Shown here piece by piece: positions 1-64,000 of a DNA stretch of 64,000 bases. Below the pieces are notes generated by a model. That model made no database searches and was not told where the DNA came from. It saw nothing but the letters and a program-made list of their open reading frames with translations. Within the stretch, counting starts at the first letter, position 1, and every line of letters starts with the position of its first letter. Source of the stretch: Lachnospiraceae bacterium (lineage in GTDB: Bacteria; Bacillota; Clostridia; Lachnospirales; Lachnospiraceae). The stretch covers positions 23,017 to 87,016 of the forward strand of contig JAAVZU010000027.1 in assembly GCA_022791815.1 (NCBI GenBank), given 5' to 3'. A program made the translations under genes and the position numbers.

Positions 1-877
1 ATAATTTTGATACATACAATCCCAAAATTCCCATACAAAATAACTGCAGGCCGCCTATAAAAATAATAGCAGAAATCATAGAAGGCCAACCAGCTACAGG
101 ATCTCCATATATCAATGCCCTGACTACAATAAAAATCAATACAAATATTGCAATAAAACAACAAAACACGCCAAGAAGAGACGATATCCAAAGAGGTGTA
201 GTAGAAAATGCAATAATACCTTCTAATGCATATAAAAACAACTTCCAAAAGGACCATTTTGTAGTTCCTGCTGATCGTTCTACATTTTCAAATGGTATCC
301 ATTTGGTCTTAAAACCTATCCATCCAAAAATACCTTTGGTAAAGCGGTTATATTCTCTCATAGAAAGTATAGAATTTACCATTTGTCTAGTCATAAAACG
401 GTAATCTCTTGCACCATCCACAATGTCAGCATTTGAAATCTTATTGATTAAACTGTAAAATTTTCTGGCAAACCAAGAACGGATAGGTGCTTCTCCTTTA
501 CGATCTGTACGCATAGTGGCTGCACAATCATAACCTTCTTCTTTTACTGCCTTATACATATCCTCCAATAAAAACGGCGGGTCTTGTAAATCTACATCCA
601 TGGAAACAACATAATCCCCTGTAGATGCCTCCAATCCCGCAAACAATCCCGCTTCTTTACCAAAATTTCTGGAAAAGGATATATATTTTACACGTTTGTC
701 CATTTTGGCAAGACGTTTCATCTCATTCAATGTATTGTCCCTACTTCCATCATCCACAAATATAAATTCAAATTCCAAATCCATTAGCTTCGGAATATAT
801 CTTTGTATTTCATCATAAAAAATCTGAATGGTTTCTTCTTCGTTATAACAAGGTACAACGATGGAACACTTTTTCAT
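1..877 (-). CDS. Membrane-bound family 2 glycosyltransferase (GtrB/DPM-like), 3' end cut by window edge
   Basis: The frame opens with ATG at 877 and reads through the window start without a stop, so about 292 residues are visible and only the extreme C-terminus should be missing. The N-terminus (MKKCSIVVPCYNEEETI) and VDDGSRDNT are the nucleotide-sugar binding part of a GT-A fold; SMDVDLQDPP is the DxD region. Two hydrophobic segments near the visible C-terminus match the membrane anchor of polyprenyl-phosphate sugar transferases (GtrB, CsbB, DPM1 families). These enzymes move a sugar from a nucleotide donor to a polyprenyl phosphate at the cytoplasmic membrane. The donor and final acceptor cannot be read from sequence. 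No partner flippase is visible because the downstream side lies outside the window. Confidence 0.88.
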   Translation of the reverse strand, partial: MKKCSIVVPCYNEEETIQIFYDEIQRYIPKLMDLEFEFIFVDDGSRDNTLNEMKRLAKMDKRVKYISFSRNFGKEAGLFAGLEASTGDYVVSMDVDLQDPPFLLEDMYKAVKEEGYDCAATMRTDRKGEAPIRSWFARKFYSLINKISNADIVDGARDYRFMTRQMVNSILSMREYNRFTKGIFGWIGFKTKWIPFENVERSAGTTKWSFWKLFLYALEGIIAFSTTPLWISSLLGVFCCFIAIFVLIFIVVRALIYGDPVAGWPSMISAIIFIGGLQLFCMGILGLYVSKL

Positions 878-885
878 TATATCAA

Positions 886-920
886 CTCCCCTGCACCTCA
901 ATCTTGAGAGAATTACACAC
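886..920. repeat. Dispersed palindromic repeat, family 3 (copy 1)
   Basis: The sequence around CTGCACCTCAATCTTGAGAG forms a short palindrome (CTCAA-TC-TTGAG) followed by AATTACACA. Similar blocks occur at 27115-27150, 28661-28690 and 59035-59072, all between genes. The rest of the gap up to 1094 is AT-rich and shows no gene or clear terminator. Confidence 0.5.
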
Positions 921-1094
921 TTTACATGCCAAACACAATTGCGAAACAATAGTTACTTCTTGTGCAAGTACACATAATTATTTATATCCTAGGGAATGCA
1001 AAGCATTTTCTTTGGATATATATAACACAAAAGTTTAAGATAGTATTTCAATAATAATCTTTTTATGCCTGTTTTGCTTCAAAAACTTATATGT

Positions 1095-1373
1095 TTAAGC
1101 CATTCCTTTAATAAAACCCATTTCTTCTAATTGTTCTAAAAATTTCATTGTAGATTTCTCACATTGCTTTTCCTCCACATCATATTCCTCTAATAATTTA
1201 TGAATAATAGCCTCTACTGTTATACCATCCTCCAACATCTCCCAAATATCATTACCTGCCCCTTTGAGTATAAAATATTTGCCTTGTGTAAAATCTACCA
1301 TCACTTTCTCTCCTGCCAAATCTGCTACATTTGGCTTGTTCTTCAAAGTAATCTTTCCCTTTCTCACAATCAT
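1095..1373 (-). CDS. PqqD-like small protein (RiPP recognition element fold)
   Basis: This 92-residue protein has the pattern of PqqD-family peptide-binding domains: an N-terminal beta strand, the segment YFILKGAGNDIWEMLEDG, and then a helical part with LLEEYDVEE and a C-terminal FLEQLEEMGFIKG. In known systems PqqD domains hold the leader peptide of a ribosomally made peptide or pair with a radical SAM enzyme. No radical SAM gene or precursor peptide is visible here. The gene lies about 70 bp downstream of a CheY-like receiver gene in the same direction, so the two are probably co-transcribed. Its role is therefore open: it may act on a distant partner or have been recruited as a protein-binding adaptor. 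Confidence 0.75.
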   Translation of the reverse strand: MIVRKGKITLKNKPNVADLAGEKVMVDFTQGKYFILKGAGNDIWEMLEDGITVEAIIHKLLEEYDVEEKQCEKSTMKFLEQLEEMGFIKGMA

Positions 1374-1442
1374 ACTCTTGTCCTCCTTTATAGCATCATC
1401 CTATTTTGTGCAAGAGCAGCTTTTCTTTTGTTTATTATGTTC

Positions 1443-1838
1443 TTAATCAATTAATTCCAGCTTACGAAGTACATTCTCAAACTTATCCTGATCAATCGGC
1501 TTTCCTGCGTATGCTACACATCCATATTCAAATGCTTTTGTTACATTACGGCCTTCATTCAATGCAGTTGTCATTATAATCTTGGCTCCCTGCTCTTCAG
1601 AAATACCTTTTTCCTTTTCAAACTCACGCATCTGCTTTAATGCCTGATATCCATCTAATTCTGGCATCATAATATCTAAACATACCAAATCATACCCATC
1701 TTCTGCATCCAGTGCCATAGTAAAAGCATCTACTGCTTCTAAACCATCTACTGTTACATCACATTCTCCATATTTTGATAAAAATCTAAGCATAAATTTT
1801 CTACTTGCAAAATCATCTTCCGCTATTAAAATCTTCAT
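1443..1838 (-). CDS. Single-domain CheY-like response regulator
   Basis: This 131-residue stand-alone receiver domain has the full phosphorylation set: acidic pair D8/D9, phospho-acceptor D55 in CLDIMMPELDGYQ, T90/T91 and K113 in the GKP motif. It has no output domain, so it would act by binding a protein partner. It is clearly similar along its whole length to the receiver at 13181-13573 in the chemotaxis operon (both contain SKYGECDVTVDG), so the two look like paralogues. The PqqD-like gene follows it in the same direction. Whether it takes phosphate from the CheA encoded in this window is inference. Confidence 0.9.
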   Translation of the reverse strand: MKILIAEDDFASRKFMLRFLSKYGECDVTVDGLEAVDAFTMALDAEDGYDLVCLDIMMPELDGYQALKQMREFEKEKGISEEQGAKIIMTTALNEGRNVTKAFEYGCVAYAGKPIDQDKFENVLRKLELID

Positions 1839-1980
1839 TTTTTTTTCCTCTTTTCTTATATATTTCCATTTACTCTTTTTATATTATTATACATAATTTT
1901 TTCCACTTTTTCCAGTATTACTTGTGAAAATTGTCTAATACTATGAAATGTTATCGTAGAACCTGATGTGCATGAACAAA

Positions 1981-3039
1981 TTAGATTTCTATGTAACCGC
2001 TAAGAAATTCTATCAATCTTTTCATTTCCTCCATTGTTCCAATTGAAATGCGAAGATGGTTGTCCAATCTTGGCTTATTAAAATAACGTACAAAAATGTT
2101 TACTTTACGAAGAGCTTCAAATAATTCTTTTGCTGGAACAGATTCATGTGTAACAAATAAGAAATTCGTCATAGAATCTGGAAAGGAAAATCCCAACTTT
2201 CCCAATTCTCTTTTTGTCCATTCTCTGGTATCAATAATTTTATTCCGGCATTCCTCAAAATATTCTTTTGCCTGCATGGATGCCACACCTGCAACAATAG
2301 AAGTCTGGTTCATAGTATAGGAATTATAGGAATATTTTACATCCTGCATTGCTTGTATTAAACTTGGGTGTCCAATTGCATAACCAATTCGCATACCTGC
2401 CAAAGAACGGGACTTAGAATAAGTCTGTACTACTAATAAATTCTCATACTCTTTCACAAGCTCTATTGCTGAAGTTCCTCCAAAATCAATATAGGCCTCA
2501 TCTACAATTACAACTACATCCTGATTGTGTTCTAAAATATCCCGGATAAAATTTAAATCTTCATAAATAGAAGTTGGTGCATTAGGATTCGCAATCACGA
2601 CACCTCCATTTTCTTCATAATAGTCTTCTTTTTGAATATGATAATTTTGATCTAATGCTGGCCGTTTATATGGTATGCAAAATAATTCGGTCCATACATC
2701 ATAAAAGGAATAAGTTATATCTGGAAATAAAACAGGTTTTGAAGAATTAAAGAATGTTAGAAAAGCCATTCCCAACACATCATCCGAACCCACTCCTACA
2801 AATATCTGTTCTTTTGAAACTTCATAGGTATCAGCTATAGCTGTTATCAACTCTTCACACGCAGGATCAGGATACAGTTTTAACCGTTCCATATTCATCC
2901 CACGAATAGCTTGTATCACTTGTGGTGCTGGTGGATATGGATTTTCATTTGTATTTAGCTTAATCATATTAGAAAGTTTTGGCTGCTCACCAGCCACATA
3001 AGGCTCTACTTTTCTAAAGTATGCTTCCCAAGGTTTCAT
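1981..3039 (-). CDS. hisC: Histidinol-phosphate aminotransferase
   Basis: This 352-residue protein is a fold-type I PLP aminotransferase that converts imidazole-acetol phosphate plus glutamate to histidinol phosphate in histidine synthesis. Visible features are the N-terminal KLNTNENPYPP substrate segment, the conserved NPNAPT loop, the cofactor-binding IVDEAYIDF strand, and the PLP lysine K209 in TYSKSRSLAGMRIGYA, which is typical of HisC. The length is normal for the family. No other his gene is next to it, so it is a stand-alone copy; related enzymes can also act on aromatic amino acids, and that cannot be excluded. AGGAGGAAAA precedes the ATG at a suitable distance. Confidence 0.9.
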   Translation of the reverse strand: MKPWEAYFRKVEPYVAGEQPKLSNMIKLNTNENPYPPAPQVIQAIRGMNMERLKLYPDPACEELITAIADTYEVSKEQIFVGVGSDDVLGMAFLTFFNSSKPVLFPDITYSFYDVWTELFCIPYKRPALDQNYHIQKEDYYEENGGVVIANPNAPTSIYEDLNFIRDILEHNQDVVVIVDEAYIDFGGTSAIELVKEYENLLVVQTYSKSRSLAGMRIGYAIGHPSLIQAMQDVKYSYNSYTMNQTSIVAGVASMQAKEYFEECRNKIIDTREWTKRELGKLGFSFPDSMTNFLFVTHESVPAKELFEALRKVNIFVRYFNKPRLDNHLRISIGTMEEMKRLIEFLSGYIEI

Positions 3040-3060
3040 TATTTTCCTCCTCTTATTTGT

Positions 3061-3200
3061 TCAATTATTCATGTCCTATATTGCAGATGACCTGTTTGCA
3101 AATCATCTTCAATTGACCTATAAGTATGACTAAGTTTTTATTTGTAAGCTTTCCTCTTACATAAAACTTAGTTCTTACTTAAAACTGTGAATAATATTAC
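3061..3200. repeat. Dispersed intergenic repeat, family 2 (copy 1)
   Basis: This block of about 140 bp begins TCAATTATTCATG and ends AAAACTGTGAATAAT, so it has inverted ends (ATTATTCA/TGAATAAT). It contains an inner inverted repeat ACTAAGTTTTTATTTGTAAG facing CTTACATAAAACTTAGT. A second copy with the same ends and order lies at 33063-33191 upstream of feoA. It fills the gap between hisC and the zinc-ribbon gene. Confidence 0.6.
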
Positions 3201-3377
3201 TTAGTTATCATTGATTAGAAGTCCTCCACAGCGATGACACAAATCTAATCCCTCGTAGGTAATTCCACCGCAATCTGGACAAACAATTTTTTCTGGCAGT
3301 ACCTCTCTCTCTATAACAGGATATTCTAAACTTTCATCAAAAATAGATGCCAGTTTTAATTTTGATTCCTCTGTCAT
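3201..3377 (-). CDS. Small zinc-ribbon protein (58 aa)
   Basis: ATG at 3377 opens a frame of 58 codons ending with TAA at 3201-3203. The C-terminal half contains two CxxC knuckles, CPDCGG and CHRCGG, twelve residues apart, which is the arrangement of a zinc ribbon. The N-terminal half (about 30 residues) is charged and probably helical. AGAAGGG lies about 8 bp upstream of the ATG and serves as ribosome binding site. The function is unknown; small proteins of this kind bind nucleic acid or protein. Its 5' side faces the end of recombinase trio A. Confidence 0.7.
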   Translation of the reverse strand: MTEESKLKLASIFDESLEYPVIEREVLPEKIVCPDCGGITYEGLDLCHRCGGLLINDN

Positions 3378-3473
3378 ATTATTTTTCCCTTCTGTATTTT
3401 AACATAATTCAACACGATCCTAAAGACTATTATAACATATTCCCCACACCTATTCTATAACATTTTGTTTCTG

Positions 3474-3493
3474 TTGGCACCTATTAGTACCAA
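3474..3493. promoter_or_regulatory. Possible operator upstream of the zinc-ribbon gene
   Basis: TTGGCAC and GTACCAA face each other across 6 bp, an inverted repeat with one mismatch. It lies about 100 bp upstream of the small zinc-ribbon gene in an AT-rich stretch (3378-3598) that holds no gene. It may be a regulator binding site; no cognate protein can be named. Confidence 0.3.
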
Positions 3494-3598
3494 ATAGCAA
3501 ATAGAAATTTTCATTTACCAATGTATAATTATTTCAGAATATTAATACCTTTGCAAACTAATAAATGTGTTATAAATATCCAGCTCACCCCACCCCGG

Positions 3599-5158
3599 TT
3601 ATGTCAAGTTATTGCTATGTTCTACAATATTAAAATTCCACTCAATCTCTACTCTATTTTTATTATAGATATACACCTTTTTTACAAAAGCATTAACTAT
3701 ATCCAGCGTCAGCTCATCCAGATGCAGATAACGGATAATTGTTTTCATATCTTCCTTTTCCTTCTGGTATTCTTTTTTCAACTCTTCTAATCTTTCTACT
3801 ATCTTTTTTTCTTTTAAAGATAAATAAGAAATTTCTTCTGAAATCTGTCCATTTCTTTTTTGGTAGATATCTTCTGAAATCTCTTTCCATGCATATTTTA
3901 TATATATATCACTCTTTCTCCTTTCTGCCGATTTCTTTTTCTTTTGACAATCGTATAGTTTCTGTGTTAATGCCTGTACCCCCATTTTCTGAAATAGTTC
4001 CAATACTTCCTTTTCTTTTACAAAATTTCCATATAACATCAATTCTTTATTAAGCCAAAAAAGAACCATCTCCACCAACAGATCTGCACTTATGCTGGTG
4101 CAGCAATCTGGTATCTGCAACAATGCATGTTTCCTGCATTCAAATTTTGTATATCTATTTTTTTCACCTGCCCTCTTATAATTGAGGGAATATTTACATC
4201 CCCCACAATATACTTTCCCTGCCAATGGATGTTTTTCTCTCTTTCTTTCTGTATCATATCCTGCTTTGAAGCAAGATACCTGTGTAAATGTTTCCAATGA
4301 AACCAATGCCTCATGATGTTCTGGAACAATCTTCCATTTCTCTCTTGGAACAACCTTGTAACCCTTCCTTCCTACTGCCTTCCTAATAGTTTTCCCATAT
4401 ACCATTTCTCCAATATAAAAGCGGTTATTTAACATCTTTCTGACAGACGATGCTGTCCATGTATGAATTTTTCCATCCTCCTTTACTGTTTGTTTTCTTA
4501 TCTCTGCCATTGTGGGTACATTTTCTTTATAAAGCTGCTTTGCTATCTGTGTACTGCTTTTACCCTGCATGGCTAAGGAAAAGATATACCGAACTACTTG
4601 TGCCTCTTTTTCATTGACAATTACCCGATTTTTTACTTCTTTACTTTTTTCATATCCAAAAGGAACCTGCCCAAAAACATATTCTCCCTTTGCACATTTA
4701 TTCTCAATTGAAGTTTTTACTTTAATAGATATATCTTTGCTGTATAAATCATAAAAAAGCGTCCGAAAAGCAGTGTCCAGCTCTATTGTACATCCCTTCT
4801 GTTTCCTGCTGTCATAATGATCATTTATGGCAATAAATCGAACTCCCAAAAAAGGAAATATCTGATTAAGAAAATTACCCATTTCAATATAATCCCTTGC
4901 AAACCGGGACATATCTTTTACAATAATACATCCAATTTGACTATTTTTTATCTCTCTTAACATTTCCTGCATCCCAGGTCTGTCCATACTAGTACCAGAA
5001 TATCCGTCATCACAAAATTCCTTTGTATCCCAACTACATAACTCAGAATCCTGTTTTATATATTCCAATATCTGTTTTCTCTGATTTCCAATGCTATCAC
5101 TTTCTTCTTTATCCCCATCCTCAATGGAAAGCCGAAGATAATATCCTATTTTTCCCAT
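3599..5158 (-). CDS. Large serine recombinase, third gene of trio A
   Basis: This 519-residue large serine recombinase has an N-terminal resolvase domain with nucleophile S11 in YYLRLS and the conserved KDMSRFARDYIEMG helix, then a recombinase domain (about 160-290). A zinc ribbon with CGGC and later Cys residues (about 315-365) and a C-terminal coiled coil (about 390-490) follow. Such enzymes cut and rejoin DNA at attachment sites through a phosphoserine link. Its start overlaps the stop of the preceding recombinase by 13 bp, so the two are translationally coupled. It corresponds to the shorter 20184-21059 gene of trio B. Just beyond its stop lies GGGGTGGGGTGAG, a possible element end. Confidence 0.92.
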   Translation of the reverse strand: MGKIGYYLRLSIEDGDKEESDSIGNQRKQILEYIKQDSELCSWDTKEFCDDGYSGTSMDRPGMQEMLREIKNSQIGCIIVKDMSRFARDYIEMGNFLNQIFPFLGVRFIAINDHYDSRKQKGCTIELDTAFRTLFYDLYSKDISIKVKTSIENKCAKGEYVFGQVPFGYEKSKEVKNRVIVNEKEAQVVRYIFSLAMQGKSSTQIAKQLYKENVPTMAEIRKQTVKEDGKIHTWTASSVRKMLNNRFYIGEMVYGKTIRKAVGRKGYKVVPREKWKIVPEHHEALVSLETFTQVSCFKAGYDTERKREKHPLAGKVYCGGCKYSLNYKRAGEKNRYTKFECRKHALLQIPDCCTSISADLLVEMVLFWLNKELMLYGNFVKEKEVLELFQKMGVQALTQKLYDCQKKKKSAERRKSDIYIKYAWKEISEDIYQKRNGQISEEISYLSLKEKKIVERLEELKKEYQKEKEDMKTIIRYLHLDELTLDIVNAFVKKVYIYNKNRVEIEWNFNIVEHSNNLT

Positions 5159-6744
5159 ATTACTTTTCCTTCTTTCCTATAGTCAGATGCAAAAGTTAAA
5201 ATAATTTCTACCCGTTTTCCTGGATACACATATATTTCTTCCATGAAATTTTCTAGCATTTCCTTTTTTAAATCTGTTTCATTCTTTAGTTTTATTAAAG
5301 AACGTATATCCGTCAAATATTTAGCAGAAGCCTTTTCTATTTTCTTTAATTTCTCTTCTTGTTCTTCTTTCTGCTTTTTTAAATCTATAACTCTCTTTTC
5401 TTGTTGCGTTTTAAAAGAGATATAGTCCTCTTCGGTTATTTTTCCTTCATGATAATCTATATATAGTGTTCCTTCTTTTTCTATTGCTCTTATCAATCTT
5501 TTTTCTATTTCTTTCTGTCTAAACTGTATTTTTACTTTATGTTTCTCTATGATTTCTTTTCCACATTCTATATAATACTTTATCTTCTTAAGATATATTG
5601 CAAATACCATACGCATAAAAGGAAACAATATATTCATAAGTTCCTTTTCTGATATTTTTCTTCCATGTTCTCCACAGTAGTGCACCAGTTTAAAATTTTT
5701 TTCTTCATTTGGATAAGATTTTGCCGCATTTTTATGCATGGCTGTTTTTCTTTGAATTTTTTCCCGAATATTTTGTACTTTCTTATAATCATCACTATCA
5801 ATTAATGATTGATGAACATTTTTTTTAATTGTCCATTCCTCTTGTGGTTTAGCCTTTCTATTTTTTTCATTTCTTGCAGTAATGGAAGTTTTTCCCTGTA
5901 TAAGTGTACCTATGTAGGTCTGGTTTTGTAGAATGCGTTCCACGGAACTCTTATCCCAACCTTTATAGTTATTATCCTCTGCCAAATAATATACTTCTTT
6001 TTTTTTCTTATAAATTGCTGGAGGATTGATTTTTTGTCTATTTAGTTCAGCCGTAACGCCTGCATAACTTTCTTTTTCAAGGAACAAGTTATAAATAAGC
6101 TGTACAATCATTGATGTACATGGATCTGGCACAAGTTTCCGTATCTTTCCATCCCATTGGGAAAGATACCCATAAGGTGGCGGCCCGCCTACATAAGATC
6201 CTTCCTCCCTTTTTTGTTTTAATTGAATCTTTGCTTTTTTTGAAGAATCTTTTACATACATTTCATTAATAAGATTTTTGATTTCAGAAGCTATTTGCTT
6301 TGTATTATTTCCTAATTTACCTGTATCAAATCCATCTGCAACTGCAATAAAACGTACTCCTAAAAATGGAAAAATCTTTTCAATATAATTTCCTGTCTCC
6401 AAATAATTTCTCCCAAAACGTGACAAATCTTTAACAATAACACAGTTAATATCTCCAAACCGGATGTCCTGCATTAACTCTCTAAAACCATCCCTGTTAA
6501 AATTACTTCCTGTTTTCCCTAAATCTGTGTAACATTTCGCAATTTCCATTCTTTCTCTATTCTGTTTTGTATTAAATTCTTCTACAAATTTCTTTGCAAT
6601 TTCAATCTGAATCTCTACAGACTCATTTTTTTTCTTGTCATTATTAGAAGAAAGCCTTGCATATATTCCTGTTTTAAAATGCTGCTTCTTATGTTCAGGT
6701 ATCTCTTTCAAAGCTGTTCCTTTACGCTTTGATATCCTTCCCAT
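5146..6744 (-). CDS. Large serine recombinase, second gene of trio A, zinc ribbon lost
   Basis: This protein of 532 residues has a basic N-terminal extension of about 25 residues, then the resolvase domain with S32 in GIYARLS and VIVKDLSRFGRNYLETG, then the recombinase domain. Where a zinc ribbon is expected (about 340-365) only HYCGEHGRK remains, with no CxxC pair, and the chain goes straight into a long charged coiled coil (about 390-500). The catalytic part is intact. The nearest relative in the window is the second gene of trio B, which shares the N-terminal extension. The gene lies 46 bp after the first recombinase and overlaps the third. Confidence 0.92.
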   Translation of the reverse strand: MGRISKRKGTALKEIPEHKKQHFKTGIYARLSSNNDKKKNESVEIQIEIAKKFVEEFNTKQNRERMEIAKCYTDLGKTGSNFNRDGFRELMQDIRFGDINCVIVKDLSRFGRNYLETGNYIEKIFPFLGVRFIAVADGFDTGKLGNNTKQIASEIKNLINEMYVKDSSKKAKIQLKQKREEGSYVGGPPPYGYLSQWDGKIRKLVPDPCTSMIVQLIYNLFLEKESYAGVTAELNRQKINPPAIYKKKKEVYYLAEDNNYKGWDKSSVERILQNQTYIGTLIQGKTSITARNEKNRKAKPQEEWTIKKNVHQSLIDSDDYKKVQNIREKIQRKTAMHKNAAKSYPNEEKNFKLVHYCGEHGRKISEKELMNILFPFMRMVFAIYLKKIKYYIECGKEIIEKHKVKIQFRQKEIEKRLIRAIEKEGTLYIDYHEGKITEEDYISFKTQQEKRVIDLKKQKEEQEEKLKKIEKASAKYLTDIRSLIKLKNETDLKKEMLENFMEEIYVYPGKRVEIILTFASDYRKEGKVIWEK

Positions 6745-6790
6745 ATTATTGCTCCCTCCTCATTTCCTTTTTGGTTCTTGAAAATCCTGT

Positions 6791-8410
6791 CTATAATTTA
6801 GTCCTACATTTGTCACTAAAATAAAAAACAATTTCTATACGTTTTTCTTCATATACATAAATTTTCTTAATGAGAGAACTTAACATATACCGATCTATTT
6901 CTTTAAATTCTAGTACATCTTGTATAGATTTTAATTTTTCTAAATAAATAATATCCTTTTGAAACATCTCTTTTATCATGGATTCCTGCCGTTTCCATGC
7001 ATTCTCCAATTCATCTGCTTTCCTTTTAAATTCTTCATTAAGCCGTATAAATTCTTCCTTTGTGATAACACCTTCTGTTAAATCTTTATGCAGACTTTGG
7101 CAAAGCATATTATACTTATTTTTTTCTTGTTTTAATATTTCAATTTCCTTACTATAATAATCTAATGGATTCTTTTTCGCTTTTATTTTTTTAGCTGTTT
7201 CAAATAAAGTCATTTCATCTAAAAAAGTATTAACATATCGCCTTACAACTTCCATAACTAAGTACTTTAACTGTTTTTCTTCTACACTATGTCTGCTGCA
7301 TCCTTCTCTGCGGTTCTTAGTAGAACAAATATAATATACCTTTTCTTTATCTTTATATCGATTGATACGCCGAATCATCTGCTCCCTGCAATCTCCACAA
7401 AAAAGTATTCCTGTAAAGAAACTATACTTATCCATTTTGGGACTAATGCGGCTATCTGACTTTAATAAATTCTGTACAATATAAAAAGTATCAGCAGAAA
7501 TAATCCTTTCATGAGTATTTTCTACTTTAATCCATTCCGCTTTAGGTTTTTCCACTGTTTTTTTTATCTTATAATTTATTTTTTCTGTTTTTCCTTGTAC
7601 AAGATGCCCCATATAAATCTCATTTGTAAGGATTCTTTTTACTGTAGTACTGCTCCATGCAGATGTTCCACTGCCTGAAAATCCTCCCCTATAATTTCCT
7701 TTTAATTTCTTATATTCTTTGGGAGAAAGAATTCCAAGATTATTTAATTTTTTTGCAATAGCAGAAATAGCCATTCCCTCTTGTTTCCATTCAAAAATCT
7801 TTTTCACATTTTCTGCTGCATACGCATCTACAACAAGATGATGCTTATTCATATCATCTTTTTTATATCCATACGCAGTAAAAGGGGCAATACATTCCCC
7901 ATTTTTACGTTTTACCTCAAACTGACTCTTCACTTTTATAGAAATATCCCGGCAATAGGAGTCATTGATAAAATTTTTCATTGGAAGGATAAAATTACTT
8001 TCCTGCATGTCTGCAGAAAAACTGTCATAACAATCTGTAAGTGCTATAAATCGTACTGAAAGAGCAGGAAATATCTTCTGAATATATTTTCCTGCTTCTA
8101 TATAATCACGACCAAAACGGGATAAATCTTTTACAATGACACAATTTACTTTTCTCGCCTTAATATCATTTATCATTCTTTTAAATTCAGGTCTATCAAA
8201 ATTACTTCCTGAAAATCCATCATCTATATAAACATCATACAGTTCCATATCCTGCTGCTGTTGAATATAGTCTTGGATCAATTCTCTTTGATTTCCGATA
8301 CTATTACTTTCCAATTTTATTGTACCATTCCTATCCATCACATTTCCAACATCACTATCATCTCTTGACAAACGAAGGTACATTGCTGCCAGAAAAGGTA
8401 CATGATTCAT
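6791..8410 (-). CDS. Large serine recombinase, first gene of trio A
   Basis: This 539-residue enzyme has the complete architecture: resolvase domain with S15 in MYLRLSRDD and VIVKDLSRFGRDYIEAG, and a recombinase domain with GYKKDD and TVKRILTNEIYMG. It continues with a zinc ribbon (FCGDCREQM, then YYICSTKNRREGCSRH) and a coiled coil (about 400-500) with a conserved C-terminal IKKIYVYEEKRIEIVF tail. It is the first gene of trio A in transcription order and pairs with 22017-23291 of trio B, with which it shares long stretches. All three products keep catalytic residues, so none looks like a dead copy. Confidence 0.93.
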   Translation of the reverse strand: MNHVPFLAAMYLRLSRDDSDVGNVMDRNGTIKLESNSIGNQRELIQDYIQQQQDMELYDVYIDDGFSGSNFDRPEFKRMINDIKARKVNCVIVKDLSRFGRDYIEAGKYIQKIFPALSVRFIALTDCYDSFSADMQESNFILPMKNFINDSYCRDISIKVKSQFEVKRKNGECIAPFTAYGYKKDDMNKHHLVVDAYAAENVKKIFEWKQEGMAISAIAKKLNNLGILSPKEYKKLKGNYRGGFSGSGTSAWSSTTVKRILTNEIYMGHLVQGKTEKINYKIKKTVEKPKAEWIKVENTHERIISADTFYIVQNLLKSDSRISPKMDKYSFFTGILFCGDCREQMIRRINRYKDKEKVYYICSTKNRREGCSRHSVEEKQLKYLVMEVVRRYVNTFLDEMTLFETAKKIKAKKNPLDYYSKEIEILKQEKNKYNMLCQSLHKDLTEGVITKEEFIRLNEEFKRKADELENAWKRQESMIKEMFQKDIIYLEKLKSIQDVLEFKEIDRYMLSSLIKKIYVYEEKRIEIVFYFSDKCRTKL

Positions 8411-8471
8411 TACATCACTCCTTATTCTGAAATTAATAATTAATAAAATTTTTTCAAAGGCTACTCTATCT

Positions 8472-8744
8472 TTAAATATGAATATCAGACAAATATTCTA
8501 AATATTCCTTCATTTTATCATCAATACTTTTTCCATTATTCTGAAACCTTACTTTAACTACATAATCCCCAATACGATGTACATAAAGGTTATTTGTTTG
8601 TTTTGCATACGATTCGAGTTTTTTTTCTACTGACATACTTGTATCTATATCAATATCTCTTATATCTGTTAAAGTATCTATATCAACTGTACGGACATCC
8701 ACTTCCTCCATCTGTTTAAGTTCATCCTCTGATAAATCAAACAT
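8472..8744 (-). CDS. Small mobile-element-associated protein (DUF6870-like)
   Basis: This protein of 90 residues from ATG at 8744, with GGTGAG just upstream; a GTG at 8762 would add six residues but has no better site. It has an acidic N-terminus with VDVRTVDIDTLTDIRDI, then EKKLESYAKQTNNLYVHRIGDYVVKV and an acidic helical end. From memory this resembles a family of small proteins found beside conjugative and recombinase elements of Firmicutes (I believe DUF6870), function unknown. It directly precedes recombinase trio A in the same direction, so it is likely part of that element. I cannot assign an activity; an excision-directing role is only a guess. Confidence 0.6.
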   Translation of the reverse strand: MFDLSEDELKQMEEVDVRTVDIDTLTDIRDIDIDTSMSVEKKLESYAKQTNNLYVHRIGDYVVKVRFQNNGKSIDDKMKEYLEYLSDIHI

Positions 8745-8911
8745 AATCTTCTCACCTTTCACTCCATTTTGTTCTATTTTATTATTTTATTAGATTGTCT
8801 TATACCAGATGTTTGATTCTATTAAAACTATACTTATTATATTTTAAATAAATAATTCTTAAAAACAAACTTATATTTAAACAATTTTTTCCTATTGTGC
8901 AAATGCATATA

Positions 8912-8973
8912 AAAATAACTGGACAGATGTCCAGTTTCAAATAAAAACAGCACAGGAAACTTTGTTCCTGTGC
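8912..8973 (-). terminator. Tandem intrinsic terminators of the chemotaxis operon
   Basis: Reading on the minus strand after the MCP stop, a hairpin GCACAGGAAC/GTTTCCTGTGC (8950-8973) is followed by TGTTTTTATTT. A second perfect hairpin AACTGGACA-TC-TGTCCAGTT (8917-8936) is followed by ATTTTTATATG. Two terminators in a row would separate the chemotaxis operon from trio A. Confidence 0.8.
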
Positions 8974-8987
8974 CGCAATTTATAATT

Positions 8988-10331
8988 TTAATATTTGTCA
9001 AAACCATCACCCAAAGAAATTACTTGTTCATTGGGATTTGACATAGAACCTGAAGAATAAGAGAATGAATCTTTATAAGAAGAAGTTCCATTTCCTAAAC
9101 GATAAATAGAAAGCATCTCTCTCATTCTTGAAGCCTGGCTGGATAATTCTGCACTTGCCGCTGCACACTCCTCACTAGTAGCAGAGTTTGTCTGTACTAC
9201 TTGAGAAACCTGTGTAATTGCCTGCTCAATTTGAGCCACTGCAGTTGCCTGATAATTTGAAGTCTCTGCTATACCATTAATAATAACTTCACTTTCCTGT
9301 ACTACTTTTGTAATCTCTTCCAAAGCTTTAGCTGTATCATCTGCAATCTTAGATCCTGAATTAACTTTTAATATAGAATCTTCAATTAATTCAGCAGTCT
9401 CTGCTGATGCAGCAGCACTTTTAGCAGCAAGGCTTCTAACTTCTTCTGCTACTACCGCAAAACCTTTTCCAGCTTCACCAGCTCTTGCAGCTTCAACTGC
9501 TGCATTTAAAGCAAGAATATTTGTCTGGAATGCAATATCATCAATTGTTTTTATAATCTTAGAAATACTTTCTGATGCCTTATTGATATCTCCCATAGCA
9601 CTCATCATATCCTGCATCTGTTGGTTTCCTTGTCTTACATCTTCAATAGCACGAGCTACCAAACCAGCAGCAGAATTTGCCTGCTTTGCGTTCTGTTTTG
9701 TTTCTTCTGCAATCTCATCAATAGATGCTGTAATCTCCTGAATAGCACTTGCCTGTTCTGTGGAACCTTGAGCTAAAGCCTGGCTTGCACTTGCTACTTG
9801 AGATGAACTAACTGTAACCTGTGAACCTGCATCACTAATATTAGACAATGCATGAAGATTATCTTCTACCAATTTCTTTAAAGAATTACCAAGTACATCA
9901 TCTGCAGATCTTGGTGTAACTGTAACAGTTAAATTTCCATTTGCTACTTCTTGCACAACTTCTGTTTGACGCTTGGTATTATCAACCATTTTTTGAAATT
10001 CATCTACTAAAGCAGCAAATTCATCATTCCCATGCTTTGTCAATTGAATATCAACACGACCTGAAGCAATCTCTTTAGTGATTTCTGTCAATCTACGTAT
10101 AGGATCCATAATAGATTTCGTCAAAGATAATCCAAATACAATGATAACGATAACAGATACAGCAGCTATTACAGCAGTAAAAATAGATGCATTTGTCAAA
10201 TATCGGTCTACATCTTCAGCCCCAACAACTCCTTTCGACGAAAGATCCCCTAATATCACATTGAAAACGGTTAATACAATAGGAATGGCAAAAACCAAAA
10301 GCATTCTTGTTTTAATTTTAATGTTTCTCAT
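8988..10331 (-). CDS. Methyl-accepting chemotaxis protein with minimal extracytoplasmic part
   Basis: This 447-residue chemoreceptor has two membrane segments (about 9-28 and 49-70) separated by only about 20 residues, then a HAMP domain, and a long MCP signalling domain. The domain has the conserved tip [37 protein letters not shown] split here around E/A positions typical of the family. With almost no outside loop it cannot hold a standard ligand-binding domain, so it may sense through its membrane/HAMP part or through partners. AGGAGGATATG precedes the ATG. It is the last gene of the operon, 13 bp after cheW, and is followed by two terminators. Confidence 0.93.
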
Positions 10332-10344
10332 TTACATATCCTCC

Positions 10345-10890
10345 TTATTCTTCTTCACTATTTACTTCATTTACTTGTTCAAGAACTGATAAATCTTCAT
10401 CATTCAACAATTTATCAGGATCTAGCAATAATTTTACAGCATCACCCACCTTACCAATACCATATACATATTTACTATGTACTTTATCGGCACGACCTAA
10501 CTTTGGTGGTGGTAGTATGTTCTCCTTCTTAATCTCAACTACCTCTGCTATTTTTTCAACAATCAAACCAACTACTATAGATTTGACACTAATTACAATG
10601 ATACAAGTTCTGTCATTGTATTCAAATGGCTTTTGTCTAAATCGCAATCGGACATCTATAACAGGAATAACTTTCCCCCTTAGGTTGATAATACCTTTGA
10701 TATAATCTTCCGTTTCAGGAATCAATGTTATTGTCTGTAATTGTATAATTTCAATAACATATTGAATTTCCAAACCGAAATGCTCATTCCCAGACTTGAA
10801 GGTCATGTATTTGTCAATTTGCATATTCTGGCTATCTATAATATCATGTTCTTCTTCTGCCACTATGTTCTGTGCATTTGTTTCTTCCAT
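10345..10890 (-). CDS. cheW: Chemotaxis coupling protein CheW
   Basis: CheW links chemoreceptors to CheA. The protein has the CheW fold pattern: KYMTFKSGNEHFGLEI, then ETEDYIKGIINLRGKVIPVIDVRLRF and a final VYGIGKVGDAVKLLLDPDKLL. I start it at ATG 10890 (181 residues), because AAAGGAACGG lies upstream. A GTG at 10950 would add 20 residues but overlaps the space needed for its own site and lies only 10 bp from the CheA stop. There is a short acidic C-terminal tail. Its position between cheA and the MCP gene fits a dedicated signalling complex. Confidence 0.9.
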   Translation of the reverse strand: MEETNAQNIVAEEEHDIIDSQNMQIDKYMTFKSGNEHFGLEIQYVIEIIQLQTITLIPETEDYIKGIINLRGKVIPVIDVRLRFRQKPFEYNDRTCIIVISVKSIVVGLIVEKIAEVVEIKKENILPPPKLGRADKVHSKYVYGIGKVGDAVKLLLDPDKLLNDEDLSVLEQVNEVNSEEE

Positions 10891-10959
10891 CTGAACACCG
10901 TTCCTTTCTATATTTTTAGTCATAACTGTTCTGGTCTGTGTTCCCTTCACAGTTTGAAC

Positions 10960-13116
10960 TTAATCTACCATTCCACCTGGATCTAATATCAAAGCGATAC
11001 TTCCATCACCTAACTGCGTACAGCCAGACAAGCCTTTAACTTTTTTGATATAGGACGGAATCGGCTTAACAACAATCTCTTGTTCACCAACCAGTTTATC
11101 AACAAAGAGACAAATTTTCTTTTCTTCCACCTCAAGAATCATCATAATTCCTTTTTCTACGGTTCTCTCATAGTTCTTTAATCCATACCGTTCGCCAAGG
11201 CGGATTACTGGGAAACATTCTCCTCGTATCATAACATATTCTTCCCCATTTGGTTCATGGATCATCATATCCTCATTTACACTAACAAATTGCTTAATTA
11301 CACCTGTTTCCATTACAAAAGAAGAATTTCCTGTTTCCATTACAATACCATTAATAATCGCTAAAGTCAGAGGAATCTTCAAACTCATAACACTACCATA
11401 TCCTGGAGTACTCTCAATATCCAGCGTTCCACCTATTGACTGGATATTTTGAATAACAACATCCATTCCTACTCCTCGGCCTGAATATTCCGTAACCTGA
11501 TCATTTGTAGAAAAACCAGGAAGTGTAATAAACTGATACACTTCTTTATCTGTATAGGACTCTTCTGGTTTACTCTCATCCAATAATCCTTGTGCCTTTG
11601 CCTTTGCAAGTATCTTATCTCTGTCAAGTCCTTTTCCATCATCTTCTACGCTAATCCATACCTTACCAGCTTCCGTCTTTGCCGAAAGGATAACTTTACC
11701 TTTTTCTGACTTGCCACTTTCAATACGTTCTTCCTTACTTTCAATACCATGATCCACAGAGTTTCTTACTATATGCATCAATGGGTCAGAAATATGCTCA
11801 ATGATATTCTTGTCTACCTCAGTCTGCTCTCCTATCATCTCAAATTCCACTTCTTTACCCAGCTTTCTTGATACATCAAAAACAATACGGTTCATCTTTT
11901 GAAAAGTATTGGTCAATGGAACCATTCTCATAGACATAATAACATTTTGTAAATCAGTAGAAATCTTAGATAACTGGGCTGCCGCCTTATTAAAATTAGT
12001 AAGATTCAATCCAGGTACTTTTAAATCTGGATTCTGCAATACCACTGATTCAGAAATAACCAATTCACCAATTAAATCCATTAACTGATCCATCTTGCTT
12101 AAATTAACACTAATAAAAGAAGCCTTTTCTGATTTTCCTTTATCTTTTGCCAGCTTTTTCTGTTTGCCAGGTTCTCTTGATTTAATTACAAAATCACCTG
12201 GTGCAATCTTAGGTTTCTCTGGCTTCTTCTCCTCCTCAGTCTCCTTTACATCATCTGATTGAGTACGAGCCTCTATATCTTCTACACTAGATTCTAAATC
12301 GATCTCTGCAGAATGATCTCCAAAATCAAAACCTTGTAAAAACTCTTCTGCTTTACATTCAAAAATATCTACCTTTTCAACATCATATCCAACATTGATT
12401 ATGTTATGGATCTCTTCTTCTGTACATTGTGCCTGCAGAAGCATTCTAAACCCATCTTGTAAAATAACCTCTGCACTACTTTCATCGGAAATAATATCTT
12501 CTGGGAAATATAGTAAATCTTCTGCAATTTCTTTTAAGGCATATACTGTCTTGTAGGCATGAATGTTTGCCATTTCTGTTCCTTCATGAAAATGCATATA
12601 AATCTTGTAGAAATGACTAGCACTTGTTGCAACTGGAGCAATATAAAACTGTGTAGGTTCTTCATGAACATTCTCAGCTATAGGTTCTTTTCCTCCTTTT
12701 GCAGTTCCTTTTTTTATCTTTTTTAAGAACTTATCAAGTTGTGCTATAATTTCGCTGGAATCACCATCTGGTAAATCACCAGCTTGTATTTTTTCCATCT
12801 CATTGGAAATAAAATCTTCTACATCTAATACATGCTCTACCAACTCCACATGTGGTACATTTTCAGGATGGGATTCTCTCAAATAATAAAAGATATCCTC
12901 CAGTTTATGAGATACAGCCGTTATATTATCAAACATCATGATACCCGATGATCCTTTAATGGTATGCATTGTCCGGAATATTTCATTTATGCTGTCTTCG
13001 TCAAAACATTCTGCATCCTTCTGTTCTAAAACTATCTCTTGAAGCTGCTCTAACAACTGCTGGTTCTCAAACAGATATATATCAAGCATGCCTTCTGTAT
13101 TAAATTCCTCAGCCAT
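10960..13116 (-). CDS. cheA: Chemotaxis histidine kinase CheA
   Basis: This 718-residue CheA has an N-terminal Hpt (P1) domain with the phosphorylated H51 in HTIKGSSGIM, and a middle alpha/beta segment (about 165-265) in the position of the regulator-binding P2 region. An acidic linker leads to a dimerisation helix pair (about 335-400) with LMDLIGELVISESV, a GHKL ATPase with N box HIVRNSVDHGIE and G boxes DDGKGLD and GRGVGMD, and a C-terminal CheW-like domain. It would pass phosphate to the CheY-like and CheB proteins encoded just upstream. The length and domain order are normal for a complete enzyme. Confidence 0.95.
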   Translation of the reverse strand: MAEEFNTEGMLDIYLFENQQLLEQLQEIVLEQKDAECFDEDSINEIFRTMHTIKGSSGIMMFDNITAVSHKLEDIFYYLRESHPENVPHVELVEHVLDVEDFISNEMEKIQAGDLPDGDSSEIIAQLDKFLKKIKKGTAKGGKEPIAENVHEEPTQFYIAPVATSASHFYKIYMHFHEGTEMANIHAYKTVYALKEIAEDLLYFPEDIISDESSAEVILQDGFRMLLQAQCTEEEIHNIINVGYDVEKVDIFECKAEEFLQGFDFGDHSAEIDLESSVEDIEARTQSDDVKETEEEKKPEKPKIAPGDFVIKSREPGKQKKLAKDKGKSEKASFISVNLSKMDQLMDLIGELVISESVVLQNPDLKVPGLNLTNFNKAAAQLSKISTDLQNVIMSMRMVPLTNTFQKMNRIVFDVSRKLGKEVEFEMIGEQTEVDKNIIEHISDPLMHIVRNSVDHGIESKEERIESGKSEKGKVILSAKTEAGKVWISVEDDGKGLDRDKILAKAKAQGLLDESKPEESYTDKEVYQFITLPGFSTNDQVTEYSGRGVGMDVVIQNIQSIGGTLDIESTPGYGSVMSLKIPLTLAIINGIVMETGNSSFVMETGVIKQFVSVNEDMMIHEPNGEEYVMIRGECFPVIRLGERYGLKNYERTVEKGIMMILEVEEKKICLFVDKLVGEQEIVVKPIPSYIKKVKGLSGCTQLGDGSIALILDPGGMVD

Positions 13117-13180
13117 CCCCTTCTCCTTTCTTTCCTTAATTCCATCTTATTTCTAACTAAACCTCAATTATCATTTTATT

Positions 13181-13573
13181 CTAAATAAGATTCAGTTTTT
13201 TTAATGCCTGTTCAAACCGCTCTTGATTGATTGGTTTACCAGAATAAATTGTACATCCTAGTTCAAATGCCATCTTAACATTCTCTTCATCATTCAAAGC
13301 AGTTGTCATAATAACCTTAACAGCTTTGTCTTTAGGAATATTCCTTTCTTTTTCTAAATTACGAATACCCACAAGAGACTGATATCCATCCATAACTGGC
13401 ATCATAATATCAAGACATACCAAATCATACGGCTCTCCATCCTCCAATGCCATCATAAATGCATCAACTGCTTCCATTCCATCTACAGTTACATCGCATT
13501 CACCATACTTTGACAAGAAATTCATCATAAATTTTCTTGTTACAAAATCATCTTCTGCCAATAGAATCTTCAT
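13181..13573 (-). CDS. CheY-like response regulator of the chemotaxis operon
   Basis: This 130-residue receiver has D8/D9, phospho-acceptor D55 in CLDIMMPVMDGYQ, T90/T91 and K113 in SGKP. It lies between cheA and cheB, where a CheY is expected. The sequence is close to the receiver at 1443-1838 and less like textbook CheY, so I do not give it the cheY symbol. The window holds no fliM, cheC or cheD, so its downstream target is unknown: it might drive a motor encoded elsewhere or a non-motility output. Confidence 0.9.
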   Translation of the reverse strand: MKILLAEDDFVTRKFMMNFLSKYGECDVTVDGMEAVDAFMMALEDGEPYDLVCLDIMMPVMDGYQSLVGIRNLEKERNIPKDKAVKVIMTTALNDEENVKMAFELGCTIYSGKPINQERFEQALKKLNLI

Positions 13574-13585
13574 ACGCTTTCTCCT

Positions 13586-14614
13586 TTACATTTTATTTAA
13601 TATGGAATATGTCCTTCTAGGAATATCTGACAATTTCTCCTGATGCTGTACTGCACCTAAATCATAGGCAACCTTTGGCATTCCATAAACTACACAAGTA
13701 GATTCATCCTGTCCAATGGTTTTCGCACCAGCATTTCTCATTGCCAAAAGTCCCTTTGCACCATCACCACCCATTCCCGTTAAAATAATTCCTACCGCAT
13801 CAGGACCAGCTGCTTTCGCAACAGATTCAAACAGCACATCCACAGATGGACAATGCCCATTTACCTTTGGTCCTGATTTTATTTCTACTTGATAGGTTCC
13901 ATTTACTTTAAGAAGACGCATATGTCTGTCTCCTCCGGGAGCAATCAACATGTGTCCTGGCTTTACTCTGTCTCCTGTCTCTGCTTCTTTCACTTGGATC
14001 CGGCACTGGTCATTCAGCCTCTTTGCATACATTTGCGTAAATCCTGGCGGCATGTGCTGTACAACAACTATTCCTGGAATATCTGCTCCAAATTCCTTGA
14101 CAACAGCAAGGATAGCTTCTGTACCACCTGTTGAAGCACCAATTGCCACAACCAAATCATTCTTCTTCACTGGAAGATGCTGTTCTTCGTTAGACATAGC
14201 CATTTTCTTTATATTGCTGATTTTAGCAGTAGATGCAATCTTAATTTTAACTAAAAGCTCATTTCTAATAAAATTCTCCAATTGTAGTTTGCTTGTTGCA
14301 ACAGGCTTCGCAACAAAATCCACCGCCCCAGCATTCAATGCATCAAACACCTTATCACTAAGAGAACTAATAACTACAACTGGGAGTGGATATTGAGGAA
14401 TAAGCTTTCTAAGAAATTCAATGCCACTCATTCTTGGAAGTTCCACATCCAATGTCATAACATCTGGCTTGTATGCTAAAATAGCATCTCTCGCCTCAAA
14501 GGGATCCTCTGCTGTCCCCACAACTTGTATTGCAGGATCCTTGTTCAAATTTTGAACCAATAATTCTCTAAACACAAGAGAATCTTCTACTATTAAAACT
14601 CTAATTGGTCTCAT
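13586..14614 (-). CDS. cheB: Protein-glutamate methylesterase CheB
   Basis: CheB removes methyl groups from (and deamidates) chemoreceptors for adaptation. The 342-residue protein has an N-terminal receiver with D56 in VMTLDVELPRMSG and a C-terminal esterase domain. The catalytic triad is visible: S161 in AIGASTGGTEAI, H187 in VVVQHMPPGFT and D284 in GMGGDGAKGL. The length and layout are standard. It sits between cheR and the CheY-like gene, and phosphorylation of the receiver by the CheA of this operon would activate it. Confidence 0.95.
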   Translation of the reverse strand: MRPIRVLIVEDSLVFRELLVQNLNKDPAIQVVGTAEDPFEARDAILAYKPDVMTLDVELPRMSGIEFLRKLIPQYPLPVVVISSLSDKVFDALNAGAVDFVAKPVATSKLQLENFIRNELLVKIKIASTAKISNIKKMAMSNEEQHLPVKKNDLVVAIGASTGGTEAILAVVKEFGADIPGIVVVQHMPPGFTQMYAKRLNDQCRIQVKEAETGDRVKPGHMLIAPGGDRHMRLLKVNGTYQVEIKSGPKVNGHCPSVDVLFESVAKAAGPDAVGIILTGMGGDGAKGLLAMRNAGAKTIGQDESTCVVYGMPKVAYDLGAVQHQEKLSDIPRRTYSILNKM

Positions 14615-14641
14615 ACAATAATCTCTTCCTTTTTCCCAAAT

Positions 14642-15454
14642 CTATTCTTGTTTTCTAAATATTGATGGTTGGATAATCTCAAAAGGAATACTATTCCTGT
14701 CAAGAGTCTCCGTGGTTCCTATGAACAGATATCCTCCTGGTTCCAAATAATCATATACTTTTCTAAGCAACTCTTGTTTGGTTGCCTTATCAAAATAGAT
14801 CATAACATTACGTAGAAATATTGTATGCATTCTTTTCTTAAAAGGGAATGGATCCATCAAATTAAACTGACGAAAAATTACCTCTTGCTTCAAATTTTCT
14901 TTTACCATATATTGACCTGTTCTGGCAATGGATTTAAAAAAATGGTTTTTCCACTGTTCAGGGACATTTTTCAGTTGTTCATTTGTATAGATACCACCTA
15001 TCGCCTGTTGTAATGCTTGAGTAGATATATCTGTCGCCAATATTCTAGTATCCCACTGCTTGTGTTCCAGTCCAAAAAAATCTGTTAAAACCATAGCTAT
15101 CATATACGGCTCTTCGCCTGTAGATGCAGCACCGCACCAGACACGCAGTTCCTTTTTGTCACTTTCTTTTCTTTTTAGCCAAGGAAGAACTACACCTCTA
15201 AAATATTCAAAGTGCTCAAATTCCCTCATAAAATATGTATGATTTGTTGTTAAGAAATTCACCAGCATTTTCTCTTGCATACCAGTTTTGTCATTCTCTA
15301 CAACATCCATAAACTGATTGAAATCTGTCCAGTTATTTGCTTTAATATAATTCTCCAGCCGGCCATTTACAATAATCTTCTTCTGGCTTAAATCTATGCC
15401 ATAACGCTGTTTCACAAAAACTACAATTCTTCTAAACTCCTCATCTGTTATCAA
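14642..15454 (-). CDS. cheR: Chemotaxis protein methyltransferase CheR
   Basis: CheR methylates glutamates of chemoreceptors with S-adenosylmethionine. The 270-residue protein has the N-terminal helical domain and the SAM-binding domain with WCGAASTGEEPYMIAM, ILATDIS, and FLRNVMIYFD, all typical. The frame starts with TTG at 15454; GGGAGGA lies about 9 bp upstream and no ATG in frame is better placed. The partner esterase cheB follows after 27 bp, and the receptor gene lies at the end of the same operon. Confidence 0.93.
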   Translation of the reverse strand: MITDEEFRRIVVFVKQRYGIDLSQKKIIVNGRLENYIKANNWTDFNQFMDVVENDKTGMQEKMLVNFLTTNHTYFMREFEHFEYFRGVVLPWLKRKESDKKELRVWCGAASTGEEPYMIAMVLTDFFGLEHKQWDTRILATDISTQALQQAIGGIYTNEQLKNVPEQWKNHFFKSIARTGQYMVKENLKQEVIFRQFNLMDPFPFKKRMHTIFLRNVMIYFDKATKQELLRKVYDYLEPGGYLFIGTTETLDRNSIPFEIIQPSIFRKQE

Positions 15455-15520
15455 AACTTCATTCCTCCCGCCAAAATAAAATCACTTTTTTCATTGTACC
15501 ACTCTTAATAAGGCACAAAA

Positions 15521-16579
15521 TTAGCATAATTGACGTGATATTTTATAACATATATTATAAATATCAGGATTAAATTTTATCCCTGACTCCTTATCCATAA
15601 TGTCAAGGGTTTCCTCTCTCGTGTGTCCCCTCTCTGTTAGTGTGCAATATTCCTCCACGACAGAAACAATTTGTGCCCCAAGAGGAATGGCATCTTCCTT
15701 CAAACCATCAGGATATCCACTCCCATCCCAGTTTTCATGATGATAATGGGCAATATCAATCGAGGTACTGATAAAGTCGTTATAATCATTATTAACATAG
15801 AGATCACTTAAAAACTTTGCACCTATTTGAGTATGACTTTGTTTTATCGTAATTTCCTCTCTGGTTAATCCAGTTTCTTTGTGCAGAATCTCTGTAGAAA
15901 CACCTATATTGCCTATATCACAAAGAGGCGCTGCTAACTCTATTGTGTCAATATATGTATCGGAAATCTTTCCTTCAAATAAAGGAGAAAGCTGCATTCC
16001 TTGTGCCAATATCCTGCAATTGCACCCAAGTCTCTTCATGTGCTCTTGCTCATAAGAAGCATTCTGTGCTGCAATATTTGCCAAAGCATATAATATATTC
16101 TTTTTTTCTAATTCCATCTGTCTTAGTTGCTCATTTACAGAAATTTGAAGCCTTCTGTTCATTTGCATCAGATCTCTATTTGCTTCATACAACCGCAAAC
16201 GGACACCTACACGTGCCTTTACAATTTCAGGAATAAATGGTTTTGTAATATAATCCTCTCCTCCAAGGGTGAAACCCTCAATAATATCCCTTGGATCGTC
16301 AAATGCTGAAATAAATACAACTGGAATATCTCTTGTTTTTTCATTTTCTTTTAGAATCCTGCATAGCTCATAACCATCAATTCCTGGCATGGAAATATCT
16401 GTTAAAATCAACTGCGGGCAGCTCTCTTTCATAATTTCCAGTGCTACTTCCCCACTCTCTGCATAGATGGGATAATAACCCATATTTTTTATGATTTCAC
16501 CTAAAACTACCCTATTCATCTCCACATCATCTATAATAAGAATCTTTCCTTCATCCATATCCTTATCACTATAACCCAT
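15521..16579 (-). CDS. Receiver-HD domain response regulator (HD-GYP type, degenerate HD)
   Basis: This 352-residue protein has a receiver domain with D61 (LTDISMPGIDGYEL), a coiled linker (about 135-165) and a C-terminal HD-GYP-type domain that in relatives hydrolyses cyclic di-GMP. The later motifs HTQIGAKFL and HHENWDGSGYPDGL are intact, but the namesake HD motif, usually HDIGKIG, reads CDIGNIG. The metal-binding His is thus Cys and the Lys is Asn, so activity may be altered or lost. It follows the kinase gene after 19 bp, so that kinase is its likely phosphate donor. A start at codon 8 is also possible. Confidence 0.85.
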   Translation of the reverse strand: MGYSDKDMDEGKILIIDDVEMNRVVLGEIIKNMGYYPIYAESGEVALEIMKESCPQLILTDISMPGIDGYELCRILKENEKTRDIPVVFISAFDDPRDIIEGFTLGGEDYITKPFIPEIVKARVGVRLRLYEANRDLMQMNRRLQISVNEQLRQMELEKKNILYALANIAAQNASYEQEHMKRLGCNCRILAQGMQLSPLFEGKISDTYIDTIELAAPLCDIGNIGVSTEILHKETGLTREEITIKQSHTQIGAKFLSDLYVNNDYNDFISTSIDIAHYHHENWDGSGYPDGLKEDAIPLGAQIVSVVEEYCTLTERGHTREETLDIMDKESGIKFNPDIYNICYKISRQLC

Positions 16580-16598
16580 ACATACACCTTCTCTCTGG

Positions 16599-18035
16599 TT
16601 ATAAGCAATTATTCAACGCTTCATATCCAACAATTACTTTGTCATAGTTTTCTTTTTGAATCGCCATTTTCAATCTTAAAACCAAACGGCTTACCTCTGG
16701 TGGAGCTCCCTCTGTTAATTGTTTGATTGTATCCATAAACATCTCTGCTTTTTCCCAATTTTCCAATTCTACACACAGAATTAACTTAGAAAGATTCTTC
16801 TTAAGGTTCTCTATATTCTCTGGTGTGCCATATCTTCTGATATTCTCTGCCTCTTGTCTCTCCTCATCCATGGAAATTGCAGTTGGCGAAGTAGAAATAA
16901 ATGACTCCTCTTTTATATCTGACAGTAATGATACGTTGTCTTCTCCTTCACAAAGTCCAACCCAAATAGAAAATGAAAAAGTGCTTCCTCTGTCTTTCTC
17001 ACTCTCCACTTCAATTCTTCCACCCATCAACTCTACCAATTGTTTACAAATATTAAGTCCCAGACCTGTACCCCCATACTTTCGGGAAATAGAGGCATCT
17101 ACCTGTGAAAAACTTTGAAACAATTTATCCCTATCTGTTTTTTCAATTCCAATACCTGTATCTGATACAATAAAAAACAATTCTATTCTATCATTTACTT
17201 GAGCCGTTTTAAGTACTTCAACAGTAATTTTACCTAAAGAAGTAAACTTCTGTGCATTAGACACAAGATTGTTAAGAATCTGTACAATTCTAAGCTCATC
17301 AGCAATAATATATTCTGGGATCTTAGGCGATACAGTCATAAAAAAGCCAAGACCTTTTTCTGTAATCTTATTTATGTGATTTTCCTTCATATAATTCAAC
17401 ATATTTCTAAAGTGAAATCTACGTGGTTCCAAGGAAAACTTTCCTGCTTCCAACTTTGAAAAATCCAGAATATTATTAATAATTTTGTTCATATCATCAC
17501 AGCAGCGTTCTATAAGATGCAGGGAACGTTCAAGCCGGGCATCTCTTTTTTCACTCAATAGTTCTCTTACATTGCCAAGCACACCATTTACTGGTGTCCT
17601 CAGTTCATGTGTAACATTGGCAACAAACTCAGACTTAACCTTCATAGCCTGCTGTGCTTCCTGTTTAACCTGTTCTATTTCCCTGCTTAAAAATTCTTTT
17701 TCTAGTATGTCATTCGCCATACATATATATATATCGGCATTCATACTACTATTCATAATCCTTGCTTCTACTGGAAAACAAGTAAGATTCTTACGATATG
17801 CTACAAGATTTTGTGGTTCGTGTCCAAATAGATAATCCGTCTCAAAACCATCTTCACAATTCTTAAAAGTATTAGGAAATACATCACTAATATATTTATC
17901 ATATACATCTTCTTTGTATTCCAACTTCTGTCTTGCTATGGCATTGGCATAAGAAATTTTCCCTGTCTTATCAAATATAAGAATCATCTCAAGTGCATCC
18001 TCTATAGGAAATATACAATCTTCACTTTGACCCAT
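16599..18035 (-). CDS. PAS-containing sensor histidine kinase
   Basis: The protein starts best at ATG 18035 (478 residues), because GGGGGGAA lies 9 bp upstream; a TTG at 18101 would add a hydrophobic stretch of 22 residues but has only a weak site. Domains: PAS (about 10-110), HisKA with the phosphorylated His in VANVTHELRTPVNGVLG, and a GHKL ATPase with NNLVSNAQKFT, DTGIGIE and GGTGLGLNICK. A C-terminal helical tail of about 120 residues shows no recognised motif. From the chosen start there is no membrane segment, so it would sense in the cytoplasm. It is the first gene of the eight-gene chemotaxis operon. Confidence 0.88.
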   Translation of the reverse strand: MGQSEDCIFPIEDALEMILIFDKTGKISYANAIARQKLEYKEDVYDKYISDVFPNTFKNCEDGFETDYLFGHEPQNLVAYRKNLTCFPVEARIMNSSMNADIYICMANDILEKEFLSREIEQVKQEAQQAMKVKSEFVANVTHELRTPVNGVLGNVRELLSEKRDARLERSLHLIERCCDDMNKIINNILDFSKLEAGKFSLEPRRFHFRNMLNYMKENHINKITEKGLGFFMTVSPKIPEYIIADELRIVQILNNLVSNAQKFTSLGKITVEVLKTAQVNDRIELFFIVSDTGIGIEKTDRDKLFQSFSQVDASISRKYGGTGLGLNICKQLVELMGGRIEVESEKDRGSTFSFSIWVGLCEGEDNVSLLSDIKEESFISTSPTAISMDEERQEAENIRRYGTPENIENLKKNLSKLILCVELENWEKAEMFMDTIKQLTEGAPPEVSRLVLRLKMAIQKENYDKVIVGYEALNNCL

Positions 18036-18817
18036 AATACATATTCCCCCCAGACAAAATAAAATAGGCAGCAAAACAAAGAATATTTTCTTTGCTGTCA
18101 AATATTCTTTATCTTTCTTAATAATTTCTTAAATACTCCCCCTAACTATCCTTAAAACCTTTTGATGTATTCTATGAATAACCAGATGTAATTCACCGTT
18201 CATAAATATATGAAATGCCATAATGAATATATGTATACAATATCTACTACTTATATATCATATTTTATAAAAATTTTATATGCATTTCATAATTTTTTAT
18301 GCTATTATAATACCATTATTCCATTGTGATTGTCAATAATATCTCTTTTATTTTTCCTATCTGCTATTATATATTGTAATATTTCAAACCTACCATGCTC
18401 ACAAAAACAAATCTAGACCATTAATTCTTCATTATTTGTAAATCCTATATACTTCTGCATCATATCTAAACAATTATCTTCGTGGGGATAAAAAAGTCCA
18501 TTCAGAAATATTCAAAAATTCTTATGAAAAATTCCAATAAACCAATAGAAATTTTCAATAAGATTTGATATAAGAATTAAATCAAGGCGTTGATTATCAA
18601 GCTCCTTGCTTTTTATAATTTTTCGCTTCTTGTTTTATAAATTTATGCTTTATGAAAAAAAATCCAAGTGTAATAAATACTTAATGGTAATTTAGTGTTA
18701 TGTTTCATAATCAAAAGGTAAATTCAAAAAATAATCTTGTCCTAATCACTTTTTACCTTCTTTACAGCAATTTTTTCATAGTACAAAACCCATGAAACAC
18801 CTTGATTTTACAGTGTT
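18036..18817. other. Long AT-rich gene-free stretch between the chemotaxis operon and the broken protease
   Basis: No convincing open frame or RNA gene is visible. On the minus strand TTGACA (18096-18101) is a consensus -35 element upstream of the kinase, but no good -10 follows at 17 bp. On the plus strand 18135-18142 reads ACTCCCCC, the same octamer found at the left junction of the riboflavin element (28218-28225); see findings. A strong, G-rich start site near 18050 belongs to the kinase. Confidence 0.5.
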
Positions 18818-20162
18818 TTAATAACTTAACACTTTATTGCCATAATCCCCGAAGCTACGGTTTGGTACAGTCATATTTTCTTTTCTAGCCCCTCTTATCA
18901 AATAATATTTGCAGGTAACTGTATTTATCCTAAAATCATTTTGACCAATAATTGCCCATTCCAAAAGCATCGCAGCTACTCCTGCTGTATGAGCGGCTGA
19001 TATACTAGTTCCACTTCGTTCCCCATAGCGCAGCCTGGACACTGGACCATATACATCAACTCCAGGTGCAGCAATATCTGGTTTAATAGAGTTATTAGCA
19101 GTATATCCTCTACTGGATTCCAAAAAAATACTATTATTCCGATGATTGAAGGCAGCTACTGTTATAACCCGGTTTACATTTCCTGGTTCACACAGAGTCA
19201 CATCAGGTGAAGGATAAATAAATGCTGTCCTTTCGGAAATAAATTCCCGCATAGGAAGCCATATATTATAGGGGATACTTTCCGTATCTAAATTATATAC
19301 CCTGATACGCCAAATACCTTCTGTTGGATTTCTTACCCGAATGGCTATTAATTCTTTCCCTGAATAGTATTCAACCCTTTCATAATGTACAAAGATCTTG
19401 GTTTTCTCAAATACAAAATCAATAGTTTGTTCATAACTTCGCACAGGAACGCGCTCCGTAAATTCTCCAGACGGTGAAACAAATCCTATGGACAAAGAAC
19501 CTATGGTACCAGACCATAACTCCATAGTAAAATCTTCATTCTCCTCTACATCCAGCTCCACTTCTTCATCTGCTCCGCCTCCCAATATACTGGCAAAATG
19601 ATGCCCTAAATTGTTTTCATTTCCTCCTGCTACCACAGTACAAACCCCTCCTATGGAACCTACCTGATTCAGATAGGCTCCAAGAGGCAACATTCCCTCA
19701 TGGCTTCCAGAATTGGAACCAACTCCTAAGCAAATAACAAGTGCCCGCTGCATTTGTCTGGCTTTTTGCCTTAAATATTCTACTCCCATCATAATATCAT
19801 TTTCCTGATAACAAGGTATTCCACTCTTTATTCCATAAAAGCTACGCAAGTTTTCTTTTGCCTCTTTTAGCTTTACCATAAGTATAGTAGCATTTGGTGC
19901 TACCCCAGTAAAATCTTCCTCCTCTGAAATATTTCCTGCAGCAATAGCGGCCATAAAAGTACCATGATAATCTATATCCTGATGTGGTATCATTTCTCTT
20001 GGATTATCACTTTGCAAGGCTCTTGTAATATCCTCTTTTTTATATTCCACTCCATAAGGAACCTCTCCATTTCCTTCTTCTGTCTGCACCGATTGATCCC
20101 AGATATACGCAATGCGGCTACTGCCATCTTGATTTTGAAAAAGAGGATTAGTAAAATCTATC
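18818..20162 (-). pseudogene. CspB-like S8 (subtilisin) protease, 3' fragment separated from its 5' part
   Basis: Homology begins with IDFTNPLF near 20161 and runs to the stop at 18818, about 447 residues. The catalytic His is in DYHGTFMAA and the catalytic Ser in GTSISAAHTAG, with the inserted jelly-roll-like part typical of CspB-type proteases between them. The catalytic Asp motif DTG is absent here and sits at the end of the fragment at 28216-28551. The open frame continues upstream of the junction into element DNA to a stop at 20210-20212 without ATG, GTG or TTG; the first possible start is GTG at 20089. As it stands this fragment cannot make an active protease. Excision of the intervening DNA would restore the gene. 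Confidence 0.9.
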
Positions 20163-20175
20163 CCCTCTTGAGTTT
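20155..20175 (-). other. Right junction of the riboflavin element (attachment-site half)
   Basis: On the minus strand the sequence reads ACTCAAGA then GGGG then ATAGATTTTAC. The part after the G run is protease coding sequence; the part before it is element DNA just behind the last recombinase gene. The G run matches the one at the other junction (28221-28225). Confidence 0.75.
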
Positions 20176-20183
20176 CTTTTTTG

Positions 20184-21059
20184 CTAAATTTTATGAAACA
20201 ATTCTTCTGTTACAATCTTTTCATGATGATCTTTTTGAATTATCCATTGACATGATGAAGTTTTTCGGCTTGGTCCTCCGACATATTCTTTCTCATATTT
20301 CCCTTGAATCATTTCGCCGATATATACTCTGTTTTTTAAGATATTCCATATAGTAGCTGGATGCCAATGATATTCTTTTTTACTTATTTTGCCTGCCCGG
20401 TATTCTTTTGGCGTTTTTATCTGCATTTCATTAAATAATTTTGCTATTTCTGTAACACTATAACCTTCTGCTGCTAATTGGAATATTTTTCTAACTACTT
20501 TGGCTTCCTCTTCTTTTATTCTAATTTTATGTCTATCAGAAGGATGTTTTTCATAACCAAAAGGCGTATTTGCACTTACATAAATGCCTGCCTTTTTTTT
20601 AGCTTTTAATGCACTTTTTACCTTATGGGAAATATCCTTGCTGTATAAGTCATAACATAGCCCACGAAACTGCATATCCAATCCTAGAATTTGCTCTGGA
20701 TATTGCTGGCTGTCATATCCATCATTTACTGAAATAAAACGAACTTGATGTGCAGGAAATAAAATCTCCAAATACTCACCCAATAATAAATAATCCCTTG
20801 CCAACCTGGAAAAATCTTTTACCAGAATACAATCTATTTCTTCCTCTTTTACCAGACTAAGCAGTCTTTTTAATGCAGGACGTTCCTCATTTATCCCGCT
20901 GTATCCATCATCCGAAAACTCCACTATCTTGTAATTTTCCCCCAAAAACTCTTTTTGAATAAACTTTTGTAATAAATTTCTTTGTCCAGAAATACTCTGG
21001 CTCTCTTCTCTACTAAAATTCTCTTTTGAGATCCGCAAATATATTCCAATCTTATACAT
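20184..21059 (-). CDS. Short serine recombinase, third gene of trio B (catalytic and recombinase domains only)
   Basis: The protein has 291 residues: resolvase domain with S11 in IYLRIS and VKDFSRLARDYLLLGEYL, and recombinase domain with FGYEKHPSD and WNILKNRVYIGEMIQGKYE. It ends at EELFHKI, where the trio A counterpart goes on for about 200 residues of zinc ribbon and coiled coil. The stop lies about 20 bp from the element junction, so the shortening may mark the element end instead of random decay. Catalytic residues are kept. It follows the second recombinase after 22 bp and overlaps the open frame of the protease fragment by 26 bp. Confidence 0.88.
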   Translation of the reverse strand: MYKIGIYLRISKENFSREESQSISGQRNLLQKFIQKEFLGENYKIVEFSDDGYSGINEERPALKRLLSLVKEEEIDCILVKDFSRLARDYLLLGEYLEILFPAHQVRFISVNDGYDSQQYPEQILGLDMQFRGLCYDLYSKDISHKVKSALKAKKKAGIYVSANTPFGYEKHPSDRHKIRIKEEEAKVVRKIFQLAAEGYSVTEIAKLFNEMQIKTPKEYRAGKISKKEYHWHPATIWNILKNRVYIGEMIQGKYEKEYVGGPSRKTSSCQWIIQKDHHEKIVTEELFHKI

Positions 21060-21081
21060 TTTCTATCTCCTTCTATGCCCT

Positions 21082-22053
21082 TTAATTGTTTTCTTGCTGG
21101 ATTTTTTTTGCTATTTCAAAAAACTTTTTTTTACATATTATTGGAGGATGTGTATTTCTTTGTACCAAATTCTCCAATAATTCCAATTCTCTCTCGGATC
21201 GGATTTTATATCTTTCTCCCGGTTTTTTTACCTTTACCATACATCCAAGATATATGGGATTGGTCAACATTTGTTTTATTCCTGTCACAGACCAATATTT
21301 TACATTAGATTTTTTTATTTCTTTTACTTTCCCCGTTTTTCGATATTCTCTTGGTGGGTTAATATTTCTTTGATGCAATATTTCTACAATATCTTTTATT
21401 TCTTCTTTGTCGGAATACCACTCATATATTTCCCTTACAATCTCTGCTGTTTCTTGTTCTATTTCCAGTTTTCTCCCTTCTATGCCTATTGTTATTTGAT
21501 ATCCATAGGGTGGTATTCCTCCAATATATTCTCCCTTTTCCCATTGCTGTTGTTTTACAGATGCTACTTTTCTGGAAATATCTCTTGCATACATTTCATT
21601 TACCAGATTCTTTAAAGAAAATACTTCTTCGCTTTCTCCCCACCTAAAACTGTCAAAAGAATCGTTTACTGCAATAACCCGTATATGATATTCGGTCAGA
21701 AATTTCTCTACATAATATCCTGTCTCCACATAATTTCTTCCAATCCGTGACAAATCCTTTGCTATAATGCAATTAATTTTTCCTTTTTTTGCGTCCTCAA
21801 TCATTTTTCTAAATCCATTTCTGTGAAAATTCATACCGCTTCTCCCAATATCAATATACAAATCTACCCATATCATATCAGGATTTTTCTTTATATACTC
21901 TCTACAAATAGCAATCTGGGTATCAATAGACTCCTCTTTTCGTTTATTCCCCTTCACTGATAATCTGGCATAAATTCCAACTTGATACTTCTTTTGTGGT
22001 TCTATTTTTTCCTTTGTTATCCTCTCAATTTTCTTTCTTGAACTTCTAGCCAA
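21082..22053 (-). CDS. Short serine recombinase, second gene of trio B
   Basis: The protein has 323 residues. It has the same basic N-terminal extension as its trio A counterpart, with the nucleophile at the same position (S32 in GIYARLS), plus IIAKDLSRIGRNYVETG and a recombinase domain. It ends shortly after a VQRNTHPPIICKKKF segment and lacks both zinc ribbon and coiled coil. The start overlaps the end of the first recombinase by 37 bp, which suggests translational coupling. In trio A the second protein has also lost the zinc-ribbon cysteines but keeps its coiled coil. Confidence 0.88.
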   Translation of the reverse strand: MARSSRKKIERITKEKIEPQKKYQVGIYARLSVKGNKRKEESIDTQIAICREYIKKNPDMIWVDLYIDIGRSGMNFHRNGFRKMIEDAKKGKINCIIAKDLSRIGRNYVETGYYVEKFLTEYHIRVIAVNDSFDSFRWGESEEVFSLKNLVNEMYARDISRKVASVKQQQWEKGEYIGGIPPYGYQITIGIEGRKLEIEQETAEIVREIYEWYSDKEEIKDIVEILHQRNINPPREYRKTGKVKEIKKSNVKYWSVTGIKQMLTNPIYLGCMVKVKKPGERYKIRSERELELLENLVQRNTHPPIICKKKFFEIAKKIQQENN

Positions 22054-23291
22054 AAAACCACCTCTATCTTATCTTTATCATAAACATATATTCTTTCTAC
22101 AAATGTAGTTAATAACTTTCTATCTACTTTTTCTGCCTGAATTGTTGGCATTTGTTCTAATATTTTTTGTTCCAATACTTCCTCTGCTATGCTATGACGG
22201 GTACATCCCCTTCCCCTGTTATGAGTTCCACAAATATAATAGATTCTATCCCCTGCCTTACCATGATTTTTCCTTCGGTGCATTTGTTCCCCACAATCCC
22301 CACAGTATAAAAATCCTGCAAATTTATAGGATGTTTTCTCTTTTTTTAATGCCCTGCAGTCTGCCATAAGAAGTCTACCCACTAGTTCAAAATCTTTCTT
22401 ATTTATCAGCGGTTCATGCATACCTGAAACTCTGACCCACTGGTCTTTATCTTTTATCTGTACTTTCTTCATTTTATAATTTAGCTTTCCTGTTTTTCCC
22501 TGTACTAATGTACCAAGATAAGTTTCATCCTGCAAAATTCTTCGGATAGTTACCTGTGACCATTGGGTATTTTCATCTTTTACAAATCCGGAAAAATACT
22601 GCTCCCCTTTGGATTTTTTATAAGCATAAGGTGATAACACTCCTAATTTATTTAACTTATCTGCAATCGCATTTGGACTATATCCTTCTATTTTCCATTG
22701 AAATATTTTTTTTACTATGCAGGCAGCCTCTTCATCCACTACAAGATGGTGATGGTTACCTCTCTCTCTTTTATATCCATATACGGGAAATGCCCCAATA
22801 AATTCCCCCTTTTCTCTTTTTATTTTCTGGCAGCTTCTTACTTTTTTAGAAATATCCCTGCAATAAAAATCATTGATAAAGTTTTTTACAGGAACCATTA
22901 AATCTCTCTCATTAAAATCTGCATACAGAGAATCAAAGTTATCATTAATGGCAATAAACCGAACAAAAAAAGCCGGAAAGGTTTTTTGAATTAACCTTCC
23001 GACTTCTATATAGTCTCGTCCCAATCTGGATAAGTCCTTTACAATAACACAATTTACCACACCATCTTCAATTGCCTTCATCATGGATAAAAATCCTGGT
23101 CTGTTAAAATGTAATCCTGACCAGCCATCATCTACATAAGTATCATAAATAGCCATATCTTTCTGTTCATCAATAAAATTTTCAATCAATGTCCTTTGAG
23201 AAGAAATACTATTACTTTCTTTTTGATAATCTGTAAATGCTTCTTTATCCTCCCTGCTCAATCGAAGATATATGGCAACCTTATAGAGCAA
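22017..23291 (-). CDS. Serine recombinase with zinc ribbon, first gene of trio B
   Basis: This 424-residue protein starts at TTG 23291 with AGGAAGTGG upstream. It has a resolvase domain with S12 in IYLRLSRED and VIVKDLSRLGRDYIEVG, a recombinase domain, and an intact zinc ribbon (YCGDCGEQMHRR, then YYICGTHNRGRGCTRHS). Almost no coiled coil follows: the chain jumps to the conserved C-terminal FVERIYVYDKDKIEVVFWL. Compared with the 539-residue counterpart in trio A about 100 residues of coiled coil are missing. It is the only member of trio B that keeps a zinc ribbon, so it may supply DNA binding for the set. Confidence 0.9.
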   Translation of the reverse strand: MLYKVAIYLRLSREDKEAFTDYQKESNSISSQRTLIENFIDEQKDMAIYDTYVDDGWSGLHFNRPGFLSMMKAIEDGVVNCVIVKDLSRLGRDYIEVGRLIQKTFPAFFVRFIAINDNFDSLYADFNERDLMVPVKNFINDFYCRDISKKVRSCQKIKREKGEFIGAFPVYGYKRERGNHHHLVVDEEAACIVKKIFQWKIEGYSPNAIADKLNKLGVLSPYAYKKSKGEQYFSGFVKDENTQWSQVTIRRILQDETYLGTLVQGKTGKLNYKMKKVQIKDKDQWVRVSGMHEPLINKKDFELVGRLLMADCRALKKEKTSYKFAGFLYCGDCGEQMHRRKNHGKAGDRIYYICGTHNRGRGCTRHSIAEEVLEQKILEQMPTIQAEKVDRKLLTTFVERIYVYDKDKIEVVFWLEVQERKLRG

Positions 23292-23339
23292 TTCTTACCA
23301 CTTCCTACATGGGGTTCTGTTATTATTTTATTGTGTATT

Positions 23340-23412
23340 GTAACAGTTCAGAACCACGAACATCTACCTTTAAGCCCATAAATATTTGCCTTTGGCGAGG
23401 GGGCTTAAACAT
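23340..23412. repeat. Dispersed inverted repeat, family 1 (composite form), between ribH and trio B
   Basis: GTAACAGTTCAGAACCACGA is followed by a hairpin, on the minus strand GTTTAAGCCCCC...GGGCTTAAA, with an inner GCCAAAGGC. Similar composites occur at 40499-40563 and 46926-46998. The hairpin could weaken read-through from the riboflavin genes into the recombinases, but no U run follows it. Confidence 0.6.
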
Positions 23413-23439
23413 TGCAAAAGTTATTTTTTCATATGAAAC

Positions 23440-23910
23440 TTAAAATTGACTTACTAAATTTACCATTTCAATAGCAGAAAGGGCACAATCATATCCCTTA
23501 TTTCCTGCCTTTGTTCCAGCACGCTCAATTGCCTGCTCAATATTTTCTGTTGTTACAATGCCAAATAAAACAGGAATTCCTGTGTTCATTCCTACTTGTG
23601 CAATTCCCTTAGATACTTCATTACATACATAATCATAATGACTAGTTGCACCACGGATTACCGTTCCCACACAAATAACAGCATCAAACTTTCCAGACTC
23701 CGCCATCTTCTTTGCCATAACTGGAATTTCAAATGCTCCTGGCACCCATGCTGCTGTAATATTTTCTTCTTCTACACCATGTCTTACCAAACCGTCTACT
23801 GCTCCGCTTAAAAGTTTACTTACAATAAATTCATTAAAACGTGCTGCAACGATTCCTACTTTCATACCTTCTTTTGCTACTAACTTTCCTTCTACTACTT
23901 TAATTCCCAT
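23440..23910 (-). CDS. ribH: 6,7-dimethyl-8-ribityllumazine synthase
   Basis: RibH condenses the dihydroxybutanone phosphate made by RibB with the pyrimidine made by RibD to give lumazine. The 156-residue protein (ATG at 23910, AAGGAG upstream; a TTG at 23928 is less likely) has [19 protein letters not shown] and [13 protein letters not shown] with the catalytic His, then [17 protein letters not shown]. The length is typical. It is the last gene of the riboflavin operon and lies inside the integrative element. Confidence 0.96.
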
Positions 23911-23951
23911 ATCTATTCTCCTTTTCAAATTTTAGTTGTCTTTTTGTCTTT

Positions 23952-23979
23952 GTAACTATCCAGATTTATGAGCAGTTAC
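23952..23979. repeat. Dispersed inverted repeat, family 1 (short form), between ribBA and ribH
   Basis: GTAACTATCCAGATTTATGAGCAGTTAC is one palindrome-like unit with imperfect arms; it matches the family end sequence GTAACTGTTCA. It sits in the 76-bp gap between the two genes. Confidence 0.5.
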
Positions 23980-23986
23980 CTAAATT

Positions 23987-25198
23987 TTATAAATCAATTT
24001 CTTTAAAGACATGTCCCATACGTTCTTTTTTTACTTTCAGATAATCTACATTCGTATCCTTTGGGGCAATTTCAATAGGTATTCTCTTTGTTACCTTTAT
24101 ACCAAATCCATCTAATCCATATACCTTTGTTGGATTATTTGTCAGTAAATTTAAAGACTTCACTCCCAGGTCTCTTAATATTTGTGCACCTACCCAATAT
24201 TCACGAAGGTCTGGTGCGAAACCAAGTTTTATATTGGCATCTACGGTATCATACCCTTGCTCTTGCAGCTCATAGGCCTTTAACTTGTTAATTAGTCCTA
24301 TTCCTCGTCCTTCCTGACGCATATAAAGAACAATTCCTCGTCCTTTTTCTTCAATGCATTTCATGGCAGATGCCAACTGTTCCCCACAATCACAACGGTT
24401 AGACCCAAATACATCTCCTGTCAGGCATTCCGAATGTACACGGCATAGCACATCCTCACCATCGTTAATATCCCCTTTTACCAATGCTACATGATGTTCC
24501 CCTGTTATATCATTTACATATCCAAACATTTTAAAATTACCATATTTTGTAGGCATTTTTACTTCTGCCTCTTTAATTACATGTTTTTCATGAATGCGGC
24601 AATAATCCTGCAAAGCCTTAATGGTAATAAATTTCAATCCATATTCTTTAGCAAGTTCCCAAATCTTTGGTGTCTGCATCATGGTTCCATCCTCATCCAT
24701 AATTTCACAGCAAAGTCCACATTCTTTTAAACCTGCTAAGCGACATAAATCTACAGTTGCTTCTGTATGCCCATTTCTAGTCAACACACCACCATGTCTT
24801 GCTACCAAAGGAAACATGTGTCCTGGATGACGGAAATCTTCTGGTTTTGCACCTTCTTCCACACACTTCATGGCAGTAAGAGAACGCTCCACAGCTGAAA
24901 TACCTGTAGTTGTATCCACATGGTCAATAGATACCGTAAACGCTGTTTCATGATTATCTGTATTATGTGTAACCATTTGTGCCAGACCAAGCTTGTCCGC
25001 CAATTCCTTAGACATAGGCATACAAATTAGTCCTTTTGCTAATCTTGCCATAAAATTTACATTCTCTGGCGTGGCAAACTCAGCAGCACAAATCATATCT
25101 CCTTCATTTTCTCTATCTGGATCATCTGTAACCAAAATTATTTTGCCATTTCTTAAATCTTCCAGTGCTTCTTCTACCGTGTTATATTCGTATTCCAT
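23987..25198 (-). CDS. ribBA: Bifunctional 3,4-dihydroxy-2-butanone 4-phosphate synthase / GTP cyclohydrolase II
   Basis: The N-terminal half (RibB) converts ribulose 5-phosphate and shows [17 protein letters not shown] and [14 protein letters not shown]. The C-terminal half (RibA) opens GTP and shows [20 protein letters not shown] with the zinc cysteines and [17 protein letters not shown] place the start at ATG 25198 (403 residues), with AAAGGAGT about 11 bp upstream; GTG 25210 overlaps that site. Both domains look complete. Together with RibD, RibE and RibH this makes a full pathway from GTP and ribulose 5-phosphate, except the unassigned phosphatase. Confidence 0.95.
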
Positions 25199-25253
25199 CC
25201 TATAAAACACTCCTTTCTAATGTTATTGTAATAGGTATTTGCAATCTGAATAA

Positions 25254-25898
25254 TTAAAAACCATATTTCCGCAAAAATTCCTCTGTAATAATACTTTCTT
25301 TTTGCTTTTGTTGTGGTTCTAAAAAACGTTGTACGTATTTTCCTATAACATCGTTTTCCAAATTTACTTTATCCCCCACTCTTTTTTGAGATAATATAGT
25401 ATTTCCTCCTGTGTGTGGGATAATAGATACCGCAAAGTCCTTTTCTGTAATTCTAGCTACCGTAAGACTGATACCATCTATTGCAATAGAGCCTTTTTCT
25501 ACAATTCCTTGTAGAATTTTTCTTGGTGCCGAAAGGGTATACCAGACAGCTGTTCCTTCTGGCTCTATAGAAATAATCTCGCCCATTCCATCAATATGCC
25601 CAGATACAATATGTCCACCAAATCTTCCATCTGCTGGCATAGCCCGTTCTAAATTCACAAAACTACCCATCTGCAAATCTCCAAGGCTGCTTCTCTGAAA
25701 AGTCTCTCCCATAACATCTGCTGTAAAATTGCCCCCATTTATACTAGTGACTGTCAAACAGACACCATTGACAGCAATACTATCACCTATCTTCGTTCCT
25801 TCTAGTATAATATCTGCCATAATAGAAAGCTTTCCAGTTACACCATTTTTTTCAATTCTTGCTACTTTTCCCACTTCCTCTACAATTCCCGTAAACAT
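25254..25898 (-). CDS. ribE: Riboflavin synthase alpha chain
   Basis: Riboflavin synthase dismutates two lumazine molecules into riboflavin. The 214-residue protein starts MFTGIVEEVGKV and consists of two homologous lumazine-binding repeats: the first with DSIAVNGVCLTVTS, the second with GSIAIDGISLTVARI, and FGGHIVSGHIDGMG between them. The length is normal. It lies between ribD and ribBA. Confidence 0.95.
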   Translation of the reverse strand: MFTGIVEEVGKVARIEKNGVTGKLSIMADIILEGTKIGDSIAVNGVCLTVTSINGGNFTADVMGETFQRSSLGDLQMGSFVNLERAMPADGRFGGHIVSGHIDGMGEIISIEPEGTAVWYTLSAPRKILQGIVEKGSIAIDGISLTVARITEKDFAVSIIPHTGGNTILSQKRVGDKVNLENDVIGKYVQRFLEPQQKQKESIITEEFLRKYGF

Positions 25899-25938
25899 AA
25901 CTGCCTCCTTTCTTTGAAGGATATTTGTAATTTTTATT

Positions 25939-25967
25939 GTAACTGTTCATGGTTCTGAACAGTTACT
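25939..25967. repeat. Dispersed inverted repeat, family 1 (short perfect form), between ribD and ribE
   Basis: GTAACTGTTCA-TGGTTC-TGAACAGTTAC is a perfect inverted repeat with 11-bp arms. It occupies the intergenic gap and could form a hairpin in the operon mRNA. Nearly the same unit is at 62558-62586, outside the element. Confidence 0.7.
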
Positions 25968-25969
25968 TT

Positions 25970-27067
25970 TTATTTCTTCATTTCTATTAATATATCTTCC
26001 CCAATTTTTTGAATCTGTTCTACCGAAAAAGAATATGCCTCCCTTGCTAAAGAAATACCTTCTCCTTCTACTGGTGTTTTTGACTGGCTTCCTCCAAACA
26101 TCTTTGGGGCCATATACACGTATGCCTTTTTTACCAGTTCCTCTCTCAATGCTGTATCATTTAGAATTCCTCCACCTTCCAGAAGTATACTATCTATTCC
26201 TTTTTCCCCAAGAATTTTCATAAGATATGTCAAATCAATCTTCTCTTCTTTTTTTGGAACTTCTATTATCTCCACATGTTTCTTGATAAGCTGTTCTTTT
26301 TTTTCTTTTTGCTTCTTTGTAAATTCCTGTCTTTTCACAGCCACAATCGTAGGAATCTTCTCTGCTGTCTCCACAATTTGACAATCTATTGGTATTCTAA
26401 GATTGCTGTCACAAATAATCCGGACAGGATCTCTTCCCTCTGGCATCCGGCAATTTAACATAGGATTGTCAGCAAGTAAAGTTCCAATTCCAATCATAAT
26501 CCCCATATAACGATGCCGAAGAAACTGTACATGCTCTCTTGCTTTTTCTCCCGTAATCCACTTAGAATCTCCTATCTTAGTAGCAATCTTTCCATCTGCT
26601 GTCATGGCATATTTCATCGCTACATAAGGTTGTTTCGTCGTAATATAATGAAAAAATATCTCATTTATTGCATCACATTCTGCCCTGCAAAAATCCTCTA
26701 TTACTTCAATACCTGCATCTCTAAGTTGTTTTACACCTTTACCTGCCACCAAAGGATTAGGGTCTCTGGAACCAATCACTACCCGTTTAATCTTATTTTC
26801 CATAATTGCCTCTGTGCAAGGTGGTGTCTTTCCATAATGGCAACAAGGTTCTAAAGTTACATATATAGTAGCACCTTTCGCGTCTTCCGTTAAATGGGCA
26901 ATCGCATTTCTCTCTGCATGTAATTGTCCACAACACTCATGATAACCTTCTCCTATAATCTTTCCATTTTTTACAATTACGGCTCCAACTATAGGATTAG
27001 GGTTTGTATATCCAATTCCCTTTTTGGCTAGTTCAATTGCCCGTTCCATATATTTTCTGTCTATCAT
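25970..27067 (-). CDS. ribD: Bifunctional pyrimidine deaminase / reductase
   Basis: RibD deaminates and reduces the product of GTP cyclohydrolase II. The N-terminal deaminase domain has the zinc motif HAERNAI and PCCHYGKTPPCTEAI. The C-terminal reductase domain has KYAMTADGKIATKIGDSKWITG, and LLEGGGILNDTAL near the end. The length is 365 residues, standard for the fused enzyme. AAAGGAAG precedes ATG 27067. It is the first gene behind the FMN riboswitch and thus the start of the regulated operon. Confidence 0.96.
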   Translation of the reverse strand: MIDRKYMERAIELAKKGIGYTNPNPIVGAVIVKNGKIIGEGYHECCGQLHAERNAIAHLTEDAKGATIYVTLEPCCHYGKTPPCTEAIMENKIKRVVIGSRDPNPLVAGKGVKQLRDAGIEVIEDFCRAECDAINEIFFHYITTKQPYVAMKYAMTADGKIATKIGDSKWITGEKAREHVQFLRHRYMGIMIGIGTLLADNPMLNCRMPEGRDPVRIICDSNLRIPIDCQIVETAEKIPTIVAVKRQEFTKKQKEKKEQLIKKHVEIIEVPKKEEKIDLTYLMKILGEKGIDSILLEGGGILNDTALREELVKKAYVYMAPKMFGGSQSKTPVEGEGISLAREAYSFSVEQIQKIGEDILIEMKK

Positions 27068-27114
27068 ATTTCTACTTCCTTTTATACAAACAAAGTGGAT
27101 AGTCCCACATCAGC

Positions 27115-27150
27115 TCTCCTGCCCCTCAAGATTGAGGGGATTGCATATAA
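27115..27150. repeat. Dispersed palindromic repeat, family 3 (copy 2) in the ribD leader
   Basis: CTCCTGCCCCTCAAGATTGA continues to a perfect CCCCTCAA-GA-TTGAGGGG palindrome (27122-27139) followed by ATTGCATATAA. It lies between the riboswitch terminator and ribD. Confidence 0.55.
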
Positions 27151-27190
27151 TTATTTTATACTACAGGAAATGTAAAATACTTTCCCATAA

Positions 27191-27222
27191 TATAAAAAGC
27201 CTTAGAATACTTCTAAGGCTTT
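27191..27222 (-). terminator. Terminator hairpin of the FMN riboswitch
   Basis: On the minus strand AAGCCTTAGAAGTATTCTAAGGCTT forms a strong hairpin followed by TTTATA. It lies between the FMN aptamer and ribD and is the likely off-switch formed when FMN is bound. Confidence 0.85.
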
Positions 27223-27283
27223 TTTGCTTTCACTGTAAAAAACATTTGCAAAATCCTATCTAATTATTTTGCAAATATTCTCT

Positions 27284-27402
27284 CACTTCTTCTCTCATCC
27301 AGACTATACTGTCGGCTTTGGAATTACACCAAATCATGCCTTTGGGCTTGCGGGCTTTTACCGCCGGTAGGGATTTACACCCTGCCTTGAAGAATTCTTT
27401 TT
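27284..27402 (-). ncRNA. FMN riboswitch (RFN element)
   Basis: The minus strand carries the conserved blocks of the RFN aptamer: CTTCAAGGCAGGGTGTAAAT, CCCTACCGGCGGT, AAGCCCGCAAGCCC and CCAAAGCCGACAGTATAGTC followed by TGGATGAGAGAAG. These are the highly conserved junction sequences of FMN riboswitches. An intrinsic terminator follows about 60 bp downstream, so control should be by premature termination when FMN is plentiful. The aptamer precedes ribD and would control ribD-ribE-ribBA-ribH, and by read-through perhaps trio B. Confidence 0.96.
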
Positions 27403-27439
27403 CAATTTGTTTTTATTATATACCTATCCTTTCCATAAA

Positions 27440-27931
27440 TCAATAGGAAATTACACTCCAAGCCTCCAATAAACGCTCCAAACTATAAGCAGCATTTGCA
27501 GGACTAGTAGATGGCAGCACAGTGCAAGGCAGTGTAGTTAAGGACTCTGCATACTTTTCGTACAATCCTCCTGCTGTTTTTCCATTTGCATAGATTTTCT
27601 TAATGGATGTTTTTCTCAAAAGTCCTAAAATATCTGCTGGTACAACATTTTTAATACTACTATCACTAGAACCTTTAATCTCACAGCTTGCAATTACATC
27701 CCACAAAGCAATGCTATGCTCCAGCAACATGTTTTTCTTTTCCTCTATGGTTACAGGTTCCTTAACTTTCAATAACCCACTTATCACCTTCCAAAAACGG
27801 TTTCTTGGATGTCCATAATAAAATCCCTCCTCCCTTGATTTTACAGAGGGCAGGCTTCCTAAAATTAATATTTTTGATTTTTCGCTGTATATCGGCTCAA
27901 AGGTATGTGTCACTTTTTGATATTCTCCCAT
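27440..27931 (-). CDS. Hypoxanthine (deoxyinosine) DNA glycosylase, UDG superfamily
   Basis: This 163-residue protein has ILILGSLPSVKSREEGFYYGHPRNRFWKVISG, shown here in part as LILGSLPSVKS and YYGHPRNRFW, then ALWDVI, and PSTSPANAAYS near the C-terminus. This is the pattern of the family 6 uracil-DNA-glycosylase-like enzymes that remove hypoxanthine from DNA. AAAGGAGATTTT precedes ATG. It stands upstream of the riboflavin riboswitch, in the same direction, inside the integrative element; its link to riboflavin or to recombination is unknown. It could act in repair of deaminated bases. Confidence 0.82.
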   Translation of the reverse strand: MGEYQKVTHTFEPIYSEKSKILILGSLPSVKSREEGFYYGHPRNRFWKVISGLLKVKEPVTIEEKKNMLLEHSIALWDVIASCEIKGSSDSSIKNVVPADILGLLRKTSIKKIYANGKTAGGLYEKYAESLTTLPCTVLPSTSPANAAYSLERLLEAWSVISY

Positions 27932-27947
27932 AAAATCTCCTTTCTTG

Positions 27948-28180
27948 ATTTAGCATCTGTAGGCAATTGCGAAACTCTCATTAACTTAAATTATTTTGTG
28001 CAGATTTACATGTCATTAGCAAGGTGCTTTCGAAACCGTCAGTACTTAGGTGCTGTATTTTAGCACCTTATGTACTGTTACGGTTGAGAGCAGTGCAAAC
28101 GTGCCTTGCGTTGATATGTAAATTTTGCACAAAAATTCTATGAGTAAATTGAGTTTCGCAAATGCATATTTAGCATCTGT
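27948..28180. repeat. Long imperfect palindrome flanked by 13-bp direct repeats
   Basis: A block of about 207 bp begins with a CAATTGCGAAACTC arm and ends with the complementary GAGTTTCGCAAATG arm. Further paired parts inside are TTGTGCA/TGCACAA, TTTACAT/ATGTAAA, GCAAGG/CCTTGC, AACCGT/ACGGTT, GTAC and AGGTGCT-GTATTTT-AGCACCT at the centre. Outside the arms lies the direct repeat ATTTAGCATCTGT at 27948-27960 and 28168-28180. It resembles a small non-coding inserted element, or a large structured RNA, and lies just inside the left end of the riboflavin element. No reading frame is visible. Confidence 0.75.
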
Positions 28181-28209
28181 TTAGGAATTAGCAACTCCTC
28201 TGACAATAT

Positions 28210-28235
28210 TATCACTCACTCCCCCGTATCTACAA
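28210..28235 (-). other. Left junction of the riboflavin element (attachment-site half)
   Basis: On the minus strand protease sequence GTAGATAC runs into GGGGG and then GAGTGAGTGATAATA of the element. The stop TGA (28216-28218) closing the 5' protease fragment is supplied by the element. The G run is the only sequence shared with the other junction at 20162-20165. Confidence 0.75.
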
Positions 28236-28551
28236 AACCAATCAAAATATTATTTCCAAGTAAATCAAAATCGGGCTGTCTCCGTATCCGAAGGACACCT
28301 ATGTTCTCTACACTGGAAGTATCCAACAAACCAAAACATTTTGGTACTCCTCCATAGCCATACTTTTTAAAAGATATTGGTCCCGATTTCTCAATATTTT
28401 CATAAATAGTAACAAAATCTTCGTTGATAACCTGCATACAATCTGGACGAAATATTTCTACAACTGCATTTGCATTTCCTCCTGTTTCAATAATATACTC
28501 TGCATATTCTTCTGAAAAAGCATACGACCTGCATGATTCAAATAAATCCAT
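28216..28551 (-). pseudogene. CspB-like S8 protease, 5' fragment with catalytic Asp
   Basis: From ATG 28551 (AGGAAGGA upstream; an upstream start at 28584 is less likely) the frame codes for 111 residues that match the N-terminus of CspB-like subtilases. GGVPKCFGLLDT is the region preceding the catalytic domain, and the frame ends GNNILIGFVDTGE. The final Glu and the stop come from the inserted element; the family continues DTGID. The fragment thus breaks immediately after the catalytic Asp motif and joins in frame to the part at 18818-20162. Csp proteases of sporulating Clostridia act in germination; that this one does so is inference. Confidence 0.9.
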
Positions 28552-28660
28552 ATTTCTTCCTTCCTGTCCCATAAAAATAGACAATATTTTCTATAATTAG
28601 TATAGTTCTTTTTCAAAAGATTGTTCCTAAAACAAAGAAGGCAAGTCCATCTCAACGCTT

Positions 28661-28690
28661 CCTGCCCCTCGTTCATGAGAGAATTACAGA
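28661..28690. repeat. Dispersed palindromic repeat, family 3 (copy 3)
   Basis: CCTGCCCCTCGTTCATGAGA then GAATTACAGA, a degenerate copy. It lies in the 200-bp gap between the HAD phosphatase start region and the 5' protease fragment, a gap that otherwise holds no gene. Confidence 0.4.
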
Positions 28691-28754
28691 CAGGTAACAC
28701 TATTAAGTGGCACCTAGCTATGATAACAATAATCCGCAACATAGGATGATGTCT

Positions 28755-29477
28755 TTATTTTAAAATCAATTCCTTTATTTTTGTAAAATCTCCATCCATA
28801 ATTGTATAAGTACTTCTTAGATCTTCTACACATTCTGGTGAAATTTCTGTATGAATATAAAGAGAATCCATACCTACACCACAGGCTCCTAAAATATCAG
28901 AAACAGAATCATTCCCAATCATAATACTATCTTTGGGATTCAGATTATATCTATCTAATAATCTCTGATAAAAACTATTTCCTGGTTTTTTGCAGCCTTC
29001 CTCAGAAGAAATAAGTATACCATCAAAATATTTTTCTATTCCCAAATATCTTAATTCTGGTCTGGTAAATCCTCTTTGAGCATTAGATAATAGATAGATA
29101 TTTTTTTCTTTTATCTTCAAGTTCTCTAAAAGATCTTTTACGCCATCATATAAACGTATAAACTTTGTAGAAATCACGCGCATAGACATCTGCAAAGCAT
29201 CCAAAGTGGACTGCTCCACTTTTTCTATTCCTTTGTCTGCAAATAATTTTTGGATTACTATATCTAAATCAATCTCCGGATATTCCTCGTTCTTTTTCAT
29301 CTCATTTTCCAATTCCTTACAATACCCCAAATACGCCTTTTTTAATGAACTTCTATCATATACTGCTCCATAAAAACCAAATAATTCCGCCATCTTGTCC
29401 CACAAATATGCTTTATCTTCATTTGTTCGTATATCCACTAACGTTCCATATAAATCAAAAATATAATTCTTATACAT
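28755..29477 (-). CDS. HAD-superfamily hydrolase
   Basis: This 240-residue protein is of the YjjG/phosphoglycolate-phosphatase type. Motif I is FDLYGTLVDI (nucleophile Asp; the second Asp is Tyr, as in a subgroup of Firmicute members), motif II LLSNAQ, motif III around KKPGNSFY, and motif IV MIGNDSVSDILGA. A helical cap lies between motifs I and II. It probably dephosphorylates a small molecule or nucleotide; the substrate is unknown. Riboflavin synthesis needs an unassigned HAD-type phosphatase, but this gene lies outside the riboflavin element, so a link is speculative. Confidence 0.85.
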   Translation of the reverse strand: MYKNYIFDLYGTLVDIRTNEDKAYLWDKMAELFGFYGAVYDRSSLKKAYLGYCKELENEMKKNEEYPEIDLDIVIQKLFADKGIEKVEQSTLDALQMSMRVISTKFIRLYDGVKDLLENLKIKEKNIYLLSNAQRGFTRPELRYLGIEKYFDGILISSEEGCKKPGNSFYQRLLDRYNLNPKDSIMIGNDSVSDILGACGVGMDSLYIHTEISPECVEDLRSTYTIMDGDFTKIKELILK

Positions 29478-29612
29478 AAAATGCCCTCTTTTCTATTATT
29501 TTGCAACAGTTTGGTAATCCGAAAAAACAGATTAGGATTTTCTTTTGAAGTCAAAGAAATCATACTATTTTAATTATATCAAATCTTATTGTAAACTTCT
29601 ATTGATTTATTG

Positions 29613-29671
29613 GACTTACTTGGAAGTTTTTAACATCTCAAGTAAGTCTTGCACACTTCTCTGTGCAAGAC
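29613..29671. other. Two abutting perfect hairpins downstream of the feo operon
   Basis: GACTTACTTG (29613-29622) pairs with CAAGTAAGTC (29639-29648), and GTCTTGCACA (29646-29655) pairs with TGTGCAAGAC (29662-29671). Both stems have 10 perfect pairs and they share three bases. No U run follows on either strand. This may be an RNA processing or transcription-end structure in the 273-bp gap between the feo genes and the HAD gene. Confidence 0.5.
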
Positions 29672-29750
29672 TGTAAGAAAAAGATAATTTACAGCACTCT
29701 TACCCATAAATGCTTTTAGATGTGCATCCTATGGAATAATATTCCAGAAA

Positions 29751-29915
29751 TCACCTCTCATCTCCATTATGACAATGTCCTCCACATTTCTTACAATCAC
29801 ATCCGCACTGAAGGGATTTCCCGTTTTTCTTATCCCGAATCATGCTAAAAACTGCAAGCCCAATGACTAAAATTAATATCCCAGCTACTATTAGCGTTCC
29901 CAAGATCGAATCCAT
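29751..29915 (-). CDS. FeoB-associated Cys-rich membrane protein
   Basis: ATG at 29915 opens a frame of 54 codons ending at 29751. The product has one N-terminal membrane helix (about residues 4-24), a short basic stretch (MIRDKKNGKS) and a Cys-rich tail CGCDCKKCGGHC. This is the layout of the small proteins that follow feoB in many Firmicutes. It lies 74 bp downstream of feoB in the same direction. The cysteines probably bind iron or zinc; the precise role in ferrous iron uptake is not established. Confidence 0.85.
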   Translation of the reverse strand: MDSILGTLIVAGILILVIGLAVFSMIRDKKNGKSLQCGCDCKKCGGHCHNGDER

Positions 29916-29937
29916 TTTTTTCTACCTCCATAAAAGG

Positions 29938-29982
29938 ACAGCCGTAACAATTCAGATACCTTCACTGTTACAGGCTGTTTCC
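29938..29982 (-). terminator. Hairpin between feoB and the Cys-rich gene
   Basis: On the minus strand ACAGCCTGTAACAGTG...ATTGTTACGGCTGT forms a stem (AACAGCC-GTAACA / TGTTAC-GGCTGT) followed by CCTTTT. The arms contain the GTAACA element of the family 1 repeat, so a repeat copy may have been adopted as a terminator or attenuator. Confidence 0.6.
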
Positions 29983-29989
29983 ATTTTCA

Positions 29990-32431
29990 CTATTTACTTG
30001 CTGCACTCTTTAATTTCATATTGAACATTGTACTTTCTTTATATGGTCTAAATAACAGATAAACAAATAAAACAACTAGTAGTAATGCAATTATTGTACC
30101 AATTCCAAAGCTTCCTGCAATAAACAGACTTCCGATCTGATAAATACACAATGTTACAATATAAGCCAATATACATTGATATCCAATAGCAAACCAGAAC
30201 CATTTTGCATTATTCATTTCTCTCTTGATTGCTCCCATTGCTGCAAAACATGGTGCACAAAGGAGGTTAAATGCCATGAATGAGTATCCAGCTATTTGGC
30301 TTAATCCTTCAAAATCCAATACACCGAATACACCAACCACTTCTTCTTTTGCTACCAGTCCCATTACTGTTGCAATAGTTGCTTTAATTGTACCAAATCC
30401 TAATGGTGCAAAAATCCAGCACACTGCCCTTCCAATTTTCCCCAGAATACTATTTTCCAAATCCATCTCTGGATCAAATCCAAATCCACCTTCTCCAAAT
30501 CCAAATACAGAACCAGCCCAGATAAGAATAGAAGAAAGAAGGATAATCGTTCCAGCTTTCTTAATGAAAGACCATCCACGTTCCCACATACTTCTCATAA
30601 CATTACCAAAAGTCGGTATATGATATGGTGGTAATTCCATAACAAATGGTGCTGGATCACCAGCAAACATTTTTGTTTTCTTTAAAATAATACCCGAACA
30701 TACAATTGCTGCAATACCAATTAAATAAGCACTATAAGCAACCCACACAGAATTATCAAACAAAGCAGCTGCAATTAATGCAATAATTGGAATCTTTGCT
30801 CCACATGGAATAAAGGTAGTTGTCATAATTGTCATCTTACGGTCTCTGTCATTTTCAATGGTTCTGGATGCCATAACACCAGGAACCCCACAACCAGTAC
30901 CAATTAACATTGGAATAAATGATTTTCCAGAGAGACCAAACTTACGGAAAATTCTATCCATGATAAAGGCAACTCTTGCCATATATCCACAAGACTCCAA
31001 AATTGCAAGCAAAATAAACAATACTAACATCTGAGGTACGAATCCAAGAACTGCACCTACTCCAGCTACAATACCATCTAAAATCAATGCACGGATGATT
31101 ACTTTTGTGGTAGAACCACTGTCTTCTGTAAATCCGGCAGCATCCAAACCATTTCCAATAATTTCTGGTATACCAGGACACCAGCTACCATATTCTTCTG
31201 TTGCTGGTACATCTTCTGACTCCAATGCTTCCTCTACTACTCCAGAAATATCAAAACCTTCTTCTGCAAGTTTTTCTCCATAACTGCCATAAGCTTCCTC
31301 AAAACCTGCAAAATCTTTCTCTTCTATAGTTCCCTGAATATCTTCTGCTCCAACTACACCAGCTTCTGCTGCTGCACCTACAATACTCTTTACTTCATCA
31401 GTCCAGACATTGTCTACTGCATAGTCGGTCATTGCTTCTTCATATTGGGAATTTCCCAACCCAAACCAATGGAAACCATCACCAAACAAACCATCATTTG
31501 TCCAATCCGTAACCCAAGTACCAACGGTAGTTACTGCTATATAATATACAAGAAACATAACAACTGCAAAAATTGGTAATGCCAAAAAACGATTGGTTAC
31601 TATTTTATCAATCTTATCAGAAACACTATCTGCTCCCCGTTTACTCTTCTTTAGACAATTTCCAATTATATTTCCAATATATGTATATCTTTCTGCGGTA
31701 ATAATACTTTCTGCGTCATCATCTAGTTCTTTTTCACAAGATGCAATATCCTGTTCTATATGGGTAATCTGATCTTTGCTAAGATTTAACTTTTCTATAA
31801 CTTTTTCATCTCTTTCAAAAAGTTTAATTGCATACCAACGCTGTTCCTCTGCTGCTTTATCATGCAATAGTAATTCTTCAATATGTGCAAGTGCATGTTC
31901 TACACTTCCACTAAACAAATGCTTTGGTTCTGTTTTATCTCCTAGCTTTGCCACATTAACAGCTTTCTTTGCAGCCTCTTCAATTCCTTCTCCTTTTAAG
32001 GCAGATATTTCTACAACTGGTATTCCAAGTTCCAAAGAAAGTTTATTTGTATAAATCTGATCACCATTCTTTTTCACTACATCCATCATATTCACTGCCA
32101 TAATAACTGGTATTCCAAGCTCTATAAGCTGGGTAGTTAAATATAAATTTCTCTCTAAGTTACTTCCATCCACAATGTTCAAAATCGCATCTGGTCTTTC
32201 ATCAAGCAAATAATTTCTTGCTACTACCTCTTCTAAAGTATATGGTGATAAAGAATAGATGCCTGGAAGGTCTGTTATAATAACCTCTTTATCAATTTTT
32301 AATTTTCCTTCCTTTTTCTCTACAGTAACACCTGGCCAGTTCCCTACAAACTGATTAGAACCTGTCAATGCGTTAAACAATGTGGTCTTACCACAGTTTG
32401 GGTTTCCTGCTAATGCAATCTTAATACCCAT
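29990..32431 (-). CDS. feoB: Ferrous iron transporter FeoB
   Basis: FeoB imports Fe(II). The 813-residue protein has an N-terminal G domain (GNPNCGKTTLFNALTG, then DLPGIYSL and NMMDV), a helical spacer, and a membrane domain with the two Gate regions, including FIPCGAKIPIIALI and CFAAMGAIKREMN. Between the first membrane helix (about 285-302) and the next (about 452) lies an acidic segment of about 145 residues, which is much longer than the usual loop and rich in Glu, Ala and Gly. It follows two feoA genes. Three DtxR-type boxes upstream of the operon suggest repression by iron. Confidence 0.96.
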   Translation of the reverse strand: MGIKIALAGNPNCGKTTLFNALTGSNQFVGNWPGVTVEKKEGKLKIDKEVIITDLPGIYSLSPYTLEEVVARNYLLDERPDAILNIVDGSNLERNLYLTTQLIELGIPVIMAVNMMDVVKKNGDQIYTNKLSLELGIPVVEISALKGEGIEEAAKKAVNVAKLGDKTEPKHLFSGSVEHALAHIEELLLHDKAAEEQRWYAIKLFERDEKVIEKLNLSKDQITHIEQDIASCEKELDDDAESIITAERYTYIGNIIGNCLKKSKRGADSVSDKIDKIVTNRFLALPIFAVVMFLVYYIAVTTVGTWVTDWTNDGLFGDGFHWFGLGNSQYEEAMTDYAVDNVWTDEVKSIVGAAAEAGVVGAEDIQGTIEEKDFAGFEEAYGSYGEKLAEEGFDISGVVEEALESEDVPATEEYGSWCPGIPEIIGNGLDAAGFTEDSGSTTKVIIRALILDGIVAGVGAVLGFVPQMLVLFILLAILESCGYMARVAFIMDRIFRKFGLSGKSFIPMLIGTGCGVPGVMASRTIENDRDRKMTIMTTTFIPCGAKIPIIALIAAALFDNSVWVAYSAYLIGIAAIVCSGIILKKTKMFAGDPAPFVMELPPYHIPTFGNVMRSMWERGWSFIKKAGTIILLSSILIWAGSVFGFGEGGFGFDPEMDLENSILGKIGRAVCWIFAPLGFGTIKATIATVMGLVAKEEVVGVFGVLDFEGLSQIAGYSFMAFNLLCAPCFAAMGAIKREMNNAKWFWFAIGYQCILAYIVTLCIYQIGSLFIAGSFGIGTIIALLLVVLFVYLLFRPYKESTMFNMKLKSAASK

Positions 32432-32489
32432 TTTTTTCCTCCTTCTGCAATCTTAATTTCAAAATAATATTACTAACACTTTCTATGGA

Positions 32490-32711
32490 TTATTCCACTT
32501 CAATCATCTCTGCATCTGCTTTACGCAAGGATAGTTCATATCCCCTTACTGTAACCTCAACCGGATCACCAAGGGGTGCAACTTTACGGACATGAATCTC
32601 TGCATTCTTTGTTATTCCCATATCCATTATTCTTCTTTTTACCGCACCTTCTCCATGCAATTTTTTTACTTTAACTACATCACCAATTTTGGCATCTCGC
32701 AATGTATTCAT
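32490..32711 (-). CDS. feoA: FeoA domain protein (second copy)
   Basis: This 73-residue SH3-like FeoA protein has MNTLRDAKIGDVVKVKKLHGEGAVKRR (in part), then IMDMGITKNAEIHVRKVAPLGDPVEVTVRGYELSLR, the classic pattern of FeoA, with LGDPVEV as the most conserved piece. FeoA proteins bind or regulate FeoB. It lies 58 bp upstream of feoB, and another FeoA-like gene precedes it. Confidence 0.93.
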   Translation of the reverse strand: MNTLRDAKIGDVVKVKKLHGEGAVKRRIMDMGITKNAEIHVRKVAPLGDPVEVTVRGYELSLRKADAEMIEVE

Positions 32712-32746
32712 ACATACCTCCTAATTAAATGTAATGGTATAGATTT

Positions 32747-32768
32747 CTACCTGAACTGTTACGTAATA
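32747..32768. repeat. Half-unit of the family 1 repeat between the two feoA genes
   Basis: ACCTGAACTGTTACGTAATA carries the family end sequence CTGAACTGTTAC without a facing partner. It lies in the 64-bp gap between the two feoA genes. Confidence 0.4.
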
Positions 32769-32775
32769 ATTACAA

Positions 32776-32988
32776 TTAAACCATTATTTTTAGTGCCATT
32801 TCTTTACTCACCGCCACTCTGGATTCCTTTACATTTACAATTAAATTTCCACCAATGTCTGATACGATGGTTACTGTTGAACCAATTACGAACCCCAAGC
32901 TTTCTAAGAATTTTTTTGTTTCTTCTTTTCCGCCTATTTTCTTAATAATGTTGCTTTCTCCAACCTTTGACATCGTTAATGGCATCAT
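32776..32988 (-). CDS. FeoA domain protein (first copy)
   Basis: From ATG 32988 (GGAGG about 9 bp upstream; an upstream start at 33018 is less likely) the protein has 70 residues with FeoA-like features: KKFLESLGFVIGSTVTIVSDIGGNLIVNVKESRVAVSKEMALKI. I quote it as two parts, KFLESLGFVIGSTVTIV and NLIVNVKESRVAVS. It diverges more from standard FeoA than the next gene. Two FeoA proteins ahead of FeoB are common in Clostridia. It is the first gene after the operator region. Confidence 0.88.
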   Translation of the reverse strand: MMPLTMSKVGESNIIKKIGGKEETKKFLESLGFVIGSTVTIVSDIGGNLIVNVKESRVAVSKEMALKIMV

Positions 32989-33062
32989 ACATGCACCTCC
33001 AATTTCTTTTCCTGTCACAGTTTATTGTCCTTACTAATAATTTAAATTTCCAATCATAAATC

Positions 33063-33191
33063 TCAATTATTCATGACTTATATTGCGGACCGCCACAATC
33101 ACAGTTATTGAGCTATTAAGTATATTTAAGACTCTATTTGTAAATACCTGGCTTACATAAGACTTAGTTATTGCTTAAAACTTTGAATAAT
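33063..33191. repeat. Dispersed intergenic repeat, family 2 (copy 2)
   Basis: It has the same ends as the copy at 3061-3200 (TCAATTATTCATG and TTGAATAAT) and the same inner parts (ATTTGTAA and CTTACATAAGACTTAGTT). The copy lies between the first feoA gene and the operator boxes. Confidence 0.6.
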
Positions 33192-33203
33192 CTCGAATAA
33201 ATA

Positions 33204-33283
33204 TTAGTATAGACTAACAACACTTTTTAAAGCAAGACGTTAGTTGAATCTAACGTCCTTTTCTATATGTTAGAGCAAACTAA
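33204..33283. promoter_or_regulatory. Three DtxR-type operator boxes between feoA and the regulator gene
   Basis: The same inverted repeat TTAG-N6-CTAA occurs three times: 33204-33217 (TTAGTATAGACTAA), 33240-33253 (TTAGTTGAATCTAA) and 33270-33283 (TTAGAGCAAACTAA). Their starts are 36 and 30 bp apart. The form is like known binding sites of DtxR/MntR-family repressors. They lie in the divergent region between the feo operon and the DtxR-like gene, so the regulator probably represses feo and itself when iron is present. Confidence 0.8.
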
Positions 33284-33425
33284 CATTTTTGTCAAGAGTT
33301 TTTTTATTTGAAATCTTCCCTTATTTTTGTTACAATGTATGAAAGATAAATAGGTAATTTTAATGCAAAGAATCGTTTATGTTTCATAAATCCCCAGAAA
33401 GATAAATGTGGAAAGGCAGGAAACT

Positions 33426-33788
33426 ATGCAAATAAAAGAATCAGGAGAAGATTATTTAGAAGCTATTCTCATCCTATCAAAAAAACAAGAAAGTGTTAGA
33501 GCTACAGATATCTGCAATTATTTTGGTTATGCAAGAGCAAGCGTTTCTGTTGTTTTAAAACATTTCCGAGAAGAAGGCTATGTCAGTGTAGATGGTAATA
33601 ACCGAATTACATTGACAGACAAAGGGCTTGAAATTGCCCAGAATATGTATAACCGACATCAGGTTATCACCGATATTTTTCTATCACTTGGTGTACCTGA
33701 AGATATTGCAGAAAAAGATGCTTGTCGTGTAGAACACTATATTAGTACAGAAACTTTTCATGCACTAAAAAAACATTTTAACAAATAA
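33426..33788 (+). CDS. DtxR-family metal-dependent transcriptional regulator
   Basis: This 120-residue regulator starts at ATG 33426 (AGGCAGGA upstream; GTG 33408 is less likely). It has an N-terminal winged helix (ATDICNYFGYARASVSVVLKHF) and a dimerisation part. Metal-site residues are visible: Asp and Glu in SGEDYLEAIL, His in NRHQVI, and Cys, Glu and His in DACRVEHYIS. The Cys matches DtxR and IdeR (iron) and not MntR, so iron sensing is likely. There is no C-terminal SH3-like domain. It is divergent from the feo operon with three operator boxes between. Confidence 0.92.
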   Translation: MQIKESGEDYLEAILILSKKQESVRATDICNYFGYARASVSVVLKHFREEGYVSVDGNNRITLTDKGLEIAQNMYNRHQVITDIFLSLGVPEDIAEKDACRVEHYISTETFHALKKHFNK

Positions 33789-33789
33789 A

Positions 33790-33844
33790 AAATAGGGCTG
33801 TCATAATAAAAATTTTAGTAATCGTTATTATGACACCCTATTAT
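33790..33844 (+). terminator. Terminator after the DtxR-like gene
   Basis: AATAGGGCTGTCATAATAA and TTATTATGACACCCTATT face each other across about 15 bp just after the stop codon, a strong stem with one bulged pair. The U content after the stem is modest on both strands, so it may serve both this gene and the converging gene pair. Confidence 0.75.
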
Positions 33845-33952
33845 CATGTAGTCACTAGCTGTTTGATATCTCATCAAAATTCGGATAATAATCCTTCTTA
33901 TCCTCGCACTAAAATTATAATCCAAATATAAACTGAATATTTCCGCACTATT

Positions 33953-36232
33953 CTAAAGACAAAAGTCCTTATTTCTTCCCCGACTCTCATGACAGGTAAA
34001 GTAAAGAATCTGATATTCCTTAGCAGCACTTTCCAATAAGTGCATACCTCCTTTTGTTTTGCTCTCATCCATATTTACAAAAGGGTCATCCAGAATCAAA
34101 AATGGTTTTTCCAATGGATACATAGCATCCACTAAAGCAAGTCTCATACATATTCCAAATAAATCCTGCCAGCCTTGGCTGTAATAAGTAAGGTTTCTCA
34201 ATGCACCTTTTTCCCTTTTTTTCAACTCCAGATTTGCATCAATATGAAAAGATATATCTTCTCCTGTAAGATACCTTACGTACTTTTCTACTCCCTTTTC
34301 CATAGGTGTACGATATTTTGCTCCAAAACTTTCTTTAGCCATTTGCAGGTATTCACTAGTTTTTTTCAATATATTAAGTTGTTTTTCTTTTTCTGCCTTT
34401 TCTATTTTTAAAATTTCCAGACGATTTTGATATTCTTCAATCTGCTTTTTCTGCTCCTCCATAACTTCTAATTGTTCTGTATCTTCTTGTATAGAAACAG
34501 ATAATTGTTCCACAGCTTCTATAGTCTTCTGCCATTCCATTTCCCTCTCCGTAGAAACTTCTTCCTCTTCTAATAACAAGTCCATAAAATACTCACTGGA
34601 AAATTTTTCCTTTTCCTCTGCTATTTCAGAAAAGGCACCCTCTGCCAAACGGTAACTTTCCAGATTCACTAACAATTTTTGAAGTTGTATATTGGTATTT
34701 TCCTCTTTATGCATTCCATATTTTGTAAAAAACCCTTCAATTTTTTCGGTTACAGAGTATAAAGATTTCAAAGCACTTTCCAGTCTTTTCTTTTTTGCTT
34801 GTCCTTGTCTGGCAATAAGTATCATAGACTCTATTTTTTCTAAATGTGCACTCCATTCTTTTTTTTCTGGTATTGGATACTGATTTAAGAACTTTGTAAG
34901 ATTTTTTGTATAATCCATATCCTTTTTTCTTTCTTTATTCAAAGGCTTTTCTTTCTTATTTCCTAACTCTTGTTCTTTATCTCTTCTTATACCAAGTATC
35001 AGACAAAGTATGCCAATGGCAATCAATACAATTCCTCCTATACGGGTAATCACCAGAAGCAACACACCAAGTATAATACAAATGATTCCAATATGGCAAA
35101 TTTGTTTGCATTCTTCTTCTGATAAAAATGCCACTTTTTTCTTTGTATTTGTAAAAATAGCATTTCCTTGTTCCTTATTCTCTTGATTCTTCGACTCCTT
35201 TATCCATTGTTTGCATTTTGCCAAATCTTCTTCTTTCGGATACATGTTATTCCAGTGTTCCCGAATCCACTGAAGAGTTTGCTCCTCTTCCTGACTTAAC
35301 GACACCTGATCGAGAATTATCTGATTGCGAAATTCTTCTTCTGCAAGCTCTAACACCTCACGCACTTCTTCCTCCTTGGGAATACCATTCATAAAATATC
35401 CTTCTAATTCCTCTAACTTTTCTTCTTTTTCTTTATATCTTTTACAAATGTCCTCATAATGTTCCCGCAACATCCTGCTATTTTCTTCACCTATGTTATA
35501 ATATTGTTCTTTTTCCAATTCCTGTTGTTTTGTCTGCAAAAGTTCCAATTTTTGTTCCTTTTCCAGTAATCCCTGCTCCAGTATATCCTCCCGTTCCAAA
35601 CTTCTGTTTAATTGTATGATTCCATAAGACAATTGTTCTATCTCTGCTTCTATTCCTGCAAGCTCCCCATTTTTACGGTTTGGCTGAAGTCTGTGTATCT
35701 CTTTTGCAAGAGCCTTTTGTGCCATAGTATAATTTTCTAAATCCCAAGCGTTTTCCATAGGATTCCCAAGCTTTGCATGTATGGCATCCGTTGTCTCCAT
35801 CTTGCACTGGTTTTGAACAATATAAATACTTTTTTGAAAAGAAAAACTGTCAATGCCAAATAATTCCCTGCCCACTTCTTCTGTATAATCTTCACTTCCC
35901 AATCCTGTGGATTCGTCATAAAGCCAAAATCTATCCTCTTTTTCCTTCTCTCCAAATGTTCGTTCCATCCGATATGTTTTTTTTCCTACTTGAAATACTA
36001 CATTTCCTCCATAAATTCCCCCCTGCCATGGACGATATTTTTCCCTTTCTTTTTCTAATGTGGTTCTTTTCCTTTCGTTCTCAAATTCAAAAAACATAAC
36101 TTTAAGAAAAGCTGCGAGAGTACTTTTCCCCCAACCATTCTTCTGTATCCATATATTAAGCCCATCCGAAAATTGAAAATCCTGATTACATAACTTCCCA
36201 AAATTCTCAATATGACAACTAACTAATTTCAT
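33953..36232 (-). CDS. SbcC/YhaN-like AAA ATPase
   Basis: From ATG 36232 (GGAGAGGAG upstream; overlaps the previous stop by 4 bp, which also argues against the start 39 bp further up) the protein has about 759 residues. It begins KLVSCHIENFGKL with the Walker A NGWGKSTLAAF, then long coiled coils, a central pair of membrane-like hydrophobic stretches (about 385-415), more coiled coil, and a C-terminal Walker B, FLILDDPFVNMD. This matches the YhaN type. With the phosphodiesterase encoded just upstream it forms an SbcCD-like pair that probably processes DNA ends. The membrane stretch hints at membrane attachment. Confidence 0.85.
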   Translation of the reverse strand: MKLVSCHIENFGKLCNQDFQFSDGLNIWIQKNGWGKSTLAAFLKVMFFEFENERKRTTLEKEREKYRPWQGGIYGGNVVFQVGKKTYRMERTFGEKEKEDRFWLYDESTGLGSEDYTEEVGRELFGIDSFSFQKSIYIVQNQCKMETTDAIHAKLGNPMENAWDLENYTMAQKALAKEIHRLQPNRKNGELAGIEAEIEQLSYGIIQLNRSLEREDILEQGLLEKEQKLELLQTKQQELEKEQYYNIGEENSRMLREHYEDICKRYKEKEEKLEELEGYFMNGIPKEEEVREVLELAEEEFRNQIILDQVSLSQEEEQTLQWIREHWNNMYPKEEDLAKCKQWIKESKNQENKEQGNAIFTNTKKKVAFLSEEECKQICHIGIICIILGVLLLVITRIGGIVLIAIGILCLILGIRRDKEQELGNKKEKPLNKERKKDMDYTKNLTKFLNQYPIPEKKEWSAHLEKIESMILIARQGQAKKKRLESALKSLYSVTEKIEGFFTKYGMHKEENTNIQLQKLLVNLESYRLAEGAFSEIAEEKEKFSSEYFMDLLLEEEEVSTEREMEWQKTIEAVEQLSVSIQEDTEQLEVMEEQKKQIEEYQNRLEILKIEKAEKEKQLNILKKTSEYLQMAKESFGAKYRTPMEKGVEKYVRYLTGEDISFHIDANLELKKREKGALRNLTYYSQGWQDLFGICMRLALVDAMYPLEKPFLILDDPFVNMDESKTKGGMHLLESAAKEYQILYFTCHESRGRNKDFCL

Positions 36233-37323
36233 CCTGTAAGCTCCTCTCCAGATAGTGCCATAAATCCACATTGGATAATTTCTGCTTTCTCTTCTTCTGA
36301 CAACTCTCCTTCTTGTACTATCCGAACAAATTCTCCTCGAAGAGATTCTTCTGCTATAAATTCTGCATAGTCCACTGCAAATTGTGTTTCATCTACAATT
36401 TCTATAAAATAAAAATTTTCCCCATATTCTTTTTTTAAAAACAACAAATTTTTTTCACACATTACATTAAGCCTGCCAGTAAGTTTTATCAATACACAAT
36501 CTTCTTCTTTTATTCCATTAATACTAATTGCTTCTCTAATTTTCCTGCTCATTTCCAAACTGGTCATACAATCACTAATTTCCACAGGAAGCTGGTACAT
36601 TCTTCTCTTGGCAAAGGGAATAAAGGTAGTCTCAACCTCTCCAGTATCTTCGGAAATATCAAGCAGTATAAATCCCTTCTCCCCACATTCATCAAATCCT
36701 CTTCCTTCCAAACATCCACTATAGCAATATATTCCTCTAGAATCCAGCCTTTCCTTTTCGTATGAATGGATATGTCCAAGAGCCATATAATCAATCCCCT
36801 TTCTGCGAAAACTAGAAAGGGGTAGAATATACTCACCATTTGCTATTTGATACTCTGTTACCATACCATGAAGCATTACAATATTAGTCTGCTCCTCCTG
36901 CAACCGCAACGTTTCTCCTAAAAAACCTCCATTTTCTCCTGTAAGTTCTGCTCCACTAATGGCTACTTCTCCAAGTTGGTAGGTTCTCCAGTTCTCCCCA
37001 AATAAAAATAAATTCTCAGGCAGCTGACTGCTTTGCTTTATATAGGACTTCGCATCATGATTTCCCTCCAGATAAAAAAAAGAAATCTCTGGATAACTCC
37101 GAATCAACTCCAACACAGTGTTTCTGGTAATTGCAGTTACTTGGTTACTATCAAACATATCCCCTGCAATCAATATACCAGCCACCCCAATATTTTGCCC
37201 ATATTCTACCAGTCTCTGAAAGTTATTTAATAATTCCATGTTTCGTTCCCTTGCCTGTCCCACTGTAAAATGTGTATAGAAACTGGAATCCAAGTGCAAA
37301 TCTGCACAATGTATCAATTTCAT
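36229..37323 (-). CDS. SbcD/YhaO-like metallophosphoesterase (DNA exonuclease)
   Basis: From ATG 37323 (AGGAGTG upstream) the protein has 364 residues. Motifs of calcineurin-like phosphoesterases are clear: CADLHLDS, AGDMFDSN, LEGNHDAKS, and LGHIHSYE with MLHGMV between. These bind two metal ions (Mn in SbcD/Mre11). The stop overlaps the start of the ATPase gene by 4 bp, so the two are translationally coupled and likely act as a complex on DNA ends. Confidence 0.88.
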   Translation of the reverse strand: MKLIHCADLHLDSSFYTHFTVGQARERNMELLNNFQRLVEYGQNIGVAGILIAGDMFDSNQVTAITRNTVLELIRSYPEISFFYLEGNHDAKSYIKQSSQLPENLFLFGENWRTYQLGEVAISGAELTGENGGFLGETLRLQEEQTNIVMLHGMVTEYQIANGEYILPLSSFRRKGIDYMALGHIHSYEKERLDSRGIYCYSGCLEGRGFDECGEKGFILLDISEDTGEVETTFIPFAKRRMYQLPVEISDCMTSLEMSRKIREAISINGIKEEDCVLIKLTGRLNVMCEKNLLFLKKEYGENFYFIEIVDETQFAVDYAEFIAEESLRGEFVRIVQEGELSEEEKAEIIQCGFMALSGEELTG

Positions 37324-37389
37324 AGTGTTCACTCCTACTATTACACTTTTTATTATCAGAAAATTATCTTCCATCAAAACTTTATGAAA

Positions 37390-37640
37390 AATGTTTTACA
37401 ATACCACTAATTGTATTTGCATTGTCCTTATTTTGATTCGCTATAACAGCCATTGCTTCTGTAGTTTTTTCTGTCTGTTTAGTTTTATCCAGTACATCTT
37501 GACTCTTCTCCCACCACTACTACAAATCCTCTGCCAGACTCTCCTGCTCTGGCTACCTCTATAGAAGCATTTTATGACAACAGATTTGTTTGACTTATAA
37601 TATCTAAAATTTGTGCTGCCCTTATATATTATCAGTAAAT
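37390..37640 (-). pseudogene. Remnant of a methyl-accepting chemotaxis protein
   Basis: The minus strand codes for ILDIISQTNLLS, then a TAA in place of sense, then NASIEVARAGESGRGFVVVVGEE. This is the conserved signalling tip of chemoreceptors ([29 protein letters not shown] in families). The rest is frame-shifted and lost. The fragment fills most of the 37324-37761 gap. It is related to, but not a copy of, the MCP at 8988-10331. Confidence 0.8.
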
Positions 37641-37761
37641 ATAAACTGTCTTACATGCAAGAACAACTTTTGATATTGACTTTACTACTATTTTATCATA
37701 TCCAGTATATATAGTCATGTATTTTATACTAAAGGCAAAAAGCACTATAACAACCTTATTA

Positions 37762-38199
37762 TCAATACATTTTTCGGTATTCTTCCAGTCCGATAGCCCG
37801 ATATTCATTATATGCCCAAAAAGCCTCTTCTTCCGCATCATCCAAAAGCCACATCAAGCATTCTTCTATTAGATCACTCCATAACAAAAGAGTTTCCGTC
37901 TGCTCACTGGTCAGCAGATGATTACGTCCCAACATGCCTTCTGGTGATGCCCATGCTCTGGCATAATATGTCATTCCCACAATATCCGAAACCATTCTTC
38001 TATCAATCATAGGTGCAGAAATTTCGTCTTTTAACACCTTTAAACATTCCATTACTTCTATAAAATTTTCTTCATGTAACTCCCCTCGAAAGGGTCTCAA
38101 ACTACCTAGAAAACCATTTTGCCATTTGGGATTATCTACATCCTCATTTGTTCCAGAATGATAGGATAGTAATTCTTTTGCTTCTTCTATATTCATCAT
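37762..38199 (-). CDS. Uncharacterised protein (145 aa)
   Basis: I do not recognise this protein. It is acidic and mostly helical by composition, with Trp and Glu rich parts such as LLWSDLIEECLMWLLDDAEEEAFW near the C-terminus (shown as WSDLIEECLMWLLDD). The N-terminus (IEEAKELLSYHSG) is also helical. There is no signal peptide or membrane segment. Its size, acidity and isolated position are reminiscent of small helical immunity-like proteins, but I see no toxin beside it. The start codon is ATG with a possible second ATG next to it. Confidence 0.6.
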   Translation of the reverse strand: MMNIEEAKELLSYHSGTNEDVDNPKWQNGFLGSLRPFRGELHEENFIEVMECLKVLKDEISAPMIDRRMVSDIVGMTYYARAWASPEGMLGRNHLLTSEQTETLLLWSDLIEECLMWLLDDAEEEAFWAYNEYRAIGLEEYRKMY

Positions 38200-38270
38200 T
38201 TTTCCTCATTCAATCATTTTTCTTTTAAATATAATTAAGTTCGATTTTTCTTCTCCTTCAGCCATTAAGC

Positions 38271-38306
38271 AAAAACTAAGCCTTCTACTTACGTAAAGGC
38301 TTAGTC
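38271..38306 (-). terminator. Terminator of the rsfS gene cluster
   Basis: On the minus strand ACTAAGCCTT...AAGGCTTAGT forms a perfect 10-bp stem with an 11-base loop, followed by TTTTTGC. It lies about 20 bp after the rsfS stop. Confidence 0.88.
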
Positions 38307-38327
38307 TTGTTTAAAATATAAATAATT

Positions 38328-38693
38328 TTAATTTAAGTCACTTTCTTCTAATTCTTTTCCATCTTTCCAGATTCTTTCCAAATCATAAAATAATCTGTCC
38401 TCTTTAGAAAATACATGAACAATTACATCACCATAATCCATTAGCACCCAGTTACTATTACCTACACCTTCAATCCTCTTGGGAGAAAATCCAGCTTTGT
38501 CCAATTGTTCTTCTACATTATCTACTAAAGCACTCACCTGTGTTGGGTTATTTCCATCTGCAATAATAAAATAATCTGCAAAGGTCGCAACTTCTGTAAT
38601 TTCAATTACTCTTACATCCTCCCCTTTTTTATCACATAGTGCATGATAAGCAATCTTTGCCATTTCTTTTGCTCTTTCTAATTCTTTAGACAT
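38328..38693 (-). CDS. rsfS: Ribosome silencing factor RsfS
   Basis: RsfS binds ribosomal protein L14 of the large subunit and blocks subunit joining when nutrients are scarce. The 121-residue protein shows the family pattern: DVRVIEITEVATFADYFIIADGNNPTQVSAL (here VATFADYFIIADGNN), then GFSPKRIEGVGNSNWVLMDYGDVIVHVF (here NSNWVLMDYGDVIVHVF) and YDLERIW. It is the last gene of the yhbY-nadD-yqeK-rsfS block, in the order found in many Firmicutes. Confidence 0.95.
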   Translation of the reverse strand: MSKELERAKEMAKIAYHALCDKKGEDVRVIEITEVATFADYFIIADGNNPTQVSALVDNVEEQLDKAGFSPKRIEGVGNSNWVLMDYGDVIVHVFSKEDRLFYDLERIWKDGKELEESDLN

Positions 38694-38716
38694 GATTTAT
38701 TCTCCTCCTTACATTT

Positions 38717-38850
38717 GTAACAGTTCAGCCGGGGGCTGTCCTATTACGGAATTGGGCAAGCTTCGCATATAAATTGCCCAATTCCTTTCCTGTTTTAGTC
38801 CTTTATACGGTCTGCACAGCAGAGTGTGCAGACCTACCTAAACTGTTACT
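38717..38850. repeat. Long family 1 repeat unit (about 134 bp) between yqeK and rsfS
   Basis: It has inverted ends GTAACAGTTCAG and CTAAACTGTTAC. Inside are two hairpins: GAATTGGGCAA...TTGCCCAATTC and GGTCTGCACA-GCAGAG-TGTGCAGACC. A unit with inverted ends and internal structure but no coding frame resembles a MITE. The segment GTGTGCAGACCTACCT recurs near the end of the unit at 56116-56190. Confidence 0.7.
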
Positions 38851-39427
38851 TACATTTTTCTTTATAATATAAATATGCTTTTTTTGTTGTAGGGTCAATT
38901 TTTCCTTCCCCTTTTGTTTTCTTCAAATACAAAAGAGTATTTTCTAAAATACAATATGTTGCCTTATCTAAATCTTCAAATGCCAATTTCCTGCATTCCT
39001 CTAACCCTGGAATTTCTCTACGGTTAGGCTCAATGTAATCAGCAATAAAAATAATCTGTTCCAAAGGTGTCATACCAGCTCTGCCTGTCGTATGATAACA
39101 AATTCCAGACAATACCTCTTGTTCCTCAATTTCATATTTTTCTTGTGCCAGATATGCACCAACTTTCGCATGGAGCAAGTATGGTACACCCTGTTCGGCA
39201 TCTGAAATTTCAATTTGTTTTTCACGACAAATATCTAATAATTCATCATCAGAAAATCCTTTTGCACAGTCATGAAGAATACCCGCAATTTGTGCATGTA
39301 TCGTATTCTGTCCATAACACATTGCCAATGCTGCTGCTGTATAACGTACCCCTTGCGTATGGATAAAACGACTCTCTTTTAATACAGATTGTAATTCTTT
39401 TTCCAATTCCAATAACCTTTTATTCAC
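38846..39427 (-). CDS. yqeK: HD-domain hydrolase YqeK (diadenosine tetraphosphatase type)
   Basis: This HD-domain protein has the metal motifs IAGILHDCAKGFSDDEL and HAKVGAYLAQ, then ICYHTTGRAGMTPLEQIIFIADYIEPNR (here TTGRAGMTPLEQIIFIADYI). It matches YqeK proteins that cleave Ap4A symmetrically. I prefer the GTG at 39427 (193 residues) with AGAGAGG upstream; TTG 39457 would add ten residues with no clear site. The gene order nadD-yqeK-rsfS supports the assignment. Confidence 0.9.
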   Translation of the reverse strand: MNKRLLELEKELQSVLKESRFIHTQGVRYTAAALAMCYGQNTIHAQIAGILHDCAKGFSDDELLDICREKQIEISDAEQGVPYLLHAKVGAYLAQEKYEIEEQEVLSGICYHTTGRAGMTPLEQIIFIADYIEPNRREIPGLEECRKLAFEDLDKATYCILENTLLYLKKTKGEGKIDPTTKKAYLYYKEKCK

Positions 39428-39526
39428 TTCACCAGACCTCTCTTCTATATGCAACAATTTTAAGTAATTAATATGTCTTTACAAAAATCACATTAATATG
39501 CCATTCATACAAGTGCTGCTTAACTC

Positions 39527-40129
39527 CTACCTATATAGATTGTGACTGTAAATATACTCTTCTACCATCTTTGGTACATAGTAATTTATAAATTTACCTT
39601 CCATCACACGCTTTCTAATATTACTTGAGGAAATCTCTATATTAGGGAAATTCAAAAATTCAATTTTTGCCTGATATTGTTTTTCCAGTTTATCCTTATG
39701 TTTCTTCAATTCTTCTTCTTGATGTCCATCCCTTGTTGCAACAAGAAAACTTGTCTGACCAAAAAGAATCTTTGGATTATGCCAGCTCTCTAATGCAAAA
39801 AAAGAATCTGCCCCAATAATAAAATAAAAGGTATCCATAGGATATCTTTTATTTAACTCACTCATTGTATCTATGGTATAGGTTGTACCTTTTCTTTCAA
39901 ACTCCAATGAAGAAAATGAGAAATGGGGATTATCCTCAATAGCAAGCAATATCATCTCTCTTCTGTCAATATTCGATAATATATGTTGGCTTTTATGGGG
40001 AGGTCTTGCAGAAGGCAAAAAAATTACTTCATCCAAAGAAAATTCTTCATAAGCATGTTCCGCCAACATTAAATGTCCTATATGTATAGGATTAAAGGTT
40101 CCTCCCATAATTCCAATTTTTCTGCCCAT
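39527..40129 (-). CDS. nadD: Nicotinate-nucleotide adenylyltransferase
   Basis: NadD makes deamido-NAD from nicotinate mononucleotide and ATP. From ATG 40129 (GGAGG 6-7 bp upstream; the frame is open further up but has no site) the protein has 200 residues. It begins MGRKIGIMGGTFNPIHIGH with the nucleotidyltransferase GxFxPxHxGH motif and ends with EISSSNIRKRVMEG, the second signature. FYFIIGADSFFALESWHN is also typical. The length is standard. Confidence 0.94.
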   Translation of the reverse strand: MGRKIGIMGGTFNPIHIGHLMLAEHAYEEFSLDEVIFLPSARPPHKSQHILSNIDRREMILLAIEDNPHFSFSSLEFERKGTTYTIDTMSELNKRYPMDTFYFIIGADSFFALESWHNPKILFGQTSFLVATRDGHQEEELKKHKDKLEKQYQAKIEFLNFPNIEISSSNIRKRVMEGKFINYYVPKMVEEYIYSHNLYR

Positions 40130-40163
40130 TTCCATCCTCCATAATTTTATTTTCACCTTTAAA

Positions 40164-40475
40164 TTATTCTTTCTTTGCTTTTGGCAGCTCAATTCTATTC
40201 TTTTTCTTTGGATCTTTGAATGGTGCATAAAGAACTATTTTTTTACCAATTACCTGAACCACCTCAGAGCGTGTTCTTTCTGCAACTATTTGAGCAATTT
40301 CTCTTGGGTCATCTGCACAGTTTTTTAATACACTCACTTTTACTAATTCTCTAGCATCCAATGCCTCTCTAATACCTGCTACAATTTCTGTAGTAAGGCT
40401 GCCTTTTCCTATCTGGTATATAGGTTCGATATTCATTGCAAGGGATTTTAAATATGCTCTTTGCTTGCTTGTCAT
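40164..40475 (-). CDS. yhbY: YhbY-type RNA-binding protein (CRM domain)
   Basis: The 103-residue protein has the CRM-domain pattern: KQRAYLKSLAMNIEPIYQIGKGSLT, then a GxxG loop and ELVKVSVLKNC, then VVQVIGKKIVLYAP. YhbY binds the precursor of the large ribosomal subunit. It precedes nadD with a gap of 34 bp from nadD's chosen start. obgE, often the preceding gene, is not here. A basic C-terminal tail follows. Confidence 0.93.
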   Translation of the reverse strand: MTSKQRAYLKSLAMNIEPIYQIGKGSLTTEIVAGIREALDARELVKVSVLKNCADDPREIAQIVAERTRSEVVQVIGKKIVLYAPFKDPKKKNRIELPKAKKE

Positions 40476-40498
40476 TTGTTTTCCTCCTTAATCTGTTT

Positions 40499-40563
40499 GT
40501 TCAGAACATGAACAGTTATGTTTAAACCCATTTTTATTTGCCTTTGGCGAATAGGCTTAAACA
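40499..40563. repeat. Dispersed inverted repeat, family 1 (composite form)
   Basis: GTTCAGAACATGAACAGTTA is followed by the GTTTAAACCC...GGCTTAAAC hairpin with the inner GCCTTTGGC. Parts of the hairpin match the copy at 23340-23412 nearly letter for letter (TATTTGCCTTTGGCGA). It lies between the glycosyltransferase gene and yhbY. Confidence 0.65.
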
Positions 40564-40589
40564 CAACAAAATTTACTCTTTCTAAATTA

Positions 40590-41849
40590 TCACTGACTTT
40601 CATGAATTTCTTTTCTGGTAACCACAACCGTATGATGAATTTGTTTCCATTCTGGTGTATAAAATAATGCAACAAAAGAAATAGGTATATAAGTAAACAT
40701 AAATATTGGAAATAAGAACAAATAAAATATTGATTTGTACCATTTACAGTGTACCCTTTTCCTTTCAGATAACAAGGTAACTCCACCAAGTAACAAAAAC
40801 GTTAAATAGGAAGACAGCAATGTCCCTCCAATTGATTTCAAACACAATATAATAGCTAATTTCAAATGAAATACCCCAAAACACATAGAAATTACACTAA
40901 TAATCAAGGTCAGGATACTAAGCCCTATTCCAGGAACTAATGTAATAAACATATCATAACAAGAAAAATCTTTCTTTTTAATGCATCTTGAAACCAATTG
41001 TTTTCCATAGTTATAAAATACTTGGTAAAATCCTCTGGACCAACGCATTCTCTGATGCCAAGATGCTTCCATATCTTCTGGCTGTTCATCATAGAATATA
41101 GCATCTCCACAATATCCAATTTTTTCCCCATGAATCATGTTATCCACAGAAAATTCAATATCCTCTGTGAGCAAATGATGTTTCCAGCCACGGTTCTCTT
41201 TAATAATCTCACTAGAAACCAAGAAACCTGTACCAGAAACTGCACAGCTTACTCCCAGAATCATTCTGGCATTATTAATAAACTTTGCTTCTCTAAGAAA
41301 CCATATTCCATAACTAAAGCTAATCCAATTAGCTGCAAAATTCTTAGAATTCCGATAACTGGTTACAATACGATATCCATTATCAAACACATGATTCATC
41401 TGTTCAATATAGTCTTCTTCTAAAATATTATCGGCATCTATAATAAAATATCCATCATAATAATCTAAACCCATTTCTTTGTCAATCTGTTTAAATCCAT
41501 AATCCAGCGCATAACCTTTCCCAATTTTTTCCAAATGAAATCTTTCATATACAATTGCTCCTGCACGTCTTGCCACCTGTGCAGTATCATCTGTACAATT
41601 ATCTGCAATTACAATTGTATCTACTAAATCTGAGTCATAACTTTGGGATTGTATACTGGCAATAAGATTCTTTATTACCATTCTTTCATTCCTTGCAGAA
41701 ATGACTACTGCATAACGATGTTTCTTCTTTGCAATAAGTTTCTTAGGTTTTGCAATCAATCCCACAAGAACATATATAAATTGATATGAAAAACAAACCA
41801 TAATAATAATTCCAATAAGCTTTGTTAATATCTGAAGTATTAGTTCCAT
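40590..41849 (-). CDS. Membrane family 2 glycosyltransferase (processive type)
   Basis: This 419-residue protein has an N-terminal membrane helix, a GT2 domain with VVISARNERMVIKNL, IVIADNCTDDTA, DADN as DxD, and TEDIEF. Then comes the acceptor-site motif QRMRWSRG (the Q/RxxRW type) and four or so C-terminal membrane helices. This is the layout of BcsA/NodC-like processive synthases, though many Firmicute members have unknown products. The gene has its own start with no partner in the same direction, and the Wzy-like gene is divergent from it across a 419-bp gap. Confidence 0.88.
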   Translation of the reverse strand: MELILQILTKLIGIIIMVCFSYQFIYVLVGLIAKPKKLIAKKKHRYAVVISARNERMVIKNLIASIQSQSYDSDLVDTIVIADNCTDDTAQVARRAGAIVYERFHLEKIGKGYALDYGFKQIDKEMGLDYYDGYFIIDADNILEEDYIEQMNHVFDNGYRIVTSYRNSKNFAANWISFSYGIWFLREAKFINNARMILGVSCAVSGTGFLVSSEIIKENRGWKHHLLTEDIEFSVDNMIHGEKIGYCGDAIFYDEQPEDMEASWHQRMRWSRGFYQVFYNYGKQLVSRCIKKKDFSCYDMFITLVPGIGLSILTLIISVISMCFGVFHLKLAIILCLKSIGGTLLSSYLTFLLLGGVTLLSERKRVHCKWYKSIFYLFLFPIFMFTYIPISFVALFYTPEWKQIHHTVVVTRKEIHESQ

Positions 41850-42268
41850 TCCTATTCTCCTAACTTAAAAATAATAGACCTTTATATTACTTTTTAAATT
41901 TCACCTTCTTTACTTGCCTAGATAAATTTTACACGTTTGCACTTATCAATGCAACAAAGAAATTCTTACATTTTTCTTTATAAATTCTTACATTTTAAAT
42001 TTTGTTATAATTTTTTTATTTTTTCTACATATCGTTCTATGTTTTTGTAAAAATTCTCTCTATTTTCGTGCTTTTTACTATAATTTTAAGATCATGCTAA
42101 TTTATTTTCGTAATAATGCGAAACCCTTCTTTTTATTCTATATTTACTTTCAATGCATAAGTGTATCACAAAAAACTAAAAGTCCGTAAAAATATACATA
42201 GAAATGTTGAATTTAAAATAAAAATAATGTATAATCCAAAAGCAGTTGAATAGGAGGAAGGAAAGATT
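41850..42268. other. Gene-free divergent region between the glycosyltransferase and the Wzy-like gene
   Basis: Very AT-rich, no open frame or hairpin of note. It contains a good plus-strand promoter (listed separately). A minus-strand promoter for the glycosyltransferase is expected near 41890-41950 but I see no consensus pair there. Confidence 0.5.
42207..42235 (+). promoter_or_regulatory. Sigma-A type promoter of the Wzy-like gene
   Basis: TTGAAT (42207-42212) and a perfect TATAAT (42230-42235) are 17 bp apart. AGGAGGAAGG follows about 15 bp before ATG 42269. Confidence 0.8.
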
Positions 42269-43735
42269 ATGCGTGATTTAATTACAACAATTCGGCCATT
42301 CATAAAAAATGAATCTTTTTTTAGATTAATATATATTATCTTTTTATATTTAAGTACTATATGTTTTTTGGAACAAATCTGCTGGGTGCTAATACCATGT
42401 ATTATGGTTTGGGGATTCTATTTTTTGTGGAAACATTTCACAGCTCCCCATAAGATTCGCAGAGTACGTTATCATTGGATTCTTATTTTATTTTTACTAT
42501 CAGGTGTGGTTACTGCTTTTTTAAATTATAAAAACAATCTTGTTGAAAATCTTTACATGATTTATCATGCAGGAATTTGTTTTTTCTTACTATATGGTGT
42601 TCATGCTACCAATACAAAAGAAAAACAGAAACTTGAAATGTATAGAATCTTTCGTATTCTTACAATTTTAATTAATATTATTGCATTTATTGGTTTATTA
42701 TTTTTATTTGTGTTTGTCCGGCTAGATGCTTTGGGGTATACAGTTGGGTTGTTTGATAATCGTTATACTGGATTTTATACTCATCCAAATATTGCCGCTT
42801 TTACCAGTGTAATTGGTATTATAGGTTCCCACATGCTTTGTTTAAAGAAAAATATGCCAAGTGCAAAACATTCCCTTCCAAGATGGTTTTGCTTGACTGG
42901 TATTGCCCTAAACCTGCTGACTATATGGTTGGCTGATTCAAATGCATCTTTTGTTTATGTATGTTTATATTTCTTTTTCTATTATATTTTTTCTAACGGA
43001 ATGAATAAACAGAAAAAATCATTTACATTAAGCACATTATGCCGATTATTTTCAATATTTGCCATTGTTGTTTTTACTTGTTATGGTTTACGTATTGCAA
43101 GCCAAAATATTGTTAGAAATATCCTTGGTACAATACATACTATAACTACTGTAGACTCCACAGAATTAACGGATCCTTCTTTTGTATTTCCAGCAATTAC
43201 AGAAGAGATTGAAATTGGTCGTAGAGATCAAGCAGATTTATCCAGCGGCCGCTTAGATTCTTATGGAAAAGCACTACTGCTTCTACAGTTCAAGCCATTA
43301 TTCGGCATGGGAAAAGCAAATATTGTCCCTTATGGCAATACTTACTTATATGAAGGTTTTCTTTTCTTTGACCTGCATAATGGTTACCTTACCATTTTAC
43401 TTTCCTGTGGTTTAATTGGTTTTTGCTTATTTGCAGCATTTCTTGTACAGCTTTTAAAAAAGGCTTATTTTCTCTTGGATAAACTCTCAGAAATTTCCAA
43501 GACGGATCAAAAAATGCTTGCCCTGTTTTTATCATCCTTATTAGGATATGGTGCTTATGCCATGTTTGAACGTACTCTCTTATTTGATGTTACTTTTATG
43601 GTAATTATTTTCTGGGCAATGCTTGGTTATTTTATGTCATATGCCATGACTTATGAAGACTCTAGAGAGAAGAAACATGTATGGGGAAAAGAACTTGTAA
43701 ATTCCTTACAGAAAGTAAAAAACTTATTGTTATAA
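42269..43735 (+). CDS. Wzy/O-antigen ligase-like membrane protein
   Basis: This 488-residue protein has about eleven hydrophobic segments and one large outer loop (about 285-345). The Wzy_C-type region is seen in NRYTGFYTHPNIAAFTSVIG and, after the loop, SGRLDSYGKALLLLQFKPLFGMG (shown as YGKALLLLQFKPLFGMG) with DLHNGYLTILLSCGLIGF. These features fit polymerases and ligases that join surface polysaccharide units on the outer side of the membrane. No other polysaccharide gene stands in the same direction. A strong promoter precedes it. Confidence 0.82.
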   Translation: MRDLITTIRPFIKNESFFRLIYIIFLYLSTICFLEQICWVLIPCIMVWGFYFLWKHFTAPHKIRRVRYHWILILFLLSGVVTAFLNYKNNLVENLYMIYHAGICFFLLYGVHATNTKEKQKLEMYRIFRILTILINIIAFIGLLFLFVFVRLDALGYTVGLFDNRYTGFYTHPNIAAFTSVIGIIGSHMLCLKKNMPSAKHSLPRWFCLTGIALNLLTIWLADSNASFVYVCLYFFFYYIFSNGMNKQKKSFTLSTLCRLFSIFAIVVFTCYGLRIASQNIVRNILGTIHTITTVDSTELTDPSFVFPAITEEIEIGRRDQADLSSGRLDSYGKALLLLQFKPLFGMGKANIVPYGNTYLYEGFLFFDLHNGYLTILLSCGLIGFCLFAAFLVQLLKKAYFLLDKLSEISKTDQKMLALFLSSLLGYGAYAMFERTLLFDVTFMVIIFWAMLGYFMSYAMTYEDSREKKHVWGKELVNSLQKVKNLLL

Positions 43736-43856
43736 AAACCTATTCAAATAGTATAAAAATGAAAAGTAAACACTTAAAATACAAATTTTCAATTAATTTG
43801 TATAAGATATTTAGAATAAAGTGGGCAATTTGAAATACTTTTCTATGATGATATAT

Positions 43857-43905
43857 AAAAGTGCCAGTTACTTTGCACATTATGTGCTTTGTAACTGGCA
43901 CTTTC
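43857..43905. terminator. Bidirectional terminator between the Wzy-like gene and the P-type ATPase
   Basis: AAGTGCCAGTTAC and GTAACTGGCACTT are perfect partners around an inner GCACATTATGTGC hairpin. The plus strand continues TCATCAT and the minus strand TTATATAT. It lies between two converging genes. Confidence 0.82.
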
Positions 43906-43956
43906 ATCATCCAAGATATACCAATACTAAAATATATAGACCTAAGTATTATAATT

Positions 43957-45825
43957 TTAAAATTTTAATGCTCGCATAGAATTTATTATAGCAATGACAG
44001 ATACTCCCACATCTGCAAATACTGCTTCCCACATATTTGCCATACCAAAAGCCCCAAGGATTAGCACTAATGCCTTTACACTAAGAGCAAACACAATGTT
44101 CTGTTTTACAATGGTAAGGGTTTTCCTTGCTATTAAAACAATGGTGGCTATTTTTTCAATGTTATCATCCATAAGTACAATATCTGCTGCCTCTATGGCA
44201 GCATCTGACCCCATACTCCCCATAGCAATTCCGATATCTGCTCTGGTAAGCACTGGTGCATCATTGATTCCATCTCCTACAAAAGCCAGTTTTTCACCTT
44301 CTTTTTGTTCCTCCAGCAATCGTTCCACATTAGACACCTTGTCAGCAGGAAGAAGTTCTGCACAAACCTCGTCAATTCCTATCTTTTGTGCAACTGTTTT
44401 AGCAGCTTCTTCTCTATCTCCAGTAAGCATCACACAACGTTTTACACCTACTTTTTTCATTCGCCCTAATGCAGTTTTTGCACCTTCTTTTATAGTATCT
44501 GATATTACAATAGCTCCAAGATAATCTTGTTCTCTTGCTACATAAATAGTGGTTCCCATACTGTCATCATAAGATTTGTATGCTATCTTTTTATCCTGCA
44601 TAAGTTTTTTATTTCCTAAATAAAATTTTTTTCCATCTATATGAGCACAAACACCATATCCAGCTATCTCCTGTGTTTCCTCAACACGATTCAAATCTAA
44701 GTTTTTTGTACATGCTTCTTTAATAGAAATAGCAATCGGGTGATTAGAATAACTTTCTCCGAGTGCTGCAAACTCCATCAATTCCTCTTCTTGTATTTCT
44801 TGTGGTATTACCTTTGATACTTTAAATTCACCTTTTGTTAAAGTTCCTGTCTTATCAAATACAATGGTATTCACTTTAGATATTGCCTCTAAATAATTAC
44901 TGCCCTTTACTAAAATTCCAAGTTTTGATGCAGCACCAATTCCACCAAAAAATCCTAGGGGAACAGAAATAACTAATGCACAAGGACAAGAAATTACTAA
45001 GAAAATACATGCTCTTTGTATCCACTCTATCCATGTTCCGCCGAAAAATAATGGAGGTAATACTGCCAAAATCACAGCTCCTATGGTAACGACTGGTGTA
45101 TAATATTTTGCAAATCTGGTTATAAAATTCTCTACTTTTGCTTTTTTACTGCTGGCATTCTCTACTAACTCTAGTATTTTTGCCACAGTGGAATCATCAA
45201 ATTCCTTAGTTACCTCTACACGTAAAGTGCCAGATCCATTCACACAGCCACTGATAACCTGTTCCCCAGCCCTGACTGCTCTTGGAACAGATTCTCCTGT
45301 AAGTGCTGCTGTATCCAACAGGGACTCTCCTTCCAGCACAATACCATCTAGAGGAATCTTTTCACCTGGTTTTATAATAATGGTCATTCCCACTTCCACA
45401 TCATCTGGATCTACCTGTAACAATTCTCCATTTTCTTCTATATTTGCATATTCTGGACATATATCCATCATCTCTGTAATAGACTGTCTAGACTTGCCTA
45501 CTGCATAATTCTGGAACAATTCTCCAATCTGATAAAATAACATAACCGCCACTGCTTCACTGTACTCCTGTACTCCAAAGGCTCCAAAGGTGGCAATCAT
45601 CATTAAAAAATTCTCATCAAATACCTGTCCATGCCGTATGTTTCTAAATGCCTTCCACACTATATCATACCCTACAATACTATAAGGTATTAGAAAGATA
45701 ATTGGCATCCACCAGCTTTTTTCATATTCTTCCAAATGACCCAGATGTTCTAAGGCAAAAAGTACCAAAAACAGGATACCTGCTATAATAATTCTAAGAC
45801 GCATTTTCTTCTGCTTCTGTGTCAT
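43957..45825 (-). CDS. Heavy-metal P1B-type ATPase (Zn/Cd type)
   Basis: This 622-residue metal pump has an actuator TGES in AALTGESVPRA, the metal-site CPC in SCPCALVISVPLG, phosphorylation site DKTGTLTKGE, the HP pair in YSNHPIAI, and VGDGINDAPVL. The CPC together with the late AMGSMGSDAAIEAADIVL and a final D-containing helix (VFADVGVSVIAIINS) point to the ZntA/CadA group exporting Zn, Cd or Pb. No HMA domain is fused to its N-terminus; a stand-alone HMA protein is encoded at 46457-46675 in the same direction. A methyltransferase gene lies between. Confidence 0.93.
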   Translation of the reverse strand: MTQKQKKMRLRIIIAGILFLVLFALEHLGHLEEYEKSWWMPIIFLIPYSIVGYDIVWKAFRNIRHGQVFDENFLMMIATFGAFGVQEYSEAVAVMLFYQIGELFQNYAVGKSRQSITEMMDICPEYANIEENGELLQVDPDDVEVGMTIIIKPGEKIPLDGIVLEGESLLDTAALTGESVPRAVRAGEQVISGCVNGSGTLRVEVTKEFDDSTVAKILELVENASSKKAKVENFITRFAKYYTPVVTIGAVILAVLPPLFFGGTWIEWIQRACIFLVISCPCALVISVPLGFFGGIGAASKLGILVKGSNYLEAISKVNTIVFDKTGTLTKGEFKVSKVIPQEIQEEELMEFAALGESYSNHPIAISIKEACTKNLDLNRVEETQEIAGYGVCAHIDGKKFYLGNKKLMQDKKIAYKSYDDSMGTTIYVAREQDYLGAIVISDTIKEGAKTALGRMKKVGVKRCVMLTGDREEAAKTVAQKIGIDEVCAELLPADKVSNVERLLEEQKEGEKLAFVGDGINDAPVLTRADIGIAMGSMGSDAAIEAADIVLMDDNIEKIATIVLIARKTLTIVKQNIVFALSVKALVLILGAFGMANMWEAVFADVGVSVIAIINSMRALKF

Positions 45826-45856
45826 AGCTTATCACTCCTCTCTCAAACTCTATAAT

Positions 45857-46375
45857 TCAGGAATTTATAAGACTCCATTTATATTTTGAATTATTGTGCT
45901 GATTTGCTCCTACAAATTCAAGTAATCGTACAGCTATTTTATTCGTACTATTGGATGCATTGATATATGTCGGAATAATAATTTTACCACCTACTTTACA
46001 TACCCTTTCTAATTCTTTGATTGCAACATAAGGTTCTTCTAACAGGTGTATCACATTTCCTGCAACTACTTTATCAAAGCTATTATCCCGACATTTTAAG
46101 TGTGTCATATCTGCACATCTTATTTCTATATTACTATATTTCCTGCATTTTTTTGAAGCCTGCTTTAACATTCCTTCAGACAAATCTGTTGCAATTAGTT
46201 GTTTGCATTTAGGAGCAATATATTTGCTAATGGCACCTGTACCACAAGCACACTCCAATACAATATCATTTTGTCTGATTTCCTCAGCCACTCTTTTACC
46301 CAGCCCTCGATATACTTTACCATTATATATTGTTTCAAATAAATCATATAAGCCAGATACTTTATCCCAAAACAT
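45857..46375 (-). CDS. Class I SAM-dependent methyltransferase, short C-terminus
   Basis: This 172-residue protein has motif I VLECACGTGAISKYIA, motif II ATDLSEGMLKQA, then RCADMTHLKCRDNSFDKVVAGNVIHLL (shown as FDKVVAGNVIHLL) and VCKVGGKIIIPTY. This resembles UbiE/Methyltransf_11 proteins. It stops soon after a KWSLINS sequence, some 20-30 residues earlier than usual, so the last strands of the fold may be missing. It lies between the P-type ATPase and the HMA gene; arsenite methyltransferases sit in comparable spots but their cysteine signature is not seen. Confidence 0.75.
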   Translation of the reverse strand: MFWDKVSGLYDLFETIYNGKVYRGLGKRVAEEIRQNDIVLECACGTGAISKYIAPKCKQLIATDLSEGMLKQASKKCRKYSNIEIRCADMTHLKCRDNSFDKVVAGNVIHLLEEPYVAIKELERVCKVGGKIIIPTYINASNSTNKIAVRLLEFVGANQHNNSKYKWSLINS

Positions 46376-46456
46376 ATATTGTTCCTTTCTTATTCTAATA
46401 TATTACTACATTATTATATCATCCCAACACTAAAAACTTTTATTATTCTTACAAGA

Positions 46457-46675
46457 TTACATCAAAATCTGACAATCTGGTTCAACCTTTTTACAAACGG
46501 CCACAACTTCTTTCATAATTTCATCAAATCTTTCATCGTCTGCCTCAATGGTTAATTTTTGTGTCATAAAACTTACTGTAGCATCCACTACACCATCTAA
46601 TTTTTTAATATTTTCCTCCATTTTAGCTGCACAGTTTGCACAATCTAAATCCTGCATTTTAAATTTCTTCTTCAT
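46457..46675 (-). CDS. Heavy-metal-associated (HMA) domain protein
   Basis: This 72-residue protein is one ferredoxin-like HMA domain with the metal site DCANCAAKMEENI and the typical VVDATVSFMTQKLTIEA strand. Such domains hold soft metal ions and often form the N-terminus of P1B ATPases. As the ATPase at 43957 lacks one, this gene probably provides it as a separate chain. Confidence 0.9.
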   Translation of the reverse strand: MKKKFKMQDLDCANCAAKMEENIKKLDGVVDATVSFMTQKLTIEADDERFDEIMKEVVAVCKKVEPDCQILM

Positions 46676-46925
46676 AATAAAACATCCTTTCTTTTAACTT
46701 AATTTATGTATGTTACTAAAACATATAAACAACTGTTCATATATTCATGATAATAGAATTTGCTATATTTGTCAACCCTTTTTTTAATCATTTATCTTTT
46801 CTATTTTTATTATTAATTGATCTAATAAAAATTATCTCTATTGTATTATACCATAATATGCAGATTTAATTAACTATTTAGATAGAAACACACAGTAAAT
46901 ACGCGTTTCGTAAAAAACTTTGTAA

Positions 46926-46998
46926 TGTTTAAGCCCCATCACCGAAAGCGAATTATAATGGGCTTAAATGTAACTGTTTATGATTCTAAACAGCTACT
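46926..46998. repeat. Dispersed inverted repeat, family 1 (composite form, opposite orientation)
   Basis: GTTTAAGCCCCATCACCGAA and ATGGGCTTAAA face each other, followed by GTAACTGTTTATGATTCTAA and ACAGCTAC. This is the same composite as at 23340 and 40499, reversed. The surrounding gap 46676-47193 holds no gene. Confidence 0.65.
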
Positions 46999-47072
46999 AA
47001 ATTTCTTAGAAATATACAATTATTTATCCATATCATTTAGATTTTGCCAAAACATCAAAATAACAAAAATAA

Positions 47073-47126
47073 AGTGTGTAAGTTTGATATGCTTCTTACG
47101 AACCAATTATTATCCTCTTACACACT
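47073..47126 (-). terminator. Hairpin and U-rich tract after the alpha/beta hydrolase
   Basis: AGTGTGTAAG (47073-47082) and CTTACACACT (47117-47126) are perfect 10-bp arms with a loop of 34 bases. On the minus strand TTATTTTTGTTATTTTG follows. It is the likely terminator for the hydrolase gene ending at 47194. Confidence 0.65.
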
Positions 47127-47193
47127 CTATATTATATCTTTAAATTTGTTGTTAAGTTTCTTTCCGTCTTGATTTATACACAATCTATTTATT

Positions 47194-48303
47194 TTATTCA
47201 ATCTTCGTTAAGTATTGCTGTATTTCGCCTATTGCCATAGAATCTGATAAAATTTCATTGTGATGCAGCCCCTCCATAGTTATAAACGTTGGAATCTGTT
47301 TAAAAGACTTTGCTAAATTCACAGATAATTCATAAGGAATCACTTCATCATCCTTAGATGCTATAATAAGCGGCACTGTTTTCACCTGCTTTGCATACTC
47401 CTTGCTTTTAAATGGATTTCTTATAAAGGAAGAAAATGGACCATGAAATATATTGATGTACCTATTATATAAACTTCGGGCTTCATCATAAGGAGCAAGC
47501 AAGATTAACCCATCTACATTGTATTTGGAAGATATATAAACTGCTGGTCCTGTACCTATACTAAACCCCATAATAATAATCTGTTCATTTAATGTATCAT
47601 TGCCATTTACATATGCATACACTTGTTCCATCATAGAAAAGATGGTTTTTTCACTTGGTTTTCCTTCACTCTCACCATATCCTGGATAATCTATCATAAG
47701 AAAGTTATAATCTAAAAAACTATCCCATAATTTATCCATATCATAATCCCGCATAGTAGCAGCACTTGATTGGGCATTTCCACCACAATATAAGATTGTT
47801 TTTTTACTATTTTCATTTTTGTGGAGCCAGCCAGAATATCTTTCCCCATTTTTTCCTGTGATGAGAATTTTTTCATAGGAATCCCTTTTACTTAAATAGG
47901 TGTTACTCTCTTTACTGTTCGTTGGATAAAACATAAGCATTTCCTGTCCATAATAGATAATAGCTGCAAAAAGAGCAAATGCAAAAAGCAATATAATTGC
48001 TATGGTTTGAGGAACTCTTTTCCTTACCATATTACCAAATTTATGTAATGTTGTTATTTGATTATTTTTTCGCATTTTCCTTGATACAATAGCATAGCCG
48101 ATGCATGCCAATATTTCTAAAATACTATAAAACAATACCTTTATGAAAAGTATGTCATATAAAGAAAAACTGCTTGCAGATAAATTATCTACATTCTTTA
48201 AAGTCTGCATTGTGGAAAATAAAAAACTTAATAAAATAAATAAAATGCTCAGCAATAAAATTTTTTCCACAATAGACAGTATGTTTGCCTTTTTTTGATT
48301 CAT
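47194..48303 (-). CDS. Membrane-anchored alpha/beta hydrolase
   Basis: This 369-residue protein has three hydrophobic segments in the first 125 residues, then an alpha/beta hydrolase domain. It shows KKTILYCGGNAQSS (oxyanion part), DYPGYGESEG, the nucleophile motif GFSIGTG, the Asp in IIASKDDEVIPYE and the His in EGLHHNEIL. This resembles the BEM46/YqkD family of serine hydrolases. The substrate is unknown. It stands upstream (in transcription, downstream) of two small genes of unknown function in the same direction. Confidence 0.87.
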   Translation of the reverse strand: MNQKKANILSIVEKILLLSILFILLSFLFSTMQTLKNVDNLSASSFSLYDILFIKVLFYSILEILACIGYAIVSRKMRKNNQITTLHKFGNMVRKRVPQTIAIILLFAFALFAAIIYYGQEMLMFYPTNSKESNTYLSKRDSYEKILITGKNGERYSGWLHKNENSKKTILYCGGNAQSSAATMRDYDMDKLWDSFLDYNFLMIDYPGYGESEGKPSEKTIFSMMEQVYAYVNGNDTLNEQIIIMGFSIGTGPAVYISSKYNVDGLILLAPYDEARSLYNRYINIFHGPFSSFIRNPFKSKEYAKQVKTVPLIIASKDDEVIPYELSVNLAKSFKQIPTFITMEGLHHNEILSDSMAIGEIQQYLTKIE

Positions 48304-48317
48304 AATTTACTCCTACT

Positions 48318-48605
48318 TTAAATATCAGAAAATGTTTCTACTTGAATTTTTACTTTCTTGCCTTCTCTATTATAGTAAAATATCGGAAGCAACTTATTCA
48401 TTTTAAGATTTATTACACTCCTCTTTTTAAAAAATGAAAGAGATGTTGTATAAAGAGATAGGATAATTTCATCTTTCATCTTTTTTATCTTAATTTTTCT
48501 TACAAAATCTACTGATGAAACATTATCAAACTCAATATGTACTATATTATCTTTGTAGATAGCCTTTTTTATAATAATTTGTTCACTCATTTTCTCCTCC
48601 ATCAT
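48318..48605 (-). CDS. Uncharacterised small protein (95 aa)
   Basis: I do not recognise this protein. It is basic, with many Lys, Ile and Val residues in alternating patterns (for example IIIKKAIYKDNIVHIEF and DEIILSLYTTSLSFF), which suggests beta strands. There is no signal peptide. Its ATG overlaps the stop region of the exported protein gene by 4 bp, so the two are translationally coupled. Confidence 0.6.
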   Translation of the reverse strand: MMEEKMSEQIIIKKAIYKDNIVHIEFDNVSSVDFVRKIKIKKMKDEIILSLYTTSLSFFKKRSVINLKMNKLLPIFYYNREGKKVKIQVETFSDI

Positions 48606-49294
48606 GAACTGGAACTATTTGATAAGCCTGATGGACTTCCCTTTTTACTTGAAGAAGAAGCTTTAGTTTTTTTACCATCATTTTTATAACGATACACATT
48701 ATCTTCACTGACTTTTTTTACTTTTTTTCCTTCTACATAACCTTTAATTTTCTTTATATTCTTACTTAATGTTGCTGGTGTAGAAACTAAACCAGCAGAA
48801 ACATGTTTTTTCTTAGGTGAAACGGAATTCCAAATACTTGTTGCGAACCATGAACAATTTTTGGTATATGTCCATTTATTACAAGAATCTAGTTTTGAAT
48901 TAATAGTTTCTATGTCTTTTGCAGTAATCTTAGTAGTTAAAGATACCCTATTTTCATACGAATCATATTCCTGAATAAAATACGCTTCTAGATTATAGTA
49001 AATTCCTTTACCATCATCTTTATTACCAAAGGTTCCAATAGTCACACCTTTATTAGGTTTTAAAGTATAGTCTCCTATCTTTATATCGTCATCCGATATA
49101 TTAACAATATAAATAAATGCATGTGTACCATATGCAGGACCACTACCATCAGAAAAAATTGTAATCTTAGCAACTTCATCCTCAGCTGCTAAAATTGATT
49201 GTGTACTTGGGACAATAAATGTTAGAAAAATAACACCTAGAATAGATATTAAAATTCTTAATAATTTTGTGCGTGTTCTTTTCTCTCTGTTCAT
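48602..49294 (-). CDS. Exported protein with an NC-type papain-like motif
   Basis: From ATG 49294 (AAGGAGG upstream) the protein has 230 residues. A signal peptide is clear (basic start, then LLRILISILGVIFLTFIV). The mature part contains HAFIYIVN, and later YTKNCSWFATSIWNSV, a Cys followed by aromatic residues like the active-site helix of small papain-fold amidases. A His in GTHAFIYI may be its partner in a permuted order. The C-terminus is Ser- and Lys-rich. I infer a cell-surface cysteine hydrolase, not certain. It is coupled to the next small gene. Confidence 0.6.
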   Translation of the reverse strand: MNREKRTRTKLLRILISILGVIFLTFIVPSTQSILAAEDEVAKITIFSDGSGPAYGTHAFIYIVNISDDDIKIGDYTLKPNKGVTIGTFGNKDDGKGIYYNLEAYFIQEYDSYENRVSLTTKITAKDIETINSKLDSCNKWTYTKNCSWFATSIWNSVSPKKKHVSAGLVSTPATLSKNIKKIKGYVEGKKVKKVSEDNVYRYKNDGKKTKASSSSKKGSPSGLSNSSSS

Positions 49295-49393
49295 TATGAA
49301 CCTCCTTAGTTTTTTGTTATACAAGCCATAATGCTACCACGTTTAACCAATATTGTAAAGTATTTTTGTAAAATTTTTTCGTTTTATCAAATA

Positions 49394-49693
49394 TTATAAT
49401 CTATTATATTTTTCTACAACAATTTTTGTTTCCAATAACTCTAAGCAATTTTCTTGAATCAACCGTTCTTTTTGTTTCTTGGTAAGATGCTTTATCCAAT
49501 ATTCCAGTTTAGATGCATCTACTCTATTTTTGCTTTCCCATATTGCTTCCATTTTTATTGCATCATGATATCTAGTATATTTTGCACCCTTTTCTGTTTT
49601 TTTTACATGTTCTTCTAACCTTCGTTCTATATTTGTGGTAATTCCTGTGTAAAGGGATTCATCCTTACATCGCAACATATAGGTATAGTACAT
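49394..49693 (-). CDS. GIY-YIG nuclease superfamily protein (YhbQ type)
   Basis: This 99-residue single-domain protein starts YYTYMLRCKDESLYTGIT, the GIY-YIG motif as YTYML...YTGIT, then the Arg of IERRLEEHVKK and a Glu in the EAIWES strand. This matches small stand-alone GIY-YIG proteins such as YhbQ/YazA, whose biological role is poorly known. It lies alone, next to enolase, with 143 bp between. Confidence 0.92.
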   Translation of the reverse strand: MYYTYMLRCKDESLYTGITTNIERRLEEHVKKTEKGAKYTRYHDAIKMEAIWESKNRVDASKLEYWIKHLTKKQKERLIQENCLELLETKIVVEKYNRL

Positions 49694-49787
49694 TTATTTT
49701 CCCTCTTTCTGCTGTGTGTTTTTAAATATTTTCATTTTTCTACATAGTGGATTATACACCAAAAAAATAAAAATTGGTAGACTACTA

Positions 49788-49826
49788 AAAAAACCTATGG
49801 ACTACTATCCACAGGTTTTTTTATTT
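49788..49826 (-). terminator. Enolase terminator
   Basis: On the minus strand AAACCTGTGGATAGTAGTCC then ATAGGTTTTTTTAG forms a stem (ACCTGTGGA/TCCATAGGT, one wobble) followed by seven U. It lies 10 bp after the enolase stop. Confidence 0.88.
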
Positions 49827-49836
49827 ATCATAATCT

Positions 49837-51150
<1,314 letters not shown>

Positions 51151-51339
51151 TCAAAATACGTTAGCCTCTCCTAACTATCTCTATTGTACCTTTACTTTTA
51201 AAAGAATACAATACAGCCTAATGACAATCTTTTTCATTAAATTTATCGTAACTATTCTGTACTTAAACAGATACCATTTATCCTCAGTTACTCACAATAT
51301 AATAATCCTATAAAAGCATTCTATCCAGATTTTTGAAAA

Positions 51340-52359
51340 TTATTCAGGCTTACATCTTTTGCAAGGTTCATATCCCTTTTCTTCCAACTCTTTTTTTGTT
51401 CCTGTATATTCCTTTTTATTATCATCGCTTAATTTTTCTATGCTGCTGCATTCCTTTGTATGAAACTTTTTAGAACTAGTATTAAGTATATATGTAGTTT
51501 TCTTTGAAGAGTTTGCATTTTGTTTCTTATCTTTGGGTTTTACCACTTCTTTAGAATCATCTTCCCAGCTTTCACCAGTTGCATAATCCATCACAACTCC
51601 CGGCTGATTATTGTACACAAAAACATTATAACAAATATCTGCCCCTTTATCCTCTACGGAACATGCCTCCATTTGAAGACCTGTAGCAATCAGATTCTTT
51701 CCCTCATAAATTGGTGTTACACGATATAATACATGATTAGAGGTTTTCTTAATATAGTCTGCCACTAAATTTTCAAAAGGCAGCATTCCCTCTATATTCA
51801 AATAACGTGTTCCAGTTATCAAATTCCGTTCGTTCGCATTCTCTCCTGTAAGCTGATATCCAATCAAATGACATCTGTTATACAAATATTTTCCATCTAC
51901 ACAATCATATTTTACGGTATGCCATCCAGCAGGCTTTACCTGCCCAATAGATCCCCTTTCTTCTTCTGGCATAAGTTCTTTCCCTATATTAGCAAAAGCT
52001 ATGCCGCATCTTCCTAAAACATCTAATTCACTATATTCTTCAAAAGATTTTTGTTTCAAATCTTTTTCTATAAATCCTGGTTGATTTTCATTAATAATTA
52101 CATAAGGTTCTCCAGAAAACTCTGGAACATCTGAAGCTGTTACCTTCCCCTCTCCTGTTGTAATTTGTGTTATTTCCTCTTGAAAATCTTCACTGTCATC
52201 TGCCCATTTTCCAAAAAAACTATCACTTTCTTTATCAAAGCTAATAGTCTTTTGTTGGCGTTCAGAGGTATCAGAATTCTCTCCAATATTTATTCCTTCG
52301 CATCCTGTCAAACATAGAATACATGCTATTAGTATTAGTAAATTCTTCCAGTTTTTCAT
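51340..52359 (-). CDS. Lipoprotein DNA/RNA non-specific endonuclease
   Basis: The 339-residue protein has a lipoprotein signal (LILIACILCLTGCEG). Its nuclease domain has NRCHLIGYQLTGENANERNL, the DRGH-type active site (here NRCH) and the metal Asn, and IATGLQMEACSVEDKG. This belongs to the EndA/Sda1-like secreted nucleases. The C-terminal 60 residues contain FHTKECSSIEKL and GYEPCKRCKP, a Cys-paired segment seen in many surface nucleases. It would act outside the membrane, for DNA degradation or nutrient supply. It follows the DUF4230-like genes by 12 bp, so they are probably one unit. Confidence 0.9.
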   Translation of the reverse strand: MKNWKNLLILIACILCLTGCEGINIGENSDTSERQQKTISFDKESDSFFGKWADDSEDFQEEITQITTGEGKVTASDVPEFSGEPYVIINENQPGFIEKDLKQKSFEEYSELDVLGRCGIAFANIGKELMPEEERGSIGQVKPAGWHTVKYDCVDGKYLYNRCHLIGYQLTGENANERNLITGTRYLNIEGMLPFENLVADYIKKTSNHVLYRVTPIYEGKNLIATGLQMEACSVEDKGADICYNVFVYNNQPGVVMDYATGESWEDDSKEVVKPKDKKQNANSSKKTTYILNTSSKKFHTKECSSIEKLSDDNKKEYTGTKKELEEKGYEPCKRCKPE

Positions 52360-52371
52360 TTTATCACTCTC

Positions 52372-53055
52372 CTACTCTGCAGATTCCTTTGTTGGAGCAA
52401 TCTCCTCATCCAAAGTCTCTGCCTCAATCCATTGTATTGTATATTCTTTATCCGTTAATTTTCCCATTTGTACAATATAATTTTGTATCAGTTTTTTTGC
52501 CCGTTCCGTTGCTTCTTCAAATAACATAGTATTTTCTCTTGCTTCTTTGTTCATATTCTCTTGTGCTATAGCAATCGCTTCGGTTTCATGTTCTAAAGTA
52601 ATCCAAGCCCCATCATTATCACTGGTGCTGGTTACATAAAGTCCATCATCCAAAGATTCTGGTTTCACTTCACTGCTTAATATCTTTGCTTTTGGAATCG
52701 TGATTTCCACTTTATCCTCTTTCACTTGAATTTTTAAATTTGCCATATCAATGCCAATCTTAATGACTCCCACATACTCAAACCAATATTCACAATCCTC
52801 TACATTTGCCTTTCTCATCCAGTCCAAAATATTCCATCCATCATTCCATCCATCTTTAAACCAGCCTCCCTCTACTTTTCCTTTTACTACATTATGGTAA
52901 TAACATTCCATGGTAGCAAGTTCACAAATAGAACGAATCTGACTAATTCCAGGCTCTTGTAAATTTTTTTCTTCCTGTTTTTTTGTACAGGCAGTTAATG
53001 TGACCATAATAATAATAAATCCAAAACATAAAATGGCTTCTGCCTTTTTTCTCAT
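52372..53055 (-). CDS. DUF4230-like lipoprotein
   Basis: This 227-residue protein has a lipoprotein signal (CFGFIIIMVTLTACTKK). The mature part shows IRSICELATMECYYHNVV, YWFEYVGVIKIGIDMANL and VEITIPKAKILSSEV, a pattern I associate with DUF4230 proteins of unknown function. It is paralogous to the next upstream protein, sharing the strand order around YVGVIKIGIDM versus YEGTVKAGIDF. It lies 13 bp after that gene. Confidence 0.75.
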   Translation of the reverse strand: MRKKAEAILCFGFIIIMVTLTACTKKQEEKNLQEPGISQIRSICELATMECYYHNVVKGKVEGGWFKDGWNDGWNILDWMRKANVEDCEYWFEYVGVIKIGIDMANLKIQVKEDKVEITIPKAKILSSEVKPESLDDGLYVTSTSDNDGAWITLEHETEAIAIAQENMNKEARENTMLFEEATERAKKLIQNYIVQMGKLTDKEYTIQWIEAETLDEEIAPTKESAE

Positions 53056-53068
53056 AATTCTTGCCTCC

Positions 53069-53671
53069 CTATTTCACAACTATATGGTATCCTTCCTCCA
53101 TTTGTTCCATCCACGGCTCTAATAAAGCAGTAATTGCTGACTCTGCATTACTCCTTGCCAGTTCCAATAAAGTCTTATCTTTTGCTGTTTTCTTTTTAAG
53201 ATCTTCACTGCACAACCAAAATGCATTTTTATAATTTTCTCCCTTAGAATCACTTTGAGATTTCTTATGAATAAATTCCAGCGACCCCTCATCTACTATC
53301 GTATCTAAAATTTCAACTTTTGGTAATTTTACCTTGATTTCCTTATTCTCTTCTCCAATATCAATATCTATCTTAGAAAAGTCTATTCCAGCTTTCACTG
53401 TTCCCTCATAAGAAACATAATACGCAATATCTCCATATTCTGTTCCATTCCCAGCCACATCCACTTTTTCATATCCTGGAACAATCCCATTATAAGTATA
53501 AGTAATGGTAGAAAGCTCGTTAATTTCTAATACCTCCATTAGAGTTGTTTTGGTAAGTACACTTTGATCTTTTTTTGTCCTTCCACCATGTGTCATTGCT
53601 AAATAAACTCCTGTTATAATAGAAAATGCAATTACTGCCAATATAACAAAATTTATTATCTTTTGCTTCAT
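53069..53671 (-). CDS. DUF4230-like membrane-anchored protein
   Basis: This 200-residue protein has an N-terminal membrane anchor (FVILAVIAFSIITGVYLAM) without a lipobox, then LMEVLEINELSTITYTYNG, YVSYEGTVKAGIDFSKID and IKVKLPKVEILDT. This is the same fold pattern as the lipoprotein that follows. The ending is ESAITALLEPWMEQ. Function unknown; the pair and the nuclease gene likely form one envelope-related operon. Confidence 0.75.
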   Translation of the reverse strand: MKQKIINFVILAVIAFSIITGVYLAMTHGGRTKKDQSVLTKTTLMEVLEINELSTITYTYNGIVPGYEKVDVAGNGTEYGDIAYYVSYEGTVKAGIDFSKIDIDIGEENKEIKVKLPKVEILDTIVDEGSLEFIHKKSQSDSKGENYKNAFWLCSEDLKKKTAKDKTLLELARSNAESAITALLEPWMEQMEEGYHIVVK

Positions 53672-53719
53672 CTCATTCCTCCTCCACTAATTAAATGCAA
53701 AATATTAGCATAACTTGTA

Positions 53720-55346
53720 TTACCCAATCAGCACTTTCTTTCCCTGAAAGGCAAAACCATACTTCCTGATTTTCTCTTTTGGTATTCCCTTTGACACCAA
53801 ATCTGTTGCATATTGTTTTTCCTCAATCTGTTCCAGTGCCACAGATACTGTATCAGCAAGGTCTTTCTCGTCTTCCTCATCATGAACCTTAAACTCTAAA
53901 ATAATACCATCATCTTCCCTGTTCTTCGGTTCTAAAACCACATCATACCTCCCAAAACCGCTTTCCCGATTGGATAAAATGTTATAGCGGTCTTGTAAGT
54001 CTACCATCAAGCCAAGTACAAGACCATGGTAAAACCGTTCTGGTTCTGTATATTCATAGCTTTTACATTCCCTTGCAATAAAGCTTTAATAAAATCATTA
54101 TAATCAGGTGTATATTTTGAAAACCAGCTCTTAATCATATTTTGGAACATAAACAATACCTCACAGTTTGTTTAAGCCAGTTCATAAAAAAAAAACCTCT
54201 TATATCATCTAAGGCATAATTTTTCACTTTTAAATAACCACTGGCAAGAAGGAGGCTCCAGATTGCGGTCTGATCTATATCAAGCTGGTTAAAAACAATC
54301 TGTTCATCAATTTCTACTGCCAAGGATTTCCCTTCTATTAAATCTTCCATGGATTTTTTGATATCCGCATTTCCTTCTCTGATTAGTTTCCCCACTAAGC
54401 TGTTAGAACTGGTATTCGCCCAGTAAAGTCCAAGTCTTTTGCTATCTAAGAAATTAATAATTGACCATGGGTTATATATGTCAGAAATATTTCCAAAAGT
54501 AAAACCATCATACCAGAGTTTTACTTTCTCCTTTTGATCAGACAGACCAAACTCATCCATAGCACAAAAAACTTCTTTCTCTGTAAAACCAAATGAATCA
54601 GCATATTCATTAGAAGTAGTAGTTACTACTTTTAAGTTATTCAAATCAGAGAATACAGACTCCTTGCTTACTCTTGTAATTCCTGTCATAATAGCACGTT
54701 CCAGATAAGGATTGGTCTTAAAGGTTGCATGAAAGAGACTTCTGATAAATGCAACAAATTCCTCCCAATAACCATGTACATAAGCTTCCTGCATAGGTGT
54801 ATCATATTCATCTAGCAAAATAATAACTTTCTTCCCATAATGTCGGCAAAGGAAGTCTGAAAGTTTATGAATTGCCATAGTTGCTATAGTCTCTGGCATT
54901 TGATATTGATATCTGATTACATCCTTTATATAATCCTTCTCTACCTCATCCAATTGATTACTGTCAAGGAGAGTACGATATTTACTATACAAATCAGAAA
55001 TCAACTGCCCAATTCGTTCTTTTGTACCTTGATAACTCATTTCTTTGATATTAGCAAAAGATAGACTAATCACTGGATAAGTTCCCTGCAGTTTCTGATA
55101 TTCCTCGTGTTCCCAAATAAAAAGTCCCTTAAACAAATCCCCTCGCCCTTTATAATGGTTGGAAAAGAACTGCTCCAACATGCTAATGGTTAATGTTTTT
55201 CCAAAACGTCTTGGACGGGCAATTAAAGTAACACTATCTCCTCTCTCCCACCATTCTTTTATTAAACTTGTTTTGTCAATATAAAAATAATTGTTCTTCT
55301 GTATACTTTCAAAATCTTGATTTCCTATTGAAACGGTTCTTGCCAT
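53720..55346 (-). pseudogene. Decayed AAA-ATPase / PD-(D/E)XK protein
   Basis: The 5' part (ATG 55346, to about 54205) codes for an intact AAA part with RPRRFGKTLTISMLEQFF, LDEYDTPMQEAY and ITGITRVSKESVFSDLNNL. The frame then breaks at a run of ten T (minus strand, about 54184-54195). Downstream pieces in other frames read YELA, a TAA stop, then WFSKYTPDYNDFIKALL, and after another shift ERFYHGLVLGLMVDLQDRY up to 53720, which includes the nuclease part with GRYDVVLEP and IILEFKV. At least three lesions separate the parts, so it is not functional. Intact relatives are large families of unknown function, abundant in gut anaerobes. Confidence 0.88.
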
Positions 55347-55560
55347 AATGCCTGCCCCCTTTTTATGCATTTCATAACAGATACCTCTTGAATCATAATT
55401 TCTCTATTCTATTATACCCACATTTTTTCAAACCGTCTACTGCCTTTCTCTTCCCATATCAGATGATATTTTGATATATTACAAATAAATAAAAAACCGT
55501 TCTATTTTTCTATTGCATTTTCTTAAAGTATGTTATAAAATATGAATATAGATTTCAAAG

Positions 55561-55599
55561 GAGAGATTTGTCAAGGACATATCTCTCTTTTTTATTTTT
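55561..55599 (+). terminator. Terminator-like hairpin between diverging genes
   Basis: GAGAGAT and ATCTCTC (loop of 13) are followed by TTTTTTATTTTT on the plus strand. No gene on the plus strand is seen before it, so it may end a short transcript or serve as an attenuator ahead of the AbrB-like gene. Confidence 0.6.
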
Positions 55600-55611
55600 A
55601 AGCTAAAAACT

Positions 55612-55675
55612 TTGTAACATTCATCCATATATGGAATAATTTGCAACCGTTTAGTCCCTAGGCTGAACTGTTACA
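55612..55675. repeat. Dispersed inverted repeat, family 1 (degenerate)
   Basis: TTTGTAACATTCATCCATAT opens and AGGCTGAACTGTTACATAA closes this block; the ends are the family arms GTAACA.TC and CTGAACTGTTAC. It lies ahead of the AbrB-like gene. Confidence 0.5.
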
Positions 55676-55721
55676 TAATTTCCAAATGGATGTGCATATG
55701 ATAAAAGGAGCTGTGATATTT

Positions 55722-55997
55722 ATGAAAAAAAAAGGTGTCATACGACGTATTGATCATTTAGGCAGAGTCGTTATCCCAAAAGATTTTCGGTACTCTAATT
55801 TTATAAATGATGGTGATCCTGTTGAAATTTTTTGCAATGATGACGGTGAAATTGTTATCCGGAAATATGATCCTCACCATGATTTAGCTGCACACATTCA
55901 ATATTTGGCAGATCAGGTAGAAATTCATAAATTTGATTTAGAGAAAAACAAAAAAGTCTTAAGCCTGTTTCAACAACTTATTGAAGTTTTAAAGTAA
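55722..55997 (+). CDS. AbrB/SpoVT-type transcriptional regulator
   Basis: From ATG 55722 the protein has 91 residues. The N-terminal swapped-hairpin DNA-binding domain is clear: KGVIRRIDHLGRVVIPKDFR and DPVEIFCNDDGEIVIRKY. A C-terminal helix (AAHIQYLADQVEIHKFDLEKNKKVLSLF, in part) probably adds dimer contacts. The family controls transition-state and sporulation genes. AAAGGAG lies 12 bp upstream of the chosen ATG; an upstream ATG at 55698 is less typical in its protein sequence. Confidence 0.9.
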   Translation: MKKKGVIRRIDHLGRVVIPKDFRYSNFINDGDPVEIFCNDDGEIVIRKYDPHHDLAAHIQYLADQVEIHKFDLEKNKKVLSLFQQLIEVLK

Positions 55998-56115
55998 CCA
56001 TTCAAGGAGAAACACGCATTTACTGCGTGTTTCATAAGAAAAAATAAAATCATAAAGATTCTTTTCCACGGTTGTTTCTATCCTAGTATAAAAACAACCT
56101 GCTTCCTTTTTTGTT

Positions 56116-56190
56116 AAGTAACAATTCTAGTCTTTTCTACGCTCTTTCACCGCGAGGTGTGCAGACCTACCTGAACAGTTGTTAATACAG
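56116..56190. repeat. Dispersed inverted repeat, family 1
   Basis: GTAACAATTCTAG and CTGAACAGTTGTTA are the ends. Inside is TCACCGCGAGGTGTGCAGAC, whose GTGTGCAGACCTACCT part also closes the unit at 38717-38850. It lies between the AbrB-like gene and the EamA transporter. Confidence 0.55.
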
Positions 56191-56326
56191 TTTTTACACA
56201 TTTTCCCTTGTTCAATTTGTCGAAATATGATATGCTATAGTGGAGTTTTTTTCTGCCAGATTATATATAATCCGGCTAAAATTGGCTATACTTTTAAAAA
56301 CTCAAGAAGTATTTGGAGGCGTTGTT

Positions 56327-57196
56327 TTGAAAGAAAAAAATAAAGGTATTCTGTTTATCTTATTGGCTGGTTTCTTTTTTGCCAGTATGACCATTTGTTC
56401 AAGATTATCGGGAGATTTGCCAACTATGCAAAAAGCTTTCTTCCGTAACTTATTTGCTGCAATGATTGCAGGTTTTCTTCTCCTTCGCAATAAAAAAGAT
56501 TTTCGTTACCAGTGGAAATATATACCAACACTGCTGGTTCGATCTATATGCGGAACAATTGGTATTTTATGTAATTTCTATGCCATAGATAAACTGGTTG
56601 TATCAGATGCCAATATTCTTAACAAAATCTCTCCCTTTGCTGCACTTATTTTTTCATTCTTTTTTCTAAAAGAAAAAATGAAGCCCATTCAGCTTTTTAC
56701 GTTACTAGGAGCATTTATTGGAGCCATTTTGGTTATTCAGCCCAGCTTTACAGATTTTTCCTTTATTCCTGGTATGATTGGCTTATTTGGGGGAATTATG
56801 GCTGGTGCTGCATATACTGCAGTCCGGTATCTTGGATTAAAAGGTCTGGAAAGTATGAAAATTGTATTTTTCTTTTCCCTTTTTTCCTGCCTTTCCATTT
56901 TACCATTTGTAATAACTGGTTACCAGTCCATGAGTAACTCCCAATTTATTTATCTAATTTTATGCGGAATGTTTGCAGCAGGAGGACAGATATGTATTAC
57001 AAAAGCATATACTTATGCACCTGCCAAGGAAATTTCCATCTATGATTATTTCCAGATTGCAGTATCTGCAGTACTTGGCTTTTTTATTTTTGATCAAATT
57101 CCAAATCCACTAGGATTACTGGGTTATGCAGTAATCTTTACAATGTCTTTTATAAATTGGTGGAATACAAATCACGCAACTAATATACCGCACTAA
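56327..57196 (+). CDS. EamA/DMT-family transporter
   Basis: The protein starts at TTG 56327, because GGAGG lies 7 bp upstream; upstream codons to 56240 have no such site. The 289 residues contain about ten hydrophobic segments in two repeated halves, each an EamA domain: first with FFASMTICSRLSG and second with GLFGGIMAGAAYTAVRYLG. The loop FLKEKMKPIQLFTLLGAFIG is typical. Members export metabolites such as amino acids; the substrate is unknown. Confidence 0.88.
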   Translation: MKEKNKGILFILLAGFFFASMTICSRLSGDLPTMQKAFFRNLFAAMIAGFLLLRNKKDFRYQWKYIPTLLVRSICGTIGILCNFYAIDKLVVSDANILNKISPFAALIFSFFFLKEKMKPIQLFTLLGAFIGAILVIQPSFTDFSFIPGMIGLFGGIMAGAAYTAVRYLGLKGLESMKIVFFFSLFSCLSILPFVITGYQSMSNSQFIYLILCGMFAAGGQICITKAYTYAPAKEISIYDYFQIAVSAVLGFFIFDQIPNPLGLLGYAVIFTMSFINWWNTNHATNIPH

Positions 57197-57246
57197 CTAA
57201 GGACACCTTTGTGTTCTTTAATATATAGTTTATGGAGGGTAAATTT

Positions 57247-58887
57247 ATGAAATGGTACGAAAACGCAATATTTTATCACATCTATCCTTTGGGATTATGT
57301 GGATGTCCAAAACAAAATGATGGTGTTACAAGTGAAAATCATTTTGATGAACTGAACGCATGGAGCAAACATGTAAAAAAAATTGGCTGTAATGCTATTT
57401 ATATTGGTCCATTATTTGAATCGGTTGGTCATGGCTATGAAACTACAGACTACAAAATGGTTGACCGCCGGTTAGGAACAAATGATGACTTTCGTCAATT
57501 TGTAACAAATTGCCATAATATGGGAATACGGGTAATTGTGGATGGTGTATTCAATCATGTAGGAAGAAATTTCTTTGCATTTCAGGATTTACGGGTAAAC
57601 CGGGAAAATTCCAGATATCGTGACTGGTTCTGCAATGTGAATTTCTATAATAATAATGAATATAATGACGGATTTAGCTATGATAACTGGGGTGGATATA
57701 ATTTACTTGTAAAGTTAAACCAGAGAAATCCAGAAGTAAAAGAGCATATTTTTGATGCTATCCGTTTTTGGGTAAAGGAATTTGATATTGATGGAATCCG
57801 TCTGGATGCAGCAGATGTATTAGATCATGGTTTTATGCAGGATATCCGTAACCTTACAAATACTTTAAAGGAAGATTTCTGGTTAATGGGAGAAGTTATA
57901 CATGGAAATTATTCCCAGTGGGCAAATAATGAAAAGCTACATTCTGTAACAAATTATGAGTTACACAAAGCATTATATTCTGGCCATAACGACCACAATT
58001 TCTTTGAAATTGCCCATAGTATCCAGCGTTCTTTGGATATCAACCATGATACGAAACTCTATACCTTTGTAGATAATCATGATGTAGAACGTATTGCTAC
58101 AAAATTAAACAATAAAGCACACTTATTACCTTTGCATGTACTTTTTTATGGTCTCCCAGGTATTCCTTCTATTTATTATGGTTCGGAGTTTGGGATTGAA
58201 GGAAAAAAAGAAAAGAATGGTTCAGATGATGCAATTCGCCCTGCCCTATCTCTTTCTGACTATGCTAATGCATACGAAACGAACACTCTTACAAATTTAA
58301 TTTGTAAGCTAGGACGGATACATCAGCAATTCCAAGAATTAACAATGGGACGTTATCAACAATTACACTTAACAAACCGCCAATTTGCTTACGGCCGTAT
58401 TTTAGATAAGAGTGCGGTTATTGTGGCATCCAACAATGATGATGCTCCTTCCGAATTATGGATTCGTATGCCAATTCAGGCAAATAAAGCAGTAGACTTG
58501 CTAAAGGCAGATTACAAAGAGCCTTCTGAGGAAGAATTACAAAAGCAAAAGGATGCTGCGGAAACTTCCATTCGTGAAAAAAGCCAAGCTGCAATGAAAA
58601 ATGTACTTACATTAACAGAAAAGCTTTCCAAGGAAGTAAAAGCAATAGACAATTCTCTCTCTAACAAGGAAGAATTGGATGTAATCCAAACCTCAGCAAA
58701 AACAGCTTATGATACTTTACAATCTACAAATGAAGCATTCCAGGCTCTCCTCCATGCTCAGGATATTCAGATTTCTACTCCTAAGGCAAGTTTCCAAGGA
58801 GACTGTCAGGTTCGTATGGAAGGTGACCAGCTTGTTGTAAAACTAGATGCCAATCAAGCAACCATGATTCGTATTTTTACAGAATAG
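57247..58887 (+). CDS. GH13 alpha-amylase family enzyme with helical insert
   Basis: From ATG 57247 (GGAGGG upstream) the protein has 546 residues. The GH13 barrel shows VIVDGVFNHVG (region I), DGIRLDAADVL with the nucleophile Asp, LMGEVIHGN with the acid/base Glu and FVDNHDVERI with the third Asp. About residues 415-505 are a charged helical segment (EEELQKQKDAAETSI, VLTLTEKLSKEVKAID) placed in the C-terminal beta domain, which resumes at VRMEGDQLVVKLDA. There is no signal peptide, so it acts in the cytoplasm on small alpha-glucans. It is close to neopullulanase/maltogenic types. Confidence 0.9.
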   Translation: MKWYENAIFYHIYPLGLCGCPKQNDGVTSENHFDELNAWSKHVKKIGCNAIYIGPLFESVGHGYETTDYKMVDRRLGTNDDFRQFVTNCHNMGIRVIVDGVFNHVGRNFFAFQDLRVNRENSRYRDWFCNVNFYNNNEYNDGFSYDNWGGYNLLVKLNQRNPEVKEHIFDAIRFWVKEFDIDGIRLDAADVLDHGFMQDIRNLTNTLKEDFWLMGEVIHGNYSQWANNEKLHSVTNYELHKALYSGHNDHNFFEIAHSIQRSLDINHDTKLYTFVDNHDVERIATKLNNKAHLLPLHVLFYGLPGIPSIYYGSEFGIEGKKEKNGSDDAIRPALSLSDYANAYETNTLTNLICKLGRIHQQFQELTMGRYQQLHLTNRQFAYGRILDKSAVIVASNNDDAPSELWIRMPIQANKAVDLLKADYKEPSEEELQKQKDAAETSIREKSQAAMKNVLTLTEKLSKEVKAIDNSLSNKEELDVIQTSAKTAYDTLQSTNEAFQALLHAQDIQISTPKASFQGDCQVRMEGDQLVVKLDANQATMIRIFTE

Positions 58888-59034
58888 TCTCTGTGATATG
58901 TAACCAAGTAATAGTTTAGACATGTCATTTATACTTTTGCATGTCCAAGTTGTACTAACAGGAAATGAATTTCTTATTTCATTTCCTGTTTTTTATCTTT
59001 TTTATTGCAATATACATAAGCAACTCCACATCAC

Positions 59035-59072
59035 TCTGTCTCCCTCACAATTGAGAAGGATTGCACATAAGA
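59035..59072. repeat. Dispersed palindromic repeat, family 3 (copy 4)
   Basis: CTGTCTCCCTCACAATTGAG then AAGGATTGCACATAAGAA. It shares the palindrome and the GGATTGCA tail with the copy in the ribD leader. It lies between the converging GH13 and thiamine pyrophosphokinase genes. Confidence 0.5.
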
Positions 59073-59095
59073 ACATGGCAAACACATATTTCCGA

Positions 59096-59740
59096 TTATT
59101 GTTTAAAAGTAAATTTTCCCAAATTTCTGTTCTCAATACTAATCAACAGCTTTCCATCTTTTACGGAAATAAAACTCCTTTTACCAACAAATTCATTACT
59201 TACACCTAATGGATAATTATTTGTCAGGGTTGCATCCTCCAACTCATATTTTAACCCTTTCTCCCAGACACCAGTACTTTTATCACTAAAAGATAACACA
59301 GATACATATCCTTCACATTCTTCCAAAAAAGATACCCTTTCATTTGCAAGCAGAAAAGTCACTTCCTCTCTATCAAATAGAAAACATCGAAGATAAGGAT
59401 TATGTGCCAATAACTGTATATTTGCAATGGTATGGGAAATCCGTTTTCCACCAGTTCCTCCATAGATATAAAATATGGTATATCCAAGCTTTGCTCCATA
59501 ATTTACAGAATAAAGCATGTCTGTATCGTCTTTCTCTGGTTTTAATTGTATTACATTTTGCTCTGTTACTACAGATTGCACCGAATCAAAATCTCCAATT
59601 ATCACATCTGGCTTAATGCCTTGTGACCGCAAGGTATCATAACCTCCATCTACTGCGATTACATAGTCCTTATCTGTTGGCAAAAGAATTGGCTGGTAAC
59701 AGTCTCCTGCACCAACCACATAACATATTCCTGTTTTCAA
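59096..59740 (-). CDS. thiN: Thiamine pyrophosphokinase
   Basis: The enzyme makes thiamine diphosphate from thiamine and ATP. The start is probably TTG 59740 (214 residues, normal length), with GGAAAGG upstream; the open frame beyond it overlaps the ATPase gene and has no family match. Motifs: VIAVDGGYDTLRSQGIKPDVIIGDFDSV (in part AVDGGYDTL and IIGDFDSV), PEKDDTDMLYSV and GGTGGKRISHTIANIQLL (in part GGTGGKRISHTIAN). It directly follows the DUF815 gene with no gap. Confidence 0.92.
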   Translation of the reverse strand: MKTGICYVVGAGDCYQPILLPTDKDYVIAVDGGYDTLRSQGIKPDVIIGDFDSVQSVVTEQNVIQLKPEKDDTDMLYSVNYGAKLGYTIFYIYGGTGGKRISHTIANIQLLAHNPYLRCFLFDREEVTFLLANERVSFLEECEGYVSVLSFSDKSTGVWEKGLKYELEDATLTNNYPLGVSNEFVGKRSFISVKDGKLLISIENRNLGKFTFKQ

Positions 59741-59742
59741 AA

Positions 59743-61050
59743 TTATTTCTTTTCCTTTCCAGCTAAATAATGGATGAATTGCTGTGCTGTTCTTCCTGAA
59801 AGTCCTCCATGGGACATTTCCCACTTATTTGCTTCCATGCAAAGTTCTTCCTCTGTAAGAGTGATATTGTTAAATCTTTTTGCAAGCTGACATACAATAT
59901 CAAAATATTCTTTCTGGGTTGGTTTGCCATAGTAAATTGACACACCAAAACGGTTTACTAAAGATAGCTTCTCCTGCATGGTATCGGAACGATGCAATCC
60001 ATCATCTGACATATCTGAACGATCATTCCATGTTTCCCGAATCAAGTGTCTGCGATTGGAAGTGGCATAAATCAAAACATCATCTGGCTTTGTCTCTAAT
60101 CCGCCTTCAATTACTGCTTTTAAATACTTGTATTCTATCTCAAACTCTTCAAAAGACAAATCATCCATATAAATAATAAAACGATAATTTCTGTTTTTTA
60201 TTTGTGAGATCACAGAAGACAAATCCTGAAACTGGTGTTTATATATCTCAATCACACGGAGTCCCTGATTATAATAGGCATTTAAAATTGCTTTGATACT
60301 CGTAGACTTACCAGTTCCACTATCTCCATACAATAAACAGTTATTTGCTTTACGTCCAGCCACAAAAGCTTCTGTATTCTCTATTAATTTTTGTTTCTGA
60401 ATTTCATAACCAATCAAATCATCTAAAGATACTTCTTCTGTATTTGTAATTGGACAAAGTTCTATTTCCTGATTCCTATGTTCTATACGAAAGGCTTTAT
60501 TCAATCCAAACTTTCCTACTCCATACTCCCGATAGAAATTTGTAACTGCCCGAAAAACCTCTTCTTCATCATTTGCTGCCTCAATTTGTTTACTGAGACT
60601 ACGCACCTTATCACTTACATTTTTGTTATATCTTCTCTCTGTCTTCTTTACTGCCTTATAATTCAAAATTACTTGAAAACAATTGATATCAAGTGTTTCT
60701 TCTATCTTACTAAAATCATAATCAAATAAATTTTTAAAAATACGACAGTCATTCTTTGCAAATTGATTCACTGTTCCTTCTGTTGCTCCAACTTTCTCAC
60801 AAGTTATGCTAAAAGGATTCTCATTTGCAGCCAGTAAATATGCCAGATAATTATGCCATAAATTTTCATCAAAACCATACCAAGTTGCTACATCCAATAA
60901 CTTATGTATCTCCTGATAAATCCTGGCAACCAAATCCTCTTTGTCATATACATCACTTTCAAAATCCCTGCAAATTTCTGCTAAGGACAGCAAAATACTG
61001 TCCTTAGGAAGTTTACGGTAAATAACAAGTTTTGCTATCTCTTTATACAT
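59743..61050 (-). CDS. DUF815-type AAA ATPase
   Basis: This 435-residue protein has an N-terminal helical part (about 1-190) and an AAA domain with [20 protein letters not shown], Walker [17 protein letters not shown] and Walker [13 protein letters not shown], then sensor-like [13 protein letters not shown]. This matches DUF815 proteins common in Firmicutes, whose function is not established. Its stop touches the start of thiN, so they are co-translated. Confidence 0.9.
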
Positions 61051-61074
61051 CTTACCACCTTACATGTTACTACA

Positions 61075-61143
61075 TAGTAACAGTCCAGCCATGTCATTCA
61101 TATATAGCATTAAGCATATAAAAGTAGTGGTTGAACTGTAACA
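61075..61143. repeat. Dispersed inverted repeat, family 1
   Basis: TAGTAACAGTCCAGCC and GGTTGAACTGTAACACTA are the inverted ends of a unit of about 67 bp, which sits between the ATPase gene and the Hpt gene. Confidence 0.65.
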
Positions 61144-61503
61144 CTACAAGTTCTTGTTAATAATATCAACAGTTTCATCATAAAATTGTATTAGTTCCTT
61201 GTTCCAACCTTCAATTTTTTTATAATCGCATTCTCCGCGGATCTCATCCACAATAAGTTGTGTTATATCTGCAATCTTTGTAAGCCCGAGATTACTTGCC
61301 ACACCTTTTAGTGTGTGTACACTCTGTTCTGCATCCCTATAATTCTGCACTTTAATCTCTTCCAGATAATTTGCATAATTCTCATCTCCAGGAAACTTCT
61401 TTACAAGTTTTACACAAATTGCTTCATTTCCTGCAAACCGCTTTAGCAATCCTGGTATCTTATTCCCTGCTTCCTCTAATTGTACTAACATTGGTTCTGT
61501 CAT
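61144..61503 (-). CDS. Histidine phosphotransfer (Hpt) domain protein
   Basis: From ATG 61503 (GGGAGGAAA upstream) the protein has 119 residues, a single Hpt four-helix bundle with the phosphorylated His in EQSVHTLKGVASNLGL. It would carry phosphate between a hybrid kinase and a response regulator; candidates in this window are the kinase at 16599 and the receiver proteins. A longer frame upstream overlaps the CorA gene and has no family match. Confidence 0.9.
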   Translation of the reverse strand: MTEPMLVQLEEAGNKIPGLLKRFAGNEAICVKLVKKFPGDENYANYLEEIKVQNYRDAEQSVHTLKGVASNLGLTKIADITQLIVDEIRGECDYKKIEGWNKELIQFYDETVDIINKNL

Positions 61504-61574
61504 GTCTTTTTCCTCCCTAAAAATATCTTTTGAAACAAATTCAAATACTATGATTCTCCTTTGATTTCTTCTTA

Positions 61575-62510
61575 CTAAAATAAATCCTTTTTCCTTAGTA
61601 TTAATACTACTATGGCACATAATAACGCTGTCAATCCACAGATAATCTCAAATCCATAGGGACTATCGGCAAGAGGCAGGCTGCTTGTATTCATTCCCCA
61701 CAATCCCGATGTGATTGTAGGAATAGATAAAATAATGGTTACAGATGTCAACACCTTCATCACATTATTTAATGAGTTATCAATCACTGAAGAAAATAAT
61801 TCTCTAGTACCATTTAAAATATCTCTATAAATATTTGCCATCTCAATAGCCTGCTTATTTTCTATAATAACATCATTTAACAATTCTTTATCTTCTGGAT
61901 ACTGCTTAATTCTTTCATATCTTGTAAGTTTATCTAGTACAACACCATTAACACGAAGTGATGTAGCAAAATACACAAGATCTGATTCTAACTCATGTAA
62001 TTCAATTAAATCTCCTTTTGTTGTTCCTTGTGTTAAATGAGATTCCATCTCTTCTCTTTTTTTATCAATCTTCCGAAGATAATGTAAATATGCTGATGTA
62101 TTACTATATAAAATCTGGTATACAAATCTGGTCTTCATAAAAGTGTGAAATTCCCTTACTTTCTCATTAATAAACGGCCGAAGAACTACCGTGTCTTCCA
62201 GACATACCGTTAATATCATCTTATCCATAAGAATAATAGCCAATGGAATTGTGGTATATGCTTTATTTCCATTTCTAATTTCTTTTGCGGGTACATCAAC
62301 TAAAATTAAAACATAATTATCTGTAATCTCTATACGGGAAGCTTCTTCTTCATCCAGTGAAGCACGAAGGTCATCTGCATCAATGTTACAATGCCCTGCC
62401 ACCTCCATAATTTCCTCCAAAGATGGATCCGTCAGGCATATCCAGGAATTCTCTTCTATACTATTTAAAGTATGTAAACTTCCTTCCATGCTTTTGAAAA
62501 TACGCAGCAT
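61575..62510 (-). CDS. CorA-like divalent metal ion transporter
   Basis: From ATG 62510 (AAAGGAG upstream; a GTG at 62519 is possible) the protein has 311 residues. A soluble N-terminal domain of alpha/beta type leads into a long helix and two C-terminal membrane helices. Between them is the GMN motif in SGLWGMNTSSLPL, the ion-selecting signature of CorA. The outer loop after GMN reads ADSPYGFE, not the YGMNF...MPE form of classical CorA, as in Firmicute members. It likely transports Mg or Co. Confidence 0.92.
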   Translation of the reverse strand: MLRIFKSMEGSLHTLNSIEENSWICLTDPSLEEIMEVAGHCNIDADDLRASLDEEEASRIEITDNYVLILVDVPAKEIRNGNKAYTTIPLAIILMDKMILTVCLEDTVVLRPFINEKVREFHTFMKTRFVYQILYSNTSAYLHYLRKIDKKREEMESHLTQGTTKGDLIELHELESDLVYFATSLRVNGVVLDKLTRYERIKQYPEDKELLNDVIIENKQAIEMANIYRDILNGTRELFSSVIDNSLNNVMKVLTSVTIILSIPTITSGLWGMNTSSLPLADSPYGFEIICGLTALLCAIVVLILRKKDLF

Positions 62511-62557
62511 TCCTGTCACGCTCCTTTCCCATTTATAAAGTTTCTAATAAGATTTTA

Positions 62558-62586
62558 CATAACTGTTCATGATTATGAACAGTTAC
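62558..62586. repeat. Dispersed inverted repeat, family 1 (short form)
   Basis: ATAACTGTTCATGATTATGA then ACAGTTAC, a near-perfect palindrome with arms ATAACTGTTCAT/ATGAACAGTTAC. It matches the unit between ribD and ribE. It overlaps the end of the exported protein gene by a few bases. Confidence 0.7.
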
Positions 62587-63803
62587 GATTTTACTTGCAG
62601 CTGGTATATTCCATTTCCTTTTGCAGTGGTTTTATTAATTCTTAAATAATATGTTCCTGCTGGCCACTGTGTTCCTGATTTTCCAGATCCATTCTTATCT
62701 ATACCTGAAAATTTTAGAACCGCTTTCCCAGAAAACTTTGCACTAGAAGGCGGAATTACTTCTAATTGTAATTTCTCTTTACCAGAAGTAGAACCTGTAA
62801 AACTAATTCTTATTCTGTCACTTTCCTCTAAAGTAAACTTATACCAGTCATAATCTTTTATCTTATCACTGGTAAATATTACACCCTTCAAAGTTTCGCC
62901 GCCTATTTTTAAATTTTTAGCTTTTTTCTTTGTCTTACCGCTATTATCTGTTATCGCAGTGAATTTAGACTGAATCTTATATGTACCTTTTAAATCTGTT
63001 ACTTTGATATAGTAAGTTCCCTTAGAAACTGCAAAAATATTTTTACTCTTTGGCGTTTCTTTCTTTTTCTTTACCTTTGCAGAATTAGTTATGTAAATTC
63101 CACAATTTGCACTAATTGCTTTCTTTTTATTATTGCACAAAGTAATCTTGGGTGATCCATAGGAAAAATCGTCATAGTTCATATCAATGGTAAAAATTCC
63201 TGTTTTGGAAACATTCAATTTATAATATATAGAGGTTCCCTTTCCATTCTGATAAGAATAAACCGCCTCTTTATTTTGCAGTATACGGTTCTCACTATTA
63301 TACTCTTGAAATCTTATGAAAAAACGATACCATTCTTCTTCTATGGTCAGCTCATCAGAAACTACTATCTGAAAATAACACTTCTGTCCCTTTTCTAAAT
63401 AGAAAGAGTCAGATATTATTTCATCCTTTTTCAAGCCCATTTTATAAGACTTTTTTTTATTAAGCAGCTTTTTACACTCAGCATCCTCATAAATTGCAAC
63501 AGATATACTTCCTTTTGTAACCACAGTTCCAAGAAGTTCCATATCATAAACCACCAGACCACCATTGGTTGCTACAACAGGAAAAACAATATTTGATTTT
63601 TCCTCTTTGGCTGCCTGTATCTCATACGAGTTATTATAAACAGAAATTGCGCTTCCTGTGGTTATCATATAAGGCTGCACGGTTAAAACTTCATTATCAC
63701 TATCCTCTTTATAAACTTTTGCTGCTTTTCCTTGTACACCACTTGAAAGGCATAATATACCAGATAACATAAATGCACATAACCGAATAAAATTCTTACT
63801 CAT
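62583..63803 (-). CDS. Exported beta-sandwich protein (PPC-like domains)
   Basis: From ATG 63803 (AAGG upstream; a GTG at 63809 adds two residues) the protein has 406 residues. The signal peptide (LCAFMLSGILCLSSGVQGKA) is clear. Two or three repeated beta-sandwich units follow; typical pieces are YYKLNVSKTGIFTIDM, GTYYIKVTDLKGTYKIQ and YDWYKFTLEESDRIRISFTG with GTYYLRINKT. They resemble bacterial pre-peptidase C-terminal (PPC) domains. No catalytic domain is seen, so binding or structural function outside the cell is likely. Confidence 0.75.
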   Translation of the reverse strand: MSKNFIRLCAFMLSGILCLSSGVQGKAAKVYKEDSDNEVLTVQPYMITTGSAISVYNNSYEIQAAKEEKSNIVFPVVATNGGLVVYDMELLGTVVTKGSISVAIYEDAECKKLLNKKKSYKMGLKKDEIISDSFYLEKGQKCYFQIVVSDELTIEEEWYRFFIRFQEYNSENRILQNKEAVYSYQNGKGTSIYYKLNVSKTGIFTIDMNYDDFSYGSPKITLCNNKKKAISANCGIYITNSAKVKKKKETPKSKNIFAVSKGTYYIKVTDLKGTYKIQSKFTAITDNSGKTKKKAKNLKIGGETLKGVIFTSDKIKDYDWYKFTLEESDRIRISFTGSTSGKEKLQLEVIPPSSAKFSGKAVLKFSGIDKNGSGKSGTQWPAGTYYLRINKTTAKGNGIYQLQVKS

Positions 63804-64000
63804 AAACACCTTACCCCTTTTTCACCTTTATTCACAGCGAAACCGCCTTTTGGCAGCATATAAGTTACTATAAAAGTGCTGTGCCATCGTAAAACCTGAT
63901 ATGTATAAGCAAGGAAAACAAACTTCCAGATTGCAAATACATATCAGATGATTACGAGATCATAAAGTGGGAAATAATTTTCCGCATTTATACTAGTATA
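63804..64000. other. Gene-free end of window
   Basis: AT-rich, no open frame of note and no clear hairpin. It presumably holds the promoter of the exported protein gene. Confidence 0.5.

Follow-up and report, generated by a model that had tools for sequence, protein, structure and literature searches.

The locus raises the question of how a protease gene interrupted by a riboflavin operon could still serve the cell. The original prediction held that, in the window (the whole stretch of 64,000 nucleotides analysed here), an element bearing serine recombinases carries a riboflavin operon together with its riboswitch and splits a Csp-like S8 protease gene. A match to RF00050, Pfam matches and the split gene itself bear out this description (Table 1). 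The 5′ half of the gene, which we refer to as csp1 (a Csp-related S8 protease gene), begins with an ATG at 28551 and reads to GFVDTG, followed by E and a stop codon; the first split lies directly after the DTG motif, and the 3′ half restarts at 20161 with IDFTNPLF. The two fragments are partners, as had been proposed, because two relatives (G004 and G002) carry the gene uninterrupted; the 5′ partner was correctly assigned. The proposed 3′ fragment (18818-20162) does continue the 5′ half but is incomplete: the 9 codons that precede its stop (18818-18820) are supplied by a second element, and the last 16 codons of csp1 lie at 3542-3593, 15 kb away on the far side of that element, in a true C-terminal exon that encodes WGELDIYNTFISLQRY. 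csp1 is thus in three pieces, split by two recombinase-bearing elements, A and B. The presence of a second element that interrupts csp1 once more, and the old age of element A, had both been missed.

Table 1. Features of the csp1 locus and of its two elements; positions are those of the window.
Feature	Position	Strand	Basis or remark
hisC, flanking gene	1981..3039	-	TIGR01141 above cut-off; 3′ of uninterrupted csp1 in G004 and G002
Exon 3 of csp1	3542..3593	-	Third base of Gly codon, then WGELDIYNTFISLQRY and stop
Predicted crossover GG, attR of element B	3594..3595	-	Inferred from symmetry, frame and aligned element ends
Element B, about 15.3 kb	3596..18848	-	Bounded by exons 2 and 3; ends match G001
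B.rec1, serine recombinase, 519 aa	3599..5158	-	Pfam; tree
B.rec2, serine recombinase, 532 aa	5146..6744	-	Pfam; tree
B.rec3, serine recombinase, 539 aa	6791..8410	-	Pfam; tree
DUF6870 protein	8472..8762	-	PF21757
Chemotaxis cargo: histidine kinase, RR-HD protein, cheR, cheB, cheY-like, cheA, cheW, MCP	8988..18101	-	Pfam
Predicted crossover GG, attL of element B	18849..18850	-	Inferred from symmetry and frame
Exon 2 of csp1	18851..20162	-	I-D through R-S-F; Peptidase_S8 match
Predicted crossover GG, attR of element A	20163..20164	-	Inferred from symmetry, frame and aligned element ends
Element A, ~8.06 kb	20165..28222	-	Bounded by split gene; identical boundaries in G006 and G001
A.rec1, short serine recombinase, 291 aa	20184..21059	-	Pfam; tree; without Zn ribbon match
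A.rec2, short serine recombinase, 323 aa	21082..22053	-	Pfam; tree; without Zn ribbon match
A.rec3, serine recombinase with Zn ribbon, 424 aa	22017..23291	-	Pfam; tree
ribH	23440..23928	-	Pfam
ribBA	23987..25210	-	Pfam; 1 match in own genome
ribE (riboflavin synthase)	25254..25898	-	Pfam
ribD	25970..27067	-	Pfam; 1 match in own genome
FMN riboswitch	27283..27398	-	RF00050, 112.9 bits; sole match in own genome
Hypoxanthine-DNA glycosylase (UDG superfamily)	27440..27931	-	PF03167; TIGR04274 141.5 bits, cut-off 80
Predicted crossover GG, attL of element A	28223..28224	-	Inferred from symmetry, frame and aligned element ends
Exon 1 of csp1	28225..28551	-	N-terminal part to D-T of DTG; homologous to N-terminal part of uninterrupted relatives

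The junctions allow in-frame rejoining. The Gly codon of the DTG motif straddles the boundary of exon 1 and element A, and another Gly codon (18848-18850) sits at the boundary of exon 2 and element B. In each case the junction GG forms bases 1-2 of the codon, such that crossover there would restore the csp1 frame. We scored nine junction pairs for attP symmetry: the Gly-codon GG was the sole best placement in five, including element B, and was tied in two more. For element A an out-of-frame GG scores as well as the in-frame one; at locus L069 the in-frame GG that ties is displaced by one base, and at L102 the in-frame placement is not the best by symmetry. The att sites are thus predicted to be able to rejoin the csp1 frame.

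Both elements have three adjacent serine recombinases in one orientation, adjoining the target gene. In a tree of 34 non-streptococcal proteins, in which some forks are open, rec1, rec2 and rec3 group separately. Pfam matching of the principal genes in A and B revealed neither a conjugation module (relaxase, coupling protein, VirB4) nor phage structural or replication genes. All genes of element A are on the - strand, and its riboflavin operon is the only one found in the draft genome of the host. The riboflavin genes do not appear foreign: the nearest relative of ribD is from the same genus (72%), followed by sequences from other genera (67%). This relationship, and the presence of the split in three genomes, led us to reject a recent insertion with foreign riboflavin genes. 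Element A is old, being common to three genomes with a dS of about 0.85 between the deepest two. In element B, the recombinases of our genome (G000) and its sister G001 are just ~59-77% alike, as against ~88-92% for the chemotaxis genes compared. A DUF6870 protein adjoins triplet B and several other triplets, and it is only a guess that this protein is a directionality factor; we saw none in element A.

G000, G001 and G006 share the D-site split and its cargo. The sister genome G001 has both splits and G006 the first only: in G006 the B triplet is absent, exons 2 and 3 are joined, and the chemotaxis operon is retained next to hisC. In G003, csp1 is uninterrupted at the D and W sites yet split at a third one, and the paralogue csp2 is split too. 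Splits in csp genes recur in other Lachnospiraceae (L069, L073, L102, L104, L131, L245, L246, L247, L341 and L342, in addition to csp1 and csp2 of G003). One of these recurrent splits, in csp2, encloses ATP synthase genes, and we found no recombinase within the inserts of L069 and L073. We kept 80 of 102 and 80 of 142 recombinase relatives in a viral collection, giving 146 distinct loci; four of these contain csp sequence, split in L341 and L342 and with csp frames not seen split in L398 and L399. Two protease relatives were found in that collection. Among the loci seen, related triplets lie mostly outside csp genes.

Several observations connect the protease to sporulation. Sporulation genes are present in the host genome. 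Among 397 genomes drawn from a larger family, the protease family and SpoIVA occur together in 255, apart in 8, and are both absent from 134; Fisher's p for this table ignores shared ancestry. In the search that drew this sample a portion of the matches was listed, and from the loci it yielded (L144-L171) we used N-terminal parts alone. The solved structures closest to the protease family are Csp germination proteases: the intact relative L019 matches 9pr9 (4.7e-72), 4i0w (1.3e-61) and 6mw4 (1.9e-57) over ~480 residues. The top NCBIfam matches of exon 2 are NF040809 and NF040808; exon 2 alone scores far under the CspBA and CspC cut-offs (211 versus 1250 and 197.4 versus 675 bits, respectively). 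A sequence relationship is what csp1 shares with CspA, CspB and CspC, and its own role in germination is presumed. Sigma-E-like and sigma-K-like motifs are more frequent ahead of 73 intact csp genes than in shuffled sequences. In G000 we detected no such motif upstream of exon 1 or A.rec3, and a loose sigma match before A.rec3 in G006 and G001 was given no weight, since it coincides partly with the ribosome-binding site and G000 does not have it. For C. difficile, csp is reported to be sigma-E dependent, and Csp proteins are reported to act at germination (PMC3789822). csp1 itself is presumably a sporulation gene.

Comparing G000 with G006 and G001, dN/dS (w) is 0.060-0.068 for exon 1 and 0.075-0.078 for exon 2, at a dS of 0.81-0.87. 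The first 24 codons of exon 2, which lie ahead of any start codon, have a w of 0.067 between G000 and G006 (p 9e-5), and exon 3, which lies behind an in-frame stop, shows 6 synonymous and 2 nonsynonymous changes relative to G006 (p 1.7e-4). A second lineage (L102-L104) is similarly constrained (w 0.010 and 0.065). For exon 2 of the G006-G001 pair w is higher, at 0.233, a count that includes unlike tails. These substitution patterns indicate that the csp1 pieces are under purifying selection, including stretches without a usable start codon.

Rearrangements of this general kind have been described. The gin element in gerE of Bacillus cereus is a non-phage element of 28.6 kb and 31 genes with three serine recombinases, a girA-girB operon and a separate girC; its excision in sporulation rejoins the gene, with GirC and GirX reported to do the excision work (PMC5595907). 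Our elements resemble gin as described there in being non-phage, in splitting a presumptive sporulation gene and in their three serine recombinases. They differ in layout and contents: the recombinases sit side by side as a single triplet, csp1 is interrupted at two points, a native riboflavin or chemotaxis operon is carried along, and excision is predicted from sequence. The skin elements in sigK (PMC5025042) and the yin element of Clostridium botulinum, which lies in yabG and is reported to be confined to a single strain (PMC10747680), likewise are elements with a serine recombinase that split a sporulation gene and restore it on excision. Both are described as prophage-like, whereas we saw no phage genes among the genes examined here, and the split recurs across several lineages. 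Comparable recombinases are described in streptococcal ICEs, where serine-integrase triplets are adjacent, in one orientation, form position-specific clades, have 2-8 bp repeats and insert inside coding genes such as mutT, traG and hsdM (PMC4701971). Adjacency, orientation, clustering by position, short repeats (here the predicted GG) and insertion within a coding gene are shared with our triplets; in that account the triplets belong to conjugative elements, whereas the targets here are csp genes and we saw no conjugation gene.

We consider it likely that A and B are intervening elements of the skin type, that they are based on the known triplets of serine integrases and leave the chromosome during sporulation, and that the operons they carry are native housekeeping ones. 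Developmental use had been suggested earlier by analogy with skin; regulated use now appears likely rather than a bare analogy, because the halves are constrained as code. The recombinase triplet would excise the element, and crossover at the Gly-codon GG would rejoin the csp1 frame. By our inference excision would be timed to sporulation and restricted to the mother cell, and the spore genome would retain both elements. The cargo would hold element A in the germ line, because a growing cell without it would lose riboflavin synthesis. Several observations speak against this reading: no sigma motif was detected at the G000 genes, G006 has the chemotaxis operon but not the B triplet, the B recombinases diverge more than the chemotaxis genes, the higher w of exon 2 between G006 and G001, the less favourable GG placements at L102 and L069, the inserts of L069 and L073 contain no recombinase, related triplets often lie in other genes, and the whole csp2 of G000 might take over the role of csp1.

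Ordinary mobile elements that leave occasionally, with the protease made only in the few cells or lineages lacking them and with no developmental control, would be an unlikely but not negligible alternative. Serine-integrase triplets are known as ICE integration modules that disrupt coding genes (PMC4701971), elsewhere in the genus triplets end in genes that, read by eye, have no evident sporulation role, and csp1 of G006 lacks the second split. Against this, a deep divergence has left both exons and their junctions in place, element A holds the only riboflavin operon detected, and no conjugation gene was seen among the examined genes of A and B. It is improbable that the pieces function with the DNA left unjoined, either as individual polypeptides that come together or by joining at the RNA level. 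Constraint on every piece as code would fit such a scheme, as would a possible in-frame start codon ahead of exon 2 in L069, L073, L131 and L246. However, G000, G006, L102, L104 and L245 have no ATG, GTG or TTG between the in-frame stop and the split, which leads us to reject an independently translated 3′ half for those five; moreover, constraint extends to the first 24 codons of exon 2, exon 3 is just 16 codons behind an in-frame stop, and DNA recombinases adjoin the junctions.

Slightly less probable still is regulated excision in another cell type or at another stage, in the forespore, at germination or as a motility switch. Germination is the stage at which Csp proteins are reported to act (PMC3789822), and the failure to detect a sporulation-type motif at the G000 genes agrees with such timing, but an excision passed on to descendants would remove the one riboflavin operon detected, and C. 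difficile csp is described in the same source as sigma-E dependent. That csp1 is dead in this clade, and that the riboflavin operon simply inserted into a gene of no further use, we regard as the least credible reading: the gene is in pieces and G000 retains a whole paralogue, csp2, which might substitute for csp1 function, but the dN/dS of 0.06-0.08 in open frames at a dS of about 0.85, with constraint reaching the junctions, leads us to reject it.

Excision of A and B during sporulation may be an instance of something wider. On a reading that we hold in even balance with its contrary, csp genes of Lachnospiraceae would be docking sites for programmed-excision elements that park native operons (riboflavin, chemotaxis, ATP synthase) in an arrangement of germ line and soma: the mother cell would discard metabolic genes, the spore gene would be built from up to three DNA exons, and needed cargo would make loss from the germ line very hard. 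In the accounts of gin, yin, skin and SPbeta, rearrangement removes phages or parasitic islands; in our case it would take out metabolic genes of the cell itself. Here csp1 is interrupted at two sites, and splits of this type have repeatedly arisen within a single gene family, which also offers a source of natural att sites within conserved protein motifs, together with a set of related recombinase triplets. The persistence of such splits becomes testable, since with housekeeping cargo excision would be tolerable only in a doomed cell.

The original prediction of a split S8 protease gene holds for csp1, a Csp-related gene whose 5′ half ends ...GFVDTG, followed by E and a stop codon, and whose 3′ half resumes with IDFTNPLF. 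Between the halves lie, in one direction and as predicted, a DNA glycosylase gene, an FMN riboswitch (112.9 bits), ribD, ribE, ribBA, ribH and three serine recombinase genes; the glycosylase is a hypoxanthine-DNA glycosylase (TIGR04274, score over the cut-off). We call this insert element A, and its split, DTG|ID, the D site. Uninterrupted relatives have a C-terminal end like ...RSFGWGILDVYNTF..., but the 3′ half in the window ends RSFGDYGNKVLSY instead. A six-frame scan located the missing end, GWGELDIYNTFISLQRY plus stop, beyond a second insert, element B, containing genes for a histidine kinase and an RR-HD protein, cheR, cheB, a cheY-like gene, cheA, cheW, and genes for an MCP, a DUF6870 protein and three large serine recombinases. 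The last piece is followed by hisC, which also lies 3′ of uninterrupted csp1 in the same-genus genomes G004 and G002. Thus, two elements built alike divide csp1 into three pieces; in each element the cargo comes first and a recombinase triplet (rec1, rec2, rec3) last, adjoining the following exon.

Positions of features in the window and at two related loci
Feature	Positions	Remark
csp1 exon 1	28551 (ATG)	minus strand
Repeat of about 210 bases	27960-28170	between attL and glycosylase gene
Element A	20165-28222	riboflavin cargo
A.rec1 and A.rec2	20184-22053	
Element B	3596-18848	chemotaxis cargo
Missing csp1 end	3542-3593	
Short repeat	38711-38857	
Short repeat	40498-40583	
Short repeat	46871-47012	
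Short repeat	55994-56180	
Split csp, L073	1721-8907	
Split csp2 of G003 (L216)	4131-16400	contig G003:C164

Among the seven genomes of the genus compared (G000, that of the window, to G006), three have the D-site split with the riboflavin operon inside: G000, G001, where the csp1 halves are on two contigs that both break at a repeat, and G006. The uninterrupted gene sought in relatives was found in G004 and G002; csp1 of G003 is whole at the D site and cut at another, and in G005 the only counterpart is a distant paralogue. In these four genomes, G002 to G005, the riboflavin operon is found in a different setting. ribBA has one match in each of the seven genomes, and the FMN riboswitch a single match in six, with a second, below cut-off, in G004. 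Compared with those of neighbours, the riboflavin genes proposed as cargo do not appear foreign: the operon looks native and moved, because G000 ribD is closest to that of G004 (72%); next come other genera at 67%, in a search where 76 of 200 family genomes gave a match at E 1e-60. The repeat near one end of element A is 92% like a G001 repeat located elsewhere, between ribBA and ribH.

The second split also occurs in G001 (contigs C116 and C28; exon 3, then hisC). G006 has no B triplet; its chemotaxis operon lies directly before hisC, while csp1 exons 2 and 3 form one continuous stretch on another contig (L060, L017). Loss, rearrangement or a binning error may account for this. CGTAGCTTCGG is common to G000 and G001 at the B junction; G006 differs at 3 of these 11 bases, as would be expected, on small numbers, had the att sequence ceased to matter there.

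We measured coding constraint as dN/dS (NG86), with dS of 0.81-0.87 for exons 1 and 2 in the G000-G006 and G000-G001 pairs. In these pairs, respectively, values were 0.060 and 0.068 for exon 1, 0.075 and 0.078 for exon 2, and 0.125 and 0.095 for the glycosylase; riboflavin genes ranged from 0.028 to 0.104 and element A recombinases from 0.125 to 0.183. A.rec1 and A.rec2, which have no match to the Zn ribbon and are far shorter than their counterparts B.rec1 and B.rec2, are nevertheless under constraint. The element B histidine kinase gave 0.053 (G000-G001). For the close pair G006-G001, exon 1 gave 0.101 and exon 2, counted over unlike tails, 0.233. Element and flank have comparable dS (0.29-0.96), which makes inheritance of the split most likely. 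No ATG, GTG or TTG is positioned to start exon 3 or the initial 24 codons of exon 2. Those 24 codons, ahead of any start codon, have 8 synonymous and 4 nonsynonymous changes between G000 and G006 (dN/dS 0.067, p 9e-5); the 16 codons of exon 3, behind an in-frame stop, have 6 and 2 to G006 (p 1.7e-4) and 5 and 2 to G001 (p 1.3e-3). Judged by these substitutions, both are constrained as code despite lacking a usable start. In a second lineage, Roseburia MAGs (L102 and L104), exons 1 and 2 gave 0.010 and 0.065 across the same D-site split.

We scanned 80 named loci, those ranking highest among 287. In seven, a protease frame begins at the D site: G001 and G006, already described, and L069, L073, L102, L104 and L131. 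The inserts of L102 and L104 carry little beyond one serine recombinase gene. At L073, the insert at DTG-ID is, by eye, a MoxR-, DUF58- and transglutaminase-like operon; neither this insert nor that of L069 (1.6 kb) contains a recombinase. Exon 1 of L131 was not found within 10 kb of sequence. In the L073 and L131 genomes, a second csp paralogue is also interrupted at this motif, with a DUF6870-like gene and a triplet ahead of the resumed frame (L245, L246). For L245, exon 1 was not found; for L246, both halves were, split at DSG-ID by little beyond DUF6870 and the triplet. The L246 paralogue is missing its C-terminus as well; on a different contig, behind a further triplet, there is a last exon that would fit (L247). 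These pieces probably belong together, the paralogue being cut twice as in the window. In G003, both csp genes are cut at a third site, E/Q-W-G (E site). Its csp1 (L021, L015) is cut at Q-W-G, the C-terminal piece lying on another contig behind a recombinase gene end, in frame with the Gly-codon GG. Its csp2 is cut at E-W-G, with a triplet that has two short members and ATP synthase genes between the pieces, among them those for A, C, B, gamma and beta and for a partial delta joined to alpha. In G000, csp2 is uninterrupted and lies among different genes. Among 146 loci scanned in viral-collection contigs, two have one-sided csp splits (L341, D site; L342, E site).

For nine of ten junction pairs (the tenth lay too near a contig start), shared dinucleotides near the junction were scored by how symmetric the implied attP would be about its dyad and by whether the gene would rejoin in frame. 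The Gly-codon GG, which makes up bases 1 and 2 of that codon and permits in-frame rejoining, was sole best in five (B in G000 and G001, L073, L104, L246) and tied best in two (A in G000 and G006). At L069 the tied best was a GG in frame, one base off; at L102 the best dinucleotide was out of frame. When 14 element ends were aligned gap-free on this GG, the core was preceded by a pattern like GCAAnTAnTTGACAnnAGAG, which is clear in ends at the W site (the element B split, SFG-WG), the E site and several D sites, and faint or missing in A, L073, L102 and L104.

In a tree of 34 recombinases, rec1, rec2 and rec3 separate by position. Those from D sites form groups within rec1 (92/94) and rec2 (94/88); D-site rec3 members group apart from A.rec3, which stays outside. 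The W-site recombinases, those of B and L247, fall together (100/100). The window triplets resemble the serine-integrase triplets of streptococcal ICEs, which PMC4701971 describes as clustering by position and disrupting coding genes. A triplet inside a gene is alone no sign of developmental use, because other triplet or recombinase ends (L214, L217, L219, L257) adjoin, by eye, flavodoxin, aldo-keto reductase, helicase and TraG-like fragments.

A sporulation role for csp1 is likely. Across 397 family genomes, 255 have both a csp-like gene and SpoIVA, 6 csp alone, 2 SpoIVA alone and 134 neither, after 17 csp matches weaker than 1e-20 and one weak SpoIVA match were dropped. SpoIVA is present in six of the seven genus genomes; G005 lacks both it and an orthologous protease. 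Among solved structures, Csp germination proteases come closest to L019, an uninterrupted relative. The upstream regions of 73 intact csp genes, drawn from 78 loci and related by descent, were scanned for sigma-factor motifs. Motifs like those of sigma-E, a mother-cell factor, occurred in 24 (against a mean of 6.7 and a maximum of 12 in shuffles), strict ones in 14 (mean 1.8, maximum 7) and sigma-K-like motifs in 11 (0.9, 4); sigma-G-like (5 vs 4.4) and sigma-F-like (1 vs 0.9) motifs were at shuffle level. A strict sigma-E-like match lies just upstream of the L104 recombinase and a loose one upstream of that of L102; the same scan gave none upstream of the G000 genes. The csp operon of C. difficile is described as sigma-E dependent in PMC3789822.

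Programmed excision of the kind described for gin (PMC5595907) best accounts for split csp1, given the three-way split, long kept as code, the in-frame-capable junctions, the recombinases at each and the likely sporulation role; for csp1, excision is predicted here from sequence. The literature searched, with most subscription journals outside its coverage, yielded no riboflavin or csp case of such an element. The cargo fits excision in the mother cell: loss of element A would cost a growing cell its riboflavin synthesis; the mother cell, which is dying, would lose nothing needed for long by excising the elements, and the spore genome would keep everything.
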